From the NCBI RefSeq assembly GCF_000011485.1, contig NC_005071.1:62001-126000 (forward strand): 64,000 nt of DNA. The letters run 5' to 3'. Each line of letters starts with the position of its first letter. Position 1 is the stretch's first letter. Both the position numbers and the translations under genes were made by a program. The notes under the pieces were generated by a model that was given only the letters and a program-made list of their open reading frames with translations, made no database searches and was not told where the DNA came from. The stretch is from Prochlorococcus marinus str. MIT 9313. Its GTDB lineage: Bacteria; Cyanobacteriota; Cyanobacteriia; PCC-6307; Cyanobiaceae. Positions 1-64,000 of the stretch are shown here, piece after piece.

Positions 1-968
1 CGCACGAGGTCGTCGGCTTCAAGGTGGTGCAGCACCTGTGAGGCCTGTAGATCACGATTGGCCCGGCTGCGCCCTCGACCATCGCTGGGCATAAAACCGA
101 TGGCATTACGGCCTAGTCGCTTTTGCACCACATCTTCGAGGCCAATGAAGGCACCACCGCAGATGAAGAGGATCTGGCTGGTGTCGATTTGGATGCAGTC
201 TTGATAGGGGTGTTTACGCCCTCCTTGCGGTGGCACGTTGGCGACTGTGCCTTCGAGCATCTTTAGCAGGGCTTGCTGTACTCCTTCACCGGATACGTCG
301 CGGGTAATGGAGGGGTTTTCACTTTTTCGGGCGATCTTATCGATCTCATCGACGTAAATGATGCCCCGCTGGGCATGCTCCACGTCCATGTCGGCCTTTT
401 GCAATAGCCGCAGCAAAATGTTTTCGACATCCTCGCCCACGTAGCCGGCTTCGGTCAGTGTGGTTGCATCAGCAACGGCGAAGGGCACGTCCAGGAGTTC
501 GGCCAGGGTCTGGGCTAATAGGGTTTTGCCACAGCCTGTTGGACCGATGAGCAGGATGTTTGACTTGTGGAGCCTGGTTGCAGAGAGATCGGTTTCGCCT
601 TGGCCGTCACCTTGCCAAGCCAGGCGTTTGTAGTGGTTATAGACGGCGACTGAAAGGACTTTTTTGGCAGCTTCTTGCCCCACCACTTGCTTATCTAGGA
701 AGCTTTTGATCTGCTGAGGTTTGGGTATGGTGGCGAGTGTGGGTGCTGGCTTTCCACTTTTATGGGAAGCAGTTGCAGACTTGCGATTTGACTCGCTGCT
801 ATGACGTGGGTTGCCTTGGCTATCGACAAGTTCTTCATCCAGGATCTCGGTGCAAAGATCGATGCATTCGTCGCAGATGTAGACACCTGGCCCAGCAATC
901 AATTTGCGTACTTGGTCCTGAGACTTGCCGCAGAAAGAGCACTTTAGATGGGCGTCGAATTTGGCCAT
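1..968 (-). CDS. clpX: ClpX, ATPase subunit of the ClpXP protease (3' end cut by window)
   Basis: AAA+ unfoldase that recognises tagged or damaged cytoplasmic proteins and threads them into ClpP. The start ATG is at 966-968 on the minus strand. The N-terminus carries the ClpX zinc-binding domain (CSFC near residue 10, then CDEC about 20 residues later). The AAA+ core follows, with Walker A GPTGCGKT, Walker B IIYVDEID, and the pore-loop and sensor regions before the sequence runs off the left edge. About 322 residues are visible, so roughly the last quarter of the protein is missing. It lies 88 bases downstream of clpP on the same strand, giving the usual tig-clpP-clpX order. Identification is secure. 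Confidence 0.97.
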
Positions 969-1056
969 CGGGCTGTGATCACTTCAAACGGGCAGACAGG
1001 ATCTGACGAATGTTGGCCAGCCTGAACGCTCAGGATCGTGTCAGATCAGGGTTGCG

Positions 1057-1731
1057 TCACCCTTCCTTAACGATTCCACCGCCTGTGAGGCTATCCACAA
1101 CCCGATCGATCAGTCCGTATTCAACCGCTTTTGCTGGAGAAAGGAAGTGGTCGCGGTCAGTGTCTTCAGCGATTTTGTTGAGGGGTTGGCCAGTGTGCTC
1201 GGCGAGAAGGCCGTTGAGGGTTTCTTTTAAGAAGAGGATCTCTTTAGCCTGGATTTCGATGTCTACTGCTTGGCCCTGGGCACCACCCAGGGGCTGATGA
1301 ATCATGATCCGTGCATTGGGTAGTGCCAGTCGCTTGCCTTTGGTACCTCCGCAGAGAAGGAAAGCCCCCATGCTGGCAGCAAGGCCATAACAGATGGTCA
1401 CGACGTCTGGAGCGACCTGCTGCATGGTGTCATAGATAGCCAAACCAGCGGTCACTGAACCACCTGGGGAGTTGATATAGATCTGGATGTCCTTTTCGGG
1501 ATCTTCGGCTTCAAGGAAGAGCATCTGAGCAACGAGGGCATCTGCTACTTGATCGTCGACACCAGTGCCAAGAAAAATGATTCGCTCACGTAGCAAGCGC
1601 GAGTAAATGTCGAATGCCCGTTCCCCACGGCCCGACTGTTCCACCACTGTGGGCAGGATCCCTGGTGATGAGACAGGACGAATGCCTTGCCAGCGATTGT
1701 GGATGGGGTGGTAGCAGTAGGAATCGATCAC
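1057..1731 (-). CDS. clpP: ATP-dependent Clp protease proteolytic subunit
   Basis: Serine peptidase that forms the barrel chamber of the Clp protease. The 224-residue product has the catalytic Ser near residue 120 (GLAASMGAF), His near 145 (MIHQPLGG) and the acidic stretch EDTDRD near 190 that holds the catalytic Asp. The start is GTG at 1729-1731; no ATG lies near the beginning of the conserved region. The roughly 30-residue N-terminal extension before the core fits a cleaved propeptide. It sits 46 bases after tig and 88 before clpX, and the three are probably cotranscribed. Cyanobacteria usually carry several clpP paralogues; adjacency to clpX suggests this one pairs with it. Confidence 0.97.
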
Positions 1732-1777
1732 TCGCTTGGGCTTTAGGGGAGCACTTCTATCAATCTATTGGTGCCAT

Positions 1778-3217
1778 TCAGGACTTGCTTTTGTCCGAGG
1801 CAGGTTTTTCAGTGTTGGCTTTGTTGGTCTTGGTTTTTGTGGATTTAGTTTTGCTGCCTTTGGATTTTGCAGCGGGCTTACTGGTTTTTGCCTCGCTTTC
1901 AAGTACCTTTTCGGTAATGGTGCTGTTGTCTTCGAGCCAGTCCAGCAATTTGTCTTTGAGTAAGTCGTCGCTAACAGCTTGACGCAACCTTGCCGGGTCA
2001 ATATCGCGTTCGCCAGAAAGCTCGCGGCTTACTTCCTTGACCTTGGCGCTGATTTCACTCTCTTCTATTTTGAGATCTTCGCTTTCAGCTAGTGCAGTGA
2101 GGGCAAAACTGCGTCTTAGCCGCTCTTCGGCTTCTGGGCGTGATGATTCCATCAAGGAACGCACAAGCTCTGGGGTGAACATGGATTTCACGTCCATTCC
2201 CTGTTGAGCGAATTGGCTGGCAGTTTGTTCAACAAGGTTGCGTATCTCTTGCTGCACAAGGGTGTTTGGTAGATCTACTTCCAGCTGCTCAGTCAATGCT
2301 TCCAGCAGTGCGTCGTGACGATTGCTGCGATCACGACGCTTTGCGTCTTCCTGAAGACGTTGTTCTAGATCGTTGCGAAGTTCCTCAAGAGTTGCTTTGT
2401 CACTGGACTGCTGGGCGAAGGCATCGTCAAGATCAGGTAACTCGCGGGTTTTGAGCTCTTTGAGGTTGATTACAAAGCTGGCTTTACGGCCGCGAGCATC
2501 TTCTTTCGAGTAATCGTCTGGGAAGTGGCAATCAACAGTTTTCTCATCGCCCAAGTTCATACCGATAATCCCTTCCACGAAGCCGGGGATCATTTGTCCA
2601 TCTTCAAGATCGACATCCATGGAGTCACTACTTCCGCCTTCGATTGCGCTGCCGTCGTCGTCGTAGGTGCCGCTGAAACTAACCACAGCGATATCGCCGA
2701 TTGCTGCTGGGCGACTTTCGACGGGTACAAGGGTGGCTAGTTGTTTGCGGGATTGTTCGATCAATTCATCGACCTTGCTGGGATCGAAAGTCACCACTTC
2801 TGCTTCGGCTTGTAGCCCTTTGGTGGCCTTAAGTTTTGGGGTTGGGGTGACGTCTGTCTCAAGGGTGAGGGTCAGTGCCTCGCTGGGCTGAAAGCTTTCA
2901 AGAAGAGCGTCAAAGCCGCCACTGAGTTCGGGTTCGCAAAGTGGCTCGATTGATTCTTGTTCGAGGACTTCACGCCAGACAGCATCAACGAGCGATTCCA
3001 AGGCTGTTGCACGGATTCTTACCGGGCCGATCTGTTGCAGCAGAACGGCACGCGGAACTTTCCCTTTGCGGAAGCCTGGAAGATTGGTGGTGCGGCTTAA
3101 GCGGGTGACAGCGGCCTCATAGTTGGCCTGGCAGCGCTCTGCTGGTACCGCTACTTCGACAGCAAGCCGACTATTGGGTTTCTGCGTGGTTTTGACCTGT
3201 AGTGCTGTGGCACTCAT
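1778..3217 (-). CDS. tig: Trigger factor, ribosome-associated chaperone and prolyl isomerase
   Basis: Binds near the ribosome exit tunnel and helps nascent chains fold. The 479-residue product has the three expected parts: an N-terminal ribosome-binding domain containing the GFRKGKVP signature (near residue 50), a central FKBP-type domain (about residues 160-250), and a C-terminal helical domain. It ends in a Lys/Ser/Thr-rich low-complexity tail of about 35 residues that is longer than in many homologues and probably disordered. The start ATG is at 3215-3217. It heads the tig-clpP-clpX cluster and is divergent from asd across about 170 bases that must carry both promoters. Confidence 0.96.
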
Positions 3218-3390
3218 GGACGGACGACTGCGAGCAGAAGACCACCCTAAGAAAGCGCCAGTTCATCTCTCAACACGTATTGTGGTCTCAACGTCTTGCA
3301 TGATTGAGGCTGTAGGGCTTTATCCCAGCTGGGTTCAATTTTTTATTGAGATCGAACCCCTGAACTCAGTCAATACCCTGATCTCACCGC

Positions 3391-4423
3391 TTGCTTCCCA
3401 TATCGTTTTTCCCCGATCGTCCCCTCACAGTTGCTGTGCTTGGTGCCAGTGGCGCAGTGGGTCAGGAGCTGCTGCAGCTGCTGCAGGAACGCTCGTTTCC
3501 CATTTGTGAGTTGCGCTTATTGGCATCTGCACGTTCTGCGGGCCATGTTGAACCTTGGAATGGCTCCAGCCTCGTCGTTCAGGAGGTGAGCGAAGCTGCT
3601 TTTGAGGGGGTTGATTTGGTGCTCGCCTCAGCTGGTGGATCCGTATCGCGTCAGTGGCGGCAGGTGATCAACTCAGCCGGTGCGCTGATGATTGACAACT
3701 CCAGTGCATTCAGGATGGATGCCGACGTGCCCCTCGTGGTGCCAGAGGTCAATCCTGAGGCGGTTGCAGAGCATCAGGGGGTGATTGCAAATCCGAATTG
3801 CACCACGATTTTGTTAACTCTGGTGCTGGCCCCTTTGGCTGCAAGACGTGCTTTGCGTCGCGTTGTTGTCAGCACCTATCAGTCGGCGAGTGGTGCAGGT
3901 GCACGCGCTATGGAGGAGCTCAAGCAGCTCACTCAGGTTGTTTTAGCGGGCGAAACGCCTTGTAGTGAAGTGCTTCCTCATTCCCTTGCCTTCAACTTGT
4001 TCCTGCACAACTCTCCATTGATGGCCAATAGCTATTGCGAGGAGGAAATGAAGATGGTCAATGAAACGCGCAAAATTATGGGCCTTCCTGATTTGCGCTT
4101 TACCGCAACTTGTGTTCGGGTGCCTGTACTTCGAGCCCATTCGGAGGCTGTGAATATTGAGTTTGACGAGCCTTTTCCAGTGGAAGAAGCTCGCCAATTG
4201 CTGAAGGTGGCAGCGGGGCTCGAGTTAATCGAAGATTTTGAGCAGAATCGCTTTCCCATGCCTACCGATGTCACTGATCGCGATCCGGTTGCGGTGGCGT
4301 CGCATTCGGCAGGACATCAGTGATCCCAATGCTCTCGAGCTTTGGCTATGCGGGGATCAGATTCGTAAAGGTGCCGCTCTAAATGCGATCCAAATTGCAG
4401 AATTGTTGTTGTCGTCATCATGA
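3391..4423 (+). CDS. asd: Aspartate-semialdehyde dehydrogenase, apparent frameshift near 4298
   Basis: Converts aspartyl phosphate to aspartate semialdehyde, the branch point to lysine, diaminopimelate, threonine and methionine. The first frame (TTG start at 3391) has the NADP-binding GASGAVGQ motif and the catalytic Cys137 in PNCTT. It meets a stop at 4321-4323, about 33 residues short. The missing C-terminus ([15 protein letters not shown]...) continues in the next frame from about 4299 to TGA at 4421-4423. Removing one base, most simply the C at 4298, restores a full-length enzyme whose stop overlaps the dapA ATG. The enzyme is normally essential, so a sequence error is likelier than a true null, but a recent mutation cannot be excluded from the sequence. 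Confidence 0.9.
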
Positions 4424-5328
4424 GCTCTGCTGCTGAGTTGTCTCCAACTCCTTTTGGCCGTTTGCTGACGGCCATGGTCACACCTTTTGACGCTGATGGA
4501 TGCGTTGATCTGGCTTTGGCTGGTCGTCTTGCTCGCTATCTCGTGGATGAGGGATCTGATGGGCTGGTTGTCTGCGGCACAACTGGGGAATCGCCCACTC
4601 TGAGCTGGCAGGAGCAGCATCAATTGCTTGGGGTGGTCCGTCAGGCAGTGGGGCCAGGCGTGAAGGTTCTTGCCGGTACTGGTAGCAATAGCACCGCTGA
4701 GGCGATAGAGGCCACCACTCAGGCAGCTGCGGTGGGTGCTGATGGGGCATTGGTGGTTGTTCCTTATTACAACAAGCCTCCGCAGGAAGGTCTTGAAGCC
4801 CATTTCAGGGCTATTGCCCAGGCTGCCCCTGAGTTGCCGCTGATGCTTTACAACATTCCTGGGCGGACTGGCTGTTCGCTTGCTCCAGCAACAGTTGCAA
4901 GGTTGATGGAATGTCCGAATGTGGTGAGTTTCAAAGCCGCCAGTGGCACCACGGATGAAGTGACGCAGTTGAGGTTGCAGTGTGGTTCAAAATTGGCTGT
5001 TTACAGCGGCGACGATGGCTTGCTTTTGCCCATGTTGTCGGTGGGGGCTGTTGGGGTGGTGAGTGTCGCAAGTCACCTTGTAGGTCGTCGGCTGAAGGCG
5101 ATGATTGAGGCCTATCTCAATGGTCAGGGTGCTCTTGCCCTCAGTTATCACGAGCAGTTGCAACCTTTGTTCAAGGCTCTATTTGTTACCACCAATCCGA
5201 TTCCTGTTAAAGCAGCCCTCGAGCTCAGCGGTTGGCCGGTCGGATCCCCCCGCCTCCCTTTGCTTCCTCTTGATCCCGTGATGCGAGATGCTCTTTCAAA
5301 CACCTTGACTGCCTTGTGTCAGACCTGA
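4420..5328 (+). CDS. dapA: 4-hydroxy-tetrahydrodipicolinate synthase
   Basis: Condenses pyruvate with aspartate semialdehyde, the first committed step to diaminopimelate and lysine. The 302-residue TIM-barrel shows the Schiff-base Lys172 (VSFKAASG), Tyr144 in LYNIPGRTG and the Thr pair at 54-55 (CGTTGES). The ATG at 4420 overlaps the TGA of the full-length asd frame (ATGA), so asd and dapA are translationally coupled and catalyse successive steps. That coupling also supports the view that asd should end at 4423. Confidence 0.97.
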
Positions 5329-5428
5329 CGCCACGGCTGTTTCTCACATTGATTGCTTGACGCTTTAGCTTTTCGCCATGAGCGCTCGCTTCATTTCAGG
5401 CCCCAAATAGTTTTCGTACGCTTTTGTC

Positions 5429-7432
5429 ATGACGTCTAGTTCCACCATTTCCAGATCCACCTCTTCTAGAGACGGTAAAGCCAAAGAGCCCTGCTTACGA
5501 GTGATTCCCCTTGGTGGGCTCCATGAGATTGGCAAGAACACCTGCGTGTTCGAGTACGGCGACGACATCATGATGGTGGATGCTGGCCTGGCATTTCCCA
5601 GTGATGGAATGCATGGCGTCAATGTGGTGATGCCAGACACCAGTTATCTACGCGAGAACCAAAAGCGCATCCGCGGCATGATCGTGACCCATGGTCATGA
5701 AGATCATATTGGTGGGATTCCTCATCACCTCAAGCACTTCAATATTCCAGTGATCTATGGCCCGCGTCTGGCCATGTCAATGCTCCAGGGAAAGATGGAA
5801 GAGGCTGGTGTTACAGACCGCACCACGATCCAGACCGTGAGTCCACGGGATGTAGTCAAGGTTGGACAACACTTTTCGGTGGAATTTATCCGCAATACCC
5901 ACTCGATGGCAGATAGCTTTTCGCTTGCCATCACCACTCCTGTTGGCTCGGTGATCTTCACAGGAGACTTCAAGTTTGACCATACTCCTGTGGATGGTGA
6001 AAATTTTGATATGGCTCGCCTTGCACATCACGGCGAGCAAGGTGTTTTGTGTTTGTTCAGTGATTCAACCAATGCTGAGGTGCCTGGCTTCTGTCCACCT
6101 GAGCGATCGGTATTTCCTGCTTTAGATCGCCATATTTCTCAAGCTGATGGCCGAGTGATTATCACAACTTTTGCGAGCTCTATTCACCGCGTTTCAATGA
6201 TTTTGGAGCTGGCTTTAAAGAATGGACGAAAAGTTGGTTTGCTTGGGCGATCGATGCTCAATGTGATCGCTAAGGCGCGTGAACTTGGCTATATGCGTGC
6301 TCCTGATGATCTGTTCGTACCGATCAAACAGATTCGTGATATGCCTGATCGTGAGACTCTGTTGTTGATGACAGGGAGTCAGGGCGAGCCGTTGGCTGCT
6401 TTAAGTCGCATCTCACGCGGTGAGCATCAACATGTGCAGGTCAAGAACTCTGACACGATTATCTTTTCGGCGAGTCCGATTCCGGGTAATACGATCTCAG
6501 TTGTTAATACCATCGACCGCTTGATGATGCTTGGAGCCAAGGTGGTCTATGGCAAGGGAGAGGGTATCCATGTTTCTGGGCATGGCTTCCAGGAGGATCA
6601 CAAGTTGATGCTGGCTTTAACAAAGCCAAAGTTTTTTGTGCCTGTACATGGTGAGCATCGCATGCTTATTTGCCACAGTAAGACTGCGCAGTCGATGGGC
6701 GTAGCAAGCGAAAATATTTTGATTCTTGATAATGGTGATGTTGTTCAACTTTCAGCTGATTCGATTAGTAAAGGAGACTCAGTAAAAGCAGGAATTGAAC
6801 TTCTTGATGCTTCTCGCAATGGCATTGTTGATGCTCGTGTTTTGAAAGAGCGCCAGCAACTTGCTGAAGATGGTGTTGTCACTGTGTTGGCTGCAATCAG
6901 TACCGATGGAGTGATGGTTGCACCGCCAAGAGTGAACTTGCGAGGTGTTGTGACCGCTGCTGACCCCCGCAAGATGTCGATTTGGACTGAACGGGAAATA
7001 AGCTGGGTGTTGGAAAACCGCTGGAAGCAGTTTTCTCGTCAAACAGATGGCAAAACTCCTGAAGTCGATTGGATGGGTTTGCAGCGAGAAGTGGAAGTGG
7101 GTTTGGGTCGTCGAATGCGTCGTGAGTTGCAAGTTGAGCCCTTGCTTCTGTGCCTAGTTCAGCCTGCACCAGGCGGAACACCTGCTTATAAAGGTATGGC
7201 TGATGCTGAACCTGAAGATCGATCAGTGACCCGCAATCGTGGTGATCGTGATCTGGCTAGTAACGGACGCCGAACTCCAGCTGCGGCTCCTGTCAAGGTT
7301 GCGGCAGCTGTGTCAGCAACGTCGACTACGAAGAAGGTTGCAGATCAAGCCAATGTCAAGACTCAATCTGAACCTGAGTCAGCAGAGGTGCCTTCCGGTC
7401 GTACACGCCGTCGCCGCTCAGCGGCGGCTTAA
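5429..7432 (+). CDS. rnj: Ribonuclease J
   Basis: Metallo-beta-lactamase/beta-CASP nuclease with endonuclease and 5'-3' exonuclease activity, central to mRNA turnover and rRNA maturation. The 667-residue product has the zinc-binding HGHEDHIGG motif at about residues 88-96, the GDFKFDH aspartate motif, the beta-CASP region and the late histidine segment SGHG/PVHGEHR. The last 70 or so residues are Ala/Lys/Thr-rich and end in a basic run (RTRRRR), an extension beyond the catalytic core that could bind RNA or the membrane. It follows dapA by 100 bases and overlaps the convergent gene at its 3' end by 15 bases. Confidence 0.95.
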   Translation: MTSSSTISRSTSSRDGKAKEPCLRVIPLGGLHEIGKNTCVFEYGDDIMMVDAGLAFPSDGMHGVNVVMPDTSYLRENQKRIRGMIVTHGHEDHIGGIPHHLKHFNIPVIYGPRLAMSMLQGKMEEAGVTDRTTIQTVSPRDVVKVGQHFSVEFIRNTHSMADSFSLAITTPVGSVIFTGDFKFDHTPVDGENFDMARLAHHGEQGVLCLFSDSTNAEVPGFCPPERSVFPALDRHISQADGRVIITTFASSIHRVSMILELALKNGRKVGLLGRSMLNVIAKARELGYMRAPDDLFVPIKQIRDMPDRETLLLMTGSQGEPLAALSRISRGEHQHVQVKNSDTIIFSASPIPGNTISVVNTIDRLMMLGAKVVYGKGEGIHVSGHGFQEDHKLMLALTKPKFFVPVHGEHRMLICHSKTAQSMGVASENILILDNGDVVQLSADSISKGDSVKAGIELLDASRNGIVDARVLKERQQLAEDGVVTVLAAISTDGVMVAPPRVNLRGVVTAADPRKMSIWTEREISWVLENRWKQFSRQTDGKTPEVDWMGLQREVEVGLGRRMRRELQVEPLLLCLVQPAPGGTPAYKGMADAEPEDRSVTRNRGDRDLASNGRRTPAAAPVKVAAAVSATSTTKKVADQANVKTQSEPESAEVPSGRTRRRRSAAA

Positions 7433-8527
7433 GACCATCCAGAAGTTTTTGAGGCGAGTTGTCAGCGTTGCTGATGTTCGCTTCTTTGACTGCAATTGAC
7501 TGGTCTCTTGCTTGGCAAGGTCAGCGTAAGAGGGCATGGTCACGCGCAACAATGAATCATTTAGGAGGTCATTGTTCGTTGCTTGTGAGATGGCCTCTGG
7601 GGGGATTATTGCTTGCTTGAAAGTGTCCTGTTTAGGCTTTTTGATTGGGTTTACTTCTGATTTCGCTGTTGGCCTTATTTCGGTTTCTGTATTGAGATCT
7701 GATTTAATTTCTAGGGCTTTCGCTGTTGCCGATGGTTCTTGTTTCGCATGAACCTTTTGTTGAAGATCAGTATTTTGTGCGTAGTTTTTTTGCTTAGATA
7801 TCTGTTCAGGCTTCATGCTATCTGCAATGAATGTTGATTCCATTTTGGCTGTAGATTTAGAATGATCTGCTTCTGTCGCTAAAGCTTGGGCGGCTGGAAA
7901 TAGGAAGGGATCACGAATCAGATCAGCCAGAGACTCTGACGTTTCATTGCTCAATGTCCTTGTCTCTTGTTGATTAGCCTGTTGATCTGATTGAGGATGT
8001 TTAGCTTTGTTGGCCTCGTTAATATTTGGGGTCTTTGTAGATAGGAAGGGATCATTAATCAGGCTTTGCCGTGGTTCTGTGACTTCAGCTTTTAGAGCTA
8101 TTGGCTTGTGTTTTGTGGATTGTTTAGGGGTCGGGCTTTGAGGATGTTCTTCTCTATCTCCAGTCTCTCGTTGCAATTCGCCTTGGCATCGTTCTAAGCC
8201 TTGTTCGGCGAGTTCTTTCAAAGTCTCTTGTGGTTGGCTATCTAGAACCAGGTTGTAGTGGTGTTGGGCTTGCTGGACATCGTTTATTCCGTAGAGCTGG
8301 ACGTGGCCCATTAGCAGAGCAACAAAGGCCTGCCAGGCCAGCATTGCTTCTTGCTCAGGTCCTTTCTGCTGCAGCTCTAGTTGGCCTAGCAGGCCTTCAC
8401 AGATTGATTGAGCTGCTTCGTAATTTCCTGCCCCATAGGCCTTCTCGGCGGCCAGGTACTGCTGTTGGAAGTCACCGTCCACCGGAGTCAGTCGTGATGT
8501 TCTAGTTGTACCGAGTTTCGCTGCCAT
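7418..8527 (-). CDS. TPR-like protein with a long low-complexity C-terminus, function unknown
   Basis: 369 residues. The first 130 form an alpha-helical region resembling tetratricopeptide repeats ([18 protein letters not shown], then an AQHHYNLVL-type helix). The rest is a Lys/Gln/Ser/Thr/Glu-rich, probably disordered region. A short motif DPFL occurs twice in it (near residues 159 and 207) within similar contexts ([18 protein letters not shown]), and a weaker related stretch lies near residue 317 (DLLNDSLL). The start overlaps the 3' end of tilS by 40 bases, so the pair is probably cotranscribed. I do not recognise a characterised homologue. A scaffold binding partners through the repeated short motif is conceivable but is only inference. 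Confidence 0.75.
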
Positions 8528-9519
8528 TGGACTTTCCAGCCCTGCGCGAGGTGTAGAGATCCAGGTGGTTTGCCGGGGGCAATGCTTTGGCTGATCTGTT
8601 CAAGTTGGACTGCTGGCAGACTTGGTGCTCCTGATCGCTTGAGCCAATAGGCCAACAGAGTTGTTCTTGCTGTGATCGGTAGTTGGGCAAGGTCCTTACG
8701 ACAAAGGCCGTTTTGCTTGCTGAGGTTGTTTAGAGCCAGCATGGCGATCGCTTGCTGGTCCGCATGGTGATGGTTGAGCCTTTCGGCGAGAGCGGCCATG
8801 CGCAAGCTGCAGCCAGGATGGAGAGATTCCAGTACTGGGAGTACTTCTTGGCGGACTCGGTTGCGGCTGAAGTCTGGATTGGAATTGGCAGGATCAAGCC
8901 AAATAGGTAAGCCCAGCTCGCTGCAAATCAAGGCGGTGTCCTCACGCGAGAACCCCAGCAAAGGGCGTATGAGCTGCACGTTTTTGTGAGGATGGTCTTT
9001 GCTGATGGGCCTGCATTGGCGCATGCTGCTCAGTCCCGCGAGGTCGGTACCTCGGGCAAGGTTGAGCAGCAAGGTTTCAGCTCGATCAGAACTGGTGTGG
9101 CCTGTGAGCACATACCGGCATGGATGGTTGGGGTTGTTGGATGACAAACGTTCTGCGTGAAGTGTCAGTTGTTCATATCGCCAATGTCGCGCTGTGGCTT
9201 CGTTGTTGGTTTGTCCAGGTTTGGCTTGATCAGAGCAGAAGCTCAAGTTGTGTGATTCACACCAATTTTTGAGTTCAGTTGCGATCGTTGCTGATTGTTT
9301 ATGCCAGTTGTGGTCGCCATGCCATACCTCTAAAGACCAGCCATGTTTGCGTTGCAGATCGATCAATAGACCAAGCAGGGCCATTGAATCTTGACCGCCG
9401 GACACGGCGATCAAGAGTGAGGCTTTTGCTGGCAGTAGATCTGGATTTGCTAGCAGTTTGTGATGGAGACGCGCGTGCCAGGCGCTCCAGGGCAGTTGCG
9501 TTGAGCTGGATGAGGCCAT
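8488..9519 (-). CDS. tilS: tRNA(Ile)-lysidine synthase
   Basis: Modifies C34 of the CAU-anticodon tRNA-Ile to lysidine so that it reads AUA. The PP-loop SGGQDS is at residues 40-45, followed by the TilS features [12 protein letters not shown] and the [10 protein letters not shown] segment typical of this enzyme. I start at the ATG at 9517-9519 (MASSSS..., 343 residues). The open frame extends 37 codons further upstream, but that part is unlike the family and would cut into the divergent promoter region shared with the gene at 9603. The C-terminal domain is short, as in other cyanobacteria. Confidence 0.93.
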
Positions 9520-9602
9520 GGCGCAGTGGTCATTCAGCTGAGGCCAGTTTGCCGTGCAGGAGCCTGGCAAATGGGAGTATGGAGCTATAGATCGTTGATG
9601 AA

Positions 9603-10379
9603 ATGACCCGTCTCGCTCAGTTGCCAACACACTTGCGTCAGCGTCTCGAGCAGCGCTCGGCCCTCAAGGTGATCGCTGGTTTGATGAATTTTGAGGCCCT
9701 CTCGGTGGCGCAGGTCGCGCGGGCTGCTGGCCACGGTGGCGCTGATCTGATTGATGTGGCTTGTGATCCAGAGCTAGTGCAACTGGCGATCAGGGAATCC
9801 GCTGGAGTTCCGGTTTGTGTGTCAGCGGTGGATCCTGAGCTGTTCCCTGCAGCGGTTGCAGCTGGTGCTGCCATGGTGGAAATTGGAAATTTCGATACTT
9901 TTTATCCTCAGGGCCGGATCTTTGGTGCCGCCGAAGTCTTGGAGCTGACTCGTTTAACCAGGGTGTTGTTGCCTGGGGTGGTGTTGAGTGTGACCGTGCC
10001 CCATGTGTTGCCGATGGATCAGCAGGAGCAACTGGCAGTGGATCTGGTTGCTGCCGGTGCTGATCTGATTCAGACGGAGGGCGGCACGAGCGCTAAACCA
10101 TTTAGTGCTGGAAGTCTTGGCTTGATTGAGAAAGCTGCTCCCACTTTGGCTGCTGCACACAGCATTTCTACCGCACTGAAGGCTGCTGATCGGGTAGTTC
10201 CTGTGCTTTGTGCTTCTGGTTTATCGGCAGTGACGGTGCCCATGGCTATTGCTGCTGGTGCTGCTGGTGTCGGTGTTGGATCGGCGGTGAATCGTCTCAA
10301 TGATGAGCTGGCGATGGTTGCTGTTGTGCGGGGCTTGCGTGAAGCTCTCAGTGCGCCCAAATTTGCATTAATTCACTAG
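9603..10379 (+). CDS. ycf23: Ycf23/DUF561 family TIM-barrel protein
   Basis: A 258-residue protein of the DUF561 family, conserved in cyanobacteria and in red-algal plastids (Ycf23). It has a (beta/alpha)8 look with phosphate-binding-like Gly-rich ends ([24 protein letters not shown]), similar to FMN- or sugar-phosphate-binding barrels. The biochemical role is unknown as far as I know. It is divergent from tilS with about 80 bases between the starts. Confidence 0.9.
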
Positions 10380-10423
10380 CTTTAATTAATGTCTAGTCAG
10401 CTACTTTGAGTAGTCTTCTTTAA

Positions 10424-10843
10424 ATGTTTGGATCGCTCGGCTGGTTGCTGCAATGGCCCATTCGGGCCCTCATTTTGTTATTGGTTGCTGCGTTGCCCCT
10501 TGGCATTGAGATGGCCAATTTCAGCACAGCTTTATGGTCGGCGGTGATGATTGGCCTATTGGGTACGTTGTTGATCGTGCCTCTCAAGTTGCTGTTGGGT
10601 CCATTCTGGGCAATTACGTCCTTGGGGGGGCTGATCTGGCCAGTGTCGTTTTTGTTCAACTGGTTGATCACGGTCCTTTTATTTGCTCTGGCAGCCTGGC
10701 TGATTAATGGTTTTCGGCTCAAGAACGGTTTGCTTAGTGCCATCTGCGGCGCTGTCTTTTACAGCGTTGTGAGCACGATCGTGTTGCGATCTCTCGGCAT
10801 CGCTGATGTTGAGTTCACGAGAGCTGCTTTGCTTTCAGCCTGA
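10424..10843 (+). CDS. Small integral membrane protein, phage-holin-4-like (YvlD-type)
   Basis: 139 residues with about four hydrophobic helices: near residues 9-27, 38-60 (WSAVMIGLLGTLLIVPL), 65-95 and 100-125. The hydrophobic pattern resembles the PF04020 family (YvlD-like membrane proteins of unknown function), but I cannot confirm the family from sequence alone. It stands alone between ycf23 and uvrB on the same strand. No function is assigned. Confidence 0.75.
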   Translation: MFGSLGWLLQWPIRALILLLVAALPLGIEMANFSTALWSAVMIGLLGTLLIVPLKLLLGPFWAITSLGGLIWPVSFLFNWLITVLLFALAAWLINGFRLKNGLLSAICGAVFYSVVSTIVLRSLGIADVEFTRAALLSA

Positions 10844-10947
10844 GAGTTCAAGGCATTGTTTAGCAGGTCATCAGCGTTGGAGAAAGTCTGGGATAGCCCG
10901 TTCATGGCATCTGCTCATAAGCTAAGCGGCTGCCCGTTACGGCCCTA

Positions 10948-12987
10948 ATGCCGAAGTATCACCTCAAGGCGCCCTATAGCCCGAAGGGGGATCAGCCCAC
11001 TGCGATTGCTCGGTTGGTGGAGGGGGTCAATCAGGGCCAGCGTTATCAGACGCTTTTAGGAGCTACCGGTACGGGTAAGACATTCACGATTGCCAATTTG
11101 ATTGCTCAGACTGGCCGACCGGCTCTTGTCTTGGCTCATAACAAGACGCTTGCTGCCCAACTTTGCAATGAGTTTAGGGAGTTCTTTCCTGATAATTCTG
11201 TTGAATATTTTATTTCTTACTATGATTATTATCAACCCGAGGCTTACGTGCCTGTTAGTGATACGTATATAGCCAAGACATCTTCAATTAATGAAGAAAT
11301 TGATATGCTGCGTCATTCAGCAACGCGCTCGTTATTTGAGCGAAATGATGTCATTGTAGTAGCTTCAATCAGCTGCATTTATGGCCTAGGAATACCAAGT
11401 GAATATCTAAAAGCTGCTGTCAAGTTTAAAGTTGGTGAAACACTCAATATCCGCAGTGCATTACGGGAGTTGGTTGAGAACCAATATAGCCGTAATGATA
11501 TTGACATTACGCGGGGTCGCTTTCGCGTGAGAGGGGATGTTTTGGAGATTGGCCCTGCTTATGAAGATCGGCTAGTACGGATTGAGCTTTTTGGTGATGA
11601 GGTAGAGGCAATCCGTTATCTGGACCCAACAACAGGTGAGATTTTGCAAAGCTTGGAAGCCATTAATATTTATCCGGCCAAGCATTTTGTGACTCCCAAA
11701 GAGCGACTCAATGTTGCAGTTCAAGCGATTCGTGATGAGCTGCGTGGGCGTTTGCAGTTTCTCAATGAACAAGGCAAGCTTTTGGAAGCGCAGCGTTTGG
11801 AGCAACGCACTACCTACGACTTGGAGATGTTACGGGAGGTTGGTTATTGTAATGGTGTTGAAAACTATGCCCGCCATCTGGCTGGTCGTTCTGCGGGAAC
11901 GCCTCCTGAATGTTTGATTGACTATTTCCCTGAGGATTGGTTACTGGTTGTGGATGAAAGTCATGTAACCTGTTCTCAGCTTAAGGCGATGTACAACGGC
12001 GATCAAGCTCGTAAGAAAGTTTTGATTGAGCATGGTTTTCGATTGCCTAGTGCTGCTGATAATCGCCCTCTCAAGAGTGAGGAATTCTGGAGTAAGGCGA
12101 GGCAAACTGTATTTGTTAGTGCGACGCCAGGTGATTGGGAGCTTAAGCAGAGTGATGGTCATTTGGCTGAACAGGTGATTCGGCCCACAGGGGTTCTTGA
12201 TCCCTTGGTGGAAGTGCGACCGACTCAAGGCCAGGTCGATGACTTGTTGGCAGAAATCCGTATCAGAGCAGAGAAGCAGGAGAGAGTGTTAATCACCACC
12301 CTGACCAAACGTATGGCGGAAGACCTTACAGATTATCTAGCGGAGAATGATGTGCGCGTTCGTTATTTACACTCGGAGATCCATTCCATCGAGCGGATTG
12401 AGATTATTCAGGATTTGAGATTAGGTGAATATGATGTTCTTGTTGGTGTCAATCTTCTCCGAGAAGGTTTGGATCTTCCGGAGGTGTCATTAGTGGTCAT
12501 TCTTGATGCTGATAAGGAAGGTTTCTTGCGAGCGGAGCGGTCGTTGATTCAGACCATTGGTCGTGCGGCAAGGCATGTGGATGGGATGGCACTTCTTTAT
12601 GCAGATAACTTGACAGATTCGATGTCAAGAGCGATTAGTGAAACAGAGCGAAGACGCGAGATTCAAAAGGCTTACAACGAACTGAATGGCATCGTGCCAA
12701 GGCCAGCGGGTAAGAGAGCGAGTAATTCGATTCTCTCGTTTCTCGAGTTATCAAGGCGCTTACAGACAGATGGTAAAGATGCTGACTTGGTTCAGATTAC
12801 TGGGCGGGCTGTTGATGCGCTTGATTCAGATCAGGATGCTGGCTTAGCCCTTGATGCTTTACCTGAGTTGATTGATCAGCTCGAAACAAAGATGAAAGAA
12901 GCTGCCAAGAATCTTAATTTTGAGGAAGCAGCAAGCCTGCGCGATCGCATCAAGAAGTTCAGGCAGAAGCTGATTCGCAATACTTGA
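10948..12987 (+). CDS. uvrB: UvrABC excinuclease subunit B
   Basis: Damage-verifying helicase of nucleotide excision repair; it receives DNA from UvrA and positions UvrC. The 679-residue product has Walker A GATGTGKT, the beta-hairpin region ([12 protein letters not shown]), the DEAD-like DESH box, helicase motifs V and VI ([19 protein letters not shown]) and a C-terminal UVR domain (about residues 635-675). Length and domain order are normal. No obvious SOS operator was seen upstream. Confidence 0.98.
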
Positions 12988-13136
12988 TCATTCGCCATTG
13001 TTCATGCGATCCAATTATGTAGAAAGTACCTTTTGTTTGCAGTCCATTTGATACTTGTAGTTGTCGGAAGTTTGATCCTTGTGCATTCGCCTCAATGGCA
13101 CGGTTTTTTCAACCAAGACAACGACTTGAGGAGTCT

Positions 13137-13307
13137 TTAGCGAGTTTTTCTGGAGCCGAAATAAGCTCGAAATAACTTTGTGCTCGGTAGCCTATTGAGT
13201 TCGTGCATGAGTTCATTGAGGCAGGGCCGCGAATTGGTGTAAGGGTGCTTAGCGGTGCATCTGATTAGCTCGCAAGCATTCCAGCCATAGGGCTTTAAAT
13301 GGCTCAT
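13137..13307 (-). CDS. Possible small hypothetical protein (56 residues)
   Basis: Open frame from ATG (13305-13307) to TAA on the minus strand. The translation is basic and Cys-containing (three Cys), with no membrane segment or signal peptide. It is unrecognised and listed only because the gap is long and picocyanobacteria carry many conserved small proteins. It could be chance. Confidence 0.2.
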   Translation of the reverse strand: MSHLKPYGWNACELIRCTAKHPYTNSRPCLNELMHELNRLPSTKLFRAYFGSRKTR

Positions 13308-13336
13308 TGGGCACGATTAGATTGCGGTGAAGGTTG

Positions 13337-13576
13337 ATGTCTTCAGAGGTGCCCTGCCTCTTGATTAGTAATGAATTCATCCATTTGCTTCAGCCTCTGC
13401 AGGGTGATCTAAAGGGTGTTGACCCACTGGGATGGCTCGTCTCTGCTGAGGCTGTTAGTGGTTTTGGTTTATTGCAGGCAGCTGAGGCGTATACCCATCA
13501 GAACAAGACTGGAAGGTTGGCGCAACGTTTATTTGGAGCTGAATCAAGCCATCAAAACTGTCTGTCTTTCTGCTGA
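13337..13576 (+). CDS. Possible small hypothetical protein (79 residues)
   Basis: ATG at 13337, with an in-frame TTG just before it at 13334. The product has a moderately hydrophobic first half and a Gln/Ser-rich end with a terminal Cys. No family is recognised. It stops 29 bases before the 3' end of lysC, to which it is convergent. It may be a strain-specific small gene or noise. Confidence 0.25.
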   Translation: MSSEVPCLLISNEFIHLLQPLQGDLKGVDPLGWLVSAEAVSGFGLLQAAEAYTHQNKTGRLAQRLFGAESSHQNCLSFC

Positions 13577-13604
13577 ATGATTGCCTAGCTGAACTTCTCA
13601 GCCA

Positions 13605-15392
13605 TTACGAGTTGCTTTGCACTGGATGATCAGCTTCTTCACCCAGCCCAAAGCCTTTATGCACTGATTGCAGCGCCTTGACCCCATCGGGTTCAGCCAC
13701 CACGCAACTTGTGCGGATTTCACTGGTGGCGATCATGGCGATATTGATCTTTGCATCTGCGAGAGCTCGGAACATCCGCCCTGCTGTACCTGCGGTGGCG
13801 GGCATGCCTGCACCCACTGCGCTCACCCGGGCGATTGCAGGACCGTCTTCCAGATTGGCTCCTGGCCATTGCGCAAGTAGGGGGGCAAGAGTCTTATTGG
13901 CTTGCTCTCGCTCATCGCGCTTGAGGGTGAAGCTGATATCCCGGCTTCCATCGTCATGTTGTCGCTCCGATTGCACAATCGCATCGAGGCTGATTCCTGC
14001 CTCTGCCATCGCTGAACAAAGAGCTGCTGCTGTCCCAGGCCGATTCGGCACCCCTCGCACACTTAGCTGGGCCTGACCTTGATCGAGTGCTACCCCTCGA
14101 ACTTCTGGTTCACCTTTGCCGTTGCCCAAAGGATTGATGCGTACTTGGCTGTCGCTGAGTTCAAAGGCTGTGCTGACTGCACGCAGGGCTTTGCTTCCCA
14201 GCGTTGCATCGATGACGCAGCTGACTTTCACCTCACTGGTGGCGATCAGCCGTAGGTTGATTCCTGCCCGTGAGATCGTGTCGAAAAGGCTTGCGGCGAT
14301 ACCGGGGCGTCCCATGATTCCTGCTCCGCTGATGCTTAGTTTGCTCATTCCGGCTTCAGCTGAGAGTTGGCCACCGACGCTTTTAAGCAGCCCTTCGCAA
14401 AGTGAGTGGGCTTTCGCTAAGTCGGCTTCGGCCACTGTGAAGGCAATGTCATTGCTGTTGCCTTCATGGGTTGATTGGATGATTAGGTCCACATTCACGC
14501 CATCGCTAGAGAGGTTTTCAAAAAGTGTGGCTGCGACACCCGGTTGATCTGGCACGTGAGAGAGGGCGATCACCGCTTGACCTTCGGCAAGTTCAACGCC
14601 ATCCACAGGCCGACCAAGCTCTAGACCTTCTCGACCGATGGGGCGCTTTGATTTGCTTGTGAGCTTGGTTCCGGCTTCGTTGCTCCAGCTAGAACGCACG
14701 ACCAGGGCGACTCCAAAGTTGCGGGCGATCTCGACTGCACGGGGGTGCAACACGGAGGCGCCCAGACTGGCCAGCTCAAGCATCTCGTCGCAACTCACTT
14801 CTTGCATCAGTTGGGCATCGCTGACCTGACGTGGATCACTTGTGAGCACTCCTGGTACATCGGTGTAGATCTCGCAGGCATCTGCTCCTAGGGCGGCTGC
14901 TATGGCAACTGCAGATGTATCTGAACCACCGCGGCCGAGGGTGGTGATCTCTGCGGTGCCAACGCTGCTCAGGCTTGTGCCCTGGAAGCCTGCTACGACT
15001 ACCACCTTGCCAGTGCTCAACAGGGATTGCAGGCGCTCAGTGCGGACGTCTAGGATTCGAGCGCGGCCATAGGCAGACTCTGTCACGATGCCCACTTGGG
15101 CTCCAGTCATCGAAATGGCTGGTATACCCAGTTCATGCAGTGCCATTGAAAGCAAGGAGATCGAAACCTGTTCTCCGGTGGCTAGCAGCATGTCCATTTC
15201 CCGTTGAGGGGGATTGCTGCTGATCACTTTCGCTAGGGCTGTGAGCTCATCAGTGGTTTGGCCCATAGCGGATACCACAATCACTAGGTCGTGGCCGAGA
15301 TCTTTGCTGGTCGCAATCCGCTCAGCGACGGCTTGGATGCGCTCGACGTTGCCGACGGATGATCCGCCGAATTTTTGCACCAGCAACGCCAT
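13605..15392 (-). CDS. lysC: Aspartate kinase with four ACT domains
   Basis: Phosphorylates aspartate, the first step to lysine, threonine and methionine, directly upstream of the Asd and DapA reactions. I start at the ATG at 15390-15392 (MALLVQKFGGSS, 595 residues) rather than the in-frame GTG five codons earlier. The kinase domain (about residues 1-250) has KFGGSSVG and the GRGGSDTSA motif. Two pairs of ACT domains follow (about 265-420 and 440-590), the tandem arrangement typical of cyanobacteria, which makes the kinase a target for feedback by lysine and threonine. It is unlinked from asd-dapA. Confidence 0.96.
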   Translation of the reverse strand: MALLVQKFGGSSVGNVERIQAVAERIATSKDLGHDLVIVVSAMGQTTDELTALAKVISSNPPQREMDMLLATGEQVSISLLSMALHELGIPAISMTGAQVGIVTESAYGRARILDVRTERLQSLLSTGKVVVVAGFQGTSLSSVGTAEITTLGRGGSDTSAVAIAAALGADACEIYTDVPGVLTSDPRQVSDAQLMQEVSCDEMLELASLGASVLHPRAVEIARNFGVALVVRSSWSNEAGTKLTSKSKRPIGREGLELGRPVDGVELAEGQAVIALSHVPDQPGVAATLFENLSSDGVNVDLIIQSTHEGNSNDIAFTVAEADLAKAHSLCEGLLKSVGGQLSAEAGMSKLSISGAGIMGRPGIAASLFDTISRAGINLRLIATSEVKVSCVIDATLGSKALRAVSTAFELSDSQVRINPLGNGKGEPEVRGVALDQGQAQLSVRGVPNRPGTAAALCSAMAEAGISLDAIVQSERQHDDGSRDISFTLKRDEREQANKTLAPLLAQWPGANLEDGPAIARVSAVGAGMPATAGTAGRMFRALADAKINIAMIATSEIRTSCVVAEPDGVKALQSVHKGFGLGEEADHPVQSNS

Positions 15393-15440
15393 CCATGCCT
15401 TTGACACACGTTCTGATTATTTCAGCGTGTCGTCACTGGA

Positions 15441-16451
15441 TTAGGGAGTGCTGAGTAACCCGTCGCGGAAGGCATCAGTAGGGATTGCACCTCGCTTGAG
15501 GGCGGCTTCTACTTCAAGCAAGCGACTGAGCAGGGTGAGGAATCGCTGCGGTGGCCGGCCCTGTAGCTGTTTGCGCATCACGTAGATCCGCTTGGGGTTG
15601 CCAATGCCTGCTGCTTTGGCAATCACGTTCACATCTCGTTCCCCTTGCTGCTCCAGTAAACTCACCCAAAGCCACCCTCTGATTTGGCCTGTCAAGGTGG
15701 CCACGATGCGAAGTGCTGGCTCACCGGCATCAAGGAGTGCATCAAGACGGGCGATCGCTTCTCCGGCATGGCCTGCCAAGAGTGAATCTCCAACCTGTAG
15801 TGCATTGGTGGCCATTCCTTCAATCAGCGCGGCTACGTTTTCGGCTTTAATCAAAGTTGGTGATTGGTTCTCAGTTGCGCTTTCTTGGCGAATGTCGGCA
15901 TGGAGAGCCAGTTTTTGCAGCTCTGCGGTGAGTCGCGTACTGTCATTGCCGATGGCTTCCACCAGCGCTGCAGTGGCTTCAGGCTCCAGCTGTAGACCTA
16001 AGTCTCGGGCGGTGCGTTCCACCAGCTCCTGCTGACCGGCACCATCCCAGATCGCTGGCAGCAGAAAGCTTTTTTCGCTGGCTTGCTTCAACTTCACAAG
16101 CTTTTGTAAGGCCTTCGTTGTTCGCAGTCGGCCGTCTGGTTTGTTGGGGTTGCATAGCACCAGGTGGCTGGTTTCTGGAATTAGATCCAGCACGTCTTCG
16201 AAACGATTCGCAAGTTCGCTAGGGCAAGCGTTGCAGAACGGACTGCGCTGTAACAGCACAAGTCGTCCGCCACTTCCGAAGGGTGGTGTGCGTGCTTCTG
16301 CCAAGGCTTGGCTGGCTTGCCCAGCATCAGCTCCATCGAGGCGGCTGAGGTTGATGCTGCTCCATGCTTGATCGACAACATCGCCGATCAGAGTCTCGAT
16401 GGCGTGGTCTCGGGCGGCGGCATCATCGCCCCAGATGAGATGGATCGGCAT
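15441..16451 (-). CDS. holA: DNA polymerase III delta subunit
   Basis: Clamp-loader subunit that opens the sliding clamp. The 336-residue product shows the HolA pattern: an AAA+-like N-terminal domain without a working P-loop (IHLIWGDD start), the long central helical region, and the C-terminal collar ending AAIKRG-type (here AALKRGAIPTD). The start ATG is at 16449-16451. It is divergent from cobH, 65 bases away, and upstream of lysC on the same strand with a 48-base gap. Confidence 0.9.
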   Translation of the reverse strand: MPIHLIWGDDAAARDHAIETLIGDVVDQAWSSINLSRLDGADAGQASQALAEARTPPFGSGGRLVLLQRSPFCNACPSELANRFEDVLDLIPETSHLVLCNPNKPDGRLRTTKALQKLVKLKQASEKSFLLPAIWDGAGQQELVERTARDLGLQLEPEATAALVEAIGNDSTRLTAELQKLALHADIRQESATENQSPTLIKAENVAALIEGMATNALQVGDSLLAGHAGEAIARLDALLDAGEPALRIVATLTGQIRGWLWVSLLEQQGERDVNVIAKAAGIGNPKRIYVMRKQLQGRPPQRFLTLLSRLLEVEAALKRGAIPTDAFRDGLLSTP

Positions 16452-16516
16452 TGCAGCGGCAGACCGAAGATCTTTAACTGATGATGCTTGATGTCTATCT
16501 GGCTTAAGGCAGAAAC

Positions 16517-17140
16517 GTGAAGTCGCTTGATCATCCGATCTTCACGGAAAGCATTCGCCGCATTCGGGAGCAGTTGGGTGTAACGGGTTTGGATCCCTTG
16601 CAGCAGCAGGTGTTGGAGCGTTTGATTCACAGCAGTGGGGATTTTGGCCTAACTCCTTTGCTGCGCTTTACTCCAGAGGCTTGTGAGCTTGGGCTGGCTG
16701 CCTTGCAGGCCGGAGCGCCAATTCTCACCGATACGGCCATGGCAGCTGTAGCAGTGCAGCCGATGGCGCGACGCACACTCAAGACATCAGTTCGCTGCGT
16801 GCTGGAGTGGGCGCCGGATGAGGCACCAAACGGTTCCACGCGAACAGCCGAGGGCTTGCGATCTGCATGGCAAGAATTGGCGGCTAAAGATGCGGATCAA
16901 CAAGCGCCGATTGTGCTGATTGGTAGTGCTCCAACGGCTTTGGAAGCTTTGTTGGATCTGGTGTCTACAGGTGCACCCCCTCCTAGCCTGATTATCGGCA
17001 TGCCTGTGGGGTTTGTCGGTGTGGCTGAAAGTAAGCGCAGGCTTTTGGCTAGTGGGCTGGCTCAGATTCGCCTTGAGGGCAGTCGTGGTGGGGCTGGTCT
17101 GGTTGCAGCGACGGTCAATGCTCTGTTGCGGGCGTCATAG
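16517..17140 (+). CDS. cobH: Precorrin-8X methylmutase
   Basis: Moves the C11 methyl group to C12 of precorrin-8X (or the cobalt form, CbiC reaction) to give hydrogenobyrinate or cobyrinate in B12 synthesis. The 207-residue product carries the catalytic His38 in LIHSSGDFG and the conserved GSAPTALEALL and GMPVGFVG segments. The start is GTG at 16517. It overlaps the convergent HlyD gene by six bases. Picocyanobacteria make pseudocobalamin, so the product probably feeds that pathway. Confidence 0.95.
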   Translation: MKSLDHPIFTESIRRIREQLGVTGLDPLQQQVLERLIHSSGDFGLTPLLRFTPEACELGLAALQAGAPILTDTAMAAVAVQPMARRTLKTSVRCVLEWAPDEAPNGSTRTAEGLRSAWQELAAKDADQQAPIVLIGSAPTALEALLDLVSTGAPPPSLIIGMPVGFVGVAESKRRLLASGLAQIRLEGSRGGAGLVAATVNALLRAS

Positions 17141-18310
17141 TTGCCTGAGTGAATCGGTTTTACTCTGGAACTGGCCAAGCAGTAGTTGTAAATAGGTCAC
17201 ACTGCGCAGTTTGATATTTGCAGTGAGCGACATTCCTACTTGTAAGGGAAGCGTGGTGCCGTTCTTGAGTTTGAGTTGTTGGCTGTCGAGCTGAATGGTG
17301 GCTGGGAAGCGGTATTCCTGTCTTTGTTCTTGTTGATCGGGTGGAAGTGCGTCGGAGCCAATCGAGGTCACCTTACCTTCCAGTACACCGAAGTCTGTAG
17401 CTGGGAAGGAATCAATACTGATGTCAACGGACATGCCTTCGCGAACGAAACCAATTTTGTTGCTGGGGATTTCCACATCGGCTTCCAAGTTTTTGAAGGG
17501 CACGATCTTGAGCACAGGCTCACTTGACTGGGCGACAAAGCCAGGCGTGGTTGGCTTGAGATCAAACACCACCCCATCCACTGGAGAACGCAAAGACTGG
17601 TATTTCAGTGTTACTTTTGCTTCAGTGAGTTGAGCCTTAAGCTGGGCTAATTGGGAATTGAGCTGTTCAATTTCTTGATTGAGGATTGATTGTTGGCGAG
17701 CGCCATCCAATTTCTCTTTGGTGACCCTTCCACGCAGTTCTCGTACCTTGTTGAGTTGCTGTAAATACTGAAGCTCAGAGTAAGCGCCCTGTGCGCTAAG
17801 AAATTCAAACCGGCTAAGGATTTGTTGTTCAAGGGCCAGATTATCTCTGGTTGTGGCGACTTGTTCTTGGCTGAGATGTAGCGTTCCCTGTTGTTCTTCA
17901 AGTTTGAGCTTTAGTTGTTGCTGTTTTTTTGTCAACTGAGCTTCTAAGGAGTTCACTTGTTCTGAGGATGTTTCAGTGTCGAGCTGGATCAGAATTTGAC
18001 CTTTACTGACGCGATCACCTCCTTTGATAAGGATGTCCCTAGCGACTCCTCCAACTGGGATTTGAATCTCTTTGACATCGCCTAATGGTTCAAGTTTGCC
18101 TTGTGCGACAACGATTTCTTCCGTGCGCGCGATGGCCAACCAGCCCACTGCAAAGGCTGTTGTGCCGATCAGGCTCCAAGTCACAGCACGCATCCAAAAG
18201 CGGCTTTGCTGGAGCACGCTTTCATCGTGTGACACAGAGCTTACTTTCTGCTCTAGTTGGTTTTGAGCTCTGCGGATCAGTCCGCCGACGGGGTTGGGCT
18301 TGTTGCTCAT
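17135..18310 (-). CDS. HlyD-family adaptor of type I secretion system 1
   Basis: Periplasmic adaptor linking the inner-membrane ABC exporter to an outer-membrane channel. The 391-residue product has an N-terminal cytoplasmic stub, one membrane helix near residues 38-60, a biotinyl-lipoyl half-motif (GGVARDILIKGGDRVSKGQ), a long coiled-coil hairpin (about 115-215), the second lipoyl half (SPVDGVVFDL) and a beta-barrel domain. It is the last gene of a tight operon: two bases separate it from the ABC gene. No TolC gene is in the window, so the outer-membrane partner must lie elsewhere. Confidence 0.93.
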   Translation of the reverse strand: MSNKPNPVGGLIRRAQNQLEQKVSSVSHDESVLQQSRFWMRAVTWSLIGTTAFAVGWLAIARTEEIVVAQGKLEPLGDVKEIQIPVGGVARDILIKGGDRVSKGQILIQLDTETSSEQVNSLEAQLTKKQQQLKLKLEEQQGTLHLSQEQVATTRDNLALEQQILSRFEFLSAQGAYSELQYLQQLNKVRELRGRVTKEKLDGARQQSILNQEIEQLNSQLAQLKAQLTEAKVTLKYQSLRSPVDGVVFDLKPTTPGFVAQSSEPVLKIVPFKNLEADVEIPSNKIGFVREGMSVDISIDSFPATDFGVLEGKVTSIGSDALPPDQQEQRQEYRFPATIQLDSQQLKLKNGTTLPLQVGMSLTANIKLRSVTYLQLLLGQFQSKTDSLRQL

Positions 18311-18311
18311 T

Positions 18312-21239
18312 TCAGCTCGACTCCTGCTGGCGATAGAGGGCGTAGTACCGACCTCGTTTTTCCATCAAGGCTTCGTGAGTGCCCATTTCCACGATTGCCC
18401 CTTGATGCATCACCACAATCAGGTCGGCTCGACGAACAGTGGAGAGCCTGTGGGTGATGAAAAAAACCGTGCAGTCATGCATGGCGTTGACGAGGTTGTC
18501 GCAAACTTTGCGTTCGGTTTCGTAATCAAGGGCGCTGGTGGCTTCGTCCATCACCAGAAGTTTGGGATTGCCTAAGAGCGTTCGAGCGATAGCGATCCGT
18601 TGACGTTGACCTCCGCTTAAGGAGGAGCCCCGTTCACCCACCGGCGTGCTGTAGCCGCTCGGTAGCGTCATGATGAAATCGTGGGCGACTGCCAACTTTG
18701 CAGCCATGATGATTTCGTCGTTATCGGCATCAGGCTGGGTGAGGGCTATGTTTTCGCTGATCGAGCCTGAGAACAGCAGAGGATCTTGCGGCACGATCCC
18801 GATCTGACGTCGTAAGGAGTAGAGCTCCACTTTGTCGATGTCATAGCCGTCGATGAGGATGCGGCCTTGATCTGGGGAATAGAGACGAGGTAGCAGCTTG
18901 ACCAATGTGCTCTTGCCGCTTCCGCTCTGACCCACGATGCCCACAAAGGTACCGGCCTTGATGTTGAGGCTGATGTCTTTCAGAACTGGTGCTGTTGATT
19001 TGCTGAAGCTGAAGCTGAGATCTTCAAAGCTCACATCTCCTTCAAGCGGTGGCAGTGGAACTTTGCCTTTATCGAGGTCATTTGATTCTTGGGGGGTGTC
19101 GATCACATCCGCAAGACGCTCAAAACTCACCCTCAGTTCTTGGATGCTCTGCCAGATGGTTGAGAGCCTTAACAGCGGTTGGGTGACATAGCCGGAAATG
19201 ATGCGAAAGGCGATCAGTTGTCCAAGGGTTAGGTCTCCAGCTAAAACCATGTTTGCGCCTACCCAAAGCACAAGTAATTGGGAGATTTTTTGAAGCACCT
19301 GACTGGTTTGGCTTAGGGCGGTGCCACTAATTGTTTTTTCAAAGCTTCGGCTGATGTAGCGGCCGTAACGCTCTTGCCACTTCCAACGGCTGATCATTTC
19401 TACGTTCTGAGCCTTCACTGTTTGGATGCCTGTTAGCACCTCAACCAGGTGGCTTTGAGTCTTGGCATTTTCCTCAGCAGTTTGTCGGAATTGACGCCGG
19501 AAAAGAGGTGCTCCCACCAGTGTGAGTCCGACCTGAATCGGTAATACAGCCAAGGCAATCAGGGTCAGCAGCCAGCTGTAGATCACCATGACCACCACAT
19601 AGATCACAGAGAAGGCAGCATCAAGCAGGGTGGTCAATGCTTGGCCGGTGAGGAAGTTGCGGATCTTCTCCAGTTCGCTGACCCTTGAGCCCAATTCGCC
19701 AACAGGGCGCTTGTCGAAATAGCCCAGTGGGAGGCGCAATAGGTGGTCGATCACTTCAGCGCCTAGGCGTTGGTCGATGCGGTTGGTGGTTTCAGCGAAG
19801 AGAAAGGTTTTGAGACTGCCCAACACGCCTTCAAGCACAGTCACGATTACAAGGGCAAAGCCAAGGATCTGCAGTGTGTCGAGGCTGCGCTGATTGATGA
19901 CCTTATCGATGATGACTTGGATCAACAGGGGGTTGGCCAGCGTGAAGAGCTGGACCACGAAACCGGCGATCAAAACTTGGATTAAGACACCCCGATAGCG
20001 CTGCAGTGCTGGCCAGAACCAACTCGGACCAAAGGCTTGCTCAGGAGTGGTGTTGGAACGGTCGAGGAGCAGCAGTTCGATGCCTTCAGGGAAGGCTTCC
20101 TCCAGCTGACTCGGATCTAGTTTGATAAAACCCTCGCTTGGTGAGGCCAGGGTGAGGCCTAGTTGATCACTGCGTGTTACTAGAGAAAAGCTTTGCTTCC
20201 ATGGCACCAAGGTGGGCGTCTGTAAGCGAGTGCCCATCAAGGCTGGTACCTTGGCTCCGGCAACGTGTAGGCCAAGTCCGGCTGCGATCTGGCCGCACAT
20301 TCGCAGGGTGGGAGTTTGGCCGCGGCGCAGACTGTCACGCAGCATTTTCTCGATCGAGTCGCGTCTGAATGGCAGCTTCATCAGCTTGGCCAACATCTGG
20401 AAGCAGGCCAGGGTTTCTTGGAGAGGGCCTTGACCGCCAACGAAGAAGTCTTCGGAGCTTGAGGAGCTATTGAGGCTGCTGACGGGTGGTCTTGATGGTG
20501 CGAGCGAGAGTGCTGTCTCAGGAGTCTCTTCGTCGTTCTGTAGAGCTGCATTGCTCTTGCTATCGACTGCTGGGCTGAGCAGAGTGGCTAGCGAGTCGGC
20601 TGGTAGGGCAATCAGCCTTAGGCAGAAACCAGATTGGGGTTTGCTTAACTCGCGAATTGCTGCGATTGAGTCCAGCTCAGTGTTGATCGGGCAGCTGGGT
20701 ATCGACGAGGCGAGGAATAGACGTTTGCCATTGTTTAGGGCTGCTTGTGCTTCATCATTATTCGCGCGCATCAATGTGGCCAGAGGGCCGAGCATCTTCA
20801 GCCATGCCTCCAGGGAATGATGACTCTTGGGTGTGCTTGCACGGATCCCCTGGAGAAGGGCAGCGACTTCAGCGTCCCAGAGGTAAGCCTCACAACAGTC
20901 TCGAATGTCTTTTTCAGAGTTGTAGAGCTGTTGGAAGGTTGTGTCTGTGATGCTCCAAGCCACAAGCTCTGTTGCAGCTCGTACGGCTTCGCAAGATTCA
21001 CCTCTGAGTAGAGAGACTGCTCCGATTAAGGAGCCGGATTCAAGTTTGATGCGTGTGGTCAAGCGACCATCACTGTTACCAAGCAGTCGGGCGGTGCCGC
21101 TTTCGATCAGCAACACATGACCAGGGAGATAATTTTCTTCGCATAGGGATTGACCGATTTGAAACTTCAGCCGCTCACCTTTGATCTGTAAAGCGTTTTG
21201 CAGTGGAGCAAGGGGGTGATTCAGATTCGTCAGTGTCAT
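18312..21239 (-). CDS. Type I secretion ABC exporter with cyclic-nucleotide-binding-like N-terminus
   Basis: Homodimeric inner-membrane exporter ATPase. The 975 residues run: a CAP_ED-like domain (about 25-135, with GHVLLIESGTARLLG and a GSLIGAVSLLRG turn), a linker, a degenerate C39-peptidase-like domain (about 285-400), six transmembrane helices (about 425-700), and an ABC ATPase with Walker A GQSGSGKST near residue 770, signature LSGGQRQR, Walker B LLVMDEAT and the ITHRLS switch His. The C39-like part lacks an evident catalytic Cys, so it is probably a substrate-docking domain rather than a leader protease. The gene overlaps the parvulin-like gene by four bases. The substrate is unknown. 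It is a paralogue of the exporter at 42892. Confidence 0.93.
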   Translation of the reverse strand: MTLTNLNHPLAPLQNALQIKGERLKFQIGQSLCEENYLPGHVLLIESGTARLLGNSDGRLTTRIKLESGSLIGAVSLLRGESCEAVRAATELVAWSITDTTFQQLYNSEKDIRDCCEAYLWDAEVAALLQGIRASTPKSHHSLEAWLKMLGPLATLMRANNDEAQAALNNGKRLFLASSIPSCPINTELDSIAAIRELSKPQSGFCLRLIALPADSLATLLSPAVDSKSNAALQNDEETPETALSLAPSRPPVSSLNSSSSSEDFFVGGQGPLQETLACFQMLAKLMKLPFRRDSIEKMLRDSLRRGQTPTLRMCGQIAAGLGLHVAGAKVPALMGTRLQTPTLVPWKQSFSLVTRSDQLGLTLASPSEGFIKLDPSQLEEAFPEGIELLLLDRSNTTPEQAFGPSWFWPALQRYRGVLIQVLIAGFVVQLFTLANPLLIQVIIDKVINQRSLDTLQILGFALVIVTVLEGVLGSLKTFLFAETTNRIDQRLGAEVIDHLLRLPLGYFDKRPVGELGSRVSELEKIRNFLTGQALTTLLDAAFSVIYVVVMVIYSWLLTLIALAVLPIQVGLTLVGAPLFRRQFRQTAEENAKTQSHLVEVLTGIQTVKAQNVEMISRWKWQERYGRYISRSFEKTISGTALSQTSQVLQKISQLLVLWVGANMVLAGDLTLGQLIAFRIISGYVTQPLLRLSTIWQSIQELRVSFERLADVIDTPQESNDLDKGKVPLPPLEGDVSFEDLSFSFSKSTAPVLKDISLNIKAGTFVGIVGQSGSGKSTLVKLLPRLYSPDQGRILIDGYDIDKVELYSLRRQIGIVPQDPLLFSGSISENIALTQPDADNDEIIMAAKLAVAHDFIMTLPSGYSTPVGERGSSLSGGQRQRIAIARTLLGNPKLLVMDEATSALDYETERKVCDNLVNAMHDCTVFFITHRLSTVRRADLIVVMHQGAIVEMGTHEALMEKRGRYYALYRQQESS

Positions 21240-22015
21240 GTGAGGGCACCATTCTCAAATTGATCGCCGCGAACAGCTGAGATCAGTTGATTGGTTTGTT
21301 GTTCAATCCAACCATCGAATAATTCGATCGCCATGCGTTTTTGCATGTTGGAGTCAAATGTGGCGAGTTGCCGCTCTTCAAGCCGCGTAACGACCCACCA
21401 TTGCTCGATTTTGAAAGGCTCCAGTAAGACCCCTGGGGTTGCTGTGCGTAAGCGCTGGCGAAGGAGAGGATGGGCTCTACCGAGGCTTGCTGGCCCTACC
21501 AGGCCGTGGGATGCTCTTTCTCTGCCCTGGGAATGCTCGGTTGCCAGCACCGTGAAATCGGCTTCTCCGGCTTCGATCTGGAGGTAAAGCTCATGGGCCA
21601 GATCAGAATCCTCAACTCGGAGCAAGCTGTAGGTGAATTGATCGAGCTCTTCCTTACGTTTGAGGAAGTGTGCTTCGGCTTTGGCGCTGAATTCTTTCAG
21701 ACTTAAATATTGAACTTTCAAAGGGATTTCGAGTTGATGAATGAGGTCTGGCTTGATCAGACCTTGATGAGAGAGATATCCCTCGAGACGTTCCTCATCA
21801 CTTAGCCCATGCTGCTCGCAGAAACTCGCAATCGCCTGATCCAGTTTTTCTGCGGGTAACTGAACAGCTGTGCAGGCTTGATCAATGACCATCCTCTGCA
21901 CGAGTGACCTCAACAGGTTTTGACGGCGAAGCAAAACCACAATGTCTTTAGGGAGCTTGTGGAGGCTCTCCCGAACGGTCTCTTGGAGGTCGTCCACGAT
22001 GTTCTTGGGCGTCAA
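21236..22015 (-). CDS. Parvulin-like (PpiC) protein of type I secretion system 1
   Basis: 259 residues. An N-terminal helical chaperone-like part (about 1-115) is followed by a parvulin-type region (about 125-225) with the order seen in PpiC domains: a strand, LAHELYLQIEAGEADF, LATEHS, a Gly-rich loop and a closing strand WWVVTRLEER. Peptidylprolyl isomerases of this shape occur with some cyanobacterial type I exporters, probably to keep the substrate export-competent. No signal peptide is visible, so it should act in the cytoplasm. It is first in the operon and overlaps the exporter gene by four bases. Confidence 0.85.
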   Translation of the reverse strand: MTPKNIVDDLQETVRESLHKLPKDIVVLLRRQNLLRSLVQRMVIDQACTAVQLPAEKLDQAIASFCEQHGLSDEERLEGYLSHQGLIKPDLIHQLEIPLKVQYLSLKEFSAKAEAHFLKRKEELDQFTYSLLRVEDSDLAHELYLQIEAGEADFTVLATEHSQGRERASHGLVGPASLGRAHPLLRQRLRTATPGVLLEPFKIEQWWVVTRLEERQLATFDSNMQKRMAIELFDGWIEQQTNQLISAVRGDQFENGALT

Positions 22016-22050
22016 TTGAGGCTAGTGGGTCGGTGACAGGCGAAAGGTTT

Positions 22051-24864
22051 TCAGCTTGGTCTGTTGATTGTTTTCGCGCTTGGCAGGGCTGGCAGAGATG
22101 AGCCATCGTCTTGAAGCTGAGCTAACACCTGCCTTGCTCGTTGCACCACGTCATTAGGCACACCAGCTAGACGGGCGGCTTCAATGCCGTAACTGCGATT
22201 TGCACCACCTGCGGCCACCTGATGTAGGAACACCAGGTCGTCGCCTGTTTCCTCCACCAAAACTTGAAAATTGGCGACATTGGTCAGCTCTTGGCTCAGC
22301 CCATTGAGTTCGTGATAGTGGGTCGCGAACACAGTGCGGCTTCTTAGATCTGTTGCCAGGTGTTCGCTCACCGCCCAGGCAATCGAAAGGCCATCAAAGG
22401 TGGCGGTGCCACGTCCAATCTCATCGAGAAGCACCAAGGAACGATCGCTGGCGTGATGGAGAATGTTGGCCGTTTCTGCCATTTCCACCATGAAGGTGGA
22501 TTGTCCTGCCGCTAGGTCATCGACGGCGCCGACGCGGGTGAAGATGCGATCTGCGATGCCAACACGGGCCTGCTTTGCAGGCACCCAACTACCCACCTGG
22601 GCTAGCAACTGTATGAGGCCGATTTGACGCAGGTAGCAGCTTTTGCCACTGGCGTTTGGACCTGTGAGTACGACGAGGTCGATGTCTTTGCCAAGTTCTA
22701 CATCGTTAGCGATGAAGGATCTCTCTACCAGTAGTTGTTCCACCACTGGGTGTCTGCAGGTTTTGAGCTGTAGTTCTCTGCTGTCATCGATTTCTGGGCA
22801 GCAATAGTCTCCAGTGGCGGCTACTTCTGCAAGGCCGACTAGGGCATCGAGTCCTGCCACGGCCCGGGCTGCTTTACGGATTGAAGTTGCCTGTTTTCCC
22901 ACTTGCTCACGCAACTGGCAGAACAGTTCGTATTCCCGTTGGCACGCTCTTGCTCTGAGCTGGAAGATCTGCCCTTCCCGGGTTTTGAGATCTGGAGTGA
23001 TGAAGCGTTCCTCGTTGGCCAGGGTCTGCCGGCGGATCCAGTGGTCCGGCACCATGGAAGCCTTGGCTTTGCTTACGGCTAGGAAGTAGCCGAAGGTTCG
23101 GTGGTATTGCAGGCGCAGATTAGGGTTGCCACTGAGTTTCCGTTCTTGGATTTCCTGGCCTGCAAGCCAGGTGTCTTGGTCATCCAGTTGATTGCGCAGG
23201 CCATCTAGCAGTGGATCGACGTTGTCGTGCATGAGGCCTCCCTCGCTGAGGCTGAGAGGTGGGTTATTGATCAATTGCTCGCGAATACTCGCCGCCAGCT
23301 TTGGCAGGCTCTTATCAAGAGTCAGCAAGTTGTCGAGCCAGTGTGGGGCAGAGCTCAATGCATTGTGTAGTTGCTCTGCTAGCCGTGGTAATCGTTCAAT
23401 GCCATCGGCGATAGCCACGAGTTCGCGGGCACCAGCATGACCGGCGCCTGCCCTGCCGGCCAGTCGTTCTAGATCTCCCATCGGTCGCAGGAAGCGCCGC
23501 AGTGAATGCCGCAGGGAGCGTGTCTCCACGAGATGGTTCACCACCGCTTGACGGGCGCGGATGGCTTTGCTGTCTAGGAGGGGGGCCTCGATCCAGCGGC
23601 GCAGGCAGCGGGCTCCCATGGCAGTGAGGGTACGGTCTACGGCCCAAAGAAGGGATCCTTGGAATTGGCCATCCCTTTGGGTGCTAGTGAGTTCTAGGTT
23701 GCGTCGGGTTTGGGCGTCGAGTACTAAGGCATCGCCGGCGAACACTGTGAGCGGATGTTCCAGGGGCATCGGGGCGATGCCTTCATCGACGTTTTCAGCG
23801 AGGGGTTGGGTGTCCCTTAGATAAGTCAGCAGTCCCCCGGCGGCCCTTAGTGCTAAAGGCACCTCTTGCAGACCTAGACCGTCAAGGGTGCTGAGCCGGT
23901 AATGATTGAGCAGCGTGCGCTCGGCCTCTGGCTGGCTGAAGGGGGTAGTGGCCATCGTTGTCAGGAAAAGCTGCTCCGGACACCACTCAGGCCTGCTGCT
24001 TTCTCCGATCTTTTGAGCCATGATCAGTTCCGAAGCCTCGAGCTGAGCAAGGTGTTGGTGCAGCTCAGCGCTCCCCTCCCGTTGCGTGATCAGGAATTCG
24101 CCTGTGCTGACATCGGCGTTTGCTAGACCCCAGCAAAACGGTTGGTTGCCTTGTGCTGGCTCAACCACAACTGCTGCTAGCCAATTGTTCCGGCGAGCTG
24201 TCAGCATGCCTTCGGCAAGCACCGTGCCTGGGGTGAGCACCCTGGTGATGTCACGTTTGAGCAGTGCGCCTTTGCTTGCAGTTGTTTCCAGTTGGTCACA
24301 AATGGCCACGCTTAGCCCATGGCGGATCAATTCGGCGCAATAGCGCTCTGCAGCGTGGTGGGGGACGCCTGCCATCGGTACACGGCCGATCCCTTTACCT
24401 CCTTCCTTGCCAGTGAGAGTCAGCTCCAGCAGCCTTGAGAGCTGAATGGCATCTTCAAAAAAGCATTCAAAAAAATCGCCGAGTCTGTAGAGCAAGATCC
24501 TTTCGGGGTGTTTGGCCTTGAGTTCCACGTAGTGACGCAGCATTGGCGTGAGCTGCTCAGGGTCAACAAGGTTGTGGTGTGCCCAGGCGGGCAGGTCGTT
24601 GTCGTTATCGGCTGTTTCGAGTTGCTCTTGGCTTTCAGAATCAAGTGGGATGCTTGGAACGGATGTTGGGTTATGTCGATTGCGGGGCCTTTTTAGGGAT
24701 TCGTCGACGAGTTCTTGATCAGAGAGATCGTTACGCAGAGCTCTTGCGATGGTTTCTGAGCAGCTTTCAGCGTTTGCCTGCGGTTCCAGATCACCAAACA
24801 GACTGCCTTGCAACAACTCAGCGTTGGCAGTCATTGGATCATCCTGCCAGCCAAGAGATGGCAT
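22051..24864 (-). CDS. mutS: DNA mismatch repair protein MutS
   Basis: Mismatch-recognition ATPase. After a variable stretch of about 95 residues, the mismatch-binding domain begins with the conserved DFFECF motif. The core, lever and clamp domains follow, then Walker A GPNASGKS and Walker [12 protein letters not shown], with the usual VATHYHEL and GIEAARLAG segments. At 937 residues it is slightly longer than average because of the N-terminal extension. The ATG at 24862-24864 is used here; an in-frame ATG ten codons later (24832-24834) is an alternative. It follows no partner mutL and is divergent from psbZ. Confidence 0.96.
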
Positions 24865-24990
24865 CGTAAGTCTGGTGTGCTGGGCAGGATGTGAAGCCTC
24901 GCGACACCCATGGCGGCCTTTTCATGAGAAGCCTCGGCCTCGTGGGAGAATTTGCAAAGATCAGAGCATTGGCTCCGCCGCCTCAACTCT

Positions 24991-25191
24991 ATGCAGATCA
25001 TTTCCGACATCGCTGTGAACGCCCTGTTGTTCGCATCATTGCTTTTGGTTGTTGGGATTCCGGTGCTTTATGCAACCCAAAAAAATCCTGGCGATCGCCG
25101 CAACCCTGAAATCAAAAAGATCGAAATCATTGGCGGGGTTTGGTTCCATCTTGTTTTGCTCAACGGAGCAATCAGCTTTTTGGTGGTTTGA
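24991..25191 (+). CDS. psbZ: Photosystem II protein Z
   Basis: Small subunit of the PSII core that helps couple antenna and reaction centre. The 66-residue product (start MQIISDIAVN at 24991) has two transmembrane helices (about 6-26 and 44-64) joined by a polar loop with NPGDRRNPE. The VVGIPVLYA motif and the GVWFHLVLLNG second helix match the PsbZ/Ycf9 pattern. The open frame runs 13 codons further upstream, but that part is polar and unlike the family. It is divergent from mutS. Confidence 0.9.
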   Translation: MQIISDIAVNALLFASLLLVVGIPVLYATQKNPGDRRNPEIKKIEIIGGVWFHLVLLNGAISFLVV

Positions 25192-25243
25192 ACCAATCAC
25201 TCACTTGCTGTGATGAGAGCATGTGGGCAGTTTTTGCCACTGA

Positions 25244-25741
25244 ATGATGGCCACATATGAAGGGTGTTATACCGATGCACAAGCTCTGCGTATAGCTGTT
25301 GTTGTTGCCAGGTTTAACGACTTGGTCACTGGCAAACTTTTAAGTGGCTGTCTTGATTGTTTGGCTCGCCATGGTGTCGACACATCTTCCAACAGCGAAC
25401 AACTCGATGTGGCATGGGTACCTGGAGCCTTTGAGTTGCCGATCGTGACGCAGACACTCGCACTCAGTGGTCAATATCAAGTGGTGATCACTCTTGGTGC
25501 GGTCATTCGTGGTGACACGCCCCATTTTGATGTGGTGGTTGCTGAGGCCAGTAAGGGCATTGCATCAGTTTCAAGGGAGACAGGTGTGCCGGTGATTTTT
25601 GGCGTTTTAACAACCGACACGATGCAGCAGGCGCTTGAACGGGCTGGCATCAAGAGCAATTTGGGCTGGAGTTATGGGCTACAGGCTTTAGAAATGGGCT
25701 CGCTGATGGCAGTGCTTCGCTCAGCCACTTCCGCCAGCTGA
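25244..25741 (+). CDS. ribH: 6,7-dimethyl-8-ribityllumazine synthase
   Basis: Penultimate step of riboflavin synthesis: condenses the ribitylamino-uracil with dihydroxybutanone phosphate. The 165-residue product has VVVARFND, the WVPGAFELP signature, the [12 protein letters not shown] segment with the catalytic His, and [14 protein letters not shown]. Two ATGs are adjacent (25244 and 25247). It lies 52 bases after psbZ and is followed by the tRNA gene. Confidence 0.97.
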
Positions 25742-25819
25742 TTGATTGGAATTGACCAGTTCCCCTTCGGTGGTGCATGCTGTCTTTGTCAAAGGGGAGA
25801 CATCCCCAAGGCACGTCTT

Positions 25820-25891
25820 GCGGATGTAGCTCAGTGGTAGAGCATCTCCTTGCCAAGGAGAGGGTCGAGAGTTCGAATCTCTTCATCCGCT
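25820..25891 (+). tRNA. tRNA-Gly (anticodon GCC)
   Basis: 72 bases that fold into a standard cloverleaf. The acceptor stem pairs GCGGATG with CATCCGC, with a T discriminator. The D arm is GCTC..GAGC, the anticodon stem TCTCC/GGAGA has the loop TTGCCAA, and the T arm carries GTTCGAAT. The 3' CCA is not encoded. A T-run follows directly. A weak TTGACC box lies about 65 bases upstream. Confidence 0.98.
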
Positions 25892-25906
25892 TTTTAGTTT
25901 GAACAA

Positions 25907-26371
25907 TTAGTTGTTTTTGAGATTCAACAACAACAGCTGTTGATTGTTGGCCCTTTCGAAGCCCATTTGCTCGTAGAAGCCTCTGCTGTTTGTTGTCATC
26001 AAGTAGACACGCTCAACATTGCGGATGCCAGGAGCAATTAGCAGAGCTTCGATCACTTGTCTGCCTAAGCCATGACCTTGCAGATCGCCAGCTACGACAA
26101 CGTCCCATAGGACGGCTCGGTAGATCCCGTCGCTGGTGGCACGTCCGAAGCCCACCAGGCGCTTGCCACGCCAAAGGCTAATGACCACGTTGCTGCCTGC
26201 CAGCATTTTTTTTAGTTCTGAAGTGTCGCGTTGCTGGGCCCAGAAGGCGTGTTTGTGGAGCAGACGGTGGAGTTTAAGAAGTCCGTGGCTTGGCTTGAGA
26301 TCAGGTCCCATCCCGAACCAGCGCATGCCCGGAGCTCCGGCGGCGTGTTCAACAAGACGGATGCGGGTCAT
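25907..26371 (-). CDS. GNAT-family N-acetyltransferase (plastid GNAT-like)
   Basis: 154 residues of the Gcn5-related fold. The acetyl-CoA-binding motif A appears as VVAGDLQGHGLGRQVIEALL (QGHGLG, near residue 100) and the C-terminal FYEQMGFE motif is intact. Similar single-domain proteins occur in cyanobacteria and plants; the substrate cannot be predicted. It is divergent from secA and convergent with the tRNA gene, 15 bases away. Confidence 0.9.
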   Translation of the reverse strand: MTRIRLVEHAAGAPGMRWFGMGPDLKPSHGLLKLHRLLHKHAFWAQQRDTSELKKMLAGSNVVISLWRGKRLVGFGRATSDGIYRAVLWDVVVAGDLQGHGLGRQVIEALLIAPGIRNVERVYLMTTNSRGFYEQMGFERANNQQLLLLNLKNN

Positions 26372-26625
26372 AACGGATCACTGACCTCTGTATCATCCGT
26401 CCCTGGCCAATGGAGATTGCTTTCATCTACGCTTGTGGCGCTTGGAACGTAGGCGCGTGAGAGATATCTCCACTTAGTTTTCAGAACGGTTTGCTTGTGA
26501 TGTCTTCGATCTGTTTTCTCATAAGTAGTGGTTCATGTTGTGTTCTTTAGAGCCAGTACTTTTCTCCTTTCAGCATCCCTGCAAGGAGCGCTCAGTAGGC
26601 TGCACGCAGAAATAATATCTGTTTC

Positions 26626-29472
26626 ATGCTCAAGCTCCTGCTTGGAGATCCCAATGCCCGCAAGCTGAAGCGTTACCAGCCGATTGTCACTGACATCAAT
26701 ATCCTCGAAGAGGACATCGCCTTGCTCAGCGATGACCAGCTGCGCTCTAAAACGGCCGATTTTCGCCAGCAGTTTGAGAATGTCGTCAGTTTTGCCAAAC
26801 AGCGAGCTTTACTTGATGAGCTGCTCCCAGAAGCCTTTGCTGTTGTACGTGAGGCTGCTAAACGGGTGCTCGGCATGCGTCATTTCGATGTGCAGCTGAT
26901 TGGCGGCATGGTCCTGCATGAGGGTCAGATTGGTGAGATGAAGACCGGTGAAGGGAAGACTCTTGTAGCCACTCTGCCTAGCTACCTCAATGCCCTCACT
27001 GGCCGTGGGGTGCATGTGGTTACGGTCAATGATTACCTGGCACGGCGCGATGCTGAATGGATGGGCCAGGTGCATCGTTTTCTCGGTCTCAGTGTTGGTT
27101 TGATCCAGCAGGACATGAGCCCTGCTGAGCGGCGGCGCAATTACGCCTGCGATATCACCTATGCAACCAATTCAGAGTTGGGTTTTGACTACCTGCGTGA
27201 CAACATGGCCACCGATCTGAGTGAGGTGGTTCAGCGGGAGTTTCAGTACTGCGTCATCGATGAGGTGGATTCGATCCTGATCGATGAGGCGCGTACTCCC
27301 TTGATCATTTCCGGACAGGTGGAGCGTCCTCAGGAGAAGTATCAGCAGGCTGCAGATGTGGCTGCTGCTCTTGAGCGGGCTGCCGAACAGGGTAAGGATG
27401 GCATTGATCCTGAGGGTGACTACGAGGTTGATGAGAAGCAACGCAGTTGCACACTTACAGATGAAGGCTTTGCCAAGGCTGAGCAGAACCTCAGAGTGAG
27501 GGATCTGTTTGACCCCGCTGATCCCTGGGCCCATTACATCACCAATGCATTGAAGGCCAAGGAGTTGTTTGTTCGGGATGTGAATTACATCGTGCGCGAT
27601 GGTGAAGCTGTGATTGTTGATGAGTTCACAGGCCGTGTGATGCCAGGCCGGCGCTGGAGCGACGGACAGCATCAGGCGATTGAGGCCAAGGAACAGCTAG
27701 CGATTCAGCCTGAAACTCAGACTCTGGCTTCGATTACTTATCAAAATTTCTTTCTGCTTTATCCCCGCTTGGCTGGAATGACCGGCACCGCTAAAACTGA
27801 AGAGGTGGAGTTTGAGAAGACCTACAAGCTTGAGACTTCAGTGATCCCTACCAACCAGCCTCGGGCTCGTGCGGATTGGGTGGATCAGGTTTATAAGACT
27901 GAATCAGCCAAGTGGCGCGCCGTGGCCAACGAAACGGCTGAAATTCATAAGCAGGGAAGGCCTGTTCTGGTTGGCACGACCAGTGTTGAGAAAAGCGAAC
28001 TGTTGAGTTCCCTGCTCTCAGAACAAGAGATTCCCCACAATCTTTTGAATGCCAAGCCGGAGAATGTGGAACGTGAGGCTGAGATCGTGGCCCAGGCTGG
28101 CCGTGCAGGTGCTGTGACGATTGCCACAAACATGGCTGGCCGTGGGACAGACATCATCCTCGGCGGAAATAGCGATTACATGGCACGCCTCAAGTTGCGT
28201 GAGGTTTTGCTGCCAAGATTGGTGCGGCCTGAGGAGGGTCATCGTCCACCAGTGCCATTGCAGAGGGCTGCCGAGACAGGTGGTGGGTTCGCTGCCAAGG
28301 CCGCTGCTTCGAATGGATCTCACGGCCATGTCTTAAGCGAGGCCCGTGCAATCGGGAGTCTCTATCCTTGCTCGCTCACTGATGACACTGATCAGTTCCT
28401 TGCGGAGTTAGCTCGTGAGCTTGTGAAGGTTTGGGGAGATAGGGCACTGAGCGTGATTGAATTAGAGGATCGCATCTCCACTGCTGCTGAAAAAGCACCT
28501 ACCGATGATGCGCAGATTGCTGCCTTAAGAGAGTCGATCGCAAGAGTAAAGACTGAATACGACGTGGTAGTGACCCAGGAGGAGGTTCGAGTGAGGGAAG
28601 CAGGTGGTCTTCATGTGATTGGAACAGAACGTCATGAATCTCGCAGGGTTGACAATCAACTTCGTGGTCGTGCCGGCCGCCAGGGGGATTTAGGTAGTAC
28701 CCGTTTTTTCCTTTCTTTGGAAGACAACCTATTGCGCATCTTCGGAGGAGAACGGGTGGCTTCGTTGATGAATGCTTTCCGCGTGGAGGAGGACATGCCC
28801 ATTGAGTCGGGCATGCTCACCCGTTCTTTAGAGGGGGCTCAGAAAAAGGTAGAAACCTATTATTACGACATTCGTAAGCAGGTTTTTGAGTACGACGAGG
28901 TAATGAACAATCAACGTCGTGCCGTTTATGCCGAACGTCGCCGTGTGCTTGAGGGTCGCGGGCTCAAGAAGCAGGTGATTGGTTATGGAGAGCGAACAAT
29001 GGACGACATTGTTGAGGCTTATGTGAACCCTGACCTGCCCCCTGAAGAATGGGATTTAGGCCAACTGGTTAGCAAGGTTCAGCAATTTGTCTACCTGCTT
29101 GAGGATCTAAAGCCTGAGCAGTTGCAGGGGTTAAGTATGGAGGAGCTTAAGTCTTTTCTTCAGGAGCAACTGCGCAATGCTTATGACATTAAGGAAGGTC
29201 AGATTGAGCAGCAGCGACCAGGGTTGATGCGGGAGGCAGAACGTTTCTTTATCCTTCAGCAGATCGATACACTTTGGCGGGAACATCTGCAGGCGATGGA
29301 TGCTCTGCGTGAATCTGTAGGTTTGCGAGGGTATGGGCAAAAAGATCCGCTCATTGAATACAAGAATGAGGGCTACGATATGTTTCTCGAGATGATGGCA
29401 AATATGCGTCGAAACGTGATCTATTCAATGTTCATGTTCCAGCCAGCCGCATCAGGGCAAGAGCAGGCATGA
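26626..29472 (+). CDS. secA: Preprotein translocase ATPase SecA
   Basis: Motor that drives Sec-dependent export across the plasma and thylakoid membranes. The 948-residue product has Walker A MKTGEGKT, the [12 protein letters not shown] box, the preprotein cross-linking domain, motif NMAGRGTDI, and the RGRAGRQGD segment of NBD2. A roughly 70-residue insertion around residues 530-600 (Ala/Gly/Pro-rich) is typical of cyanobacterial SecA. The C-terminus ends without the zinc-binding CxC motif, also common in this group. The ATG is at 26626. It marks the end of the core-genome part of the window. Confidence 0.98.
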
Positions 29473-29475
29473 GGT

Positions 29476-29735
29476 TTTTTGAAATTTTTTATCCAGCGCA
29501 GAGGTCTGGTGAGTTTCCAGCTCAATGAACTCTTGATGCTATGAAGTTCATGCTCAGGAGCTGTTAATTGCTCCGACAAACTCTGGATTTGAGTCACAGC
29601 TAACTGAAGCTGTTCGGTTGAACTGGTGCGTTGTTTATTGCAACGTTCAAGATTTTTTGCTACTCATTCGCGGCGTTCCATCTCTTGACGAAACTTGACT
29701 GCCAGGGCTGCTAACCCATCCTGCAGGGCTTAAGG
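29476..29735 (-). pseudogene. Remnant of a coiled-coil tail of a surface-glycan enzyme
   Basis: Read on the minus strand, this stretch gives a coiled-coil-like sequence ending SIKSSLSWKLTRPLRWI. That tail motif (SLSW-LT-PLR) is common at the end of glycosyltransferases and methyltransferases in O-antigen clusters. The frame is broken by TAA and TGA codons (the TGA near 29665), and the catalytic domain is absent. It is therefore a decayed gene end rather than a working gene. It lies directly behind secA at the left edge of the AT-rich island. Confidence 0.55.
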
Positions 29736-29795
29736 TTGCGGCTCCTAAGCACTGATATTGCGTTCCAGTGAGAGTTGGCGAAGCCCTTGGATCAG

Positions 29796-29906
29796 GCACG
29801 TAAAGCGATCATCCTCGATGGAGGAAGTGGCATAAGGCTCAATCCGATCACCAAAGTGGTGAGTATGCAGCTATTGCCTGTTTATTATAAGCCGATGGTT
29901 TCCTAA
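29796..29906 (+). pseudogene. rfbA: N-terminal fragment of glucose-1-phosphate thymidylyltransferase
   Basis: The plus strand encodes a short segment reading [15 protein letters not shown] followed by [19 protein letters not shown] and a stop at 29904-29906. This matches the start of RfbA/RmlA (normally [28 protein letters not shown]). Key residues are altered, including the Arg/Thr of the GTRL signature. The remaining 250 or so residues are gone. RfbA makes dTDP-glucose for dTDP-rhamnose, so an ancestral rhamnose locus probably stood here. Confidence 0.75.
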
Positions 29907-29962
29907 TGCATCTCCCATCTGCTTGAAATGGAATTTTTAGAATTAACGCTTGTTGATTATTT

Positions 29963-30745
29963 ATGAAGCGAGATCTCATTCTTTTGTTTGTTGCTTTTCA
30001 CCCTCTTCAAGATGAAGTTGAACAGCTTGCTGCATGTTTGTCTTGTCTTCCACCTCAGATTGGCTATGCGATGGCTATCAATGATTATTGTCCTGGAGAG
30101 GCAGTAGAACAGTTAACCAAGGGTGCGGACCATTTTCTCTGCAATTCAGACAATCCTGGGTATGGGCGAGCTGTCAATCGGCTTGTTTCTAGTCTCGATG
30201 AGATCCCGGATTATTTGGGTATTCTGAATACTGATCTGTCTTGGTGCTCGGGCACCTTCGAAACAATTTTATTATGGATGCAGAACAATTCTGATGTCAG
30301 TCTTGCTGTACCACAGATTCTTGATCCGTTGGGAGAGCCACAAAAGCTCTGCAAACAATCTCCAACGGTTCTTGGTTTGTTCAGTCGTCGTTTTGTCCCG
30401 GAAGTTTTGAAGCCCAGTTGTCTAAAAAGATATGATCGTTGGTATGTGATGGATCAATTTGATTACCAAAATATTTTCGAGGTTCCTTATTTAAGCGGAT
30501 GTTGCATGGTTGTAAGGTCTGAGTCTTTTTTGCAGGTTGGAGGGTTTGACGAGCGTTATTTCCTGTATCTAGAGGATGCTGACCTTACTCGTGCTCTAGC
30601 GTATCAAGGCCGTTGCCTTCATTTTCCTGAAGTTTCCGTTGTTCATCAATGGGGAAAGGGGAATTATCAAAAATTTAGTTTAATGATCATCAATATCATC
30701 AGCGCCTGGCGCTACTTTGCCAAGTGGGGTTGGAAATTATGGTGA
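29963..30745 (+). CDS. Family 2 glycosyltransferase
   Basis: 260-residue GT-A enzyme of the rhamnosyltransferase-like kind. It has the NPGYGRAVN motif near residue 60, an ILNTDLSW segment with the metal-binding-type Asp near residue 90, and the acceptor-site motif YFLYLEDADL near residue 205. The N-terminus (LILLFVAFHP) replaces the usual VTYNR start but keeps its place. There is no membrane helix, so it probably acts on a lipid-linked glycan at the inner face of the plasma membrane. It stands alone between two gene-free stretches. Donor and acceptor are unknown. Confidence 0.88.
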   Translation: MKRDLILLFVAFHPLQDEVEQLAACLSCLPPQIGYAMAINDYCPGEAVEQLTKGADHFLCNSDNPGYGRAVNRLVSSLDEIPDYLGILNTDLSWCSGTFETILLWMQNNSDVSLAVPQILDPLGEPQKLCKQSPTVLGLFSRRFVPEVLKPSCLKRYDRWYVMDQFDYQNIFEVPYLSGCCMVVRSESFLQVGGFDERYFLYLEDADLTRALAYQGRCLHFPEVSVVHQWGKGNYQKFSLMIINIISAWRYFAKWGWKLW

Positions 30746-31598
30746 TGAATGATCAGGATGTTATTGCAACTTGAATTGTTTCATGCATGGCGTAGGCGCA
30801 CCTTATTTATAATTTGAGTAGTACCCTCTCTCTAAACTTCTCGATAGTTGTTGGACTTTTGAAGACTTTTTCCAGCTACATCAGGATCCAATGCTATCCC
30901 TGCAGATCAAGACGATATCTAGGATCCTACTAAGGCCTAGCTTTTAACTTATACGATGGTTGCTATTTAGGAGCCATAAGGAACTTAAGTGCCTCCTCCT
31001 GTTCCCGCTAATTTGCACATGTTTAAAAGTAAATAGGGTATGTTGGTTCCATCGTTTATTCGATCTCAGGATCTTAACACCAACAATCAACATTGTCTTC
31101 TAAATGTAGCTACTGGTTGTAACTACTTTGTCAATCGAGCTTGTTTGAGGCGGGTCTTGTAATTTCCGGATGAGGGGATTCTCCATCATTTTTTGTTATA
31201 TGTAGTTGTGGCACGCAATCGTGTTGTTAACTAATTGCCTAAATCATGTGCTAGTTGCCACCAGCATGATTTAAATTTAGTGGGAGCCGGTGGCGCATTT
31301 GAGCAAATTTCTAGCTGGTTATGCGAGTTCTTGGTAAGTCGAATCAGTTAATAGATTGATTGGCTTGGGTCTGCGCTATCTTCAGGCATGTCACAATCTT
31401 TTCCCAGCCGATGCTCTATTGCTTATTCTTTCCCTTGTATAGCTTAGAAGCAATTATCCATTGAAGTTAAGCTCTAAGAGAACATGGTTGGTGGCGAACT
31501 TGTGCCTTCTATCTTTTTTGCTCTTTTGGCAGCCAAGTAGGTCTTAATGTGAGACGTGATTTTTTTCGCGTTAAGCTTGTCACAAATCAAGGTCAAAG
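30746..31598. other. 853-base gap with no supported gene
   Basis: Both strands are full of stops and no family could be recognised. One stretch near 31035-31160 on the plus strand (ATGCNYFVNRA) vaguely recalls the middle of a GT2 enzyme, but it is too short to support. The region has the look of decayed coding sequence between surface-glycan genes. The promoter of the epimerase gene should lie in its last 100 bases. Confidence 0.4.
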
Positions 31599-32525
31599 AT
31601 GAAGGCGGTTGTTGTTGGCGCAAGTGGCTTCATCGGTTCTCATCTCGTTGATGCCTTGTTGGCTCAGGGATCTCAGGTTAGGGCACTTTCTCGTCATCTC
31701 CCAGGGCTGATTACCCCTAAAGCACAAGATCACCCTGGTCTTGTGCTTCATCCACTTGATATGGCAGATCGTCTCGGCCTTGAGAAGGCCCTTGTAGGTT
31801 CCGAGATAATTTTCCATCTCGCTAGTGGAAGCTTGCCGCAGAGCTCAAATCGCAATCCTCGCGAAGATATTAATATTAACGTCTTAGGTGCTCTTAATTT
31901 GCTTGAGGCTTCACTTGAAGTTGGTATCCAGAAATTTGTATTTGTCTCATCAGGAGGAACCGTTTATGGCATTCCTAAACAGGTACCAATTGCTGAGAAT
32001 CATCCTACTGATCCCATTTGCTCTTACGGGATTACGAAACTTGCGATTGAAAAATATGTCTCTCTATATCGCCATCTATATGGATTAAATAGTACGGTAG
32101 TCCGCTTAGCGAATCCTTATGGTGAGCGTCAACGTCTGGATTCTTGTCAAGGTGTGGTTCCTGTTTTTCTAAATCGTGCTTTGCGTTCAGAACCTCTCGA
32201 GATTTGGGGAGATGGCAGCACCATCCGCGATTTTCTTTATATTACCGATGTTGTTCAAGCTCTTCTTGCTATAAGTCATTATAAAGGGCCCGAGAATTTG
32301 TTTAATGTTGGTTCAGGTATAGGTTTGAGTCTTTGTGAACTAGTTAAATTGATTGAGAATGAGCTCGGCCGTCCACTTCAAGTTTCTTATCAGCAAAGCC
32401 GTACTTTTGATGTTCCAACTAATGTCTTGAGTATTAAACGAGCGAGAAATTGTTTGGGCTGGAGTCCGAAGGTCTGCGCTAATGATGGGATTCATCGATT
32501 TCATCAAAGCATTTTAGGACATTAG
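31599..32525 (+). CDS. NAD-dependent sugar-nucleotide epimerase/dehydratase
   Basis: 308-residue extended short-chain dehydrogenase. The NAD-binding GASGFIGSHL motif is at residues 8-17, the catalytic Ser/Thr region at VSSGGTVYG and the YxxxK pair at YGITK. The C-terminal sugar-binding part (NPYGERQ, GDGSTIRDFLYI, NVGSG) is of the GalE/UDP-glucose 4-epimerase type. The exact substrate is uncertain. Its last four bases overlap the convergent glycosyltransferase gene. Confidence 0.9.
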   Translation: MKAVVVGASGFIGSHLVDALLAQGSQVRALSRHLPGLITPKAQDHPGLVLHPLDMADRLGLEKALVGSEIIFHLASGSLPQSSNRNPREDININVLGALNLLEASLEVGIQKFVFVSSGGTVYGIPKQVPIAENHPTDPICSYGITKLAIEKYVSLYRHLYGLNSTVVRLANPYGERQRLDSCQGVVPVFLNRALRSEPLEIWGDGSTIRDFLYITDVVQALLAISHYKGPENLFNVGSGIGLSLCELVKLIENELGRPLQVSYQQSRTFDVPTNVLSIKRARNCLGWSPKVCANDGIHRFHQSILGH

Positions 32526-34858
32526 CGGTTAACGCCTGGAACATTGGTAAGATTGTAGGTGAAACCTTGTTTCGCGGCTATTATTGGTAAAAGCCTTTCG
32601 ATGGCATGAAGGATAGTGCCGTCATATCCTAGAGGTTCTTGAGGATAGTCTTCCCAGCCAAGATTTAAGTTATAAAGTTCAGTAAGTGCTCCCTTCTTTG
32701 CCCAAAACATTGTGCCAACCGGAAAATCAAAGCATCTTGGTAAGGGACCTAAGTTGAGCTTATTGGCAAGTATATCTGCGTGTTTTCTGTTGCCACTCCA
32801 GCCAACACATGTTGGATCATCAGCGAATACAAGACCCAATTTAGGATTTTTCTTGAGTGCTGTGACAATGCGATCTGCCATAGCAATATCTTGCATTCCA
32901 ACTAAGTTCGATATAAGAAAATCCCGCCAGCTGCAACCCTGCTTCCCCGGAAGAAGAGCACTTTTTTTTGTATGTAGATGACCATATATTTCATACTTTG
33001 TGTCTAATTCTTTCCCAATTTCAGTCAAGAGAGGGCCGATATCTCTGCCACGGTTAGGTGTTGTTATGATTGATTTTAATGTACAATTGGCTCCGGCTGA
33101 TTTGCATTGGATCTCTGAATGATTTTCATGATTGGTACAACTTAGGAAAAGGTCTGGCCTTATTTTGTTATAATTCAGCGCATTTAATATTGTATCTAGG
33201 AGTTCTGGATAGTGAACATGCACATGAAGAGCAATTGTTGTTTCGCTATCTTGTTGCTGCAAAGAACTGGCAGGAGTGATCATAGGCACATTCCATTCGC
33301 CCTTGGGTTGATTTTCTTTTAGGTAATGGATGAGTGGATCTGGACAAGGAGCATCTTCAAGAATTTGTTCTTTGTAGATACCTGGGTGAAAACCTGGGAA
33401 AGGCTTTCTTGGCCAAACTTCATTGCGCCATGACACTAAATAATGGAGAATTTCAGATCGCTTTGAGAGCTTACTATTCTTAAAACAAAATTCCTGATCT
33501 ATAATTCTTTTAGAAGCAAGAATTTTAAATTCTTCTTTCAGTATTTTTTCTTCTTTTACTGTTTCTTCGGCTATTGATTTCAGTTCTTTTATGTAGTGAG
33601 ACATGTTAAACCATTCTTGCGCTTTTTCCTTGCTCCTCTTCGCTATCAATTGTCTTTGTTCGTACCCGTTTACAAGATTGGCTGCTTTTTCAGCCATGCT
33701 CGAAGTGTTTAGGTAAGAAGCTACTAGAGCATTCCCAAGAATTGGATCTTCAAGTAACAAATTGGCCATTCCACATGCTTTCTCAAAGCAAAGCATTGGT
33801 TTGCCAGCCAGCATGGCATCAATGGCCACATTAGGTAGAGGGTCCAGTCTTGAAGTAACTAAAAAAATATCGGCTCTATTCATCAGTCTGTTATAAGCAC
33901 TAGAGTGATCAAGAATGCGTAGTTCACCGTTTAATCCTGAGCGATGTATTTGATCCTCAACCCATAAAGACACATTAAAATCGTGTACTGGATCGTATCC
34001 GCTACCTATCCAAGCAAATTGTAAAGGCATATGTTTACACTTCTTGCGCAGTTCATCTGCAACCGCAATAAATAAGTCAACACCTTTGCGAGGTTGAATT
34101 GCCCCTGCCGCGAGGATCAAAATTGAGTTACTATCTAAATTCTCAAGAAAATTCCAAGCATCGTCAATTTTTTTATTCTTTAACTTAGCCTGATTTGAGT
34201 TGCCCGGTCTTTTGCAAGGCCCCTGTGGCAAGACCTTAATTGAAGCATTGTTAAATTGTGGACAGCTGCTTAGAATGTCATCACGCGTTAGCGGACTTGA
34301 AAAAACAACTCGATTGGACCATTTAGCTACATTATCTAGAATGCCGATTGGGCGAATATAAGCACTAAATTCGTGAATTAGTGTTGTTGTGGGAATCCCT
34401 AATGCTCTTAAAGGTTGAATGCACCCTGCTGAAACAACGGAATTTACAATTGCGTATTCAGGCAATTTTTCTCCTGGCAAACGTTTAAACTCACGTCGCA
34501 GAAGGCTTGAAAATATGACTCCTAATCTCGGCCGAAGTACACATGATGAATTTTTTAGGAATTCCTTCAATAGTGCACCACCTCGCGGTAATATGATAAT
34601 TATGTTTGCATTTTTACTCAGCTCTTGACAAATATTCAATGCAAGAATAGGCGCTCCTGTTTCCGATGCATCATGGCTTACTACGACTACAGTTGGTTTT
34701 AAATGATTGATTTTTTTTTCGCCCGCCCGTCTGCGCATCCCGCCCAGTAATAAAATTGGTTTAACTAAATGCTTTAATAGTTTAGCCAAAAGCTGGCCAT
34801 TAGAATTAGGAGTATATAAAATTCTTCTGATACGGATAGTTAGGGCAGTTAGGGACAA
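32522..34858 (-). CDS. Two-domain glycosyltransferase: GT1 plus RgpF-like
   Basis: 778 residues. An N-terminal GT-B glycosyltransferase (about 50-430) shows a nucleotide-binding half with LILAAGAIQPRKGVDLFI and the late acidic motif PNVAIDAMLAGKPML. The C-terminal part (about 545-778) matches the rhamnan-synthesis F (RgpF) family, with HVHVHYPELL, the TTPNRGRDIGPLL motif and HLHTKKS. Such fusions usually extend deoxyhexose-containing cell-wall or O-antigen glycans. The start appears to be TTG at 34856-34858, in a stretch without a nearby ATG, so the N-terminus is uncertain. A run of nine A (minus strand; T on the plus strand near 34711) lies near the start of the gene. Confidence 0.88.
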   Translation of the reverse strand: MSLTALTIRIRRILYTPNSNGQLLAKLLKHLVKPILLLGGMRRRAGEKKINHLKPTVVVVSHDASETGAPILALNICQELSKNANIIIILPRGGALLKEFLKNSSCVLRPRLGVIFSSLLRREFKRLPGEKLPEYAIVNSVVSAGCIQPLRALGIPTTTLIHEFSAYIRPIGILDNVAKWSNRVVFSSPLTRDDILSSCPQFNNASIKVLPQGPCKRPGNSNQAKLKNKKIDDAWNFLENLDSNSILILAAGAIQPRKGVDLFIAVADELRKKCKHMPLQFAWIGSGYDPVHDFNVSLWVEDQIHRSGLNGELRILDHSSAYNRLMNRADIFLVTSRLDPLPNVAIDAMLAGKPMLCFEKACGMANLLLEDPILGNALVASYLNTSSMAEKAANLVNGYEQRQLIAKRSKEKAQEWFNMSHYIKELKSIAEETVKEEKILKEEFKILASKRIIDQEFCFKNSKLSKRSEILHYLVSWRNEVWPRKPFPGFHPGIYKEQILEDAPCPDPLIHYLKENQPKGEWNVPMITPASSLQQQDSETTIALHVHVHYPELLDTILNALNYNKIRPDLFLSCTNHENHSEIQCKSAGANCTLKSIITTPNRGRDIGPLLTEIGKELDTKYEIYGHLHTKKSALLPGKQGCSWRDFLISNLVGMQDIAMADRIVTALKKNPKLGLVFADDPTCVGWSGNRKHADILANKLNLGPLPRCFDFPVGTMFWAKKGALTELYNLNLGWEDYPQEPLGYDGTILHAIERLLPIIAAKQGFTYNLTNVPGVNR

Positions 34859-34894
34859 TTTCTATACTTGATTCTAGGGTTCAACCCAATGTAC

Positions 34895-34900
34895 TATAAT
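34895..34900 (+). promoter_or_regulatory. Candidate -10 element of the metalloprotease gene
   Basis: Perfect TATAAT, 47 bases before the ATG at 34948. A -35 box is not convincing: TTGATT lies 21 bases away, which is too far. It sits in the 89-base divergent region between the glycosyltransferase and protease genes. Confidence 0.35.
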
Positions 34901-34947
34901 AGGATAACTTCGTTCGCCTACCTAAATAGTAGACGCAAGACTTCGCA

Positions 34948-36018
34948 ATGGTAGCCACTAATTTTTTGATCTCACCAATTCTTAGCCTTGATGCTCTTAA
35001 TATAGCAGGTGCGGACAAAACTTTTAGGGTATATTTTCACACTCAAGAAGGACCAGTCACTGTCTCGTTGGGAAATTCTCCGCAGGTTATAACTGCATTG
35101 TCACCTTCCGATGCATGGCTTCTCTTTGCTACAAATCAGTTGGCTAAAATTAGCAATGCGGCGGATGTTTACTTTCAAAGAGTTTATGATAGCACCAATA
35201 CAGACATATCATTCTATTACGACACTACCATTGACCTGGGCGATCCAAGCGTCACTACTTTCGGCGTAGCTGTTCCTAATAATAATGGTGGTCGACAGTG
35301 GACGGAGATCTTTCTAAATGGCCCAGAGATACAGGCAAAATCAGAAGATTTTAGTAATTATGTCTTTAATCACGAGCTCGGACATGCTCTTGGTTTAGAG
35401 CATCCTCACGACAATTCTGATGGTGATGTCTACTTAAGTACTGACCCCCAACTCAGTGCTACTCCCGAAGAGACTGTAATGTCTTATCGAGTACCAGAGT
35501 CAGGCGTATATCCAACTGATTTTTCAATCAATGATTACAATGCTTTAGAGCAAATTTGGGGAAGCCCACAAGCTCAATCGACGCAGAATGTTGTTTATCG
35601 TCTTTATCAGCAAAGCACAGGAAGGCATTTGTTCTCGGCTAATTTGACTGAGGTTGACATTCTTACTGGAGGCAATTCGTCTGATTACCTCAACGAGGGT
35701 ATCGCTTATCAAGTCCAAGAAGGAGCAGACCAAGATCTTTACAGATTCTTCCAGCCATCTACGGGACTTCATTTTTATAGCGCTAATTCCGATGAACGTG
35801 ATAATCTAATTAATTCAAATCAATCAGGATATATTTACGAGGGAGTTGCTTATAAAGTTTTTTCTGCCTCCTCTGCAGCTGAAGCGAGTACAGCTGTGAC
35901 TCGTTTTTATGACCCAATTGCGGGCACTCATTTTTATACAGCTAATCTTGAGGAACAACGTATTCTTGAAGTAACTCAACCTAGTTGGATCATGGAAGGC
36001 ACCGCTTGGTATGTCTAA
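34948..36018 (+). CDS. Matrixin-like zinc metalloprotease with three DUF5648 repeats
   Basis: 356 residues. The zinc site HELGHALGLEH is at 142-152 (His142, Glu143, His146, His152), and Met178 in VMSYR forms the Met-turn of metzincins. Three repeats follow (about 215-256, 263-304, 316-356), each with an R-[LF]-[YF] start, a TG-HF-SAN core and an EG-AY-V end. This is the DUF5648 pattern found in secreted proteins. There is no Sec signal peptide and no RTX nonapeptide, so export by a type I system is the natural guess. Its 3' end overlaps the acyltransferase gene by eight bases. Substrate unknown: surface-protein processing or external protein digestion are both possible. Confidence 0.85.
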   Translation: MVATNFLISPILSLDALNIAGADKTFRVYFHTQEGPVTVSLGNSPQVITALSPSDAWLLFATNQLAKISNAADVYFQRVYDSTNTDISFYYDTTIDLGDPSVTTFGVAVPNNNGGRQWTEIFLNGPEIQAKSEDFSNYVFNHELGHALGLEHPHDNSDGDVYLSTDPQLSATPEETVMSYRVPESGVYPTDFSINDYNALEQIWGSPQAQSTQNVVYRLYQQSTGRHLFSANLTEVDILTGGNSSDYLNEGIAYQVQEGADQDLYRFFQPSTGLHFYSANSDERDNLINSNQSGYIYEGVAYKVFSASSAAEASTAVTRFYDPIAGTHFYTANLEEQRILEVTQPSWIMEGTAWYV

Positions 36019-37216
36019 GCCATCATTTTCGATAGCTAAGCATCAAATACATGCATTGACAAGTCTGAGGTTTTTTGCTGCCTTTTGTATTGTTCTACTT
36101 CATTCGACAAATCATGATTTATTGGATATTTCATGGTCTAAACTATTAGATTTGTCTAAGGCCGTTTCCTTCTTTTTTGTTTTATCTGGCTTTGTTCTGA
36201 CGTATGCGTATATTAACCGCAATTACTATCTTTCTGATTTTTATCAAGCACGTTTTGCCAGGATATGGCCTGCAACGGTGGCGTCAGTATTTTTTGTGCT
36301 GTTGCTATTGCCCCGTTCCAATTTTCTTCCTGATTTGAACTCTGATTGGTCTTTAGGTAGTGTTTTTTTGCTGAATCTTATTGGAATTCAGTCATGGGTT
36401 CCAATTCCTGCTGTTTTTTTTGGGTTGAATGCGGTTACTTGGAGCATCTCAGTTGAAGCTTCATTTTATGGTTTCTTCCCATGTTTCAGCAAAATGCAAC
36501 TCAGGTTATTATTACCTAGCCTTATAATAGTATGTATCTGCGGCTTATCTGCGGCTTGTTATGTTGAGTCCTCGAGTATCCCATCCTTTAGTCCGCAAAC
36601 CTTAAACATACCAGTTTGGCAAGGACTTTTATATATAAACCCTATTGCACGATTGCCAGAATTTATTCTTGGGATTTTGGCGGGTAGAGTTTTTGTCTCT
36701 CAATTCTATCAACAAAAGACATCCGAAATGCATTCTATTTCTGATAAATATCCATTTATTTACAGCGCGATTGAGTTGTCAATTTTCCTTTGTCTGGTCT
36801 TCTTGGGCTTCAAGGTTAATCTTTACCTGATCTGCTTGGGCTTAATGGGGGGTTCTTTTCACGCATCAATCCCTCCTGCAATACTAAATTATTATCAAAT
36901 AATACTAAATCAGTGGCTTTCGGGCCTTTCGTTTGCCTGCTTGATCTGCGTAGTCGCTTCATCAAGAGGTATTTTGGGCCAGTTTTTGAACTGGTCTCCG
37001 TTCGTTTTCCTTGGAGAAATCAGTTTTGGGCTCTACCTCTACCATCAGCCTTTAATGATACGAGCAGCTCAAGCTAACGGATTTGTGTTAGGGGGATTTC
37101 AACTTCTACCAGATTCATTTTTCCCAGTGGTGGCCTGGAGTATACTCGTTTCTGTGGTTAGCTTTTATTGCCTGGAAAAGCCACTTCAACGAGTGCTTCG
37201 ACCCCGTAAAAATTGA
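36011..37216 (+). CDS. Acyltransferase 3 family membrane protein
   Basis: 401 residues with about ten hydrophobic helices. The N-terminal motif IHALTSLRFFAAFCIVLLHS holds the conserved Arg and the catalytic His of OafA/NodX-type O-acyltransferases. These enzymes carry acyl groups, often acetyl, across the membrane onto surface sugars. Its start overlaps the metalloprotease gene, so the two are cotranscribed. A target among the glycans or glycoproteins of this island is likely but unproven. Confidence 0.9.
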   Translation: MSKPSFSIAKHQIHALTSLRFFAAFCIVLLHSTNHDLLDISWSKLLDLSKAVSFFFVLSGFVLTYAYINRNYYLSDFYQARFARIWPATVASVFFVLLLLPRSNFLPDLNSDWSLGSVFLLNLIGIQSWVPIPAVFFGLNAVTWSISVEASFYGFFPCFSKMQLRLLLPSLIIVCICGLSAACYVESSSIPSFSPQTLNIPVWQGLLYINPIARLPEFILGILAGRVFVSQFYQQKTSEMHSISDKYPFIYSAIELSIFLCLVFLGFKVNLYLICLGLMGGSFHASIPPAILNYYQIILNQWLSGLSFACLICVVASSRGILGQFLNWSPFVFLGEISFGLYLYHQPLMIRAAQANGFVLGGFQLLPDSFFPVVAWSILVSVVSFYCLEKPLQRVLRPRKN

Positions 37217-37305
37217 ATGGGATGTTATGAGCTATATTAAAAAGAAGCTCTATAAGCACTTTTCGAGCTAGCGCAAAAAGCCCTTGTCAGCAATTACGGC
37301 TTTCC

Positions 37306-37334
37306 TTGCTTTATTGCGCACTCTCTCTTATAAT
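37306..37334 (+). promoter_or_regulatory. Candidate sigma70-type promoter of the S-layer-like gene
   Basis: TTGCTT at 37306-37311, a 17-base spacer, then a perfect TATAAT at 37329-37334. Transcription would start near 37341 and leave a leader of about 130 bases before the ATG at 37471. The leader region holds an inverted repeat (GTGAGC at 37335-37340 with GCTCAC at 37365-37370). Long leaders are common for abundant surface-layer mRNAs. Confidence 0.5.
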
Positions 37335-37470
37335 GTGAGCTCGCTGTGGCCGGACTTGTTCGTTGCTCACAGAGGTCTGATGTTTCGGCATCACTATTCG
37401 GGGCCACATCGGGCCTCAATTCTCCTACAACAATCAACCCAACCCGGCTACCTCCGATTTTTCTCGTCAC

Positions 37471-39931
37471 ATGGGATCAACTTCTACTACAACCAGTACA
37501 GCTGTAGCTGTAACACCCACAGAAGTTTCAGTATTTGAACATCGCTTACTTCGGTAGGCCCGCCGATCCGGCTTCTTTAGGAGCCTGGCCAGCGTCTGGC
37601 ACGACTCCAGGCGAACTTGTTCTTCAGTTTGTTGGCACCGCTGAGTACAACACAAACACCATTGTTCCAAACAGCGTTGAAACCACTGGTGGAGGTAAGA
37701 CGCTAAACGAAACAAATCTGATCAACACCTTCTACAACAGGCTTTTTGGGCGCGACGCATCTATAACAGAAATCGATGGCTGGACCAATGCTTTGGCTAC
37801 TGGGGCGGTCAACTCCGATTACCTCGGCATCACCATCCTGAATGCTGGGCTGAATTTGCCCGCCGCCACAGAAATGCGTCAGGTGTTGGTGGCCAAGTTT
37901 GATACCGCTCAGCTCTGGACTGGAGATCTGTATAACGACCCCACCGCACGGGGAGCATATTCCAGCTCTACAGCCATTGAATCTGGCATGAGCTTCCTGG
38001 CCACTGTTACGACCTCTACCGCTGCAACTTCCGAAGCCACGGCTGCGGCAGTTGACGACATGACCTCTACTTCGGGTACTGGTACTGGTGGTCAGGCTTT
38101 TAACCAGATTGCTAACAATGCTGTCCTTACAGATGGTGCAAACACCAACAACGCTGGTACTGGCCCCGGCTTCACTCCTACCGCCTCCACCCTTGGTGCA
38201 AATAATGACACAGTTCGCCTGAGCGTCTTCAGGGGAGCAACCATTGCGGACAGCACCAGTACTGATGAAGACATACTGATTCTTGATCAAACCGGTTTAG
38301 TGCAGACTGCATTGGCAGTTGCGGGGTTTGAGAACATCAACCTGAATGGAGCCGCTGGCCTCTCGGTGGGTACTCTTGCCGGTGTTCAGACAGTTAACTT
38401 CAATAATGCCGGATTCTTAAGTGCTGGCACGACCATTTCGACCGCTAATTACTTCATAGCCAACACCGGTGCCAACGCACTTGGAACTGCTGGTGGATCA
38501 CTTTCGCAGCTCAGCTTGAGCTTTAACAGTGCAACTGATGGCGGTTCTTTTGCTATGGCAAGAACCACTGCGCTGTCAGCTACATTCACTTCGACAGCTG
38601 TTAACTCTTACACGCTGTCTTCGCTGGTAGCTTCTGGTTCTATCGAAGTTAATGCTGGCTCTGCAAACACCCTCAACTTGAATATTGGTGGTGCTGGTGT
38701 ATTCACAGGTGGAGGCACATTTAGCGCTGCTAACTTCACCGTTAACGCAGTCAGTCAGTTCAACACCCTGGCATCAGTTAGTGCTAACACTGGTGCTAAT
38801 AACGTTTATTCCTTCCAAGGTGGAGGCTTAAATACTTACACCCTGAATGGTGCAGTTGGTGGTGCCCAAGTCTCCCAGCACCTCACAAACTTCAGTGGTC
38901 TTGATGCACTTGGACTCAAGACCCTTACTGCAAGTAGTGGCTTCTCTGCTGGTTTGATTAGTGCAAGCTTCTCATTCAACCTTCAAGATGGTGCTTTCGC
39001 AGTTAGCCTTGGTGGTACTGCTGTCGTAGCTGGCTTCACTTCATTTGCAAGTGGTGTCATGTCTAACGGGCTACTTAACTTCTCTGCTGCAAACGCATCG
39101 GGTGCTTCTGACGTCTTCACCCTCAATTTCAACGCGAGTACTGCAGCCCTCGCGATTGAATCGGCTGCAATCCGGATTGGTGGTGGTACCGCTGGCACGC
39201 AGGCAATTGAAACGGTCAATCTCAATGTGTTCGGCGGTTCTGCCGGTGTCACTCTGATAAACCCAATCTTGGGTGTGTCAGGAATGACTACCTTGAACTT
39301 GAATACAACAGCCGTCGCTACCGTTACGTTTAGCGGTGCCATAATGGCTGACTTGGGCAGCTCGTTCACAACCATCGGGCTTAGCCAGGTTGACAACATT
39401 GCCAACATGACCCTTGGCTCTCAGATCAACAGAACTGCTGCGACTGTTCAGGGCTACACCCTAAATATGGGTTCTGGTAATGATGTTATTAACAGCCGTA
39501 ACTACATCGCCCTGACAGGTGCTGCTGCACTTGCTACTCAGATGGCTGCTAATGGTGCTCAGTACAACAACATCAGTCTGAGCGATGGCGGTGCTGACCG
39601 CATCGTCGTCAGTCTGGCTGGTCTTGCTGCTATATCTAGCTTTAGTAAGATCAACGTCTCTGGCTTTGGTATCGGCGATACCTTGCAATTCACAGCAGTT
39701 GGCTGGGCGGCGATCGTCACCATGACAGGTGTTAGTGCGGCCTCCGCTTTGAGTTCAGATATTGGTCTGTTCTTCAACGGTACCGATACTCTTGTCTTCG
39801 CTAATTCAGCAGCATCAGCTGCTGGCGATATGAACTCCGCCTTCGTCGGACTACTTGCGGGCGCTGACTATTCCAACTTCGCTCGTTGGAACCTGAACGC
39901 TGGTGGTGGAACCATGACCCTTGTGAACTGA
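37471..39931 (+). CDS. S-layer-like secreted protein with DUF4214-like repeats; N-terminal frameshift
   Basis: About 820 residues if repaired. The ATG at 37471 opens MGSTSTTTSTAVAVTPTEVS, the usual start of such picocyanobacterial proteins, but this frame stops at 37555. The body continues in the +1 frame from about 37535 (NIAYFGRPADP). Two DUF4214-like units follow (NIAYFGRPADP and FYNRLFGRDASI, about 60 residues apart), then some 600 residues of Ala/Gly/Ser/Thr/Asn-rich beta-strand repeats with few charges. It has no Sec signal peptide and no classic RTX repeats. Composition and context point to a type I-exported, self-assembling surface protein rich in possible O-glycosylation sites. GC is higher than in its neighbours. 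It is monocistronic, with its own promoter and terminator. Confidence 0.8.
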
Positions 39932-39962
39932 TACCTAACTCTTCAGTTCACTGGATCCATAC

Positions 39963-39995
39963 AAAGGGTGGCCTACAGAGGCCACCCTTTTTTTT
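39963..39995 (+). terminator. Rho-independent terminator of the S-layer-like gene
   Basis: Perfect stem GGGTGGCC/GGCCACCC (39966-39973 with 39980-39987) extended by two A-T pairs, loop TACAGA, followed by a T-run (eight T in all). It ends the S-layer-like transcript 30 bases after the stop and separates it from the Maf operon. Confidence 0.95.
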
Positions 39996-40027
39996 GTCCT
40001 TGCCGATACTTAATCATTCCCCTTGCT

Positions 40028-40036
40028 TGGTATAAT
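40028..40036 (+). promoter_or_regulatory. Candidate extended -10 promoter of the Maf-type I secretion-Pse operon
   Basis: TGG followed directly by TATAAT (an extended -10, TGnTATAAT). No good -35 box precedes it, as is usual for extended -10 promoters. Transcription would begin near 40043, 16 bases before the GTG at 40059, which argues for that start codon over the in-frame TTG at 40023. Confidence 0.5.
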
Positions 40037-40058
40037 TACAAGCTATATTCCTACTATC

Positions 40059-42140
40059 GTGACCCTTAGAGAAACAAATATTGATTTTATTCAAAATGTC
40101 AATCAGCAATTTATTGATAGTCTTCCTAAAGACGAAGACAAAAGTTGGGAACAGGTATTTGATGATACCGGTTATTTAATTAACTTTAAACATAAAGATG
40201 ATGGACGTCTATTATATCCAACCAGCCTAGATGAGCACGAAAATGCTGTACTAAATGCTTTTATCGGGTGCCCATCCAGGCTTTTAATGAATGATTATCG
40301 CTTTCTTTTGGAAGACGATGCTCCCACTAAAGCCCCGATACTCGAGAAGTTAAGTAAATCCAACCCGGCATCCCTTAATTTAGAAGATATCCACGATATT
40401 AATGAAGATATTGAACCCTCTTGGGCAATGGTTGAAATCGGAAATTATTTAAGAGAGAATAAGCTTCAGCTTTCTCAGGCTGGTATTCATTCAGAAGGAT
40501 GTGCTCTTGTCATTTTAGGCCTAGGTTCAGGTAGATGTATTCCGCATCTCATTCAATATTTGAAGCCAAGTGCGCTATTTATTGTTGAACCTGACATTGA
40601 TATTCTTTCTTATTCTCTTGATACACTAGATTACTCAGAGCTTATTCCGCAATTTACAGGTACTTCAAAAGCATTCGATTTCGTAGTTGCTCCAACACCT
40701 CAGTCAGCTGTTAACCAGATAAGGAGTCTTTTGACTGTGAGAAATCTTTTTCTCATAGATGGGATGTTTACTTTCCAATCTTTCGACACACCATTTTTTA
40801 ACCTTACTAAGAAGCTCCTTCATTCAAGCGAGACTTTAAACCCAATTAATTATCTGGGATATTTCATTGACGAACTTCATATGACAATGAATGCTGTAGT
40901 TAACTATAAACACCTTAAACCAAAAGTATTTAATAGTACAAAAGTTGAGTCCAACGATAAACATGCCGTCATTTGTGCTAGTGGACCTTCTCTAGCATCT
41001 GATTTGGAGATGATCAAGAATAATCGTGAAAAATACGCTGTTATTTCTTGTTATAGTACAATCGCCAAGTTATTGGATTCAGGTATTGTCCCTGACTACC
41101 ATTGTGACTTAGAAAGGCATAACGATCATCTTCTGTTGCTTGATAAAGGGATAGATTCTGAGACCCTTAAAGATGTGACTTTATGTTGTAGCAGTACTTG
41201 TGATCCTAGACTGCTAGGGATGTACAAAGAATGTATTTCAATTAATAGAGGAGCACTAACACCATCTGTTATATTCTCTGAGAGTAATGATATTATTCCT
41301 AACGAAGGGCCTGATGTTGCAACATTTGCAATTCTTAGCGCAATCTTCCTAGGCTTCAGAACTCTACATCTCTTTGGCGTTGACCTTGGTACAGCAGATA
41401 GATCACAATGTCGGCTTCCAGGAGTTCTAGATATTGATCGCCGTGTATACAATATCCCAGCGCGAGGAAATCAAGGAAAAACAGTATTCACAGGACAATT
41501 ACTTATTGATAATCGACTAGCCATCGAACAAAATATTTCTTTGTATAAAGGACATTTCCCAGACCTAAAGGTTTTAAATTATAGCGATGGCGTTTACATT
41601 AATGGTGCTATTCCTACTAAACCCTCGGAGTTCCCTTCTATTATAAAATCTGCCCCCAGTTTCTCAGGTCTTAGCCATAAATTTGTTCCTTATTCTGAAA
41701 CTCATGTCAATAATTCTTGGGAAGTGGCTGACCTCAGAATGAGATCGTTTACGTATATTGAGAATCTTAGGACAATTAAAAATGATCCTTTTCTGATGGA
41801 TAATCTTTATAAGGTTAGTGATCTTTCCAATGCTGCTGGCAAAAGTTATCAGGACCAAATCCCTATTCGTTTCTACCGTGGTAGTATGTTCCGAACATGG
41901 ATAATGTTAGTAGGTGTTTATAATAGACTTGTTTGTGAAGACCATGAACGTGAAGCCTTTGAAGAGTTTTCCAAGAAAATACTTAATGATATTCTTGATT
42001 CTTTCCAAAACCTAACCTTTGAAATGATTGATTATGTTGAAACTATCGATTCTGTAGATGACTTTGCTATGGAGAGCAAACTATTTAGAAGTGACCCTGA
42101 TTCTAAACCTTTAGTAATGAGTGCTTCAGTAGCTGCTTAA
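40059..42140 (+). CDS. Maf-type (DUF115) glycosyltransferase
   Basis: 693 residues from the GTG at 40059. It has the two-part layout of motility accessory factors: an N-terminal Rossmann-like domain with VILGLGSGRCIPHL (about 150-165), then the DUF115/MptE-like domain beginning AVICASGPSL (about 303-312) and FGVDLGTADRS (near 440). A helical C-terminus follows. Characterised Maf proteins transfer pseudaminic or legionaminic acid to Ser/Thr of flagellin in the cytoplasm. Here the gene leads an operon with a type I exporter and a pseudaminic acid pathway. I infer O-glycosylation of the exported protein, most likely the upstream S-layer-like product, before secretion. Confidence 0.85.
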   Translation: MTLRETNIDFIQNVNQQFIDSLPKDEDKSWEQVFDDTGYLINFKHKDDGRLLYPTSLDEHENAVLNAFIGCPSRLLMNDYRFLLEDDAPTKAPILEKLSKSNPASLNLEDIHDINEDIEPSWAMVEIGNYLRENKLQLSQAGIHSEGCALVILGLGSGRCIPHLIQYLKPSALFIVEPDIDILSYSLDTLDYSELIPQFTGTSKAFDFVVAPTPQSAVNQIRSLLTVRNLFLIDGMFTFQSFDTPFFNLTKKLLHSSETLNPINYLGYFIDELHMTMNAVVNYKHLKPKVFNSTKVESNDKHAVICASGPSLASDLEMIKNNREKYAVISCYSTIAKLLDSGIVPDYHCDLERHNDHLLLLDKGIDSETLKDVTLCCSSTCDPRLLGMYKECISINRGALTPSVIFSESNDIIPNEGPDVATFAILSAIFLGFRTLHLFGVDLGTADRSQCRLPGVLDIDRRVYNIPARGNQGKTVFTGQLLIDNRLAIEQNISLYKGHFPDLKVLNYSDGVYINGAIPTKPSEFPSIIKSAPSFSGLSHKFVPYSETHVNNSWEVADLRMRSFTYIENLRTIKNDPFLMDNLYKVSDLSNAAGKSYQDQIPIRFYRGSMFRTWIMLVGVYNRLVCEDHEREAFEEFSKKILNDILDSFQNLTFEMIDYVETIDSVDDFAMESKLFRSDPDSKPLVMSASVAA

Positions 42141-42142
42141 TC

Positions 42143-42892
42143 ATGTCTACTTCGATGCGCTCTGTGCAACCAGGTCAATCAACAATAGACTATTTAGATC
42201 AAATAATAGAGGATAATTCTGAGAAAATATTATCCTCTTTAGTGCTTCATCATTTACAAGCAGCTACTTTGTCTGATTGGTGCTCTTACGTCATCGACTC
42301 CTCCATTGAGCAACAATTTCATTGGGACGATCCTCAAGAAGCACATCTTCATTGGTGGAATTCAATATCAGACACTTCTGCTATGAGTGAATGGCTTGAA
42401 CAGTCATTTAATCAATATTGTCTAAAGTGGCGTACTGCTGTTTCTTCCGCTTATTATTCTGCTTCAATTGCAATTTATGAGGAACAATTAGAGTCACTGT
42501 ATATTGAAAAACGTAATTCTTATGAATATGCGCATTGTAAAATATTTGATTTTGGCTCCAATCGTGGTCTGGCTTTGGAGATGAGTGTTGCTGCTGAATC
42601 AGGTAGTGATATAAATAAAGATCTTCAAGATATTAATCAAGCCACTGAAAAGATTTCCCTTGCAGATATTAGTAATGGCATACCTTCAATTCTTGCCTCT
42701 ACATCTCCAGGAGATTGGCTTCCTCCTTTTTTCAATGGTGTTTCTTGGTTGCTGCTTCAAGTTGAACAAATCGAAAGACCATCTTTAAAAGAACTTGCCC
42801 CCATTCTTCTTAGAGATGCTTGTCAAGCATGGAGAGAGGAAAAAACGCAGAGCCTCACTGCCTATTGGATTAAACAGTTAGCCGAAAACTAA
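42143..42892 (+). CDS. Divergent parvulin-like accessory protein of type I secretion system 2
   Basis: 249 residues, no signal peptide or membrane helix. I do not recognise a close family, but position and layout match the PpiC-like gene of the other exporter operon (21236-22015). Both precede the ABC gene directly. Both end with a closing strand (WLLLQVEQIER here, WWVVTRLEER there) followed by about 30 helical residues with a central Trp and an EN near the end. The central segment with GLALEMSVAAESGSD aligns with LAHELYLQIEAGEAD. The isomerase active site looks eroded, so a substrate-holding role is likelier than catalysis. It overlaps the ABC start by one base (TAATG). Confidence 0.65.
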   Translation: MSTSMRSVQPGQSTIDYLDQIIEDNSEKILSSLVLHHLQAATLSDWCSYVIDSSIEQQFHWDDPQEAHLHWWNSISDTSAMSEWLEQSFNQYCLKWRTAVSSAYYSASIAIYEEQLESLYIEKRNSYEYAHCKIFDFGSNRGLALEMSVAAESGSDINKDLQDINQATEKISLADISNGIPSILASTSPGDWLPPFFNGVSWLLLQVEQIERPSLKELAPILLRDACQAWREEKTQSLTAYWIKQLAEN

Positions 42893-45837
42893 TGTCATTG
42901 AAAAAATCATTTAATTCAACTTCAAAAAATTATTCAAGGGGGTCGATTCTTATTGACGAAAATATTTGGCCTACAACTCTAACTAAAATACGAGTTGGTT
43001 CTGTCAGATGGCTTTCTCGTCATCCCGGTAATGGTCTTCTTTCTCCAGTACAAAGCCAAATTGCTCCAAATTCACCAGTCGGTTCATGGGATCTAGTCAC
43101 TGGCATACCAGTCGAGCATTGCTTAGTTACTTCTGATGTCTTTGATGCAGAAGAGTGTCATCTGGATGTTTGGATAAAACAGTTTCTGAGTGCACCTACA
43201 GACCATTGGCCTGAATTACAACCTTTTGAACTCATTTCTGTCTTTGGTGATAGCCTTAATAAATTACCAAAGTTTACCTTTGAGCTTGTTAAATTAGGCT
43301 CTAGATTTATTGAATTATTTGAGCTCATTGCTCCGCTTCAATTAGATAATCTTTCAGACTTAACTCAATTTGTTAAGGACTCTGGCGACGCTGCAATTTT
43401 CTGTGGTTCTGGTCAGAAAAGTGGCCTGTATGGTTTATGTCTCCAGAATGCAAATGACCAAGAGCTTGAAAGACTGTATCTTCAAAATAATGACTTTCCT
43501 CTCCGTCTGTATCGCCTCAAGATCCCTGATACATCAGCCATTCACGAATTTGACTCTTGGTTAATGAATCAGATTGATATTATTACTGGTATTTCTGAGG
43601 ACTTTTCTTATCAGTTTCGAGATTTACGATCGCTTTCTACACTTTCAATTGAGTCTGTAGATATTGATGCAGTTCGAGCTGATGATATAAACCCTACAGC
43701 TGTGGCTTTGTTGCTTATGGCTTGTCAAGCTGTTGAAGTCACCCCAAGATTACAGCGTTTACAACGTACTAGCTCTGTCCTCTTTAAGCAAGCCACTATA
43801 CCTTCTTTAAGAACCCTTATTTCCATTCTGGCCCCTTTAACTGAGCTTCGTTTAATAGAGCTTTCTCAAACATATCGAAATTTGTTGGTTTCACGTACCC
43901 CCTTTTTTGCGGCGCCTATAAATAATTCTGCAGAAGATCAAGATCATTTGTGTCTCTGGCAGCCACGAGAAGGCTTGCGCTTTGCTGTTTATGATCCATT
44001 GCAGTCTGATTCTCAGCCTTCTTTTATTTCTTTAGGTGATCTTCCTCATAACCCCCAATCAATTTTTACAATTGAACAGGATCCAACTGCAGGGATTGAA
44101 CGTTTTGGCTTTCGTTGGTTCATGCCTGAACTTAAGCGTCACAAACTTGCATTATCAATTATCTTAGTGAGTTCACTCTTCATTCAAGTACTACAGCTTG
44201 CCAACCCCCTTCTGATTCAGCAAATCATTGATCTTGTCTTAGGTCAGAGAAGTATAAGTACTCTTTATAGCTATGGTTCATTCTTAATAGTTTTAGCTTT
44301 TTTTCAAAGTTTGCTTACTGGTTTGCGCAGTCTTCTATTTGTTGAAACTACCAATAGGATTGATGTTCGTGTTGGCACATCTATTATTGATCATCTTTTG
44401 CATCTGCCTATTAGTTATTTTGACAAGCGTCCTGTTGGTGAAGTGAGCACAAGGGTTGGTGAGTTGGAAAATATACGTAGTTTCTTGACTGGTCAAGCTT
44501 TAACTGTCTTCCTGGATGTTCTTTTTAGCATTATTTATATCGTTGTTATGCTCATCTATAGCGTTCCTTTGACAATAGCTGCTCTTTCGACAATTCCGTT
44601 CTCAGTGATTCTTGCTGTTGTTTTTTCGCCAGTTATTAAAAACAATATTGATGATCGTGCTGTATCCGCTGCAAAAACAACTTCTTTTCTAGTCGAACAC
44701 CTTAACGGTATGATGACAGTTAAAAGTCAAAATATTGAGGACCTAACTCGTATCTCATGGAGAAGACTTTATGTTGACTTTGTGCAGAAGGGTTTTCGTC
44801 TAACAGGAATTGGAACAATTGTTGGAGAACTCAACAATTTCTTAACCCTCCTTTCTAGTGTTTTAGTTATTTTTGTAGGAGCAATTCTTGTTATCGATGG
44901 CAAATTATCAGTTGGTCAATTAATTGCCTTCCGTATTATTTCAGGCTATGTTACTGCTCCAATAATGCGTTTATCGACTCTTTGGAGATCTTTTCAAGAG
45001 CTGTCTGTTAGTGTTCAAAGGCTTGCTGATGTTGTTGAGTCCAAAACCGAGCCTCAGACTCAAACTAGCCGTTTCATACTTCCCCCAATAAAGGGCAACG
45101 TAAAGTTGTGCAACCTATCTTTTAGGTACCCTGGTACAGAGGAAGTTGTTTTAAAGAGATTAAACCTAACAGTCCCTGCAGGAAGTTTTGTAGGAGTTGT
45201 TGGAGGTTCTGGATCTGGAAAAAGTACACTAATGAAATTATTTCCCCTTATTTATAGACCCACTGGGGGTACGATATTGATTGATGATTATGATACTCAG
45301 AAGGTTGATTTAGATTCTTTGCGTCAGCAGATTGGCATCGTCCCACAGGAACCACTGCTTTTCGCCGGTTCTGTATGGGATAACCTAATTGTTGGGAATG
45401 CGAAAGCTACAGAAAAAGAAGTAGAAAAAGCTGTTCGGGCTTCTGAAGCTTACGAGTTCATTATGCAGCTCCCGAATGGTTTCGAGACTGATGTTGGTGA
45501 ACGGGGAGGACGGCTATCTGGTGGTCAACGTCAACGATTAGCTATTGCACGTGCCCTCCTTTCTAATCCATCTTTGCTTGTCTTAGATGAAGCTACCAGT
45601 GCATTAGATTATAGGACAGAAGCTGCCGTTTGCCGCAATCTTTTTAAGTACTTAGAGGGCAAAACTGTCTTCTTTGTTACTCATAGGCTAGCAACTATTC
45701 GTCCCGCAGATGTTATCCTCATGATGGATAGAGGAGTTGTTGTTGAATCTGGTACTTATGATGAGCTATTGTCCGCTGAAGGACTTTTTAGTTCTTTCGT
45801 CGGCTGTCAGAATCGGGATGGATCTTTAAATTCATGA
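42892..45837 (+). CDS. Type I secretion ABC exporter 2
   Basis: 981 residues. An N-terminal half of about 400 residues with little similarity to the CAP_ED domain of the other exporter ends in a region that may be a worn C39-like docking domain. The membrane domain (about 420-700) and ATPase follow, with Walker A GGSGSGKST near 773, signature LSGGQRQR, Walker B LLVLDEAT and FVTHRLA. From the first membrane helix onward it is clearly paralogous to the exporter at 18312 (shared LANPLLIQ, YFDKRPVGE, QLIAFRIISGYVT). It overlaps the HlyD gene by four bases. Location implies export of the S-layer-like protein and perhaps the metalloprotease. Confidence 0.92.
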   Translation: MSLKKSFNSTSKNYSRGSILIDENIWPTTLTKIRVGSVRWLSRHPGNGLLSPVQSQIAPNSPVGSWDLVTGIPVEHCLVTSDVFDAEECHLDVWIKQFLSAPTDHWPELQPFELISVFGDSLNKLPKFTFELVKLGSRFIELFELIAPLQLDNLSDLTQFVKDSGDAAIFCGSGQKSGLYGLCLQNANDQELERLYLQNNDFPLRLYRLKIPDTSAIHEFDSWLMNQIDIITGISEDFSYQFRDLRSLSTLSIESVDIDAVRADDINPTAVALLLMACQAVEVTPRLQRLQRTSSVLFKQATIPSLRTLISILAPLTELRLIELSQTYRNLLVSRTPFFAAPINNSAEDQDHLCLWQPREGLRFAVYDPLQSDSQPSFISLGDLPHNPQSIFTIEQDPTAGIERFGFRWFMPELKRHKLALSIILVSSLFIQVLQLANPLLIQQIIDLVLGQRSISTLYSYGSFLIVLAFFQSLLTGLRSLLFVETTNRIDVRVGTSIIDHLLHLPISYFDKRPVGEVSTRVGELENIRSFLTGQALTVFLDVLFSIIYIVVMLIYSVPLTIAALSTIPFSVILAVVFSPVIKNNIDDRAVSAAKTTSFLVEHLNGMMTVKSQNIEDLTRISWRRLYVDFVQKGFRLTGIGTIVGELNNFLTLLSSVLVIFVGAILVIDGKLSVGQLIAFRIISGYVTAPIMRLSTLWRSFQELSVSVQRLADVVESKTEPQTQTSRFILPPIKGNVKLCNLSFRYPGTEEVVLKRLNLTVPAGSFVGVVGGSGSGKSTLMKLFPLIYRPTGGTILIDDYDTQKVDLDSLRQQIGIVPQEPLLFAGSVWDNLIVGNAKATEKEVEKAVRASEAYEFIMQLPNGFETDVGERGGRLSGGQRQRLAIARALLSNPSLLVLDEATSALDYRTEAAVCRNLFKYLEGKTVFFVTHRLATIRPADVILMMDRGVVVESGTYDELLSAEGLFSSFVGCQNRDGSLNS

Positions 45838-47219
45838 ACCTCATAAATAAAAGTAAGTCTGTCGATAGGTTTTCAAAAGAAAAACTTTATCGTTCCTTCC
45901 GTACCCGACTTTCATCACTTAGTCACTTTCCTGGCTCAGCTTGGATGCGAAAAAGACTAGATAAGATAACACCTAACGCTTCTTATGAAAATGACTTTCC
46001 TTCGCGTCGTTGGCCACTTATTTTACTTACTTCTCTAAGTGGATTTGTAGGCATTCTACTGGTTTGGTCATTAATTGCACGAAGTGAGATTTCTGTTGAC
46101 ACTCAAGGTCGTCTTCGTCCATCTCAGACGCCTACTACAAGTCGTGCGTTTAGTCTGACTACTTCTTCAACAATTTTCGTTAAAGAAGGTGATTTTGTCC
46201 AAAAAGGCCAGCCAATAATGCAACTTGATGATGAGTCGCTAAAATCAAAGCTTCTAGCTCTTGAGAATCGCTATTCAAAAATATACGTTGAACTTCAAGA
46301 AACATCTCGCTTTATCGGCTTGAACTTTCCATCTGATCTTCCTAAACCTAAGCTATCTTATTCACTAGACCTTAGCGTTGTACGTAGTTCTCTTGAATTT
46401 ATAAATACCCAAAAGGAAAAAGTTGCACAACTAGAGGCACGTTTAGAGCAATTATTGGTTAAGCATAAATCACTTGAGCAAAACATTAAGCTTCAATCAA
46501 TTATTGTAGAAAAGCACGAAAGACTTTTGAATTCTGGCGCCATAGCTGAACTGCAAGTTCTACAGCAAAGCCAAAAGCTACAAGATCTTAAATCTGAATT
46601 AGAATCAAATCAACAAGATCAAATTCGTACCAGAGCTGCCTTACGCGAATCTGGCAGTGAATTTACAGGACGCAATAATTCTCTTTATAGCCAGCGTATT
46701 AGTGAACTTAGTTCTATATATGCTGAGATAAGCTCCACTAAAGACGCTATTCGTAACTCCTTGCTTCGTGCACCTCTTACAGGTTATGTCTTTCGTTTGG
46801 CAGTCAAAGTTCCTGGAGTTCCTGTTCGACCTGGTGAAGAGCTTTTTCAAATCATACCTAGTGAACTTCTTACAGCTTCCGTTGATGTTCCCGCAAGAGA
46901 TATAGGCTTTATCAATAAAGGTATGCAAGTAGATGTACACATTGATAGTTATCCTTCCTCTACCTATGGAGTCCTTAAGGGCACTGTCAAAAGTATCGGA
47001 CGTGACTCAATTGAGCCTACTTCACCCATACAGCTGCCTACCTACAGCATTCCAGTAGATGTCCAGCTACAAAAGCAGTCTCTAGTGAGTAAAGGTAAAT
47101 ATTATCCATTGAAACCGGGTATGACTGCTCGTGTAAGTTTTAACCTGAGAACTGTTAGTGTATTCCGGCGCTTGTTTGATGCGACCAGCTCTATCTTGAA
47201 TCCCCCCCCCAACAGGTAA
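45834..47219 (+). CDS. HlyD-family adaptor of type I secretion system 2
   Basis: 461 residues. A cytoplasmic segment of about 60 residues, one membrane helix (about 62-84), a lipoyl half-motif with FVKEGDFVQKGQPIM, a long coiled coil (about 125-300), the second half-motif (APLTGYVFRL) and a beta-barrel domain. It is longer than its counterpart at 17135 in both the N-terminal part and the coiled coil. A run of nine C at 47202-47210 lies three codons before the stop. It ends 28 bases before pseB. Confidence 0.92.
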   Translation: MNLINKSKSVDRFSKEKLYRSFRTRLSSLSHFPGSAWMRKRLDKITPNASYENDFPSRRWPLILLTSLSGFVGILLVWSLIARSEISVDTQGRLRPSQTPTTSRAFSLTTSSTIFVKEGDFVQKGQPIMQLDDESLKSKLLALENRYSKIYVELQETSRFIGLNFPSDLPKPKLSYSLDLSVVRSSLEFINTQKEKVAQLEARLEQLLVKHKSLEQNIKLQSIIVEKHERLLNSGAIAELQVLQQSQKLQDLKSELESNQQDQIRTRAALRESGSEFTGRNNSLYSQRISELSSIYAEISSTKDAIRNSLLRAPLTGYVFRLAVKVPGVPVRPGEELFQIIPSELLTASVDVPARDIGFINKGMQVDVHIDSYPSSTYGVLKGTVKSIGRDSIEPTSPIQLPTYSIPVDVQLQKQSLVSKGKYYPLKPGMTARVSFNLRTVSVFRRLFDATSSILNPPPNR

Positions 47220-47247
47220 TCCTCTTAATACAAAAATTATTCAGTCA

Positions 47248-48267
47248 ATGAACTTTAATTCTTCTACCAGCATATTTATAACTGGAGCTACTGGAAGTTT
47301 CGGTAAAGCTTTTATATCTCAACTTCTGACTCAAAATCCTCATATTCATCGTGCCGTCGTTTTCAGTAGAGATGAGCTTAAGCAGTGGGAATTTCAACAG
47401 CTCTACCCTCAGAAGCAATACCCTCAGCTACGCTTTTTCCTTGGTGATATACGTGATCAGACGAGGCTTCGTCGTGCCCTAGAGGGTATTGATACCGTTG
47501 TACATGCAGCAGCTTTAAAGCAGGTCCCAGCGGCTGAATATAATCCATTCGAATTTATCCGAACTAACGTCATAGGTGCACAAAACCTTATAGAGGCTTG
47601 CCTTGATAGTGATGTCGAGAGAGTAGTAGCTCTTTCTACTGACAAGGCAGCAGCACCGGTTAATCTATATGGAGCAACTAAATTATGTTCTGATAAATTG
47701 TTTATTGCTGCAAATAATTTTGTTGGCAGTAGAAAGCTGCGTTTCTCCGTAGTACGTTATGGAAATGTTATGGGGTCCAGAGGATCTGTTATTCCTTTTT
47801 TCTTGGAACAAGCTCCATCTGGAGTATTACCAATTACTGATTCTCGTATGACTAGATTTAATATTTCACTCCAGGAAGGAGTAAATATGGTTATGTGGTC
47901 ATTAGAAAATTGTTTGGGTGGTGAACTTCTTGTCCCTCGTATTCCCAGCTATCGTATCGTCGATGTTGCCAAAGCTATAGGACCTAGTTGCACTACGCCT
48001 ATTACAGGTATACGCCCAGGCGAAAAAATTCACGAAGAAATGATTACCTCTAGTGATTCTTTTACAACAGTAGATCTCGGTAATTATTTTGCTATATTAC
48101 CTAATTCTGGACTTTGTGCACCTGATTCATATTGCGAGAGGACTGGTGCAAAGCGTGTGGTTGAGGGTTTTGCTTATGACTCTGGTACTAATACAGAATT
48201 TCTAACTGTTGAGCAAATTCGCGAGCTTATAAAGATTCACGTTAATCCTTCGTTTCAACCTCTATGA
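47248..48267 (+). CDS. pseB: PseB: UDP-GlcNAc 4,6-dehydratase (5-inverting)
   Basis: First step of pseudaminic acid synthesis: converts UDP-GlcNAc to the 4-keto-6-deoxy-L-arabino-hexose intermediate. The 339-residue SDR enzyme has the nucleotide motif ITGATGSFG (11-19), catalytic Thr131-Asp132-Lys133, and the Tyr141-Lys145 pair in YGATK. The RDELKQWEF and RPGEKIHEEMI segments are typical of PseB rather than of retaining dehydratases. The C-terminus diverges somewhat from textbook PseB. Its stop overlaps the pseC start by four bases, coupling two successive enzymes. Confidence 0.95.
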   Translation: MNFNSSTSIFITGATGSFGKAFISQLLTQNPHIHRAVVFSRDELKQWEFQQLYPQKQYPQLRFFLGDIRDQTRLRRALEGIDTVVHAAALKQVPAAEYNPFEFIRTNVIGAQNLIEACLDSDVERVVALSTDKAAAPVNLYGATKLCSDKLFIAANNFVGSRKLRFSVVRYGNVMGSRGSVIPFFLEQAPSGVLPITDSRMTRFNISLQEGVNMVMWSLENCLGGELLVPRIPSYRIVDVAKAIGPSCTTPITGIRPGEKIHEEMITSSDSFTTVDLGNYFAILPNSGLCAPDSYCERTGAKRVVEGFAYDSGTNTEFLTVEQIRELIKIHVNPSFQPL

Positions 48268-49430
48268 GTAATCTTGACCCACTTCCTTACGGTAAGCAAT
48301 CAATAACGCCTGATGATGTTGCAGCAGTTACAGAAGTTCTTCAAAGCCCTTTTTTAACGCAAGGACCAGTTCTTCCTGTCTTCGAGCAGGCATTATCTAA
48401 TTACACAAAATCGCAATATTCTATAGCTGTTAATTCAGCAACAAGTGCACTTCACATTGCCTGTCTAGCTCTTGGTGTGGAGCCTGGTGATCGTATCTGG
48501 ACCTCTCCAATTACATTTGTCGCTTCAGCCAATTGTGGTCGATATTGTGGAGCAAAAGTTGAATTTGTAGATATCGATCCTCGTACTGCTCTTCTCGATA
48601 CTGATCTATTAAAGAAGAAATTAATAGCTGCTGATCGAGATGGAGCACTCCCAAAAGTTATTATTCCGGTACATCTCACTGGAACTAGTTGTGATATGGC
48701 TTTGATCGGTGAATTAGCTGATTTATTTGGCGTTCATATTATTGAAGATGCTAGTCATGCTATTGGTGCTTATTATATGGATATGCCAGTTGGAAATTGT
48801 CGTTTTAGTTCCATTTCTGTATTTAGCTTTCATCCTGTGAAAATAATTACTACGGCTGAAGGAGGTCTGGCTACAACGAATGATCCTATATTGGCTGAAC
48901 GAATGTATCTTTTACGCAGTCATGGTATTGAGCGAAATCCTGAAAAGTTCGAGCTGCAAAGTCCTGGTCCTTGGTATTATGAGCAGCATGGTCTTGGTTT
49001 TAATTATCGTTTAACGGAATTGCAGGCAGCGCTTGGATTAAGTCAATTAAAGCGTCTTGATTTAATTGTTGATGAACGCAATCGTCTGCTCGATAACTAT
49101 AAATGTCTCTTAAAAGACCTTCCCATAACGTTTTTAGAAATACCTTCTTCTTGTAGGTCAAGTGTACATTTGGCTGTGATTCTTCTTGAAACCATAAATC
49201 CCCTTAATCACAGACGTGTTTTTGAGGGACTCCGTTCTGCAAGTATAGGTGTTCAGCTTCATTATAGCCCAGTTCATTTGCAGCCTTATTATAGAAGTCT
49301 TGGCTGGAAAATGGACGACTTCCCTTTTGCTGAGAGTTATGCATCTAGAGCTATTAGCCTTCCTTTGTTCCCAGGTCTCACAGAGGATGATCAGCAAAGA
49401 GTTGCTGATGCCTTGAGAACTTTGTTATGA
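48264..49430 (+). CDS. pseC: PseC: UDP-4-keto sugar aminotransferase
   Basis: PLP enzyme of the DegT/DnrJ/EryC1 family that aminates C4 of the PseB product. The 388 residues include Asp162 in IIEDASHAIGA and the Schiff-base Lys193 in SFHPVKIITTAEGG. The opening LPYGKQSITPDDVAAV and FLTQGP segments are the standard PseC start. Its stop overlaps the next gene by four bases (ATGA). Confidence 0.95.
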   Translation: MSNLDPLPYGKQSITPDDVAAVTEVLQSPFLTQGPVLPVFEQALSNYTKSQYSIAVNSATSALHIACLALGVEPGDRIWTSPITFVASANCGRYCGAKVEFVDIDPRTALLDTDLLKKKLIAADRDGALPKVIIPVHLTGTSCDMALIGELADLFGVHIIEDASHAIGAYYMDMPVGNCRFSSISVFSFHPVKIITTAEGGLATTNDPILAERMYLLRSHGIERNPEKFELQSPGPWYYEQHGLGFNYRLTELQAALGLSQLKRLDLIVDERNRLLDNYKCLLKDLPITFLEIPSSCRSSVHLAVILLETINPLNHRRVFEGLRSASIGVQLHYSPVHLQPYYRSLGWKMDDFPFAESYASRAISLPLFPGLTEDDQQRVADALRTLL

Positions 49431-50323
49431 CCCCAGTACAACTTTCTTTAGGTACTGCTCAGTTTGGTCTTGACTATGGAGTTACTAATCGAACAGGTCA
49501 AGTCCCCGAAGACGAAGTCAAAAGTATACTATTAGCAGCTCAACGTTCTGAAGTTCGTTTTTTAGATACAGCTCAGGCTTATGGTGATTCAGAATCCGTT
49601 CTTGGTCGTTGTTTAGACCCTGATAGCTCATTTTGCTTGATTTCTAAACTACCTGCTCAGACATCTGATCCATATACCTCTGTGTCTGTAGATGCATGGG
49701 AAGTTAGTTTTCAACAAACTTTAATTCGTTTAGGTTGTTCCAAAATCGATAGTTTTTTATTACATCAACCTGCTGACCTCTTACGTCCTGATTCTCATTT
49801 CTTGCTTAGTTGGTTAAGTAGTCTTCGCAAACGCTCTTTTGTCCGAAGAGTTGGAGTCTCTGTTTATTCTTCTTCAGACCTTGATGATCTTCCCCTTGAT
49901 CAAATACAGATTGTTCAGCTTCCTTTGTCTTTATATGATCAGCGTGCTTTGCATGATGGAACCATTTCAAGATTAAATGGTCTGGGTATCGCTGTGCATG
50001 CTAGGAGTACCTTTTTACAGGGGTTGTTGCTTACACCATCTGAACAATGGCCTGCTTGGATAGATCCTGACTTTCGTTTGCATCATTCATCGCTTGAAGC
50101 GTTTGCTGTTGAGCATAATTTAACTTTACTAAGTTTATCTCTGGGCTTTGTACAAAGCTGCTCTCAATTAGAGGCAGCTGTAGTCGGAGTAACAACGTAT
50201 ACTGAGTTAATGTCTCTTCTTGCTGTATGGATGTCATATTCCACTGCTCATCCGTTCGGTGATCCACATTGTTGGGCTTGGCCAAAAGGTCGTAGTCTTG
50301 ACCCGCGTCTTTGGCCTTCCTGA
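49427..50323 (+). CDS. Aldo/keto reductase in the nonulosonic acid operon
   Basis: 298-residue TIM-barrel oxidoreductase. LGTAQFGLDYG opens the barrel, FLDTAQAYGDSE carries the catalytic Asp and Tyr, and SKLPAQ supplies the Lys position. Reductases of this type are seen in several nonulosonic acid clusters but are not part of the basic six-step pathway. It may reduce a keto sugar at a branch, for example to alter stereochemistry, but I cannot assign a reaction. It overlaps pseC and precedes the amidotransferase by six bases. Confidence 0.88.
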   Translation: MTPVQLSLGTAQFGLDYGVTNRTGQVPEDEVKSILLAAQRSEVRFLDTAQAYGDSESVLGRCLDPDSSFCLISKLPAQTSDPYTSVSVDAWEVSFQQTLIRLGCSKIDSFLLHQPADLLRPDSHFLLSWLSSLRKRSFVRRVGVSVYSSSDLDDLPLDQIQIVQLPLSLYDQRALHDGTISRLNGLGIAVHARSTFLQGLLLTPSEQWPAWIDPDFRLHHSSLEAFAVEHNLTLLSLSLGFVQSCSQLEAAVVGVTTYTELMSLLAVWMSYSTAHPFGDPHCWAWPKGRSLDPRLWPS

Positions 50324-50329
50324 GCTCTT

Positions 50330-51577
50330 ATGACTGCTCCTTTCTCTACCCAGCTGAAACGCTGCACAACTTGTCTACTCCCAGAAACACATGAGACCCT
50401 TGTTCTTGATTCCGAGGGAGTTTGTAATATTTGTAGAGCTCAGGAAGTTAAAGCAGAAATTAACTGGGAAGAGCGCCTAGTTCATCTTGACAAATTAGTT
50501 GCCGAGTATCGTGGAAATTATCGATATGACTGTCTAATTCCTTTTAGTGGTGGTAAAGACAGCACTTGGACTCTCTATTACCTTATGAATCGCTATCCAG
50601 GCATTAAGCCTTTGGTAGTTCGTTTTAATCATGGTTTTTTACGACCGAATCTTCGCGCTAATTGCGATCGGGTCTTTCGAAAGTTAGGTGTTGATGTACA
50701 TGACTTCTCACCTAGTTGGAAAGTTGTTCAGCGTTTAATGCTCCAATCTTTTCTTGAAAAAGGAGATTTTTGCTGGCATTGCCATACTGGTATATTTGCT
50801 TATCCAATGCAAGTAGCTATTAAGGAGCAGGTACCTCTTATCTTTTGGGGCGAACCATCAGCAGAATACACTGCATATTACAATTATGATCAAGCTGAGG
50901 AAGTTGACGAAGAGCGTTTTAACCGATACGTAAATCTTGGCATTTCTGCTGAAGATATGCTTGTTCGATTGGATGGCTATTTGGACGAGCGTGATGTCGA
51001 ACCTTTTCGTTATCCACCACTCAAGGAATTACGCCAGTTAGGTTACCGTTCTGTATGTCTCGGTAGTTATATCCCTTGGGATGTAAAAATGCAAGTCGGG
51101 AAAATTCGTGAAGAGCTGGGATGGAAGGGAGACCTTGTCGAAAATGTACCTGAAGACTTTAATTACGAAAAGATTGAATGCTGGATGCAGGGTGTTCGCG
51201 ATTATATAAAATATATTAAGCGTGGCTATACTCGACCTACCCATCTTGCAGCTATCGACTTACGTAATAATAGAATTAGTAAGGAGGAAGCAAAAGCTAT
51301 GATTACTCAATTTGAAGGTCGCCGCCCCCCTAGTCTTGACCTTTTCCTTGACTATGTTGGTTTAGATGAAGAACAGTTTTATACAATAGCTATGGGTCAC
51401 CAAGTATCTCCTTGGCAATTTGATCCTGATTCGATTAAGTCTGGCCCTAAAACGCCTGACTTTGAAGATTGGCTCAGAGGTGACGGACTAGATCTTGTTG
51501 ATGCTGAAGACCAACTTGGTCGATGGGCTGATTCATGTTCAAGCTGTTCTTCATCATCTAGTTGTTCAGGCGGTTAA
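50330..51577 (+). CDS. N-acetyl sugar amidotransferase (PseA/WbpG-like)
   Basis: PP-loop ATPase that converts an N-acetyl group to an acetamidino group, using ammonia from a HisH/HisF pair. The 415 residues contain a CTTC...CNIC cysteine set (12, 15, 32, 35), the PP-loop SGGKDS (73-78), and the CWHCHTG segment. Its partners follow directly (HisH2, HisF2). Homologues include Campylobacter PseA and Pseudomonas WbpG. The last 13 residues are an unusual Cys/Ser-only-like tail (three Cys in CSSCSSSSSC, then SGG). The product would be an amidino-substituted nonulosonic acid or precursor. Confidence 0.9.
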   Translation: MTAPFSTQLKRCTTCLLPETHETLVLDSEGVCNICRAQEVKAEINWEERLVHLDKLVAEYRGNYRYDCLIPFSGGKDSTWTLYYLMNRYPGIKPLVVRFNHGFLRPNLRANCDRVFRKLGVDVHDFSPSWKVVQRLMLQSFLEKGDFCWHCHTGIFAYPMQVAIKEQVPLIFWGEPSAEYTAYYNYDQAEEVDEERFNRYVNLGISAEDMLVRLDGYLDERDVEPFRYPPLKELRQLGYRSVCLGSYIPWDVKMQVGKIREELGWKGDLVENVPEDFNYEKIECWMQGVRDYIKYIKRGYTRPTHLAAIDLRNNRISKEEAKAMITQFEGRRPPSLDLFLDYVGLDEEQFYTIAMGHQVSPWQFDPDSIKSGPKTPDFEDWLRGDGLDLVDAEDQLGRWADSCSSCSSSSSCSGG

Positions 51578-51579
51578 GT

Positions 51580-52230
51580 ATGACCGCTTGCGTACTTATT
51601 GTTGATGCAGGCCTAGGGAATATAGGTTCCGTTGTTGCAGCATACGATCGTCTTGGTGTACGCAATTTTCGTATTCGCAAACCTCCTTCAGATATTGCTT
51701 GCTACACCCATTTGATTCTCCCTGGTGTAGGTTCATTCTCTGCTGGAATGGACTCACTTAACAGTTTAGGTTGGTCAGATTGGTTGAAAGATGTTTGGCT
51801 TCCAACAGGACGTCCCTTACTTGGCATCTGCCTTGGTATGCAACTTCTTGCCTCTAGAGGTTTTGAAGGCTCTGATTCAGGTAATTCAATCCCCGGACTC
51901 GATCTTATCTCAGGTAAAATCGTACTTATGTCCCCTAGTCAAAATTTGGCGCTTCCCCACGTTGGCTGGAATTCGGTGTATTGGTCAAACACAATAACCC
52001 CACTTTCAGTAGACATAAATTCTGGCTGTGATTTTTATTTTGTTCATAGTTACACATTCCGTTGTGATGATGATTCAAACTGCCTTGCTACCTCTAATTA
52101 TGGTTCACAATTTTCCGCTGTTGTTTCAGACATTAGTCGTAATGTATGGGGTATGCAGTTTCATCCAGAAAAAAGTCAAAAGTTGGGTAAGTGTCTCCTT
52201 CAAAATTTCATTGCTCTTAATCCATGCTGA
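51580..52230 (+). CDS. hisH2: HisH2: glutamine amidotransferase subunit partnering the sugar amidotransferase
   Basis: 216 residues from the ATG at 51580, two bases after the previous stop; the frame is open a few codons further upstream but overlaps the tail of the amidotransferase gene. It is a class I glutaminase with Cys84 in GICLGMQLL and the His195/Glu197 pair in FHPEKS. HisH normally serves histidine synthesis. Placement beside the PP-loop enzyme and a HisF paralogue shows that it instead supplies ammonia for sugar amidination. It overlaps hisF2 by seven bases. Confidence 0.92.
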   Translation: MTACVLIVDAGLGNIGSVVAAYDRLGVRNFRIRKPPSDIACYTHLILPGVGSFSAGMDSLNSLGWSDWLKDVWLPTGRPLLGICLGMQLLASRGFEGSDSGNSIPGLDLISGKIVLMSPSQNLALPHVGWNSVYWSNTITPLSVDINSGCDFYFVHSYTFRCDDDSNCLATSNYGSQFSAVVSDISRNVWGMQFHPEKSQKLGKCLLQNFIALNPC

Positions 52231-53009
52231 AAAAACGCCTTATACCAAAGCTTCAGTTCTCGATTAAGCCAAGTTATCGTGGCCCAAAACCTGTCCTAGT
52301 CATTACCCGTCAATTTGACTCAAAGAGGGCTATCGGCGACCCTGTCTCGCAGGCCAAGATATATGAAGCTCAGCTCGCCGACGAACTCGTTCTTGTAGAT
52401 TTAGAAGGAACTTCTGATAGCTGGCCAATTTTACTTGACACGCTTTCGAATATGTCTGAATCACTTGCAACTCCACTTTCTGTAGGTGGTGGTATAACAT
52501 CTTTCGAGCAAGTTCAGCAATTATTAGATCGAGGAGCAGATAAGGTTGTCCTCAACTCTGGAGCTGTTAATAATCCCCAGCTAATAGACCTTGTAGCTAA
52601 TTCATATGGCTCCCAATGTGTAGTTATTAGTATTGATATTCGCAAGGAGTCTGATCTAAGTAGACACGTATATATAGATGGTGGCTCTACAGCTACTGAT
52701 TGGAGTTTATTTTCATGGGCAAATGATTGCGCTTCCAGAGGTGCTGGTGAACTATTGATTACTTCTATCGACAACGATGGTACTGGTACCGGACTTGATT
52801 TAGATTCTATTAGGCAACTCAGATACGAAGTCAATTTGCCACTTATTGCTTCTGGAGGATGTGGCTTGGCTCAGCATTTTGTTGCTGGTTATGAGGTAGG
52901 AGCCTCTGCTGTTGCAGCTGGAACCTTCTTCTCGCAACGTGATCAGAATCCTATGCAGTGCCGTTCTCATATTCGTAATGCGGGCCTTCCAATTAGACTA
53001 GAGCAATGA
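52224..53009 (+). CDS. hisF2: HisF2: cyclase-like subunit of the sugar amidination complex
   Basis: 261-residue TIM barrel of the HisF family, with SVGGGITSFEQV, DKVVLNSGAV and SIDNDGTGTG phosphate-site motifs. The catalytic Asp11 of true HisF (IPCLDV) is replaced (IPKLQF), while the second aspartate is present (Asp138 in ISIDIRK). Loss of Asp11 is expected when the barrel only channels ammonia and docks a sugar enzyme. It overlaps both neighbours by a few bases. Confidence 0.92.
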   Translation: MLKKRLIPKLQFSIKPSYRGPKPVLVITRQFDSKRAIGDPVSQAKIYEAQLADELVLVDLEGTSDSWPILLDTLSNMSESLATPLSVGGGITSFEQVQQLLDRGADKVVLNSGAVNNPQLIDLVANSYGSQCVVISIDIRKESDLSRHVYIDGGSTATDWSLFSWANDCASRGAGELLITSIDNDGTGTGLDLDSIRQLRYEVNLPLIASGGCGLAQHFVAGYEVGASAVAAGTFFSQRDQNPMQCRSHIRNAGLPIRLEQ

Positions 53010-53545
53010 AATTATTACGGTCAAACAAAATTACGCTTCGTCCAATTATTAGGAGTGATATTAATGAAAAGTATGTGTCATGGCTTAATGACCCAAATGT
53101 AAATTGTTTTCTTGAGACGCGCTTTTCTGTCCAAACTCTTGATACTGTTTTAAGATATTGGTCTGAGCATAATGGAGACTCTTTAAGTCCATGGTGGGCT
53201 ATTTGTAGAGTTGATGAGCATCATCGACATATCGGTAATATAAAACTCGGACCTATACACCCTATTCATTCTAAGGCAGATATCAGTTTGTTCATTGGCG
53301 ATCGCAATTCCTGGGGTTTTGGTTTTGCAACACAGGCTATAACTTTGGTTCGTGATCACGCTTTTAATGATCTCCTTATTCACAAGATTTCTGCTGGAAT
53401 ATATTCAAATAATATCGCTAGCATAAGGGCCTTTGAAAAATGTAACTTTACCCTCGAAGCTACTCTTAAGCACGAAGCCATTCTTTCCGGATCTCTTAGA
53501 GTAGATGTTCTTCGTTATGGATTAATTAACCCAAGGTTTATGTAA
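53006..53545 (+). CDS. GNAT acetyltransferase (RimJ/PseH-like)
   Basis: 179 residues with the RimJ/RimL-type layout. It opens ITLRPIIRSDI, has the acetyl-CoA loop as RNSWGFGFATQAI (near residue 100), and ends NNIASIRAFEKCNF. A second acetyltransferase, fused to PseG at 55908, is the better candidate for the PseH step. This one may acylate another amino group of the sugar. It is the last gene of the unbroken run starting at 40059; a gap of about 185 bases follows. Confidence 0.85.
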   Translation: MKLLRSNKITLRPIIRSDINEKYVSWLNDPNVNCFLETRFSVQTLDTVLRYWSEHNGDSLSPWWAICRVDEHHRHIGNIKLGPIHPIHSKADISLFIGDRNSWGFGFATQAITLVRDHAFNDLLIHKISAGIYSNNIASIRAFEKCNFTLEATLKHEAILSGSLRVDVLRYGLINPRFM

Positions 53546-53642
53546 ATACGCTCTCATCCGATTATTTTCTAATTGTTCATCTGCCTTTTTTCAATTCTTC
53601 CGCCTAACTTCTTCCTTTATTTTTCCTAATAGTTCCTTATGG

Positions 53643-53672
53643 TTGCCAACGTAGATAGTGTGGCTAGACAAT
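53643..53672 (+). promoter_or_regulatory. Weak candidate promoter for the second Pse transcription unit
   Basis: TTGCCA at 53643-53648, 18 bases, GACAAT at 53667-53672. It lies in the longest gap inside the 40059-59981 run. If real, the genes from the cytidylyltransferase to pseI have their own start of transcription near 53680. Confidence 0.25.
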
Positions 53673-53730
53673 ATTCTTGTTTTCTCTTTTTCTAGATGTT
53701 AGAATTGAAGGATCCAGTTTTGCTTTAAAC

Positions 53731-54495
53731 TTGAACATTAATACTATTGCCATTTTGCAGGCTCGTACTAGCTCTAGTCGTTTGCCCGGCAAGGTTTTGC
53801 TACCTATTATCGGCAAGCCTATGATTCTGCATCAACTTGATCGGGTTATTCGCTGTTCTTCCATTGATAAATTAGTCGTAGCCACATCCGTAGATTCAAG
53901 TGATGACAAACTCGCCAATACTATTCAATCCGCTGGGTTTTGTGTTTTTCGCGGCGACTTAAATGATGTTCTAAAGCGCTTTGCTGATTGTATATCTTTA
54001 TATGGTGGCAGTACTATAGTTCGTTTGACTGGTGATTGCCCATTGCATGATCCTGCTATTATTGATGAAATTCTTGAAGCGTATTACCTTTCACCTTGTA
54101 ACTATCTAAGTAATTCTTCTGATCCTTCTAATCTGTCTGTTCCTGATGGATTTGATGTGGAAGTATTTGATTCAGAATCGCTCAACCTAGCCTCTATTAA
54201 TGCTCACCTGCCTTCTGAGCGAGAACATGTAACCCCATGGATGCGTCGGTCCGATACCCCTTGTCAAGCTCAGCATTACATCCATAAGAACCCAGTTCCT
54301 TTTTACCGACTTACAGTGGATGATCATCTTGATTTTGAACTTGTCAGCAAGATCATTTCGGAACTCTATCCAACTAACCCTAATTTTGATTTAAAATCTA
54401 TTATTGACTTCTTGTCCAAGAACCCAACTCTTGCCAATACCAATATTAATACATTGCGTAATGAAGGCTACGTTCGTTCACTAAGCAACGATTAG
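53731..54495 (+). CDS. SpsF-type cytidylyltransferase (CMP-nonulosonate synthetase role)
   Basis: 255 residues from a TTG at 53731 (MNINTIAILQAR). The frame stays open to a TTG at 53677, but those 18 residues are not conserved in the family. The nucleotide-binding AILQARTSSSRLPGK motif at the start, the RLTGDCPLHDP segment and PDGFDVEVF identify the SpsF family (a GT-A-like cytidylyltransferase, as in the Bacillus sps operon). In this operon it is the only candidate for the last step, making the CMP-activated sugar that Maf uses. A dedicated NeuA/PseF is absent. Confidence 0.85.
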   Translation: MNINTIAILQARTSSSRLPGKVLLPIIGKPMILHQLDRVIRCSSIDKLVVATSVDSSDDKLANTIQSAGFCVFRGDLNDVLKRFADCISLYGGSTIVRLTGDCPLHDPAIIDEILEAYYLSPCNYLSNSSDPSNLSVPDGFDVEVFDSESLNLASINAHLPSEREHVTPWMRRSDTPCQAQHYIHKNPVPFYRLTVDDHLDFELVSKIISELYPTNPNFDLKSIIDFLSKNPTLANTNINTLRNEGYVRSLSND

Positions 54496-54569
54496 CTACT
54501 CCTTCTGCCCTTCACGATTACCATTCTTGTTTGTTCCTAACTTTTTTATTGTTACAACTGCCATAATTA

Positions 54570-55904
54570 ATGTCAAACCTTTTATTATTTGAAGTGGCCC
54601 CCGTTACCTCGTCTCCTTTGAGGGAATTCCCTTGTTCTGAAGCGTTGCTTGAAGAAGCTCTAAACCTTATTCCACTGGCTAGTCAAACCTTTAGTAAGAG
54701 TGTTTCTCAGCTTCCTAGAGGTGTCAGTCCCTTATTTGTCGATCGTGCTGACGGCGCACGTTTTTGGGATGTTGATGGCCATTCTTTTATTGATTTAACA
54801 AATGGCTTAGCTTGTGTCACTTTAGGCTATCGACACCCTGCTGTAGATGAAGCTGTTAGATCTCAGTTACAAAGCGGCGTAAGTTTTTCATTGCCTCACA
54901 AATTAGAATTGCAGGTTGCAAAATTAATTATAGAAATGGTTCCATGTGCCGAAATGGTTCGTTTCGCCAAGAATGGTACTGATGCCACAAGCGGAGCAAT
55001 TCGTTTGGCAAGACATTGTACGAAACGTGATCGTATCGCGCTTTGTGGTTATCATGGTTGGCAAGATTGGAGCATTGGAACTACTTCCCGTAATGGAGGT
55101 GTTCCTAAAGGTGTAAGTGATCTCAGTCATACTTTCATATATAACGACATAGATTCTCTCAAAAATCTCTTGAATCGTTACCCTGATGAATTTGCCGCTG
55201 TTATATTAGAGCCTATGAATATTACATGGCCAGAACCTGGTTTTCTTGAAACCATAAAATCTATTGCACATCAACATGGTGCTCTACTCATTTTCGACGA
55301 AACCATTACTGGTTTTCGTTTCTCCAACGGCGGTGCTCAAGAACTATTTGGTGTTATTCCTGATCTTTCAACTTTTGGAAAGGGCCTTGCAAATGGCTTC
55401 CCCCTTTCAGCTCTCGTAGGACGTTCTTCGTTTATGAAAGAGATCTCCAATATATTTTTTAGCGGGACCTTTGGTGGGGAAACGCTTTCCCTAGCAGCAG
55501 CAAATGCTGTTCTTTTGCAACTGCTTAATAACAATGTCACGGATAAACTATCCTCTATTGGTTCACAAATTGCGGATGGAGTCAACCACTTAATCAATCA
55601 CTACTCCCTTTCTCATGTTTTTAGTTTGTCGGGACATCCGAGTTGGAAAATATGGTCCATCAATGACCATTATGACGCTACGGCGTGGGAAATTAGAACA
55701 TTTCTTTTTCAAGAACTCTATGCTCGAGGAATGTTCACCATCGGCTCCCATAATATTTCACTTGCTCATTTGGACTTTGTGGATGAAATTCTGGATACTT
55801 ATTCACAAGTATTATCTCTTTTATCGTCTTCTTTGACTACGAAAGGAGGAGTTCGTCATAGTTTACGTTGCAAACCAATAGAGCCTCTGTTTAGGGTCCG
55901 ATAA
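54570..55904 (+). CDS. HemL-like class III aminotransferase/aminomutase in the Pse operon
   Basis: 444 residues related to glutamate-1-semialdehyde aminomutase. PLP sites are Asp243 (IFDETITGFR) and the Schiff-base Lys271 (TFGKGLANGFPLSALVG). Paralogues of HemL occur in nonulosonic acid and capsule clusters of several bacteria, where the substrate is probably a sugar. It is unlikely to be the housekeeping HemL because of its position and divergent N-terminus. It is followed after three bases by pseG. Confidence 0.88.
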   Translation: MSNLLLFEVAPVTSSPLREFPCSEALLEEALNLIPLASQTFSKSVSQLPRGVSPLFVDRADGARFWDVDGHSFIDLTNGLACVTLGYRHPAVDEAVRSQLQSGVSFSLPHKLELQVAKLIIEMVPCAEMVRFAKNGTDATSGAIRLARHCTKRDRIALCGYHGWQDWSIGTTSRNGGVPKGVSDLSHTFIYNDIDSLKNLLNRYPDEFAAVILEPMNITWPEPGFLETIKSIAHQHGALLIFDETITGFRFSNGGAQELFGVIPDLSTFGKGLANGFPLSALVGRSSFMKEISNIFFSGTFGGETLSLAAANAVLLQLLNNNVTDKLSSIGSQIADGVNHLINHYSLSHVFSLSGHPSWKIWSINDHYDATAWEIRTFLFQELYARGMFTIGSHNISLAHLDFVDEILDTYSQVLSLLSSSLTTKGGVRHSLRCKPIEPLFRVR

Positions 55905-55907
55905 ACA

Positions 55908-57506
55908 TTGACTGTACTTTTTCGCTGTGATGCCAGTCTTATTATTGGCTCGGGCCATGTAATGAGATGCTTGACTCTTGCGCGCGAGTTTACAGCATAT
56001 GGTGAGTCTTGTTATTTTTTTACTCGCACACAGCGCGGGGATCTTTTTTCACACATCAGACGTCAAGTTAACTTAGTCCCACTATCCCTTATTCCTGATC
56101 AATCTCACTTTTCTTCGGCTGAGTCGGCATACAGTGACTGGTTAGGTTGTTCCCAAGATCAGGATGCACTTGATACTATTAATGCATTTAAAGTTGCTAA
56201 TCTTACTTCCATTCGTCTTGTTGTAATAGATCATTACTCACTAGATAAAATCTGGCATGATCTGTTTCGTCATCACTTGTCTTTATTAGGATTCAATGTT
56301 CCTTTTCTCATAATTGATGATCTTGCTAATCGTCCACTTTATGCCGATTTTTTACTTGATCAGAATAGGATCCAATCCACCTCAAGTGATAATCCTTACC
56401 TAAGTTTAGTCCCTTCTCATTGCAAATTCTTTTTTGGTCCTTACTACGCTCTCATTGGTGAGTCGTTCCGTAAGCTTAAGCCTTTGCTTCCGCCTCGTAA
56501 GTCTCCCTTGCAACGACTTCTAATCTTTTTTGGGGCATCTGACATTCATAACTTCACTGAACTAGCTTTGAAAGCAATTTTAGATCCGCATCAATATTCT
56601 TTTAAAATTGATGTAGTTATTGGCAATTCTAATCCTCACCGTAACCGTATCATCGATTTTGTTTCCAATTATCCACATATTCATATTCATGATCCCTTGC
56701 CATGTTTATCTGGACTTATGGCGCAAGCAGATTTAGCTATTGGTGCAGGAGGTGTTACAAGTTGGGAACGGGCATGCCTCTCTCTTCCTTCACTAGTTTT
56801 CTGCATAGCATCTAATCAAAGCTATGTTGTACAACAACTTAGTGCTTCTGGAGCTGCCATTAGAATAGGTGAATTTAATAATTTTAACCCCCAGTTGTTG
56901 AGAGACATATTAAATAAATTTCTTTCCGACCCTAACCTTCTACAGCAGTATTCAGAGGCCGCATCTTCCCTTACTGATGGCTGGGGAACACCTAGAATTC
57001 ATGGCGCTTTATTCCCTGAGCGTCTTAAACCCCTATATATTCGTCCAGCTCTTTCTTCCGATGTATTTCTTTGGTTTCACTGGGCAAATGATTTAGCATC
57101 TCGTCAGGCCAGTTTTTCTAGTGATACTATTTCTTTAGAAACTCATAAATCCTGGTTTCAAAATAAACTCTCAGATCCTTTTTCTTTTCTCTTTGTAGCT
57201 CATTCTTTAGACGGCCTGCCGATAGCCTATATTAGATTTGAATCTAAAGAACGCTTAGACACGAATAACACATTCTATATATCCATAGCATTAGATACTG
57301 CTTTTCGCGGACACGGCCTTGCTTTTGATGTCTTAGATTCTGGCATTTCTTTTTTTGTAAGCAAATATAGTAATTCTCCGACGCTGATCGCTGAAATCAA
57401 ATCGAATAACTATGCTAGTCAACGCTTATTTTATAAAGCTGGATTCGTGTCAACTACCCCCGAGAGACCTGGCAGTCTCTGTCTTTCTAAATTTGTCCAA
57501 ATTTAA
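55908..57506 (+). CDS. pseG: PseG-PseH fusion: UDP-sugar hydrolase plus acetyltransferase
   Basis: 532 residues. The N-terminal part (1-365) is PseG, which removes UDP from UDP-2,4-diacetamido-trideoxy-altrose. It opens FRCDASLIIGSGHVMRCLTLA with catalytic His17 and has the GAGGVTSWERACLSLP motif of GT-B-like hydrolases. The C-terminal part (about 373-532) is a GNAT domain like PseH (YIRPALSSDVFLW, FRGHGLAFDVL, FYKAGF), which acetylates the C4 amine just before the PseG step. One polypeptide thus covers two successive reactions. The start is TTG at 55908, chosen because the family motif begins within five residues. Confidence 0.92.
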   Translation: MTVLFRCDASLIIGSGHVMRCLTLAREFTAYGESCYFFTRTQRGDLFSHIRRQVNLVPLSLIPDQSHFSSAESAYSDWLGCSQDQDALDTINAFKVANLTSIRLVVIDHYSLDKIWHDLFRHHLSLLGFNVPFLIIDDLANRPLYADFLLDQNRIQSTSSDNPYLSLVPSHCKFFFGPYYALIGESFRKLKPLLPPRKSPLQRLLIFFGASDIHNFTELALKAILDPHQYSFKIDVVIGNSNPHRNRIIDFVSNYPHIHIHDPLPCLSGLMAQADLAIGAGGVTSWERACLSLPSLVFCIASNQSYVVQQLSASGAAIRIGEFNNFNPQLLRDILNKFLSDPNLLQQYSEAASSLTDGWGTPRIHGALFPERLKPLYIRPALSSDVFLWFHWANDLASRQASFSSDTISLETHKSWFQNKLSDPFSFLFVAHSLDGLPIAYIRFESKERLDTNNTFYISIALDTAFRGHGLAFDVLDSGISFFVSKYSNSPTLIAEIKSNNYASQRLFYKAGFVSTTPERPGSLCLSKFVQI

Positions 57507-57507
57507 T

Positions 57508-58917
57508 ATGCCTCTTACAATGCCCCATCTATTAGAGCTGTTTGTTGATAGTTATTTCATTGAGAAAAAAAAGCGATTGCGCCAATGCTTACAAGAGCCT
57601 CTTGATTGTGGCCCTGTTTTCCACTTTAGCGAGCCTTGGGAAGGCTTGTTGTCTGGTTATTGCACTGTTTTAGAAGACCCTTTAGATGGTTATTTTAAAC
57701 TCTACTATAGAGGTTTATCAGATGGTAATTTAGAATGTTCTGATGGAGAAGTTACTTGTTTGGCCTTATCTCATAATGGCGTGGAGTGGTTTCGCCCCAA
57801 TCTTGGACTCCATAAATGGTTAAATAGAAAATCTACTAATATTATCCTTGCAAATAATACACCAGACTCGCATAATTTTACCCCTTTTCTAGACTCTTCT
57901 CCTACAACTCTTTCTCATCAAAGATACAAGGCATTGGCTGGTGTAGCTCCTTCTGGCTTGAATGCTTATTTTTCTGCTGATGGGATCAACTGGACAAACC
58001 CCTATAGTAAACCTGTTCTAACTACAGGTATGTTCGACTCCCAGAATGTAGCATTCTGGTCCTCTTCTGAACAGAAATATGTATGTTTTATGCGTACATG
58101 GACAGGGGAGGGGTTTTCTGGCATTAGAACGATTAGTCGTTCAACTTCAACTGACTTCTCTTCTTGGACTGTACCAAGACGTATGTCTTTTGGTCGCATT
58201 CCACTTGAGCATCTTTATACTAATCAGACTCAACCTTACCCTAGAGCTCAACAGATTTATATAGGTTTAGCAGCCCGCTTCATGCCAGAGCGTCAAGTAA
58301 TAACCACAGAAGAGGCATTAGAACTTAGTGTTGATCCATCTTACTATCGCGATTGTTCCGATGTCGTCTTAATCACTAGCCGTGGCGGAAATCGTTACCA
58401 TCGTGCCGTTAGGCAAGCATTTCTTAAGCCAGGCATTGGCCTTGAGAATTGGGTATCTCGTACTAATTTTCCTGCTCTTGGATTCATTCATACTAAGCCG
58501 GATGAGATATCATTCTATATGAATAAGAATTATGCACAGCCTAATGCTTATCTTAGTAGGTTTAGTTTTCCTCTAGACCGCCTTGGATATTTAGAGGCTT
58601 CAGACTCCTATGGTGAGCTGATAACTAAGTCTATCCCAATCAGCTCACAAGATGATTTGCACCTAAACCTTTCAACCTCTGCAGCTGGCAGTTGTTTTGT
58701 AGCACTTCTGGATGAAAATGATGCCACGGTTTCTCAATTTGATATGTCGTCATGCCTCGAACTCATCGGAAATGAGTTGTCAAAACCTGTACGGTGGCTT
58801 AGCTCCAATGGAGTTTCTCTCAGAATTGGCGATTCAGGTCTATCTAGTGTAAAATTACACATACGTCTTTTAGACGCTAGACTTTTTGCCTTTTCTTTGT
58901 GCTCAACTGATCGTTAA
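57508..58917 (+). CDS. Beta-propeller glycosidase-like protein of unknown role
   Basis: 469 residues from the ATG at 57508, one base after the PseG-PseH stop (the longer frame overlaps that gene). Repeated blades with the pattern DG--W-RPNLGL and ADGINWTNP resemble the five-bladed propellers of GH32/GH43/GH68-type enzymes. No signal peptide or membrane helix is present, so a cytoplasmic role on sugar intermediates is possible. Catalytic acids cannot be assigned confidently. Its stop overlaps the pseI start by one base. The tight packing inside the pathway is the strongest hint to function. Confidence 0.8.
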   Translation: MPLTMPHLLELFVDSYFIEKKKRLRQCLQEPLDCGPVFHFSEPWEGLLSGYCTVLEDPLDGYFKLYYRGLSDGNLECSDGEVTCLALSHNGVEWFRPNLGLHKWLNRKSTNIILANNTPDSHNFTPFLDSSPTTLSHQRYKALAGVAPSGLNAYFSADGINWTNPYSKPVLTTGMFDSQNVAFWSSSEQKYVCFMRTWTGEGFSGIRTISRSTSTDFSSWTVPRRMSFGRIPLEHLYTNQTQPYPRAQQIYIGLAARFMPERQVITTEEALELSVDPSYYRDCSDVVLITSRGGNRYHRAVRQAFLKPGIGLENWVSRTNFPALGFIHTKPDEISFYMNKNYAQPNAYLSRFSFPLDRLGYLEASDSYGELITKSIPISSQDDLHLNLSTSAAGSCFVALLDENDATVSQFDMSSCLELIGNELSKPVRWLSSNGVSLRIGDSGLSSVKLHIRLLDARLFAFSLCSTDR

Positions 58918-59981
58918 TGACTAATCCTCTTGATTTTAATATCGCTAATCGAAGTATAGGCGTTACTAAACCACCATTCATTATTGCTGAGATGAGTGGT
59001 AATCATAATCAAAGCTTAGATCGAGCTTTTTCAATTGTTGAAGCCGCTGCGCATTCTGGTGCTCATGCAATCAAACTTCAAACATATACTGCTGACTCTA
59101 TTACACTTAATGTTAGAGGTGGAGATTTTGAAATAACTGATAAAAGTAGCCTCTGGTATGGGAATAATCTTCATCAACTTTACAGTCATGCTTCTACTCC
59201 TTGGGAGTGGCATGAACCAATATTCAACCACGCTAAAGACTGTGGATTAATCTGTTTTAGTTCACCTTTTGACGAGAAAGCTGTTGATTTTCTAGAGAGC
59301 CTGGATACTCCTGCATACAAAATTGCTAGTTTTGAAAATTGTCACCTACCTCTTATTAAAAAAGTTGCTCAAACTGGTAAACCACTGATCATTTCTACTG
59401 GGCTTGCCTCAATTGCAGAGTTAGACGAAGCTGTTAAGGCAGCTCGTTCAGCTGGATGTAAAGACCTGGCCCTTCTCAAATGTACAAGCTCTTACCCAGC
59501 AAGTCCCCATAACACTAATATTCGTACGATTCCACACCTTGCATCACTATTTTCGTGCCATACGGGACTTTCTGACCATACCCTTGGCTTAGGTGTATCT
59601 GTTGCTTCAGTACCACTTGGTGCTTGCATTATTGAAAAGCACTTTTGTCTATCTCGAGAAGACGGAGGTGTTGACAGTGCTTTTTCCTTAGAACCATCCG
59701 AGTTCCGAGATCTTGTCGACAATGTAGAACGAGCATGGCAATCACTCGGTTCTATCCACTATGGTCCAACTGATAGTGAAATTAAATCCCTATGTTTCCG
59801 ACGATCAATATTTATTTCTGAGGACGTGTCTCAGGGTCAAATCCTAGACGAATCTAATTTAAAAATAGTTCGTCCAAACTCTGGTTTGCACCCACGTTTT
59901 TATGAAATCGTTTTAGGACGTCGAGCAGCACGTTCTTTGTCCAAGGGAACACCTCTTTCATTTGATATGGTAGTCGACTGA
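58917..59981 (+). CDS. pseI: PseI: pseudaminic acid synthase
   Basis: Condenses the PseG product with phosphoenolpyruvate to give the nine-carbon acid. The 354-residue NeuB-family enzyme opens FIIAEMSGNHNQ, with IKLQTYTADSITL, SSPFDEKAVDFLE, STGLASIAELDEA and GLSDHTLGL. It ends in a SAF (antifreeze-like) domain (about 290-350). The EMSGNHN start and the TADSITL stretch favour pseudaminic over neuraminic or legionaminic acid synthase. It is the last gene of the 40059-59981 run. Confidence 0.94.
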   Translation: MTNPLDFNIANRSIGVTKPPFIIAEMSGNHNQSLDRAFSIVEAAAHSGAHAIKLQTYTADSITLNVRGGDFEITDKSSLWYGNNLHQLYSHASTPWEWHEPIFNHAKDCGLICFSSPFDEKAVDFLESLDTPAYKIASFENCHLPLIKKVAQTGKPLIISTGLASIAELDEAVKAARSAGCKDLALLKCTSSYPASPHNTNIRTIPHLASLFSCHTGLSDHTLGLGVSVASVPLGACIIEKHFCLSREDGGVDSAFSLEPSEFRDLVDNVERAWQSLGSIHYGPTDSEIKSLCFRRSIFISEDVSQGQILDESNLKIVRPNSGLHPRFYEIVLGRRAARSLSKGTPLSFDMVVD

Positions 59982-60193
59982 CACTTTCAGACCATGATTT
60001 CATGACCAATGCAGAGTTTAGTTTTCATCCATACTTCTTTTTTTTAATACAAATACCCTATTTAACCTTCTCGATTTAATATAATACTTTTTATCCTTTA
60101 TATTTATGCCTTTATCAATCCTCTTGCATTACAGCGATCTTTTGCTGTCAATGCTTTTATATTCTTTGACCTTATACTGCTATTTTCTTCTAA
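59982..60193. other. 212-base AT-rich gap between convergent units
   Basis: Very AT-rich spacer between pseI and the convergent methyltransferase. It holds T-rich tracts but no good hairpin, gene or repeat that I can see. Any terminators here are weak. Confidence 0.5.
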
Positions 60194-61066
60194 TTAGATT
60201 CTTGTTGCCAGAAGTGCTTTGCCCAACCAGCATTCTTTCAAGGCTCTTATGTTAAACAGACGTTTTTGCTGGTCATAAAACATTTCTTTTAACTTGCCTA
60301 TCTCTACTTTTTGCTCTCGATTAATATGCTCTAAGTTTTGTGCATGCTTTTGACTAATTTTGGTTTCCTCTAGTAAGTCTTTGAGCTTATCTTTGTTGTC
60401 AGCTAAACTTTCAAGGAGAAAACCTTTGGTTGCAAGTGCAGGTAAAATAGCCATTAGCTCTTTGTGCCATTCTGGCTCTCGACTTGACTTAGTTGCTATC
60501 CCTAATCCATGTCCATTCGGTGTCTCAATGCATTTAAAATTAATATCTTCTTTTATTTCTTCCCATAGTTTCCATACGCCAAAATCTCTTCTCCGTACAT
60601 TCCAATCATGAAACATTAATGTCCCACCCTCTTTTACCTTCGGTAGCCATGATAAAAAATCGTGTTTTACGGCTTCATATGTATGAAGACCATCTATATG
60701 AATCAAATCAATTGAATCGTTCGGGAAATATTCTAATGCGTTGTCAAAACTATCTCTTATAAGTGTACTTCGTAACCTATGATATTCTTGTTGCTCTTTT
60801 GTAACTTTATTAAAGACATCATCATCATAATAGCCCGCTTGCTCATCTCCTTCCCAAGTATCAATCGCATATGTATATGTATTATCAGAAAATTGGCTCG
60901 CAGCTTCACAGAAGGCGAAGAATGATATGCCGTAATGCGATCCCAACTCTACAATCTTCTCTGGTTTAAGATTCTCTACCAGCCAGTGTGCAATTGGTAC
61001 ATGTTGCCACCATGATGATGGTGCATAGTACTTTGGAATTAAGTTGAGACTTTCAGGTACTTTCAT
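60194..61066 (-). CDS. Class I SAM methyltransferase (family 24-like) with coiled-coil tail
   Basis: 290 residues. Motif I is KIVELGSHYGISFF (35-48), the acidic loop is TYAIDTW, and DLIHIDGLHTYEAV is the typical Methyltransf_24 segment. The last 80 residues form a coiled coil, as in many O-antigen-tailoring enzymes. It overlaps the Wzt gene by four bases, so it probably modifies, or caps the length of, the glycan that this exporter moves. Confidence 0.88.
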   Translation of the reverse strand: MKVPESLNLIPKYYAPSSWWQHVPIAHWLVENLKPEKIVELGSHYGISFFAFCEAASQFSDNTYTYAIDTWEGDEQAGYYDDDVFNKVTKEQQEYHRLRSTLIRDSFDNALEYFPNDSIDLIHIDGLHTYEAVKHDFLSWLPKVKEGGTLMFHDWNVRRRDFGVWKLWEEIKEDINFKCIETPNGHGLGIATKSSREPEWHKELMAILPALATKGFLLESLADNKDKLKDLLEETKISQKHAQNLEHINREQKVEIGKLKEMFYDQQKRLFNIRALKECWLGKALLATRI

Positions 61067-62496
61067 TTTTCTATTTCGATGCTTATCGAATGCATTGGTA
61101 CACCTGCTAAACCAGCAGCAATGCTAGTGCATTGCGACCTCAGTAATAAGGCATCATTCATCCAGTGAAGGATCTCGTGTTCTGTTATGCATCCATCTGC
61201 CACTGATACTGAAATCATATACTCTCCTTGTTGCAACATAGGAACGGTAAAGACAAAGTCTGTTGTTACTTTATCCCCCTCAAATGCATTGAAATCATTA
61301 TTTTCTGAAATTGAATTATTTGTATTATCCCCTAATATTGTTAAACCTTTACTGTTTTTGAGGATGAATCCAATTATGGGCCTACCAATCGCTGTGCGGG
61401 CTTCAAATTTAAGTCTTAATCTTACAATCTCACCACCCTTAATATTTTGAATAGTTTTATTAGTCTCTATATTTTCTAACTCTACGTTAGTAATTTCTGC
61501 CTTTTCCCCTCCATATGTCTCACGTGTAGTCAAAGTTTCATCGAATCTGGTTATAACAATTGTATTCGCTAGATTGCTTGAATTTATAAGCTTGCAACGA
61601 TAGTCACTCCATTTCATTATCTCATTCTCTATGTTTTTTTGAGTGTATTGAACCCCGCTTTGTCTTTTCATATGCGCGGTGTTTTCTTGTTCTTTCATTC
61701 TTTCTGGTCTGTTTATTTTATTATTCTGATCCGCTAAATTTCTTTTTTGTAGATCCCTTGTATAGTCTTCAATTACTTCTTTAGGTTTTCCGACTCGCTT
61801 TAGCTCTCCTTGATTAATTAAGAGTGCTCTGTTGCAAAGACTTAGAATAGCATTTGCATCGTGGCTAACAAATAACAGACTTCCCTTCTCTTGAAACCTT
61901 TGTATAAACCGCATACACTTTTGTGTGAAATATGCGTCCCCAACAGACAATGCTTCATCCACGATTAATATGTCCGCATCGACGTGTGCGATCACTGAGA
62001 ATGCAAGCCTTACAACCATTCCGCTTGAGTAGGTTCTAACCGGTTGATCTACATAATTTCCTATATCTGCAAAAGCTAGAATATCATCTAGGCGCTCTTG
62101 AATTTCCTGTTTATTTAGTCCAAGAATCGATGCATTAAGGTACACATTCTCTCGCCCTGAGAATTCTGGGTTAAACCCACTACCTAGTTCTAGAAGTGCT
62201 GCTATCTTCCCGTTTACTATCACTTCTCCTTGACTTGGCTTCAAAGTTCCGCATATCAGTTGTAGTAACGTACTTTTACCGCTTCCATTTTTACCTACTA
62301 TACCTATTGATTCACCCCTTCTCAGATCAAAACTGATATTTCTTAGAGCCCAGTGCTCTTGAAAATATTTTCGTCTATTTTGAAATATTAGTTGCTTTGC
62401 TCTATCCCTTTTGCTGTTGTAAATTTTATATGCTTTACCCAAGGATGATACTGTAACAACAGTTTCAGGAGATTGATGTTGTGTTGTTGAATACAT
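61063..62496 (-). CDS. wzt: Wzt: ATPase of a polysaccharide ABC exporter with glycan-binding C-terminus
   Basis: 477 residues. ATPase domain with Walker A GKNGSGKST near residue 73, signature YSSGM (the short polysaccharide-exporter form), Walker B ILIVDEAL and FVSHD. From about 330 a Wzt_C-like beta-sandwich follows, which in O9a/O8 systems reads a terminal modification of the glycan. The neighbouring methyltransferases fit that model. It overlaps wzm by one base. Confidence 0.92.
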   Translation of the reverse strand: MYSTTQHQSPETVVTVSSLGKAYKIYNSKRDRAKQLIFQNRRKYFQEHWALRNISFDLRRGESIGIVGKNGSGKSTLLQLICGTLKPSQGEVIVNGKIAALLELGSGFNPEFSGRENVYLNASILGLNKQEIQERLDDILAFADIGNYVDQPVRTYSSGMVVRLAFSVIAHVDADILIVDEALSVGDAYFTQKCMRFIQRFQEKGSLLFVSHDANAILSLCNRALLINQGELKRVGKPKEVIEDYTRDLQKRNLADQNNKINRPERMKEQENTAHMKRQSGVQYTQKNIENEIMKWSDYRCKLINSSNLANTIVITRFDETLTTRETYGGEKAEITNVELENIETNKTIQNIKGGEIVRLRLKFEARTAIGRPIIGFILKNSKGLTILGDNTNNSISENNDFNAFEGDKVTTDFVFTVPMLQQGEYMISVSVADGCITEHEILHWMNDALLLRSQCTSIAAGLAGVPMHSISIEIEK

Positions 62497-63308
62497 TAAA
62501 GTATATCTCCAAACTCGCTTTGTGCATTTTTTAAAATCCTAAGGGTGATTTCACACCAGCCAATTGATATTAGAAATTGTACTGCTATCTGTAATCCTGA
62601 AGGTGCTATTCCTTCGATAAGTATTTGCCTTGTTTGCTCTATCGTCTGTGCAAGAGGATTAATTCTAGCCAACCATATTAGGTCTTGCGGTATTGCACTT
62701 GATGGATAAAATATTGGACTTAAAAACATGCACATACTAACCACTGAATTTATTAATTGGTTCACATCACGTATGAACACGCCTATGGTAGCTAGTAACC
62801 ATGTGAGCCCTAGACAGCCCAGTATCAGTGGTCCCCAAACCATCGGCAGCATAAGCACTGTAAACGGAATTGTTCCATCTACTATAATTTTTAGAATTAA
62901 CAAAATACTAGTGCTCGTCAGAGCATGAAATAAAGCACTACCTGTCACCATAGTCCCTAGGATCTCTAAGGGAAAAACTATTTTTTTTACGTAGTTAGGA
63001 TTGCCTGTGATCAGCGTTGGGGCTCTGGTTGCGCATTCTGCAAAGATATTAAAAACAATAAGGCCTGCAAATAAATTTATTGCGAAATACACAGGCCCTT
63101 GATTCTCTGTGCTTACGCCCCAGCGTGCTTTGAAAATTTGTGAAAAGACTAGTGTGTAAATGCTTAGCATCACTATTGGGTTTATCGCAGTCCATGCCAG
63201 CCCTAGTTGTGACCCTTTGTACCTGCTCGTAATATCCCTATTTATAAATAGTCTAATTAATTCCCTGTTTCTATAGTACGAGTTTACGATAGAGAGCTTT
63301 TTTTTCAT
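62496..63308 (-). CDS. wzm: Wzm: ABC-2 permease for surface polysaccharide
   Basis: 270-residue membrane protein with six helices. The N-terminus SRYKGSQLGLAW is the family signature and the C-terminal part has the INPLAQTIEQTRQIL segment. It pairs with the overlapping Wzt gene. It sends lipid-linked glycan across the plasma membrane for an O-antigen or capsule. It sits 31 bases downstream of the partial methyltransferase. Confidence 0.94.
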   Translation of the reverse strand: MKKKLSIVNSYYRNRELIRLFINRDITSRYKGSQLGLAWTAINPIVMLSIYTLVFSQIFKARWGVSTENQGPVYFAINLFAGLIVFNIFAECATRAPTLITGNPNYVKKIVFPLEILGTMVTGSALFHALTSTSILLILKIIVDGTIPFTVLMLPMVWGPLILGCLGLTWLLATIGVFIRDVNQLINSVVSMCMFLSPIFYPSSAIPQDLIWLARINPLAQTIEQTRQILIEGIAPSGLQIAVQFLISIGWCEITLRILKNAQSEFGDIL

Positions 63309-63339
63309 TGTCTTATATGGTGAGGGAGTTGATTGTTAA

Positions 63340-64000
63340 TTAGTTTCGTTTTCCTGCTTTTATAGCCCCAGTAATGAATTCTATTAGTTTGCTTCGCCTG
63401 TTACTCATATTCCCTTTTTTGAGATTCGATCTTTTTTGACTTGATCTGTCTTTTGTTTCATCCAATGTTTGATCTTTTCTTTTGCTCTCAAGGTATTCGC
63501 CATATGTAGCCATGCCGTTGCTTAGCTCTGTGTGATCACTTGGTCTGCACTTATAGTTTTCCAAATTCACTGGCTTCGCTTCGCCACTATAAGGCTTTCT
63601 TGCTACAAGCATCGAATCGGCACAGTCGGCGCTAAACCATTCAGCTTCCTTAATTGTAGGTGCGGAATTAGTATGAGAGTGATGAACTTCGAGTTGATTG
63701 TACCTGGCAAGAGCAACCATGCCATCAGTAAAAAACCTCCAACAATCTACTGGATACCGATGCTCTCCAAAGCCATTTGGTGCAATTATACATATGAATC
63801 CTCCCTTTTTTGTAACCCTTACTATTTCAGCCATGGTTACCCAGAAGAATTCTATATGTTCTAATGCTTGTCCCGAAATGACAACATCGAATTGATCGTC
63901 TTTTATTTCATTCCACTGATATGTGCAATCAGGCACGATGTCTACATTTGGTCCAGCCTCCATGTCCAGACCCACATATTTGAATCTTTCGTGTTGAAAC
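63340..64000 (-). CDS. SAM-dependent methyltransferase, 5' end beyond the window
   Basis: The open frame runs without a stop to the right edge. It enters with FKYVGLDMEAGPNVD, the second strand of a class I methyltransferase, so motif I lies outside the window. FDVVISGQALEHIEF and the GGFICIIAPNG segment follow (Methyltransf_11 type). The last 60 residues are Lys/Ser/Arg-rich. It probably heads or continues the wzm-wzt operon. Confidence 0.85.
   Translation of the reverse strand, partial: FQHERFKYVGLDMEAGPNVDIVPDCTYQWNEIKDDQFDVVISGQALEHIEFFWVTMAEIVRVTKKGGFICIIAPNGFGEHRYPVDCWRFFTDGMVALARYNQLEVHHSHTNSAPTIKEAEWFSADCADSMLVARKPYSGEAKPVNLENYKCRPSDHTELSNGMATYGEYLESKRKDQTLDETKDRSSQKRSNLKKGNMSNRRSKLIEFITGAIKAGKRN

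Follow-up and report, generated by a model that had tools for sequence, protein, structure and literature searches.

Mafs have, to our knowledge, been described as flagellin-specific enzymes, and what sets their choice of acceptor is an open question. The 64-kb stretch of DNA analysed here (the window), from a picocyanobacterium that is probably a Prochlorococcus, encodes a protein of this family. A sequence-only reading of the window had noted that no flagellin accompanies it and had proposed that its acceptor differs from flagellin. What, then, does this Maf modify? A natural Maf clade in which both acceptor and exporter had changed would offer a comparison for finding the elements of acceptor recognition. 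In the open-access papers that we searched, we found no link between Maf and cyanobacteria.

A Maf family member outside a flagellar system

The longest ORF over maf in the ORF listing begins at a TTG (40023–42140). We set the start at the GTG inside it, at 40059, as the sequence-only reading had done, because the 54%-identical protein of Cyanobium FGCU52 supports that start. The ORF is intact, and its product, already recognized as a Maf-type glycosyltransferase in the sequence-only reading, matches both Maf_flag10_N (PF20157; 4e-17, 62.8 bits, cut-off 23.5) and MptE-like/DUF115 (PF01973; 4e-34, 118.3 bits, cut-off 34.6) in Pfam. The complete genome of 2,410,873 bp holds no other PF01973 gene. 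Its sole sequence match in the PDB is 5MU5, the M. magneticum Maf (5.5e-38), and its score against the flagellin modification protein PseD (NF050051) was 43 bits, far below the cut-off of 670.

The comparison with the Magnetospirillum structure that had been suggested as a check gave the same answer. An AlphaFold model made from 25 relatives (mean pLDDT 85) matched 5MU5 over its whole length in Foldseek (E 7.5e-33, TM 0.72/0.79); the runner-up was an archaeal HPPK (E 9e-4), followed by sialyltransferases. S308, G309, P310, S311, L312, G440, D442, G511 and I514 are invariant in the 25 sequences compared. The window Maf has A at D313, giving SGPSLA in place of SGPSLD, and T at N422. Its catalytic pocket is not lost in the model: the core fold and the SGPSL and GVDLG motifs are kept, and one histidine of the flagellar Mafs is replaced. 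The window Maf is a full-length Maf family member in a non-flagellar system, and as such a putative transferase of nonulosonic acid to Ser/Thr of a protein.

The replaced histidine belongs to an HS/HA motif after GVDLG (Maf residues about 445–465, window about 41391–41453). All 18 flagellar-type Mafs compared have it. The 12 picocyanobacterial Mafs have R or K there without exception, and the residue is Y in most Mafs from Vampirovibrionia-like genomes, non-photosynthetic members of other families of the phylum whose class label we infer from size and content. A loop following the HS/HA site, present in most other Mafs, is absent from the picocyanobacterial ones. The R/K residue may reflect altered chemistry or acceptor choice, and catalysis could differ. 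We do not claim the loss of a catalytic residue, because the flagellin-bearing Vampirovibrionia-like Mafs have Y there.

No flagellin, and an alphaproteobacterial neighbour in the tree

A profile search for Flagellin_N, in which the positive controls matched, found none in the complete genome, and flagellin was likewise lacking from the five other Maf-bearing Cyanobiaceae genomes that we tested. Flagellins were present in all 14 Maf-bearing Vampirovibrionia-like genomes, with 5–11 in each. The absence of flagellin thus holds genome-wide, and the proposal that the acceptor is something else is supported. No flagellin or pilin gene elsewhere is a closer partner for maf, and about 197 kb separate it from the pilin-like genes.

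In the tree, the 12 picocyanobacterial Mafs group together in a single clade (support 96/95). The nearest group is that of alphaproteobacterial Mafs, and the Vampirovibrionia-like Mafs lie far from it. Two of the nearby alphaproteobacterial maf genes have a flagellin gene pair shortly upstream, roughly where the window has its surface-protein gene. The simplest account would be that a flagellar-type Maf was acquired laterally and later took on a new acceptor.

Like A. caviae Maf1, the C. botulinum Maf and M. magneticum 5MU5, the window Maf has three domains with SGPSL and GVDLG. It also shares with the flagellin Mafs linked nonulosonic-acid genes and a presumed action in the cytoplasm before export. 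It differs from them in having R/K for the conserved H after GVDLG, and its system differs in lacking flagellin and flagellar export and in having a type I exporter and an S-layer-like gene linked instead.

A Ser/Thr-rich surface-layer-like protein precedes maf

Directly upstream of maf lies the gene for an S-layer-like protein (Table 1). Ser and Thr together account for 22% of its residues, Cys is absent, and its pI is 4.05. We examined 464 kb of the genome, with 91 ORFs of 400 aa or longer, and no other ORF among them had this Ser/Thr-rich, acidic, Cys-free make-up. Its predicted structure (pLDDT 43) was too poor to interpret. The gene has an apparent N-terminal frame change near 37525, and its homologues in FGCU52 and G434 stay in frame; sequencing error, phase variation and a genuine lesion are all candidate causes. 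An out-of-frame ATG ORF (MGSTSTTTSTAVAVTPTEV...) at 37471–37540 enters the DUF4214 start of the gene near GTTTCAG. Further upstream, at 34948–36018, is a metalloprotease-like protein with DUF5648, homologues of which also lie near the G140, G098 and FGCU52 islands.

SwmA is a surface glycoprotein of Synechococcus involved in swimming motility (PMC3342319, PMC7522525), and swmA has been reported to be specific to Synechococcus clade III. Compared by description only, the two loci are alike in joining a picocyanobacterial surface-protein gene to a glycosyltransferase in a genomic island (PMC3342319, PMC7522525); they differ in that swmA is reportedly confined to clade III and the window genome lies outside that clade by its size and G+C. 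We dropped the idea that the S-layer-like gene is SwmA and the genome a clade III one: G+C is about 53% where the window is conserved and 47% over 400 kb, the part of the genome at 700–1100 kb holds no giant swmB-like ORF, and swmA is reported to be clade III-specific.

A strong terminator-like hairpin separates the S-layer-like gene from maf, and G/C-rich hairpins occupy the equivalent position in FGCU52, G007, G098 and G140 (in G140 from sequence). The sequence-only reading had placed an extended -10 promoter ahead of maf. The site, TGGTATAAT, is indeed present, but the 64 kb contain 2 such sites where chance alone would give 1.55, and none was found upstream of the FGCU52 Maf. We rejected it as evidence, its frequency in the window being no better than chance.

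Table 1 Features of the locus, in window coordinates
Feature	Position	Strand	Basis
S-layer-like protein, proposed acceptor	37535–39931	+	798 aa; DUF4214-type N-terminus, composition
Terminator-like hairpin	39963–39990	+	12 bp stem, then T run
Extended -10-like site TGGTATAAT	40028–40036	+	sequence match; not conserved
Maf-type glycosyltransferase	40059–42140	+	693 aa, GTG start; Pfam domains, PDB sequence match, fold, motifs
p249 (249 aa)	42143–42892	+	weak PPIC/rotamase similarity; slot of PPIC-type proteins in other T1SS operons
Type I secretion ABC transporter (981 aa)	42892–45837	+	profile match
HlyD-family membrane-fusion protein	45834–47219	+	profile match
PseB, UDP-GlcNAc 4,6-dehydratase (inverting)	47248–48267	+	TIGR03589, 529 bits (cut-off 408)
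PseC aminotransferase	48264–49430	+	TIGR03588, 553 bits (cut-off 424)
Aldo-keto reductase (AKR)	49427–50323	+	profile match
WbuX/PseA-like N-acetyl sugar amidotransferase	50330–51577	+	TIGR03573, 302 bits (cut-off 203)
HisH-like glutaminase	51562–52230	+	profile match
WbuZ/HisF-like acetamidino protein	52224–53009	+	292 bits, just below cut-off of 299.7
GNAT acetyltransferase, PseH candidate	53006–53545	+	below cut-off
Cytidylyltransferase, PseF candidate	53677–54495	+	below PseF cut-off
Class III aminotransferase	54570–55904	+	profile match
PseG fused to GNAT domain	55908–57506	+	TIGR03590, 328 bits (cut-off 154)
501-aa ORF, no assigned family	57412–58917	+	kept in FGCU52 (60%)
PseI pseudaminic acid synthase	58917–59981	+	TIGR03586, 487 bits (cut-off 340)

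An exporter and a probable pseudaminic-acid pathway follow maf

The maf gene heads a co-directional run of 16 genes that ends at 59981; the spacing from one gene to the next is mostly in the range -16 to +28 bp. The order is maf, p249, ABC, HlyD, PseB, PseC, AKR, WbuX, HisH, WbuZ, GNAT, cytidylyltransferase, aminotransferase, PseG-GNAT, the 501-aa ORF and PseI. The ABC and HlyD genes (42892–47219) bear out the type I exporter that had been read after Maf; the ABC protein scored 612 bits against the HlyB-subfamily cut-off of 726, so that the family fits and the HlyB subfamily does not. Linkage suggests the S-layer-like protein as the substrate of this exporter, and p249 is a possible export chaperone. 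A pairwise comparison gave no support for homology of p249 to the PPIC-type protein at 21236. That protein belongs to a second type I exporter at 17135–22015, which also comprises HlyD and a cNMP-domain ABC protein and has homologues in the islands of G140, G098, G007, G025, G037 and G434.

The sugar genes resemble the known pathway PseB-C-H-G-I-F with amidination by PseA/WbuX. Judged by NCBIfam cut-offs, PseB, PseC, WbuX, PseG and PseI all score above threshold, and HisH and WbuZ lie alongside; the WbuX/HisH/WbuZ trio we take to lead to acetamidino-substituted pseudaminic acid. The window differs from the known pathway in that its candidates for PseH and PseF bear only a weak resemblance to the models, PseG is fused to a GNAT domain, and the AKR, the class III aminotransferase and the 501-aa ORF are additional. 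As far as gene content can identify a sugar, the product of the operon is probably CMP-activated pseudaminic acid in its acetamidino form.

The cassette and its flanks in other Cyanobiaceae

The sequence-only reading did not mention the hairpin, the pseudaminic-acid operon that extends to 59981, or that the arrangement recurs in other genomes. In FGCU52 all genes from that of the S-layer-like protein through PseI stand in identical order; a few ORFs that are additional or unassigned are interspersed among the sugar genes. Identity is 73% for the exporter, 80% for PseB and 54% for Maf; the most divergent protein of the cassette is the S-layer-like protein, at 34–37%. Among 400 sampled Cyanobiaceae, the window's exporter type and the full-length S-layer-like protein each occur in two genomes only, the window genome and FGCU52. 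The N-terminal module of the S-layer-like protein, some 185 residues long, is found widely on other large proteins.

One such module is found in G434, where the genes flanking the island match their counterparts in the window at 41–85% identity (G434:C1:80001-120000). The S-layer-like gene there has the N-terminal module in common with the window (50% over 157 aa) and a different body. The Maf-T1SS-Pse block is absent from this island, and a phylum-wide search gave no Maf match in G434. This pattern would fit an exchangeable cassette made up of the Maf-T1SS-Pse block and the acceptor body, behind a constant N-terminus. In place of the block, the G434 S-layer-like gene is followed by an ILFVHQNFPxQ-type GT; GTs of this type also follow the surface gene in G037 and lie near surface genes in G140, G098, G007 and G025.

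The last four genomes carry tandem Mafs, 25–28% identical to the window Maf, directly 3' of a different surface gene that is Ser/Thr-rich, acidic and of GGxGxD (RTX-like) type. In each, the Maf locus and a T1SS lie within one hypervariable island, and a terminator-like hairpin fills the gap between surface gene and Maf in at least three of the four loci. All six acceptor-like genes encode 17–24% Ser+Thr and 0–2 Cys. A Ser/Thr-rich surface neighbour was not seen at the third Maf of G007 or at the Maf of Cyanobium E1_MAG_00006. The first Maf of the G140 pair is apparently split, with a frame change near the N-terminus.

Of 151 Cyanobiaceae, 18 passed the PseI cut-off, most of them lacking a Maf, and Mafs occurred in only five; Pse by itself therefore need not mean protein glycosylation, and in this family it often appears to serve other glycans. 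A NeuB-family synthase was present in all five Maf-bearing Cyanobiaceae genomes and the PseI cut-off was passed in only two of them, so the sugar may vary.

A Maf probably re-targeted to a type I-secreted protein

We consider it likely that a Maf nonulosonic-acid transferase has here exchanged flagellin for a new target, a surface-layer protein secreted by the type I route. The operon would supply the CMP-activated pseudaminic acid, probably as the acetamidino form, and Maf would attach it in the cytoplasm to Ser/Thr of the S-layer-like protein while that protein is still unfolded, or folded only in part, and perhaps held by p249. The co-encoded ABC/HlyD exporter would move that protein out in one step, and it would be displayed on the cell. 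Because type I export takes its substrate from the cytoplasm to the outside in a single step, the transferase for a T1SS-exported glycoprotein would have to be cytoplasmic. Type I and flagellar type III exporters both bypass the periplasm, and the sugar must therefore be added inside; in Aeromonas, flagellin is modified by Maf in the cytoplasm, ahead of type III export (PMC4065374).

Gene order, the conserved cassette, co-occurrence and the parallel pairs of Maf and surface protein all point to the S-layer-like protein as the likely acceptor; the FGCU52 cassette, the restricted co-occurrence and the parallel pairs strengthen this link. An active nonulosonic-acid protein transferase might instead serve another exported acceptor, a different T1SS substrate or a type IV pilin-like protein, and the genome does hold four pilin-type N-methylation motifs at 299–303 kb as well as additional T1SS and RTX genes. 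We regard this as unlikely: against the distance of about 197 kb to the pilins stands an S-layer-like protein that is adjacent to maf, co-occurs in full-length form with the cassette and has a composition unique among the large ORFs sampled. It is quite improbable, too, that the operon makes Pse for LPS or capsule and that the Maf-like protein modifies lipids or polysaccharides. The acceptors of known Mafs are proteins, and in both cassette genomes Maf is tightly packed with a protein exporter, not a polysaccharide one, although PseI-bearing Cyanobiaceae without Maf exist and a gene for a teichoic-acid/galactan-type polysaccharide ABC exporter lies at 61063–62496.

The second fold match, archaeal HPPK, and the replaced histidine would suit a degenerate protein or another DUF115 activity, be it the pterin diphosphokinase activity of archaeal MptE or a chaperone role without catalysis. 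The three-domain Maf architecture, the gulf between the two fold matches (5MU5 at 7.5e-33 vs 9e-4), the invariant SGPSL, D442, G511 and I514, and neighbours among which no pterin gene was seen make this highly improbable.

On balance, and with less assurance, we also lean towards conversion of the whole picocyanobacterial Maf clade from flagellin to type I-secreted S-layer/RTX proteins, with Maf, acceptor body and exporter moving as a swappable cassette. If true, this would be a general solution outside flagella, glycosylation in the cytoplasm and then one-step export. A Maf clade with such an acceptor predicts nonulosonic-acid surface coats in some of the ocean's commonest phototrophs, with a bearing on grazing and phage contact. 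Elsewhere in the window genome, a large LanM with a 1084-aa frame (genome 281608–282783) is consistent with a prochlorosin synthetase.
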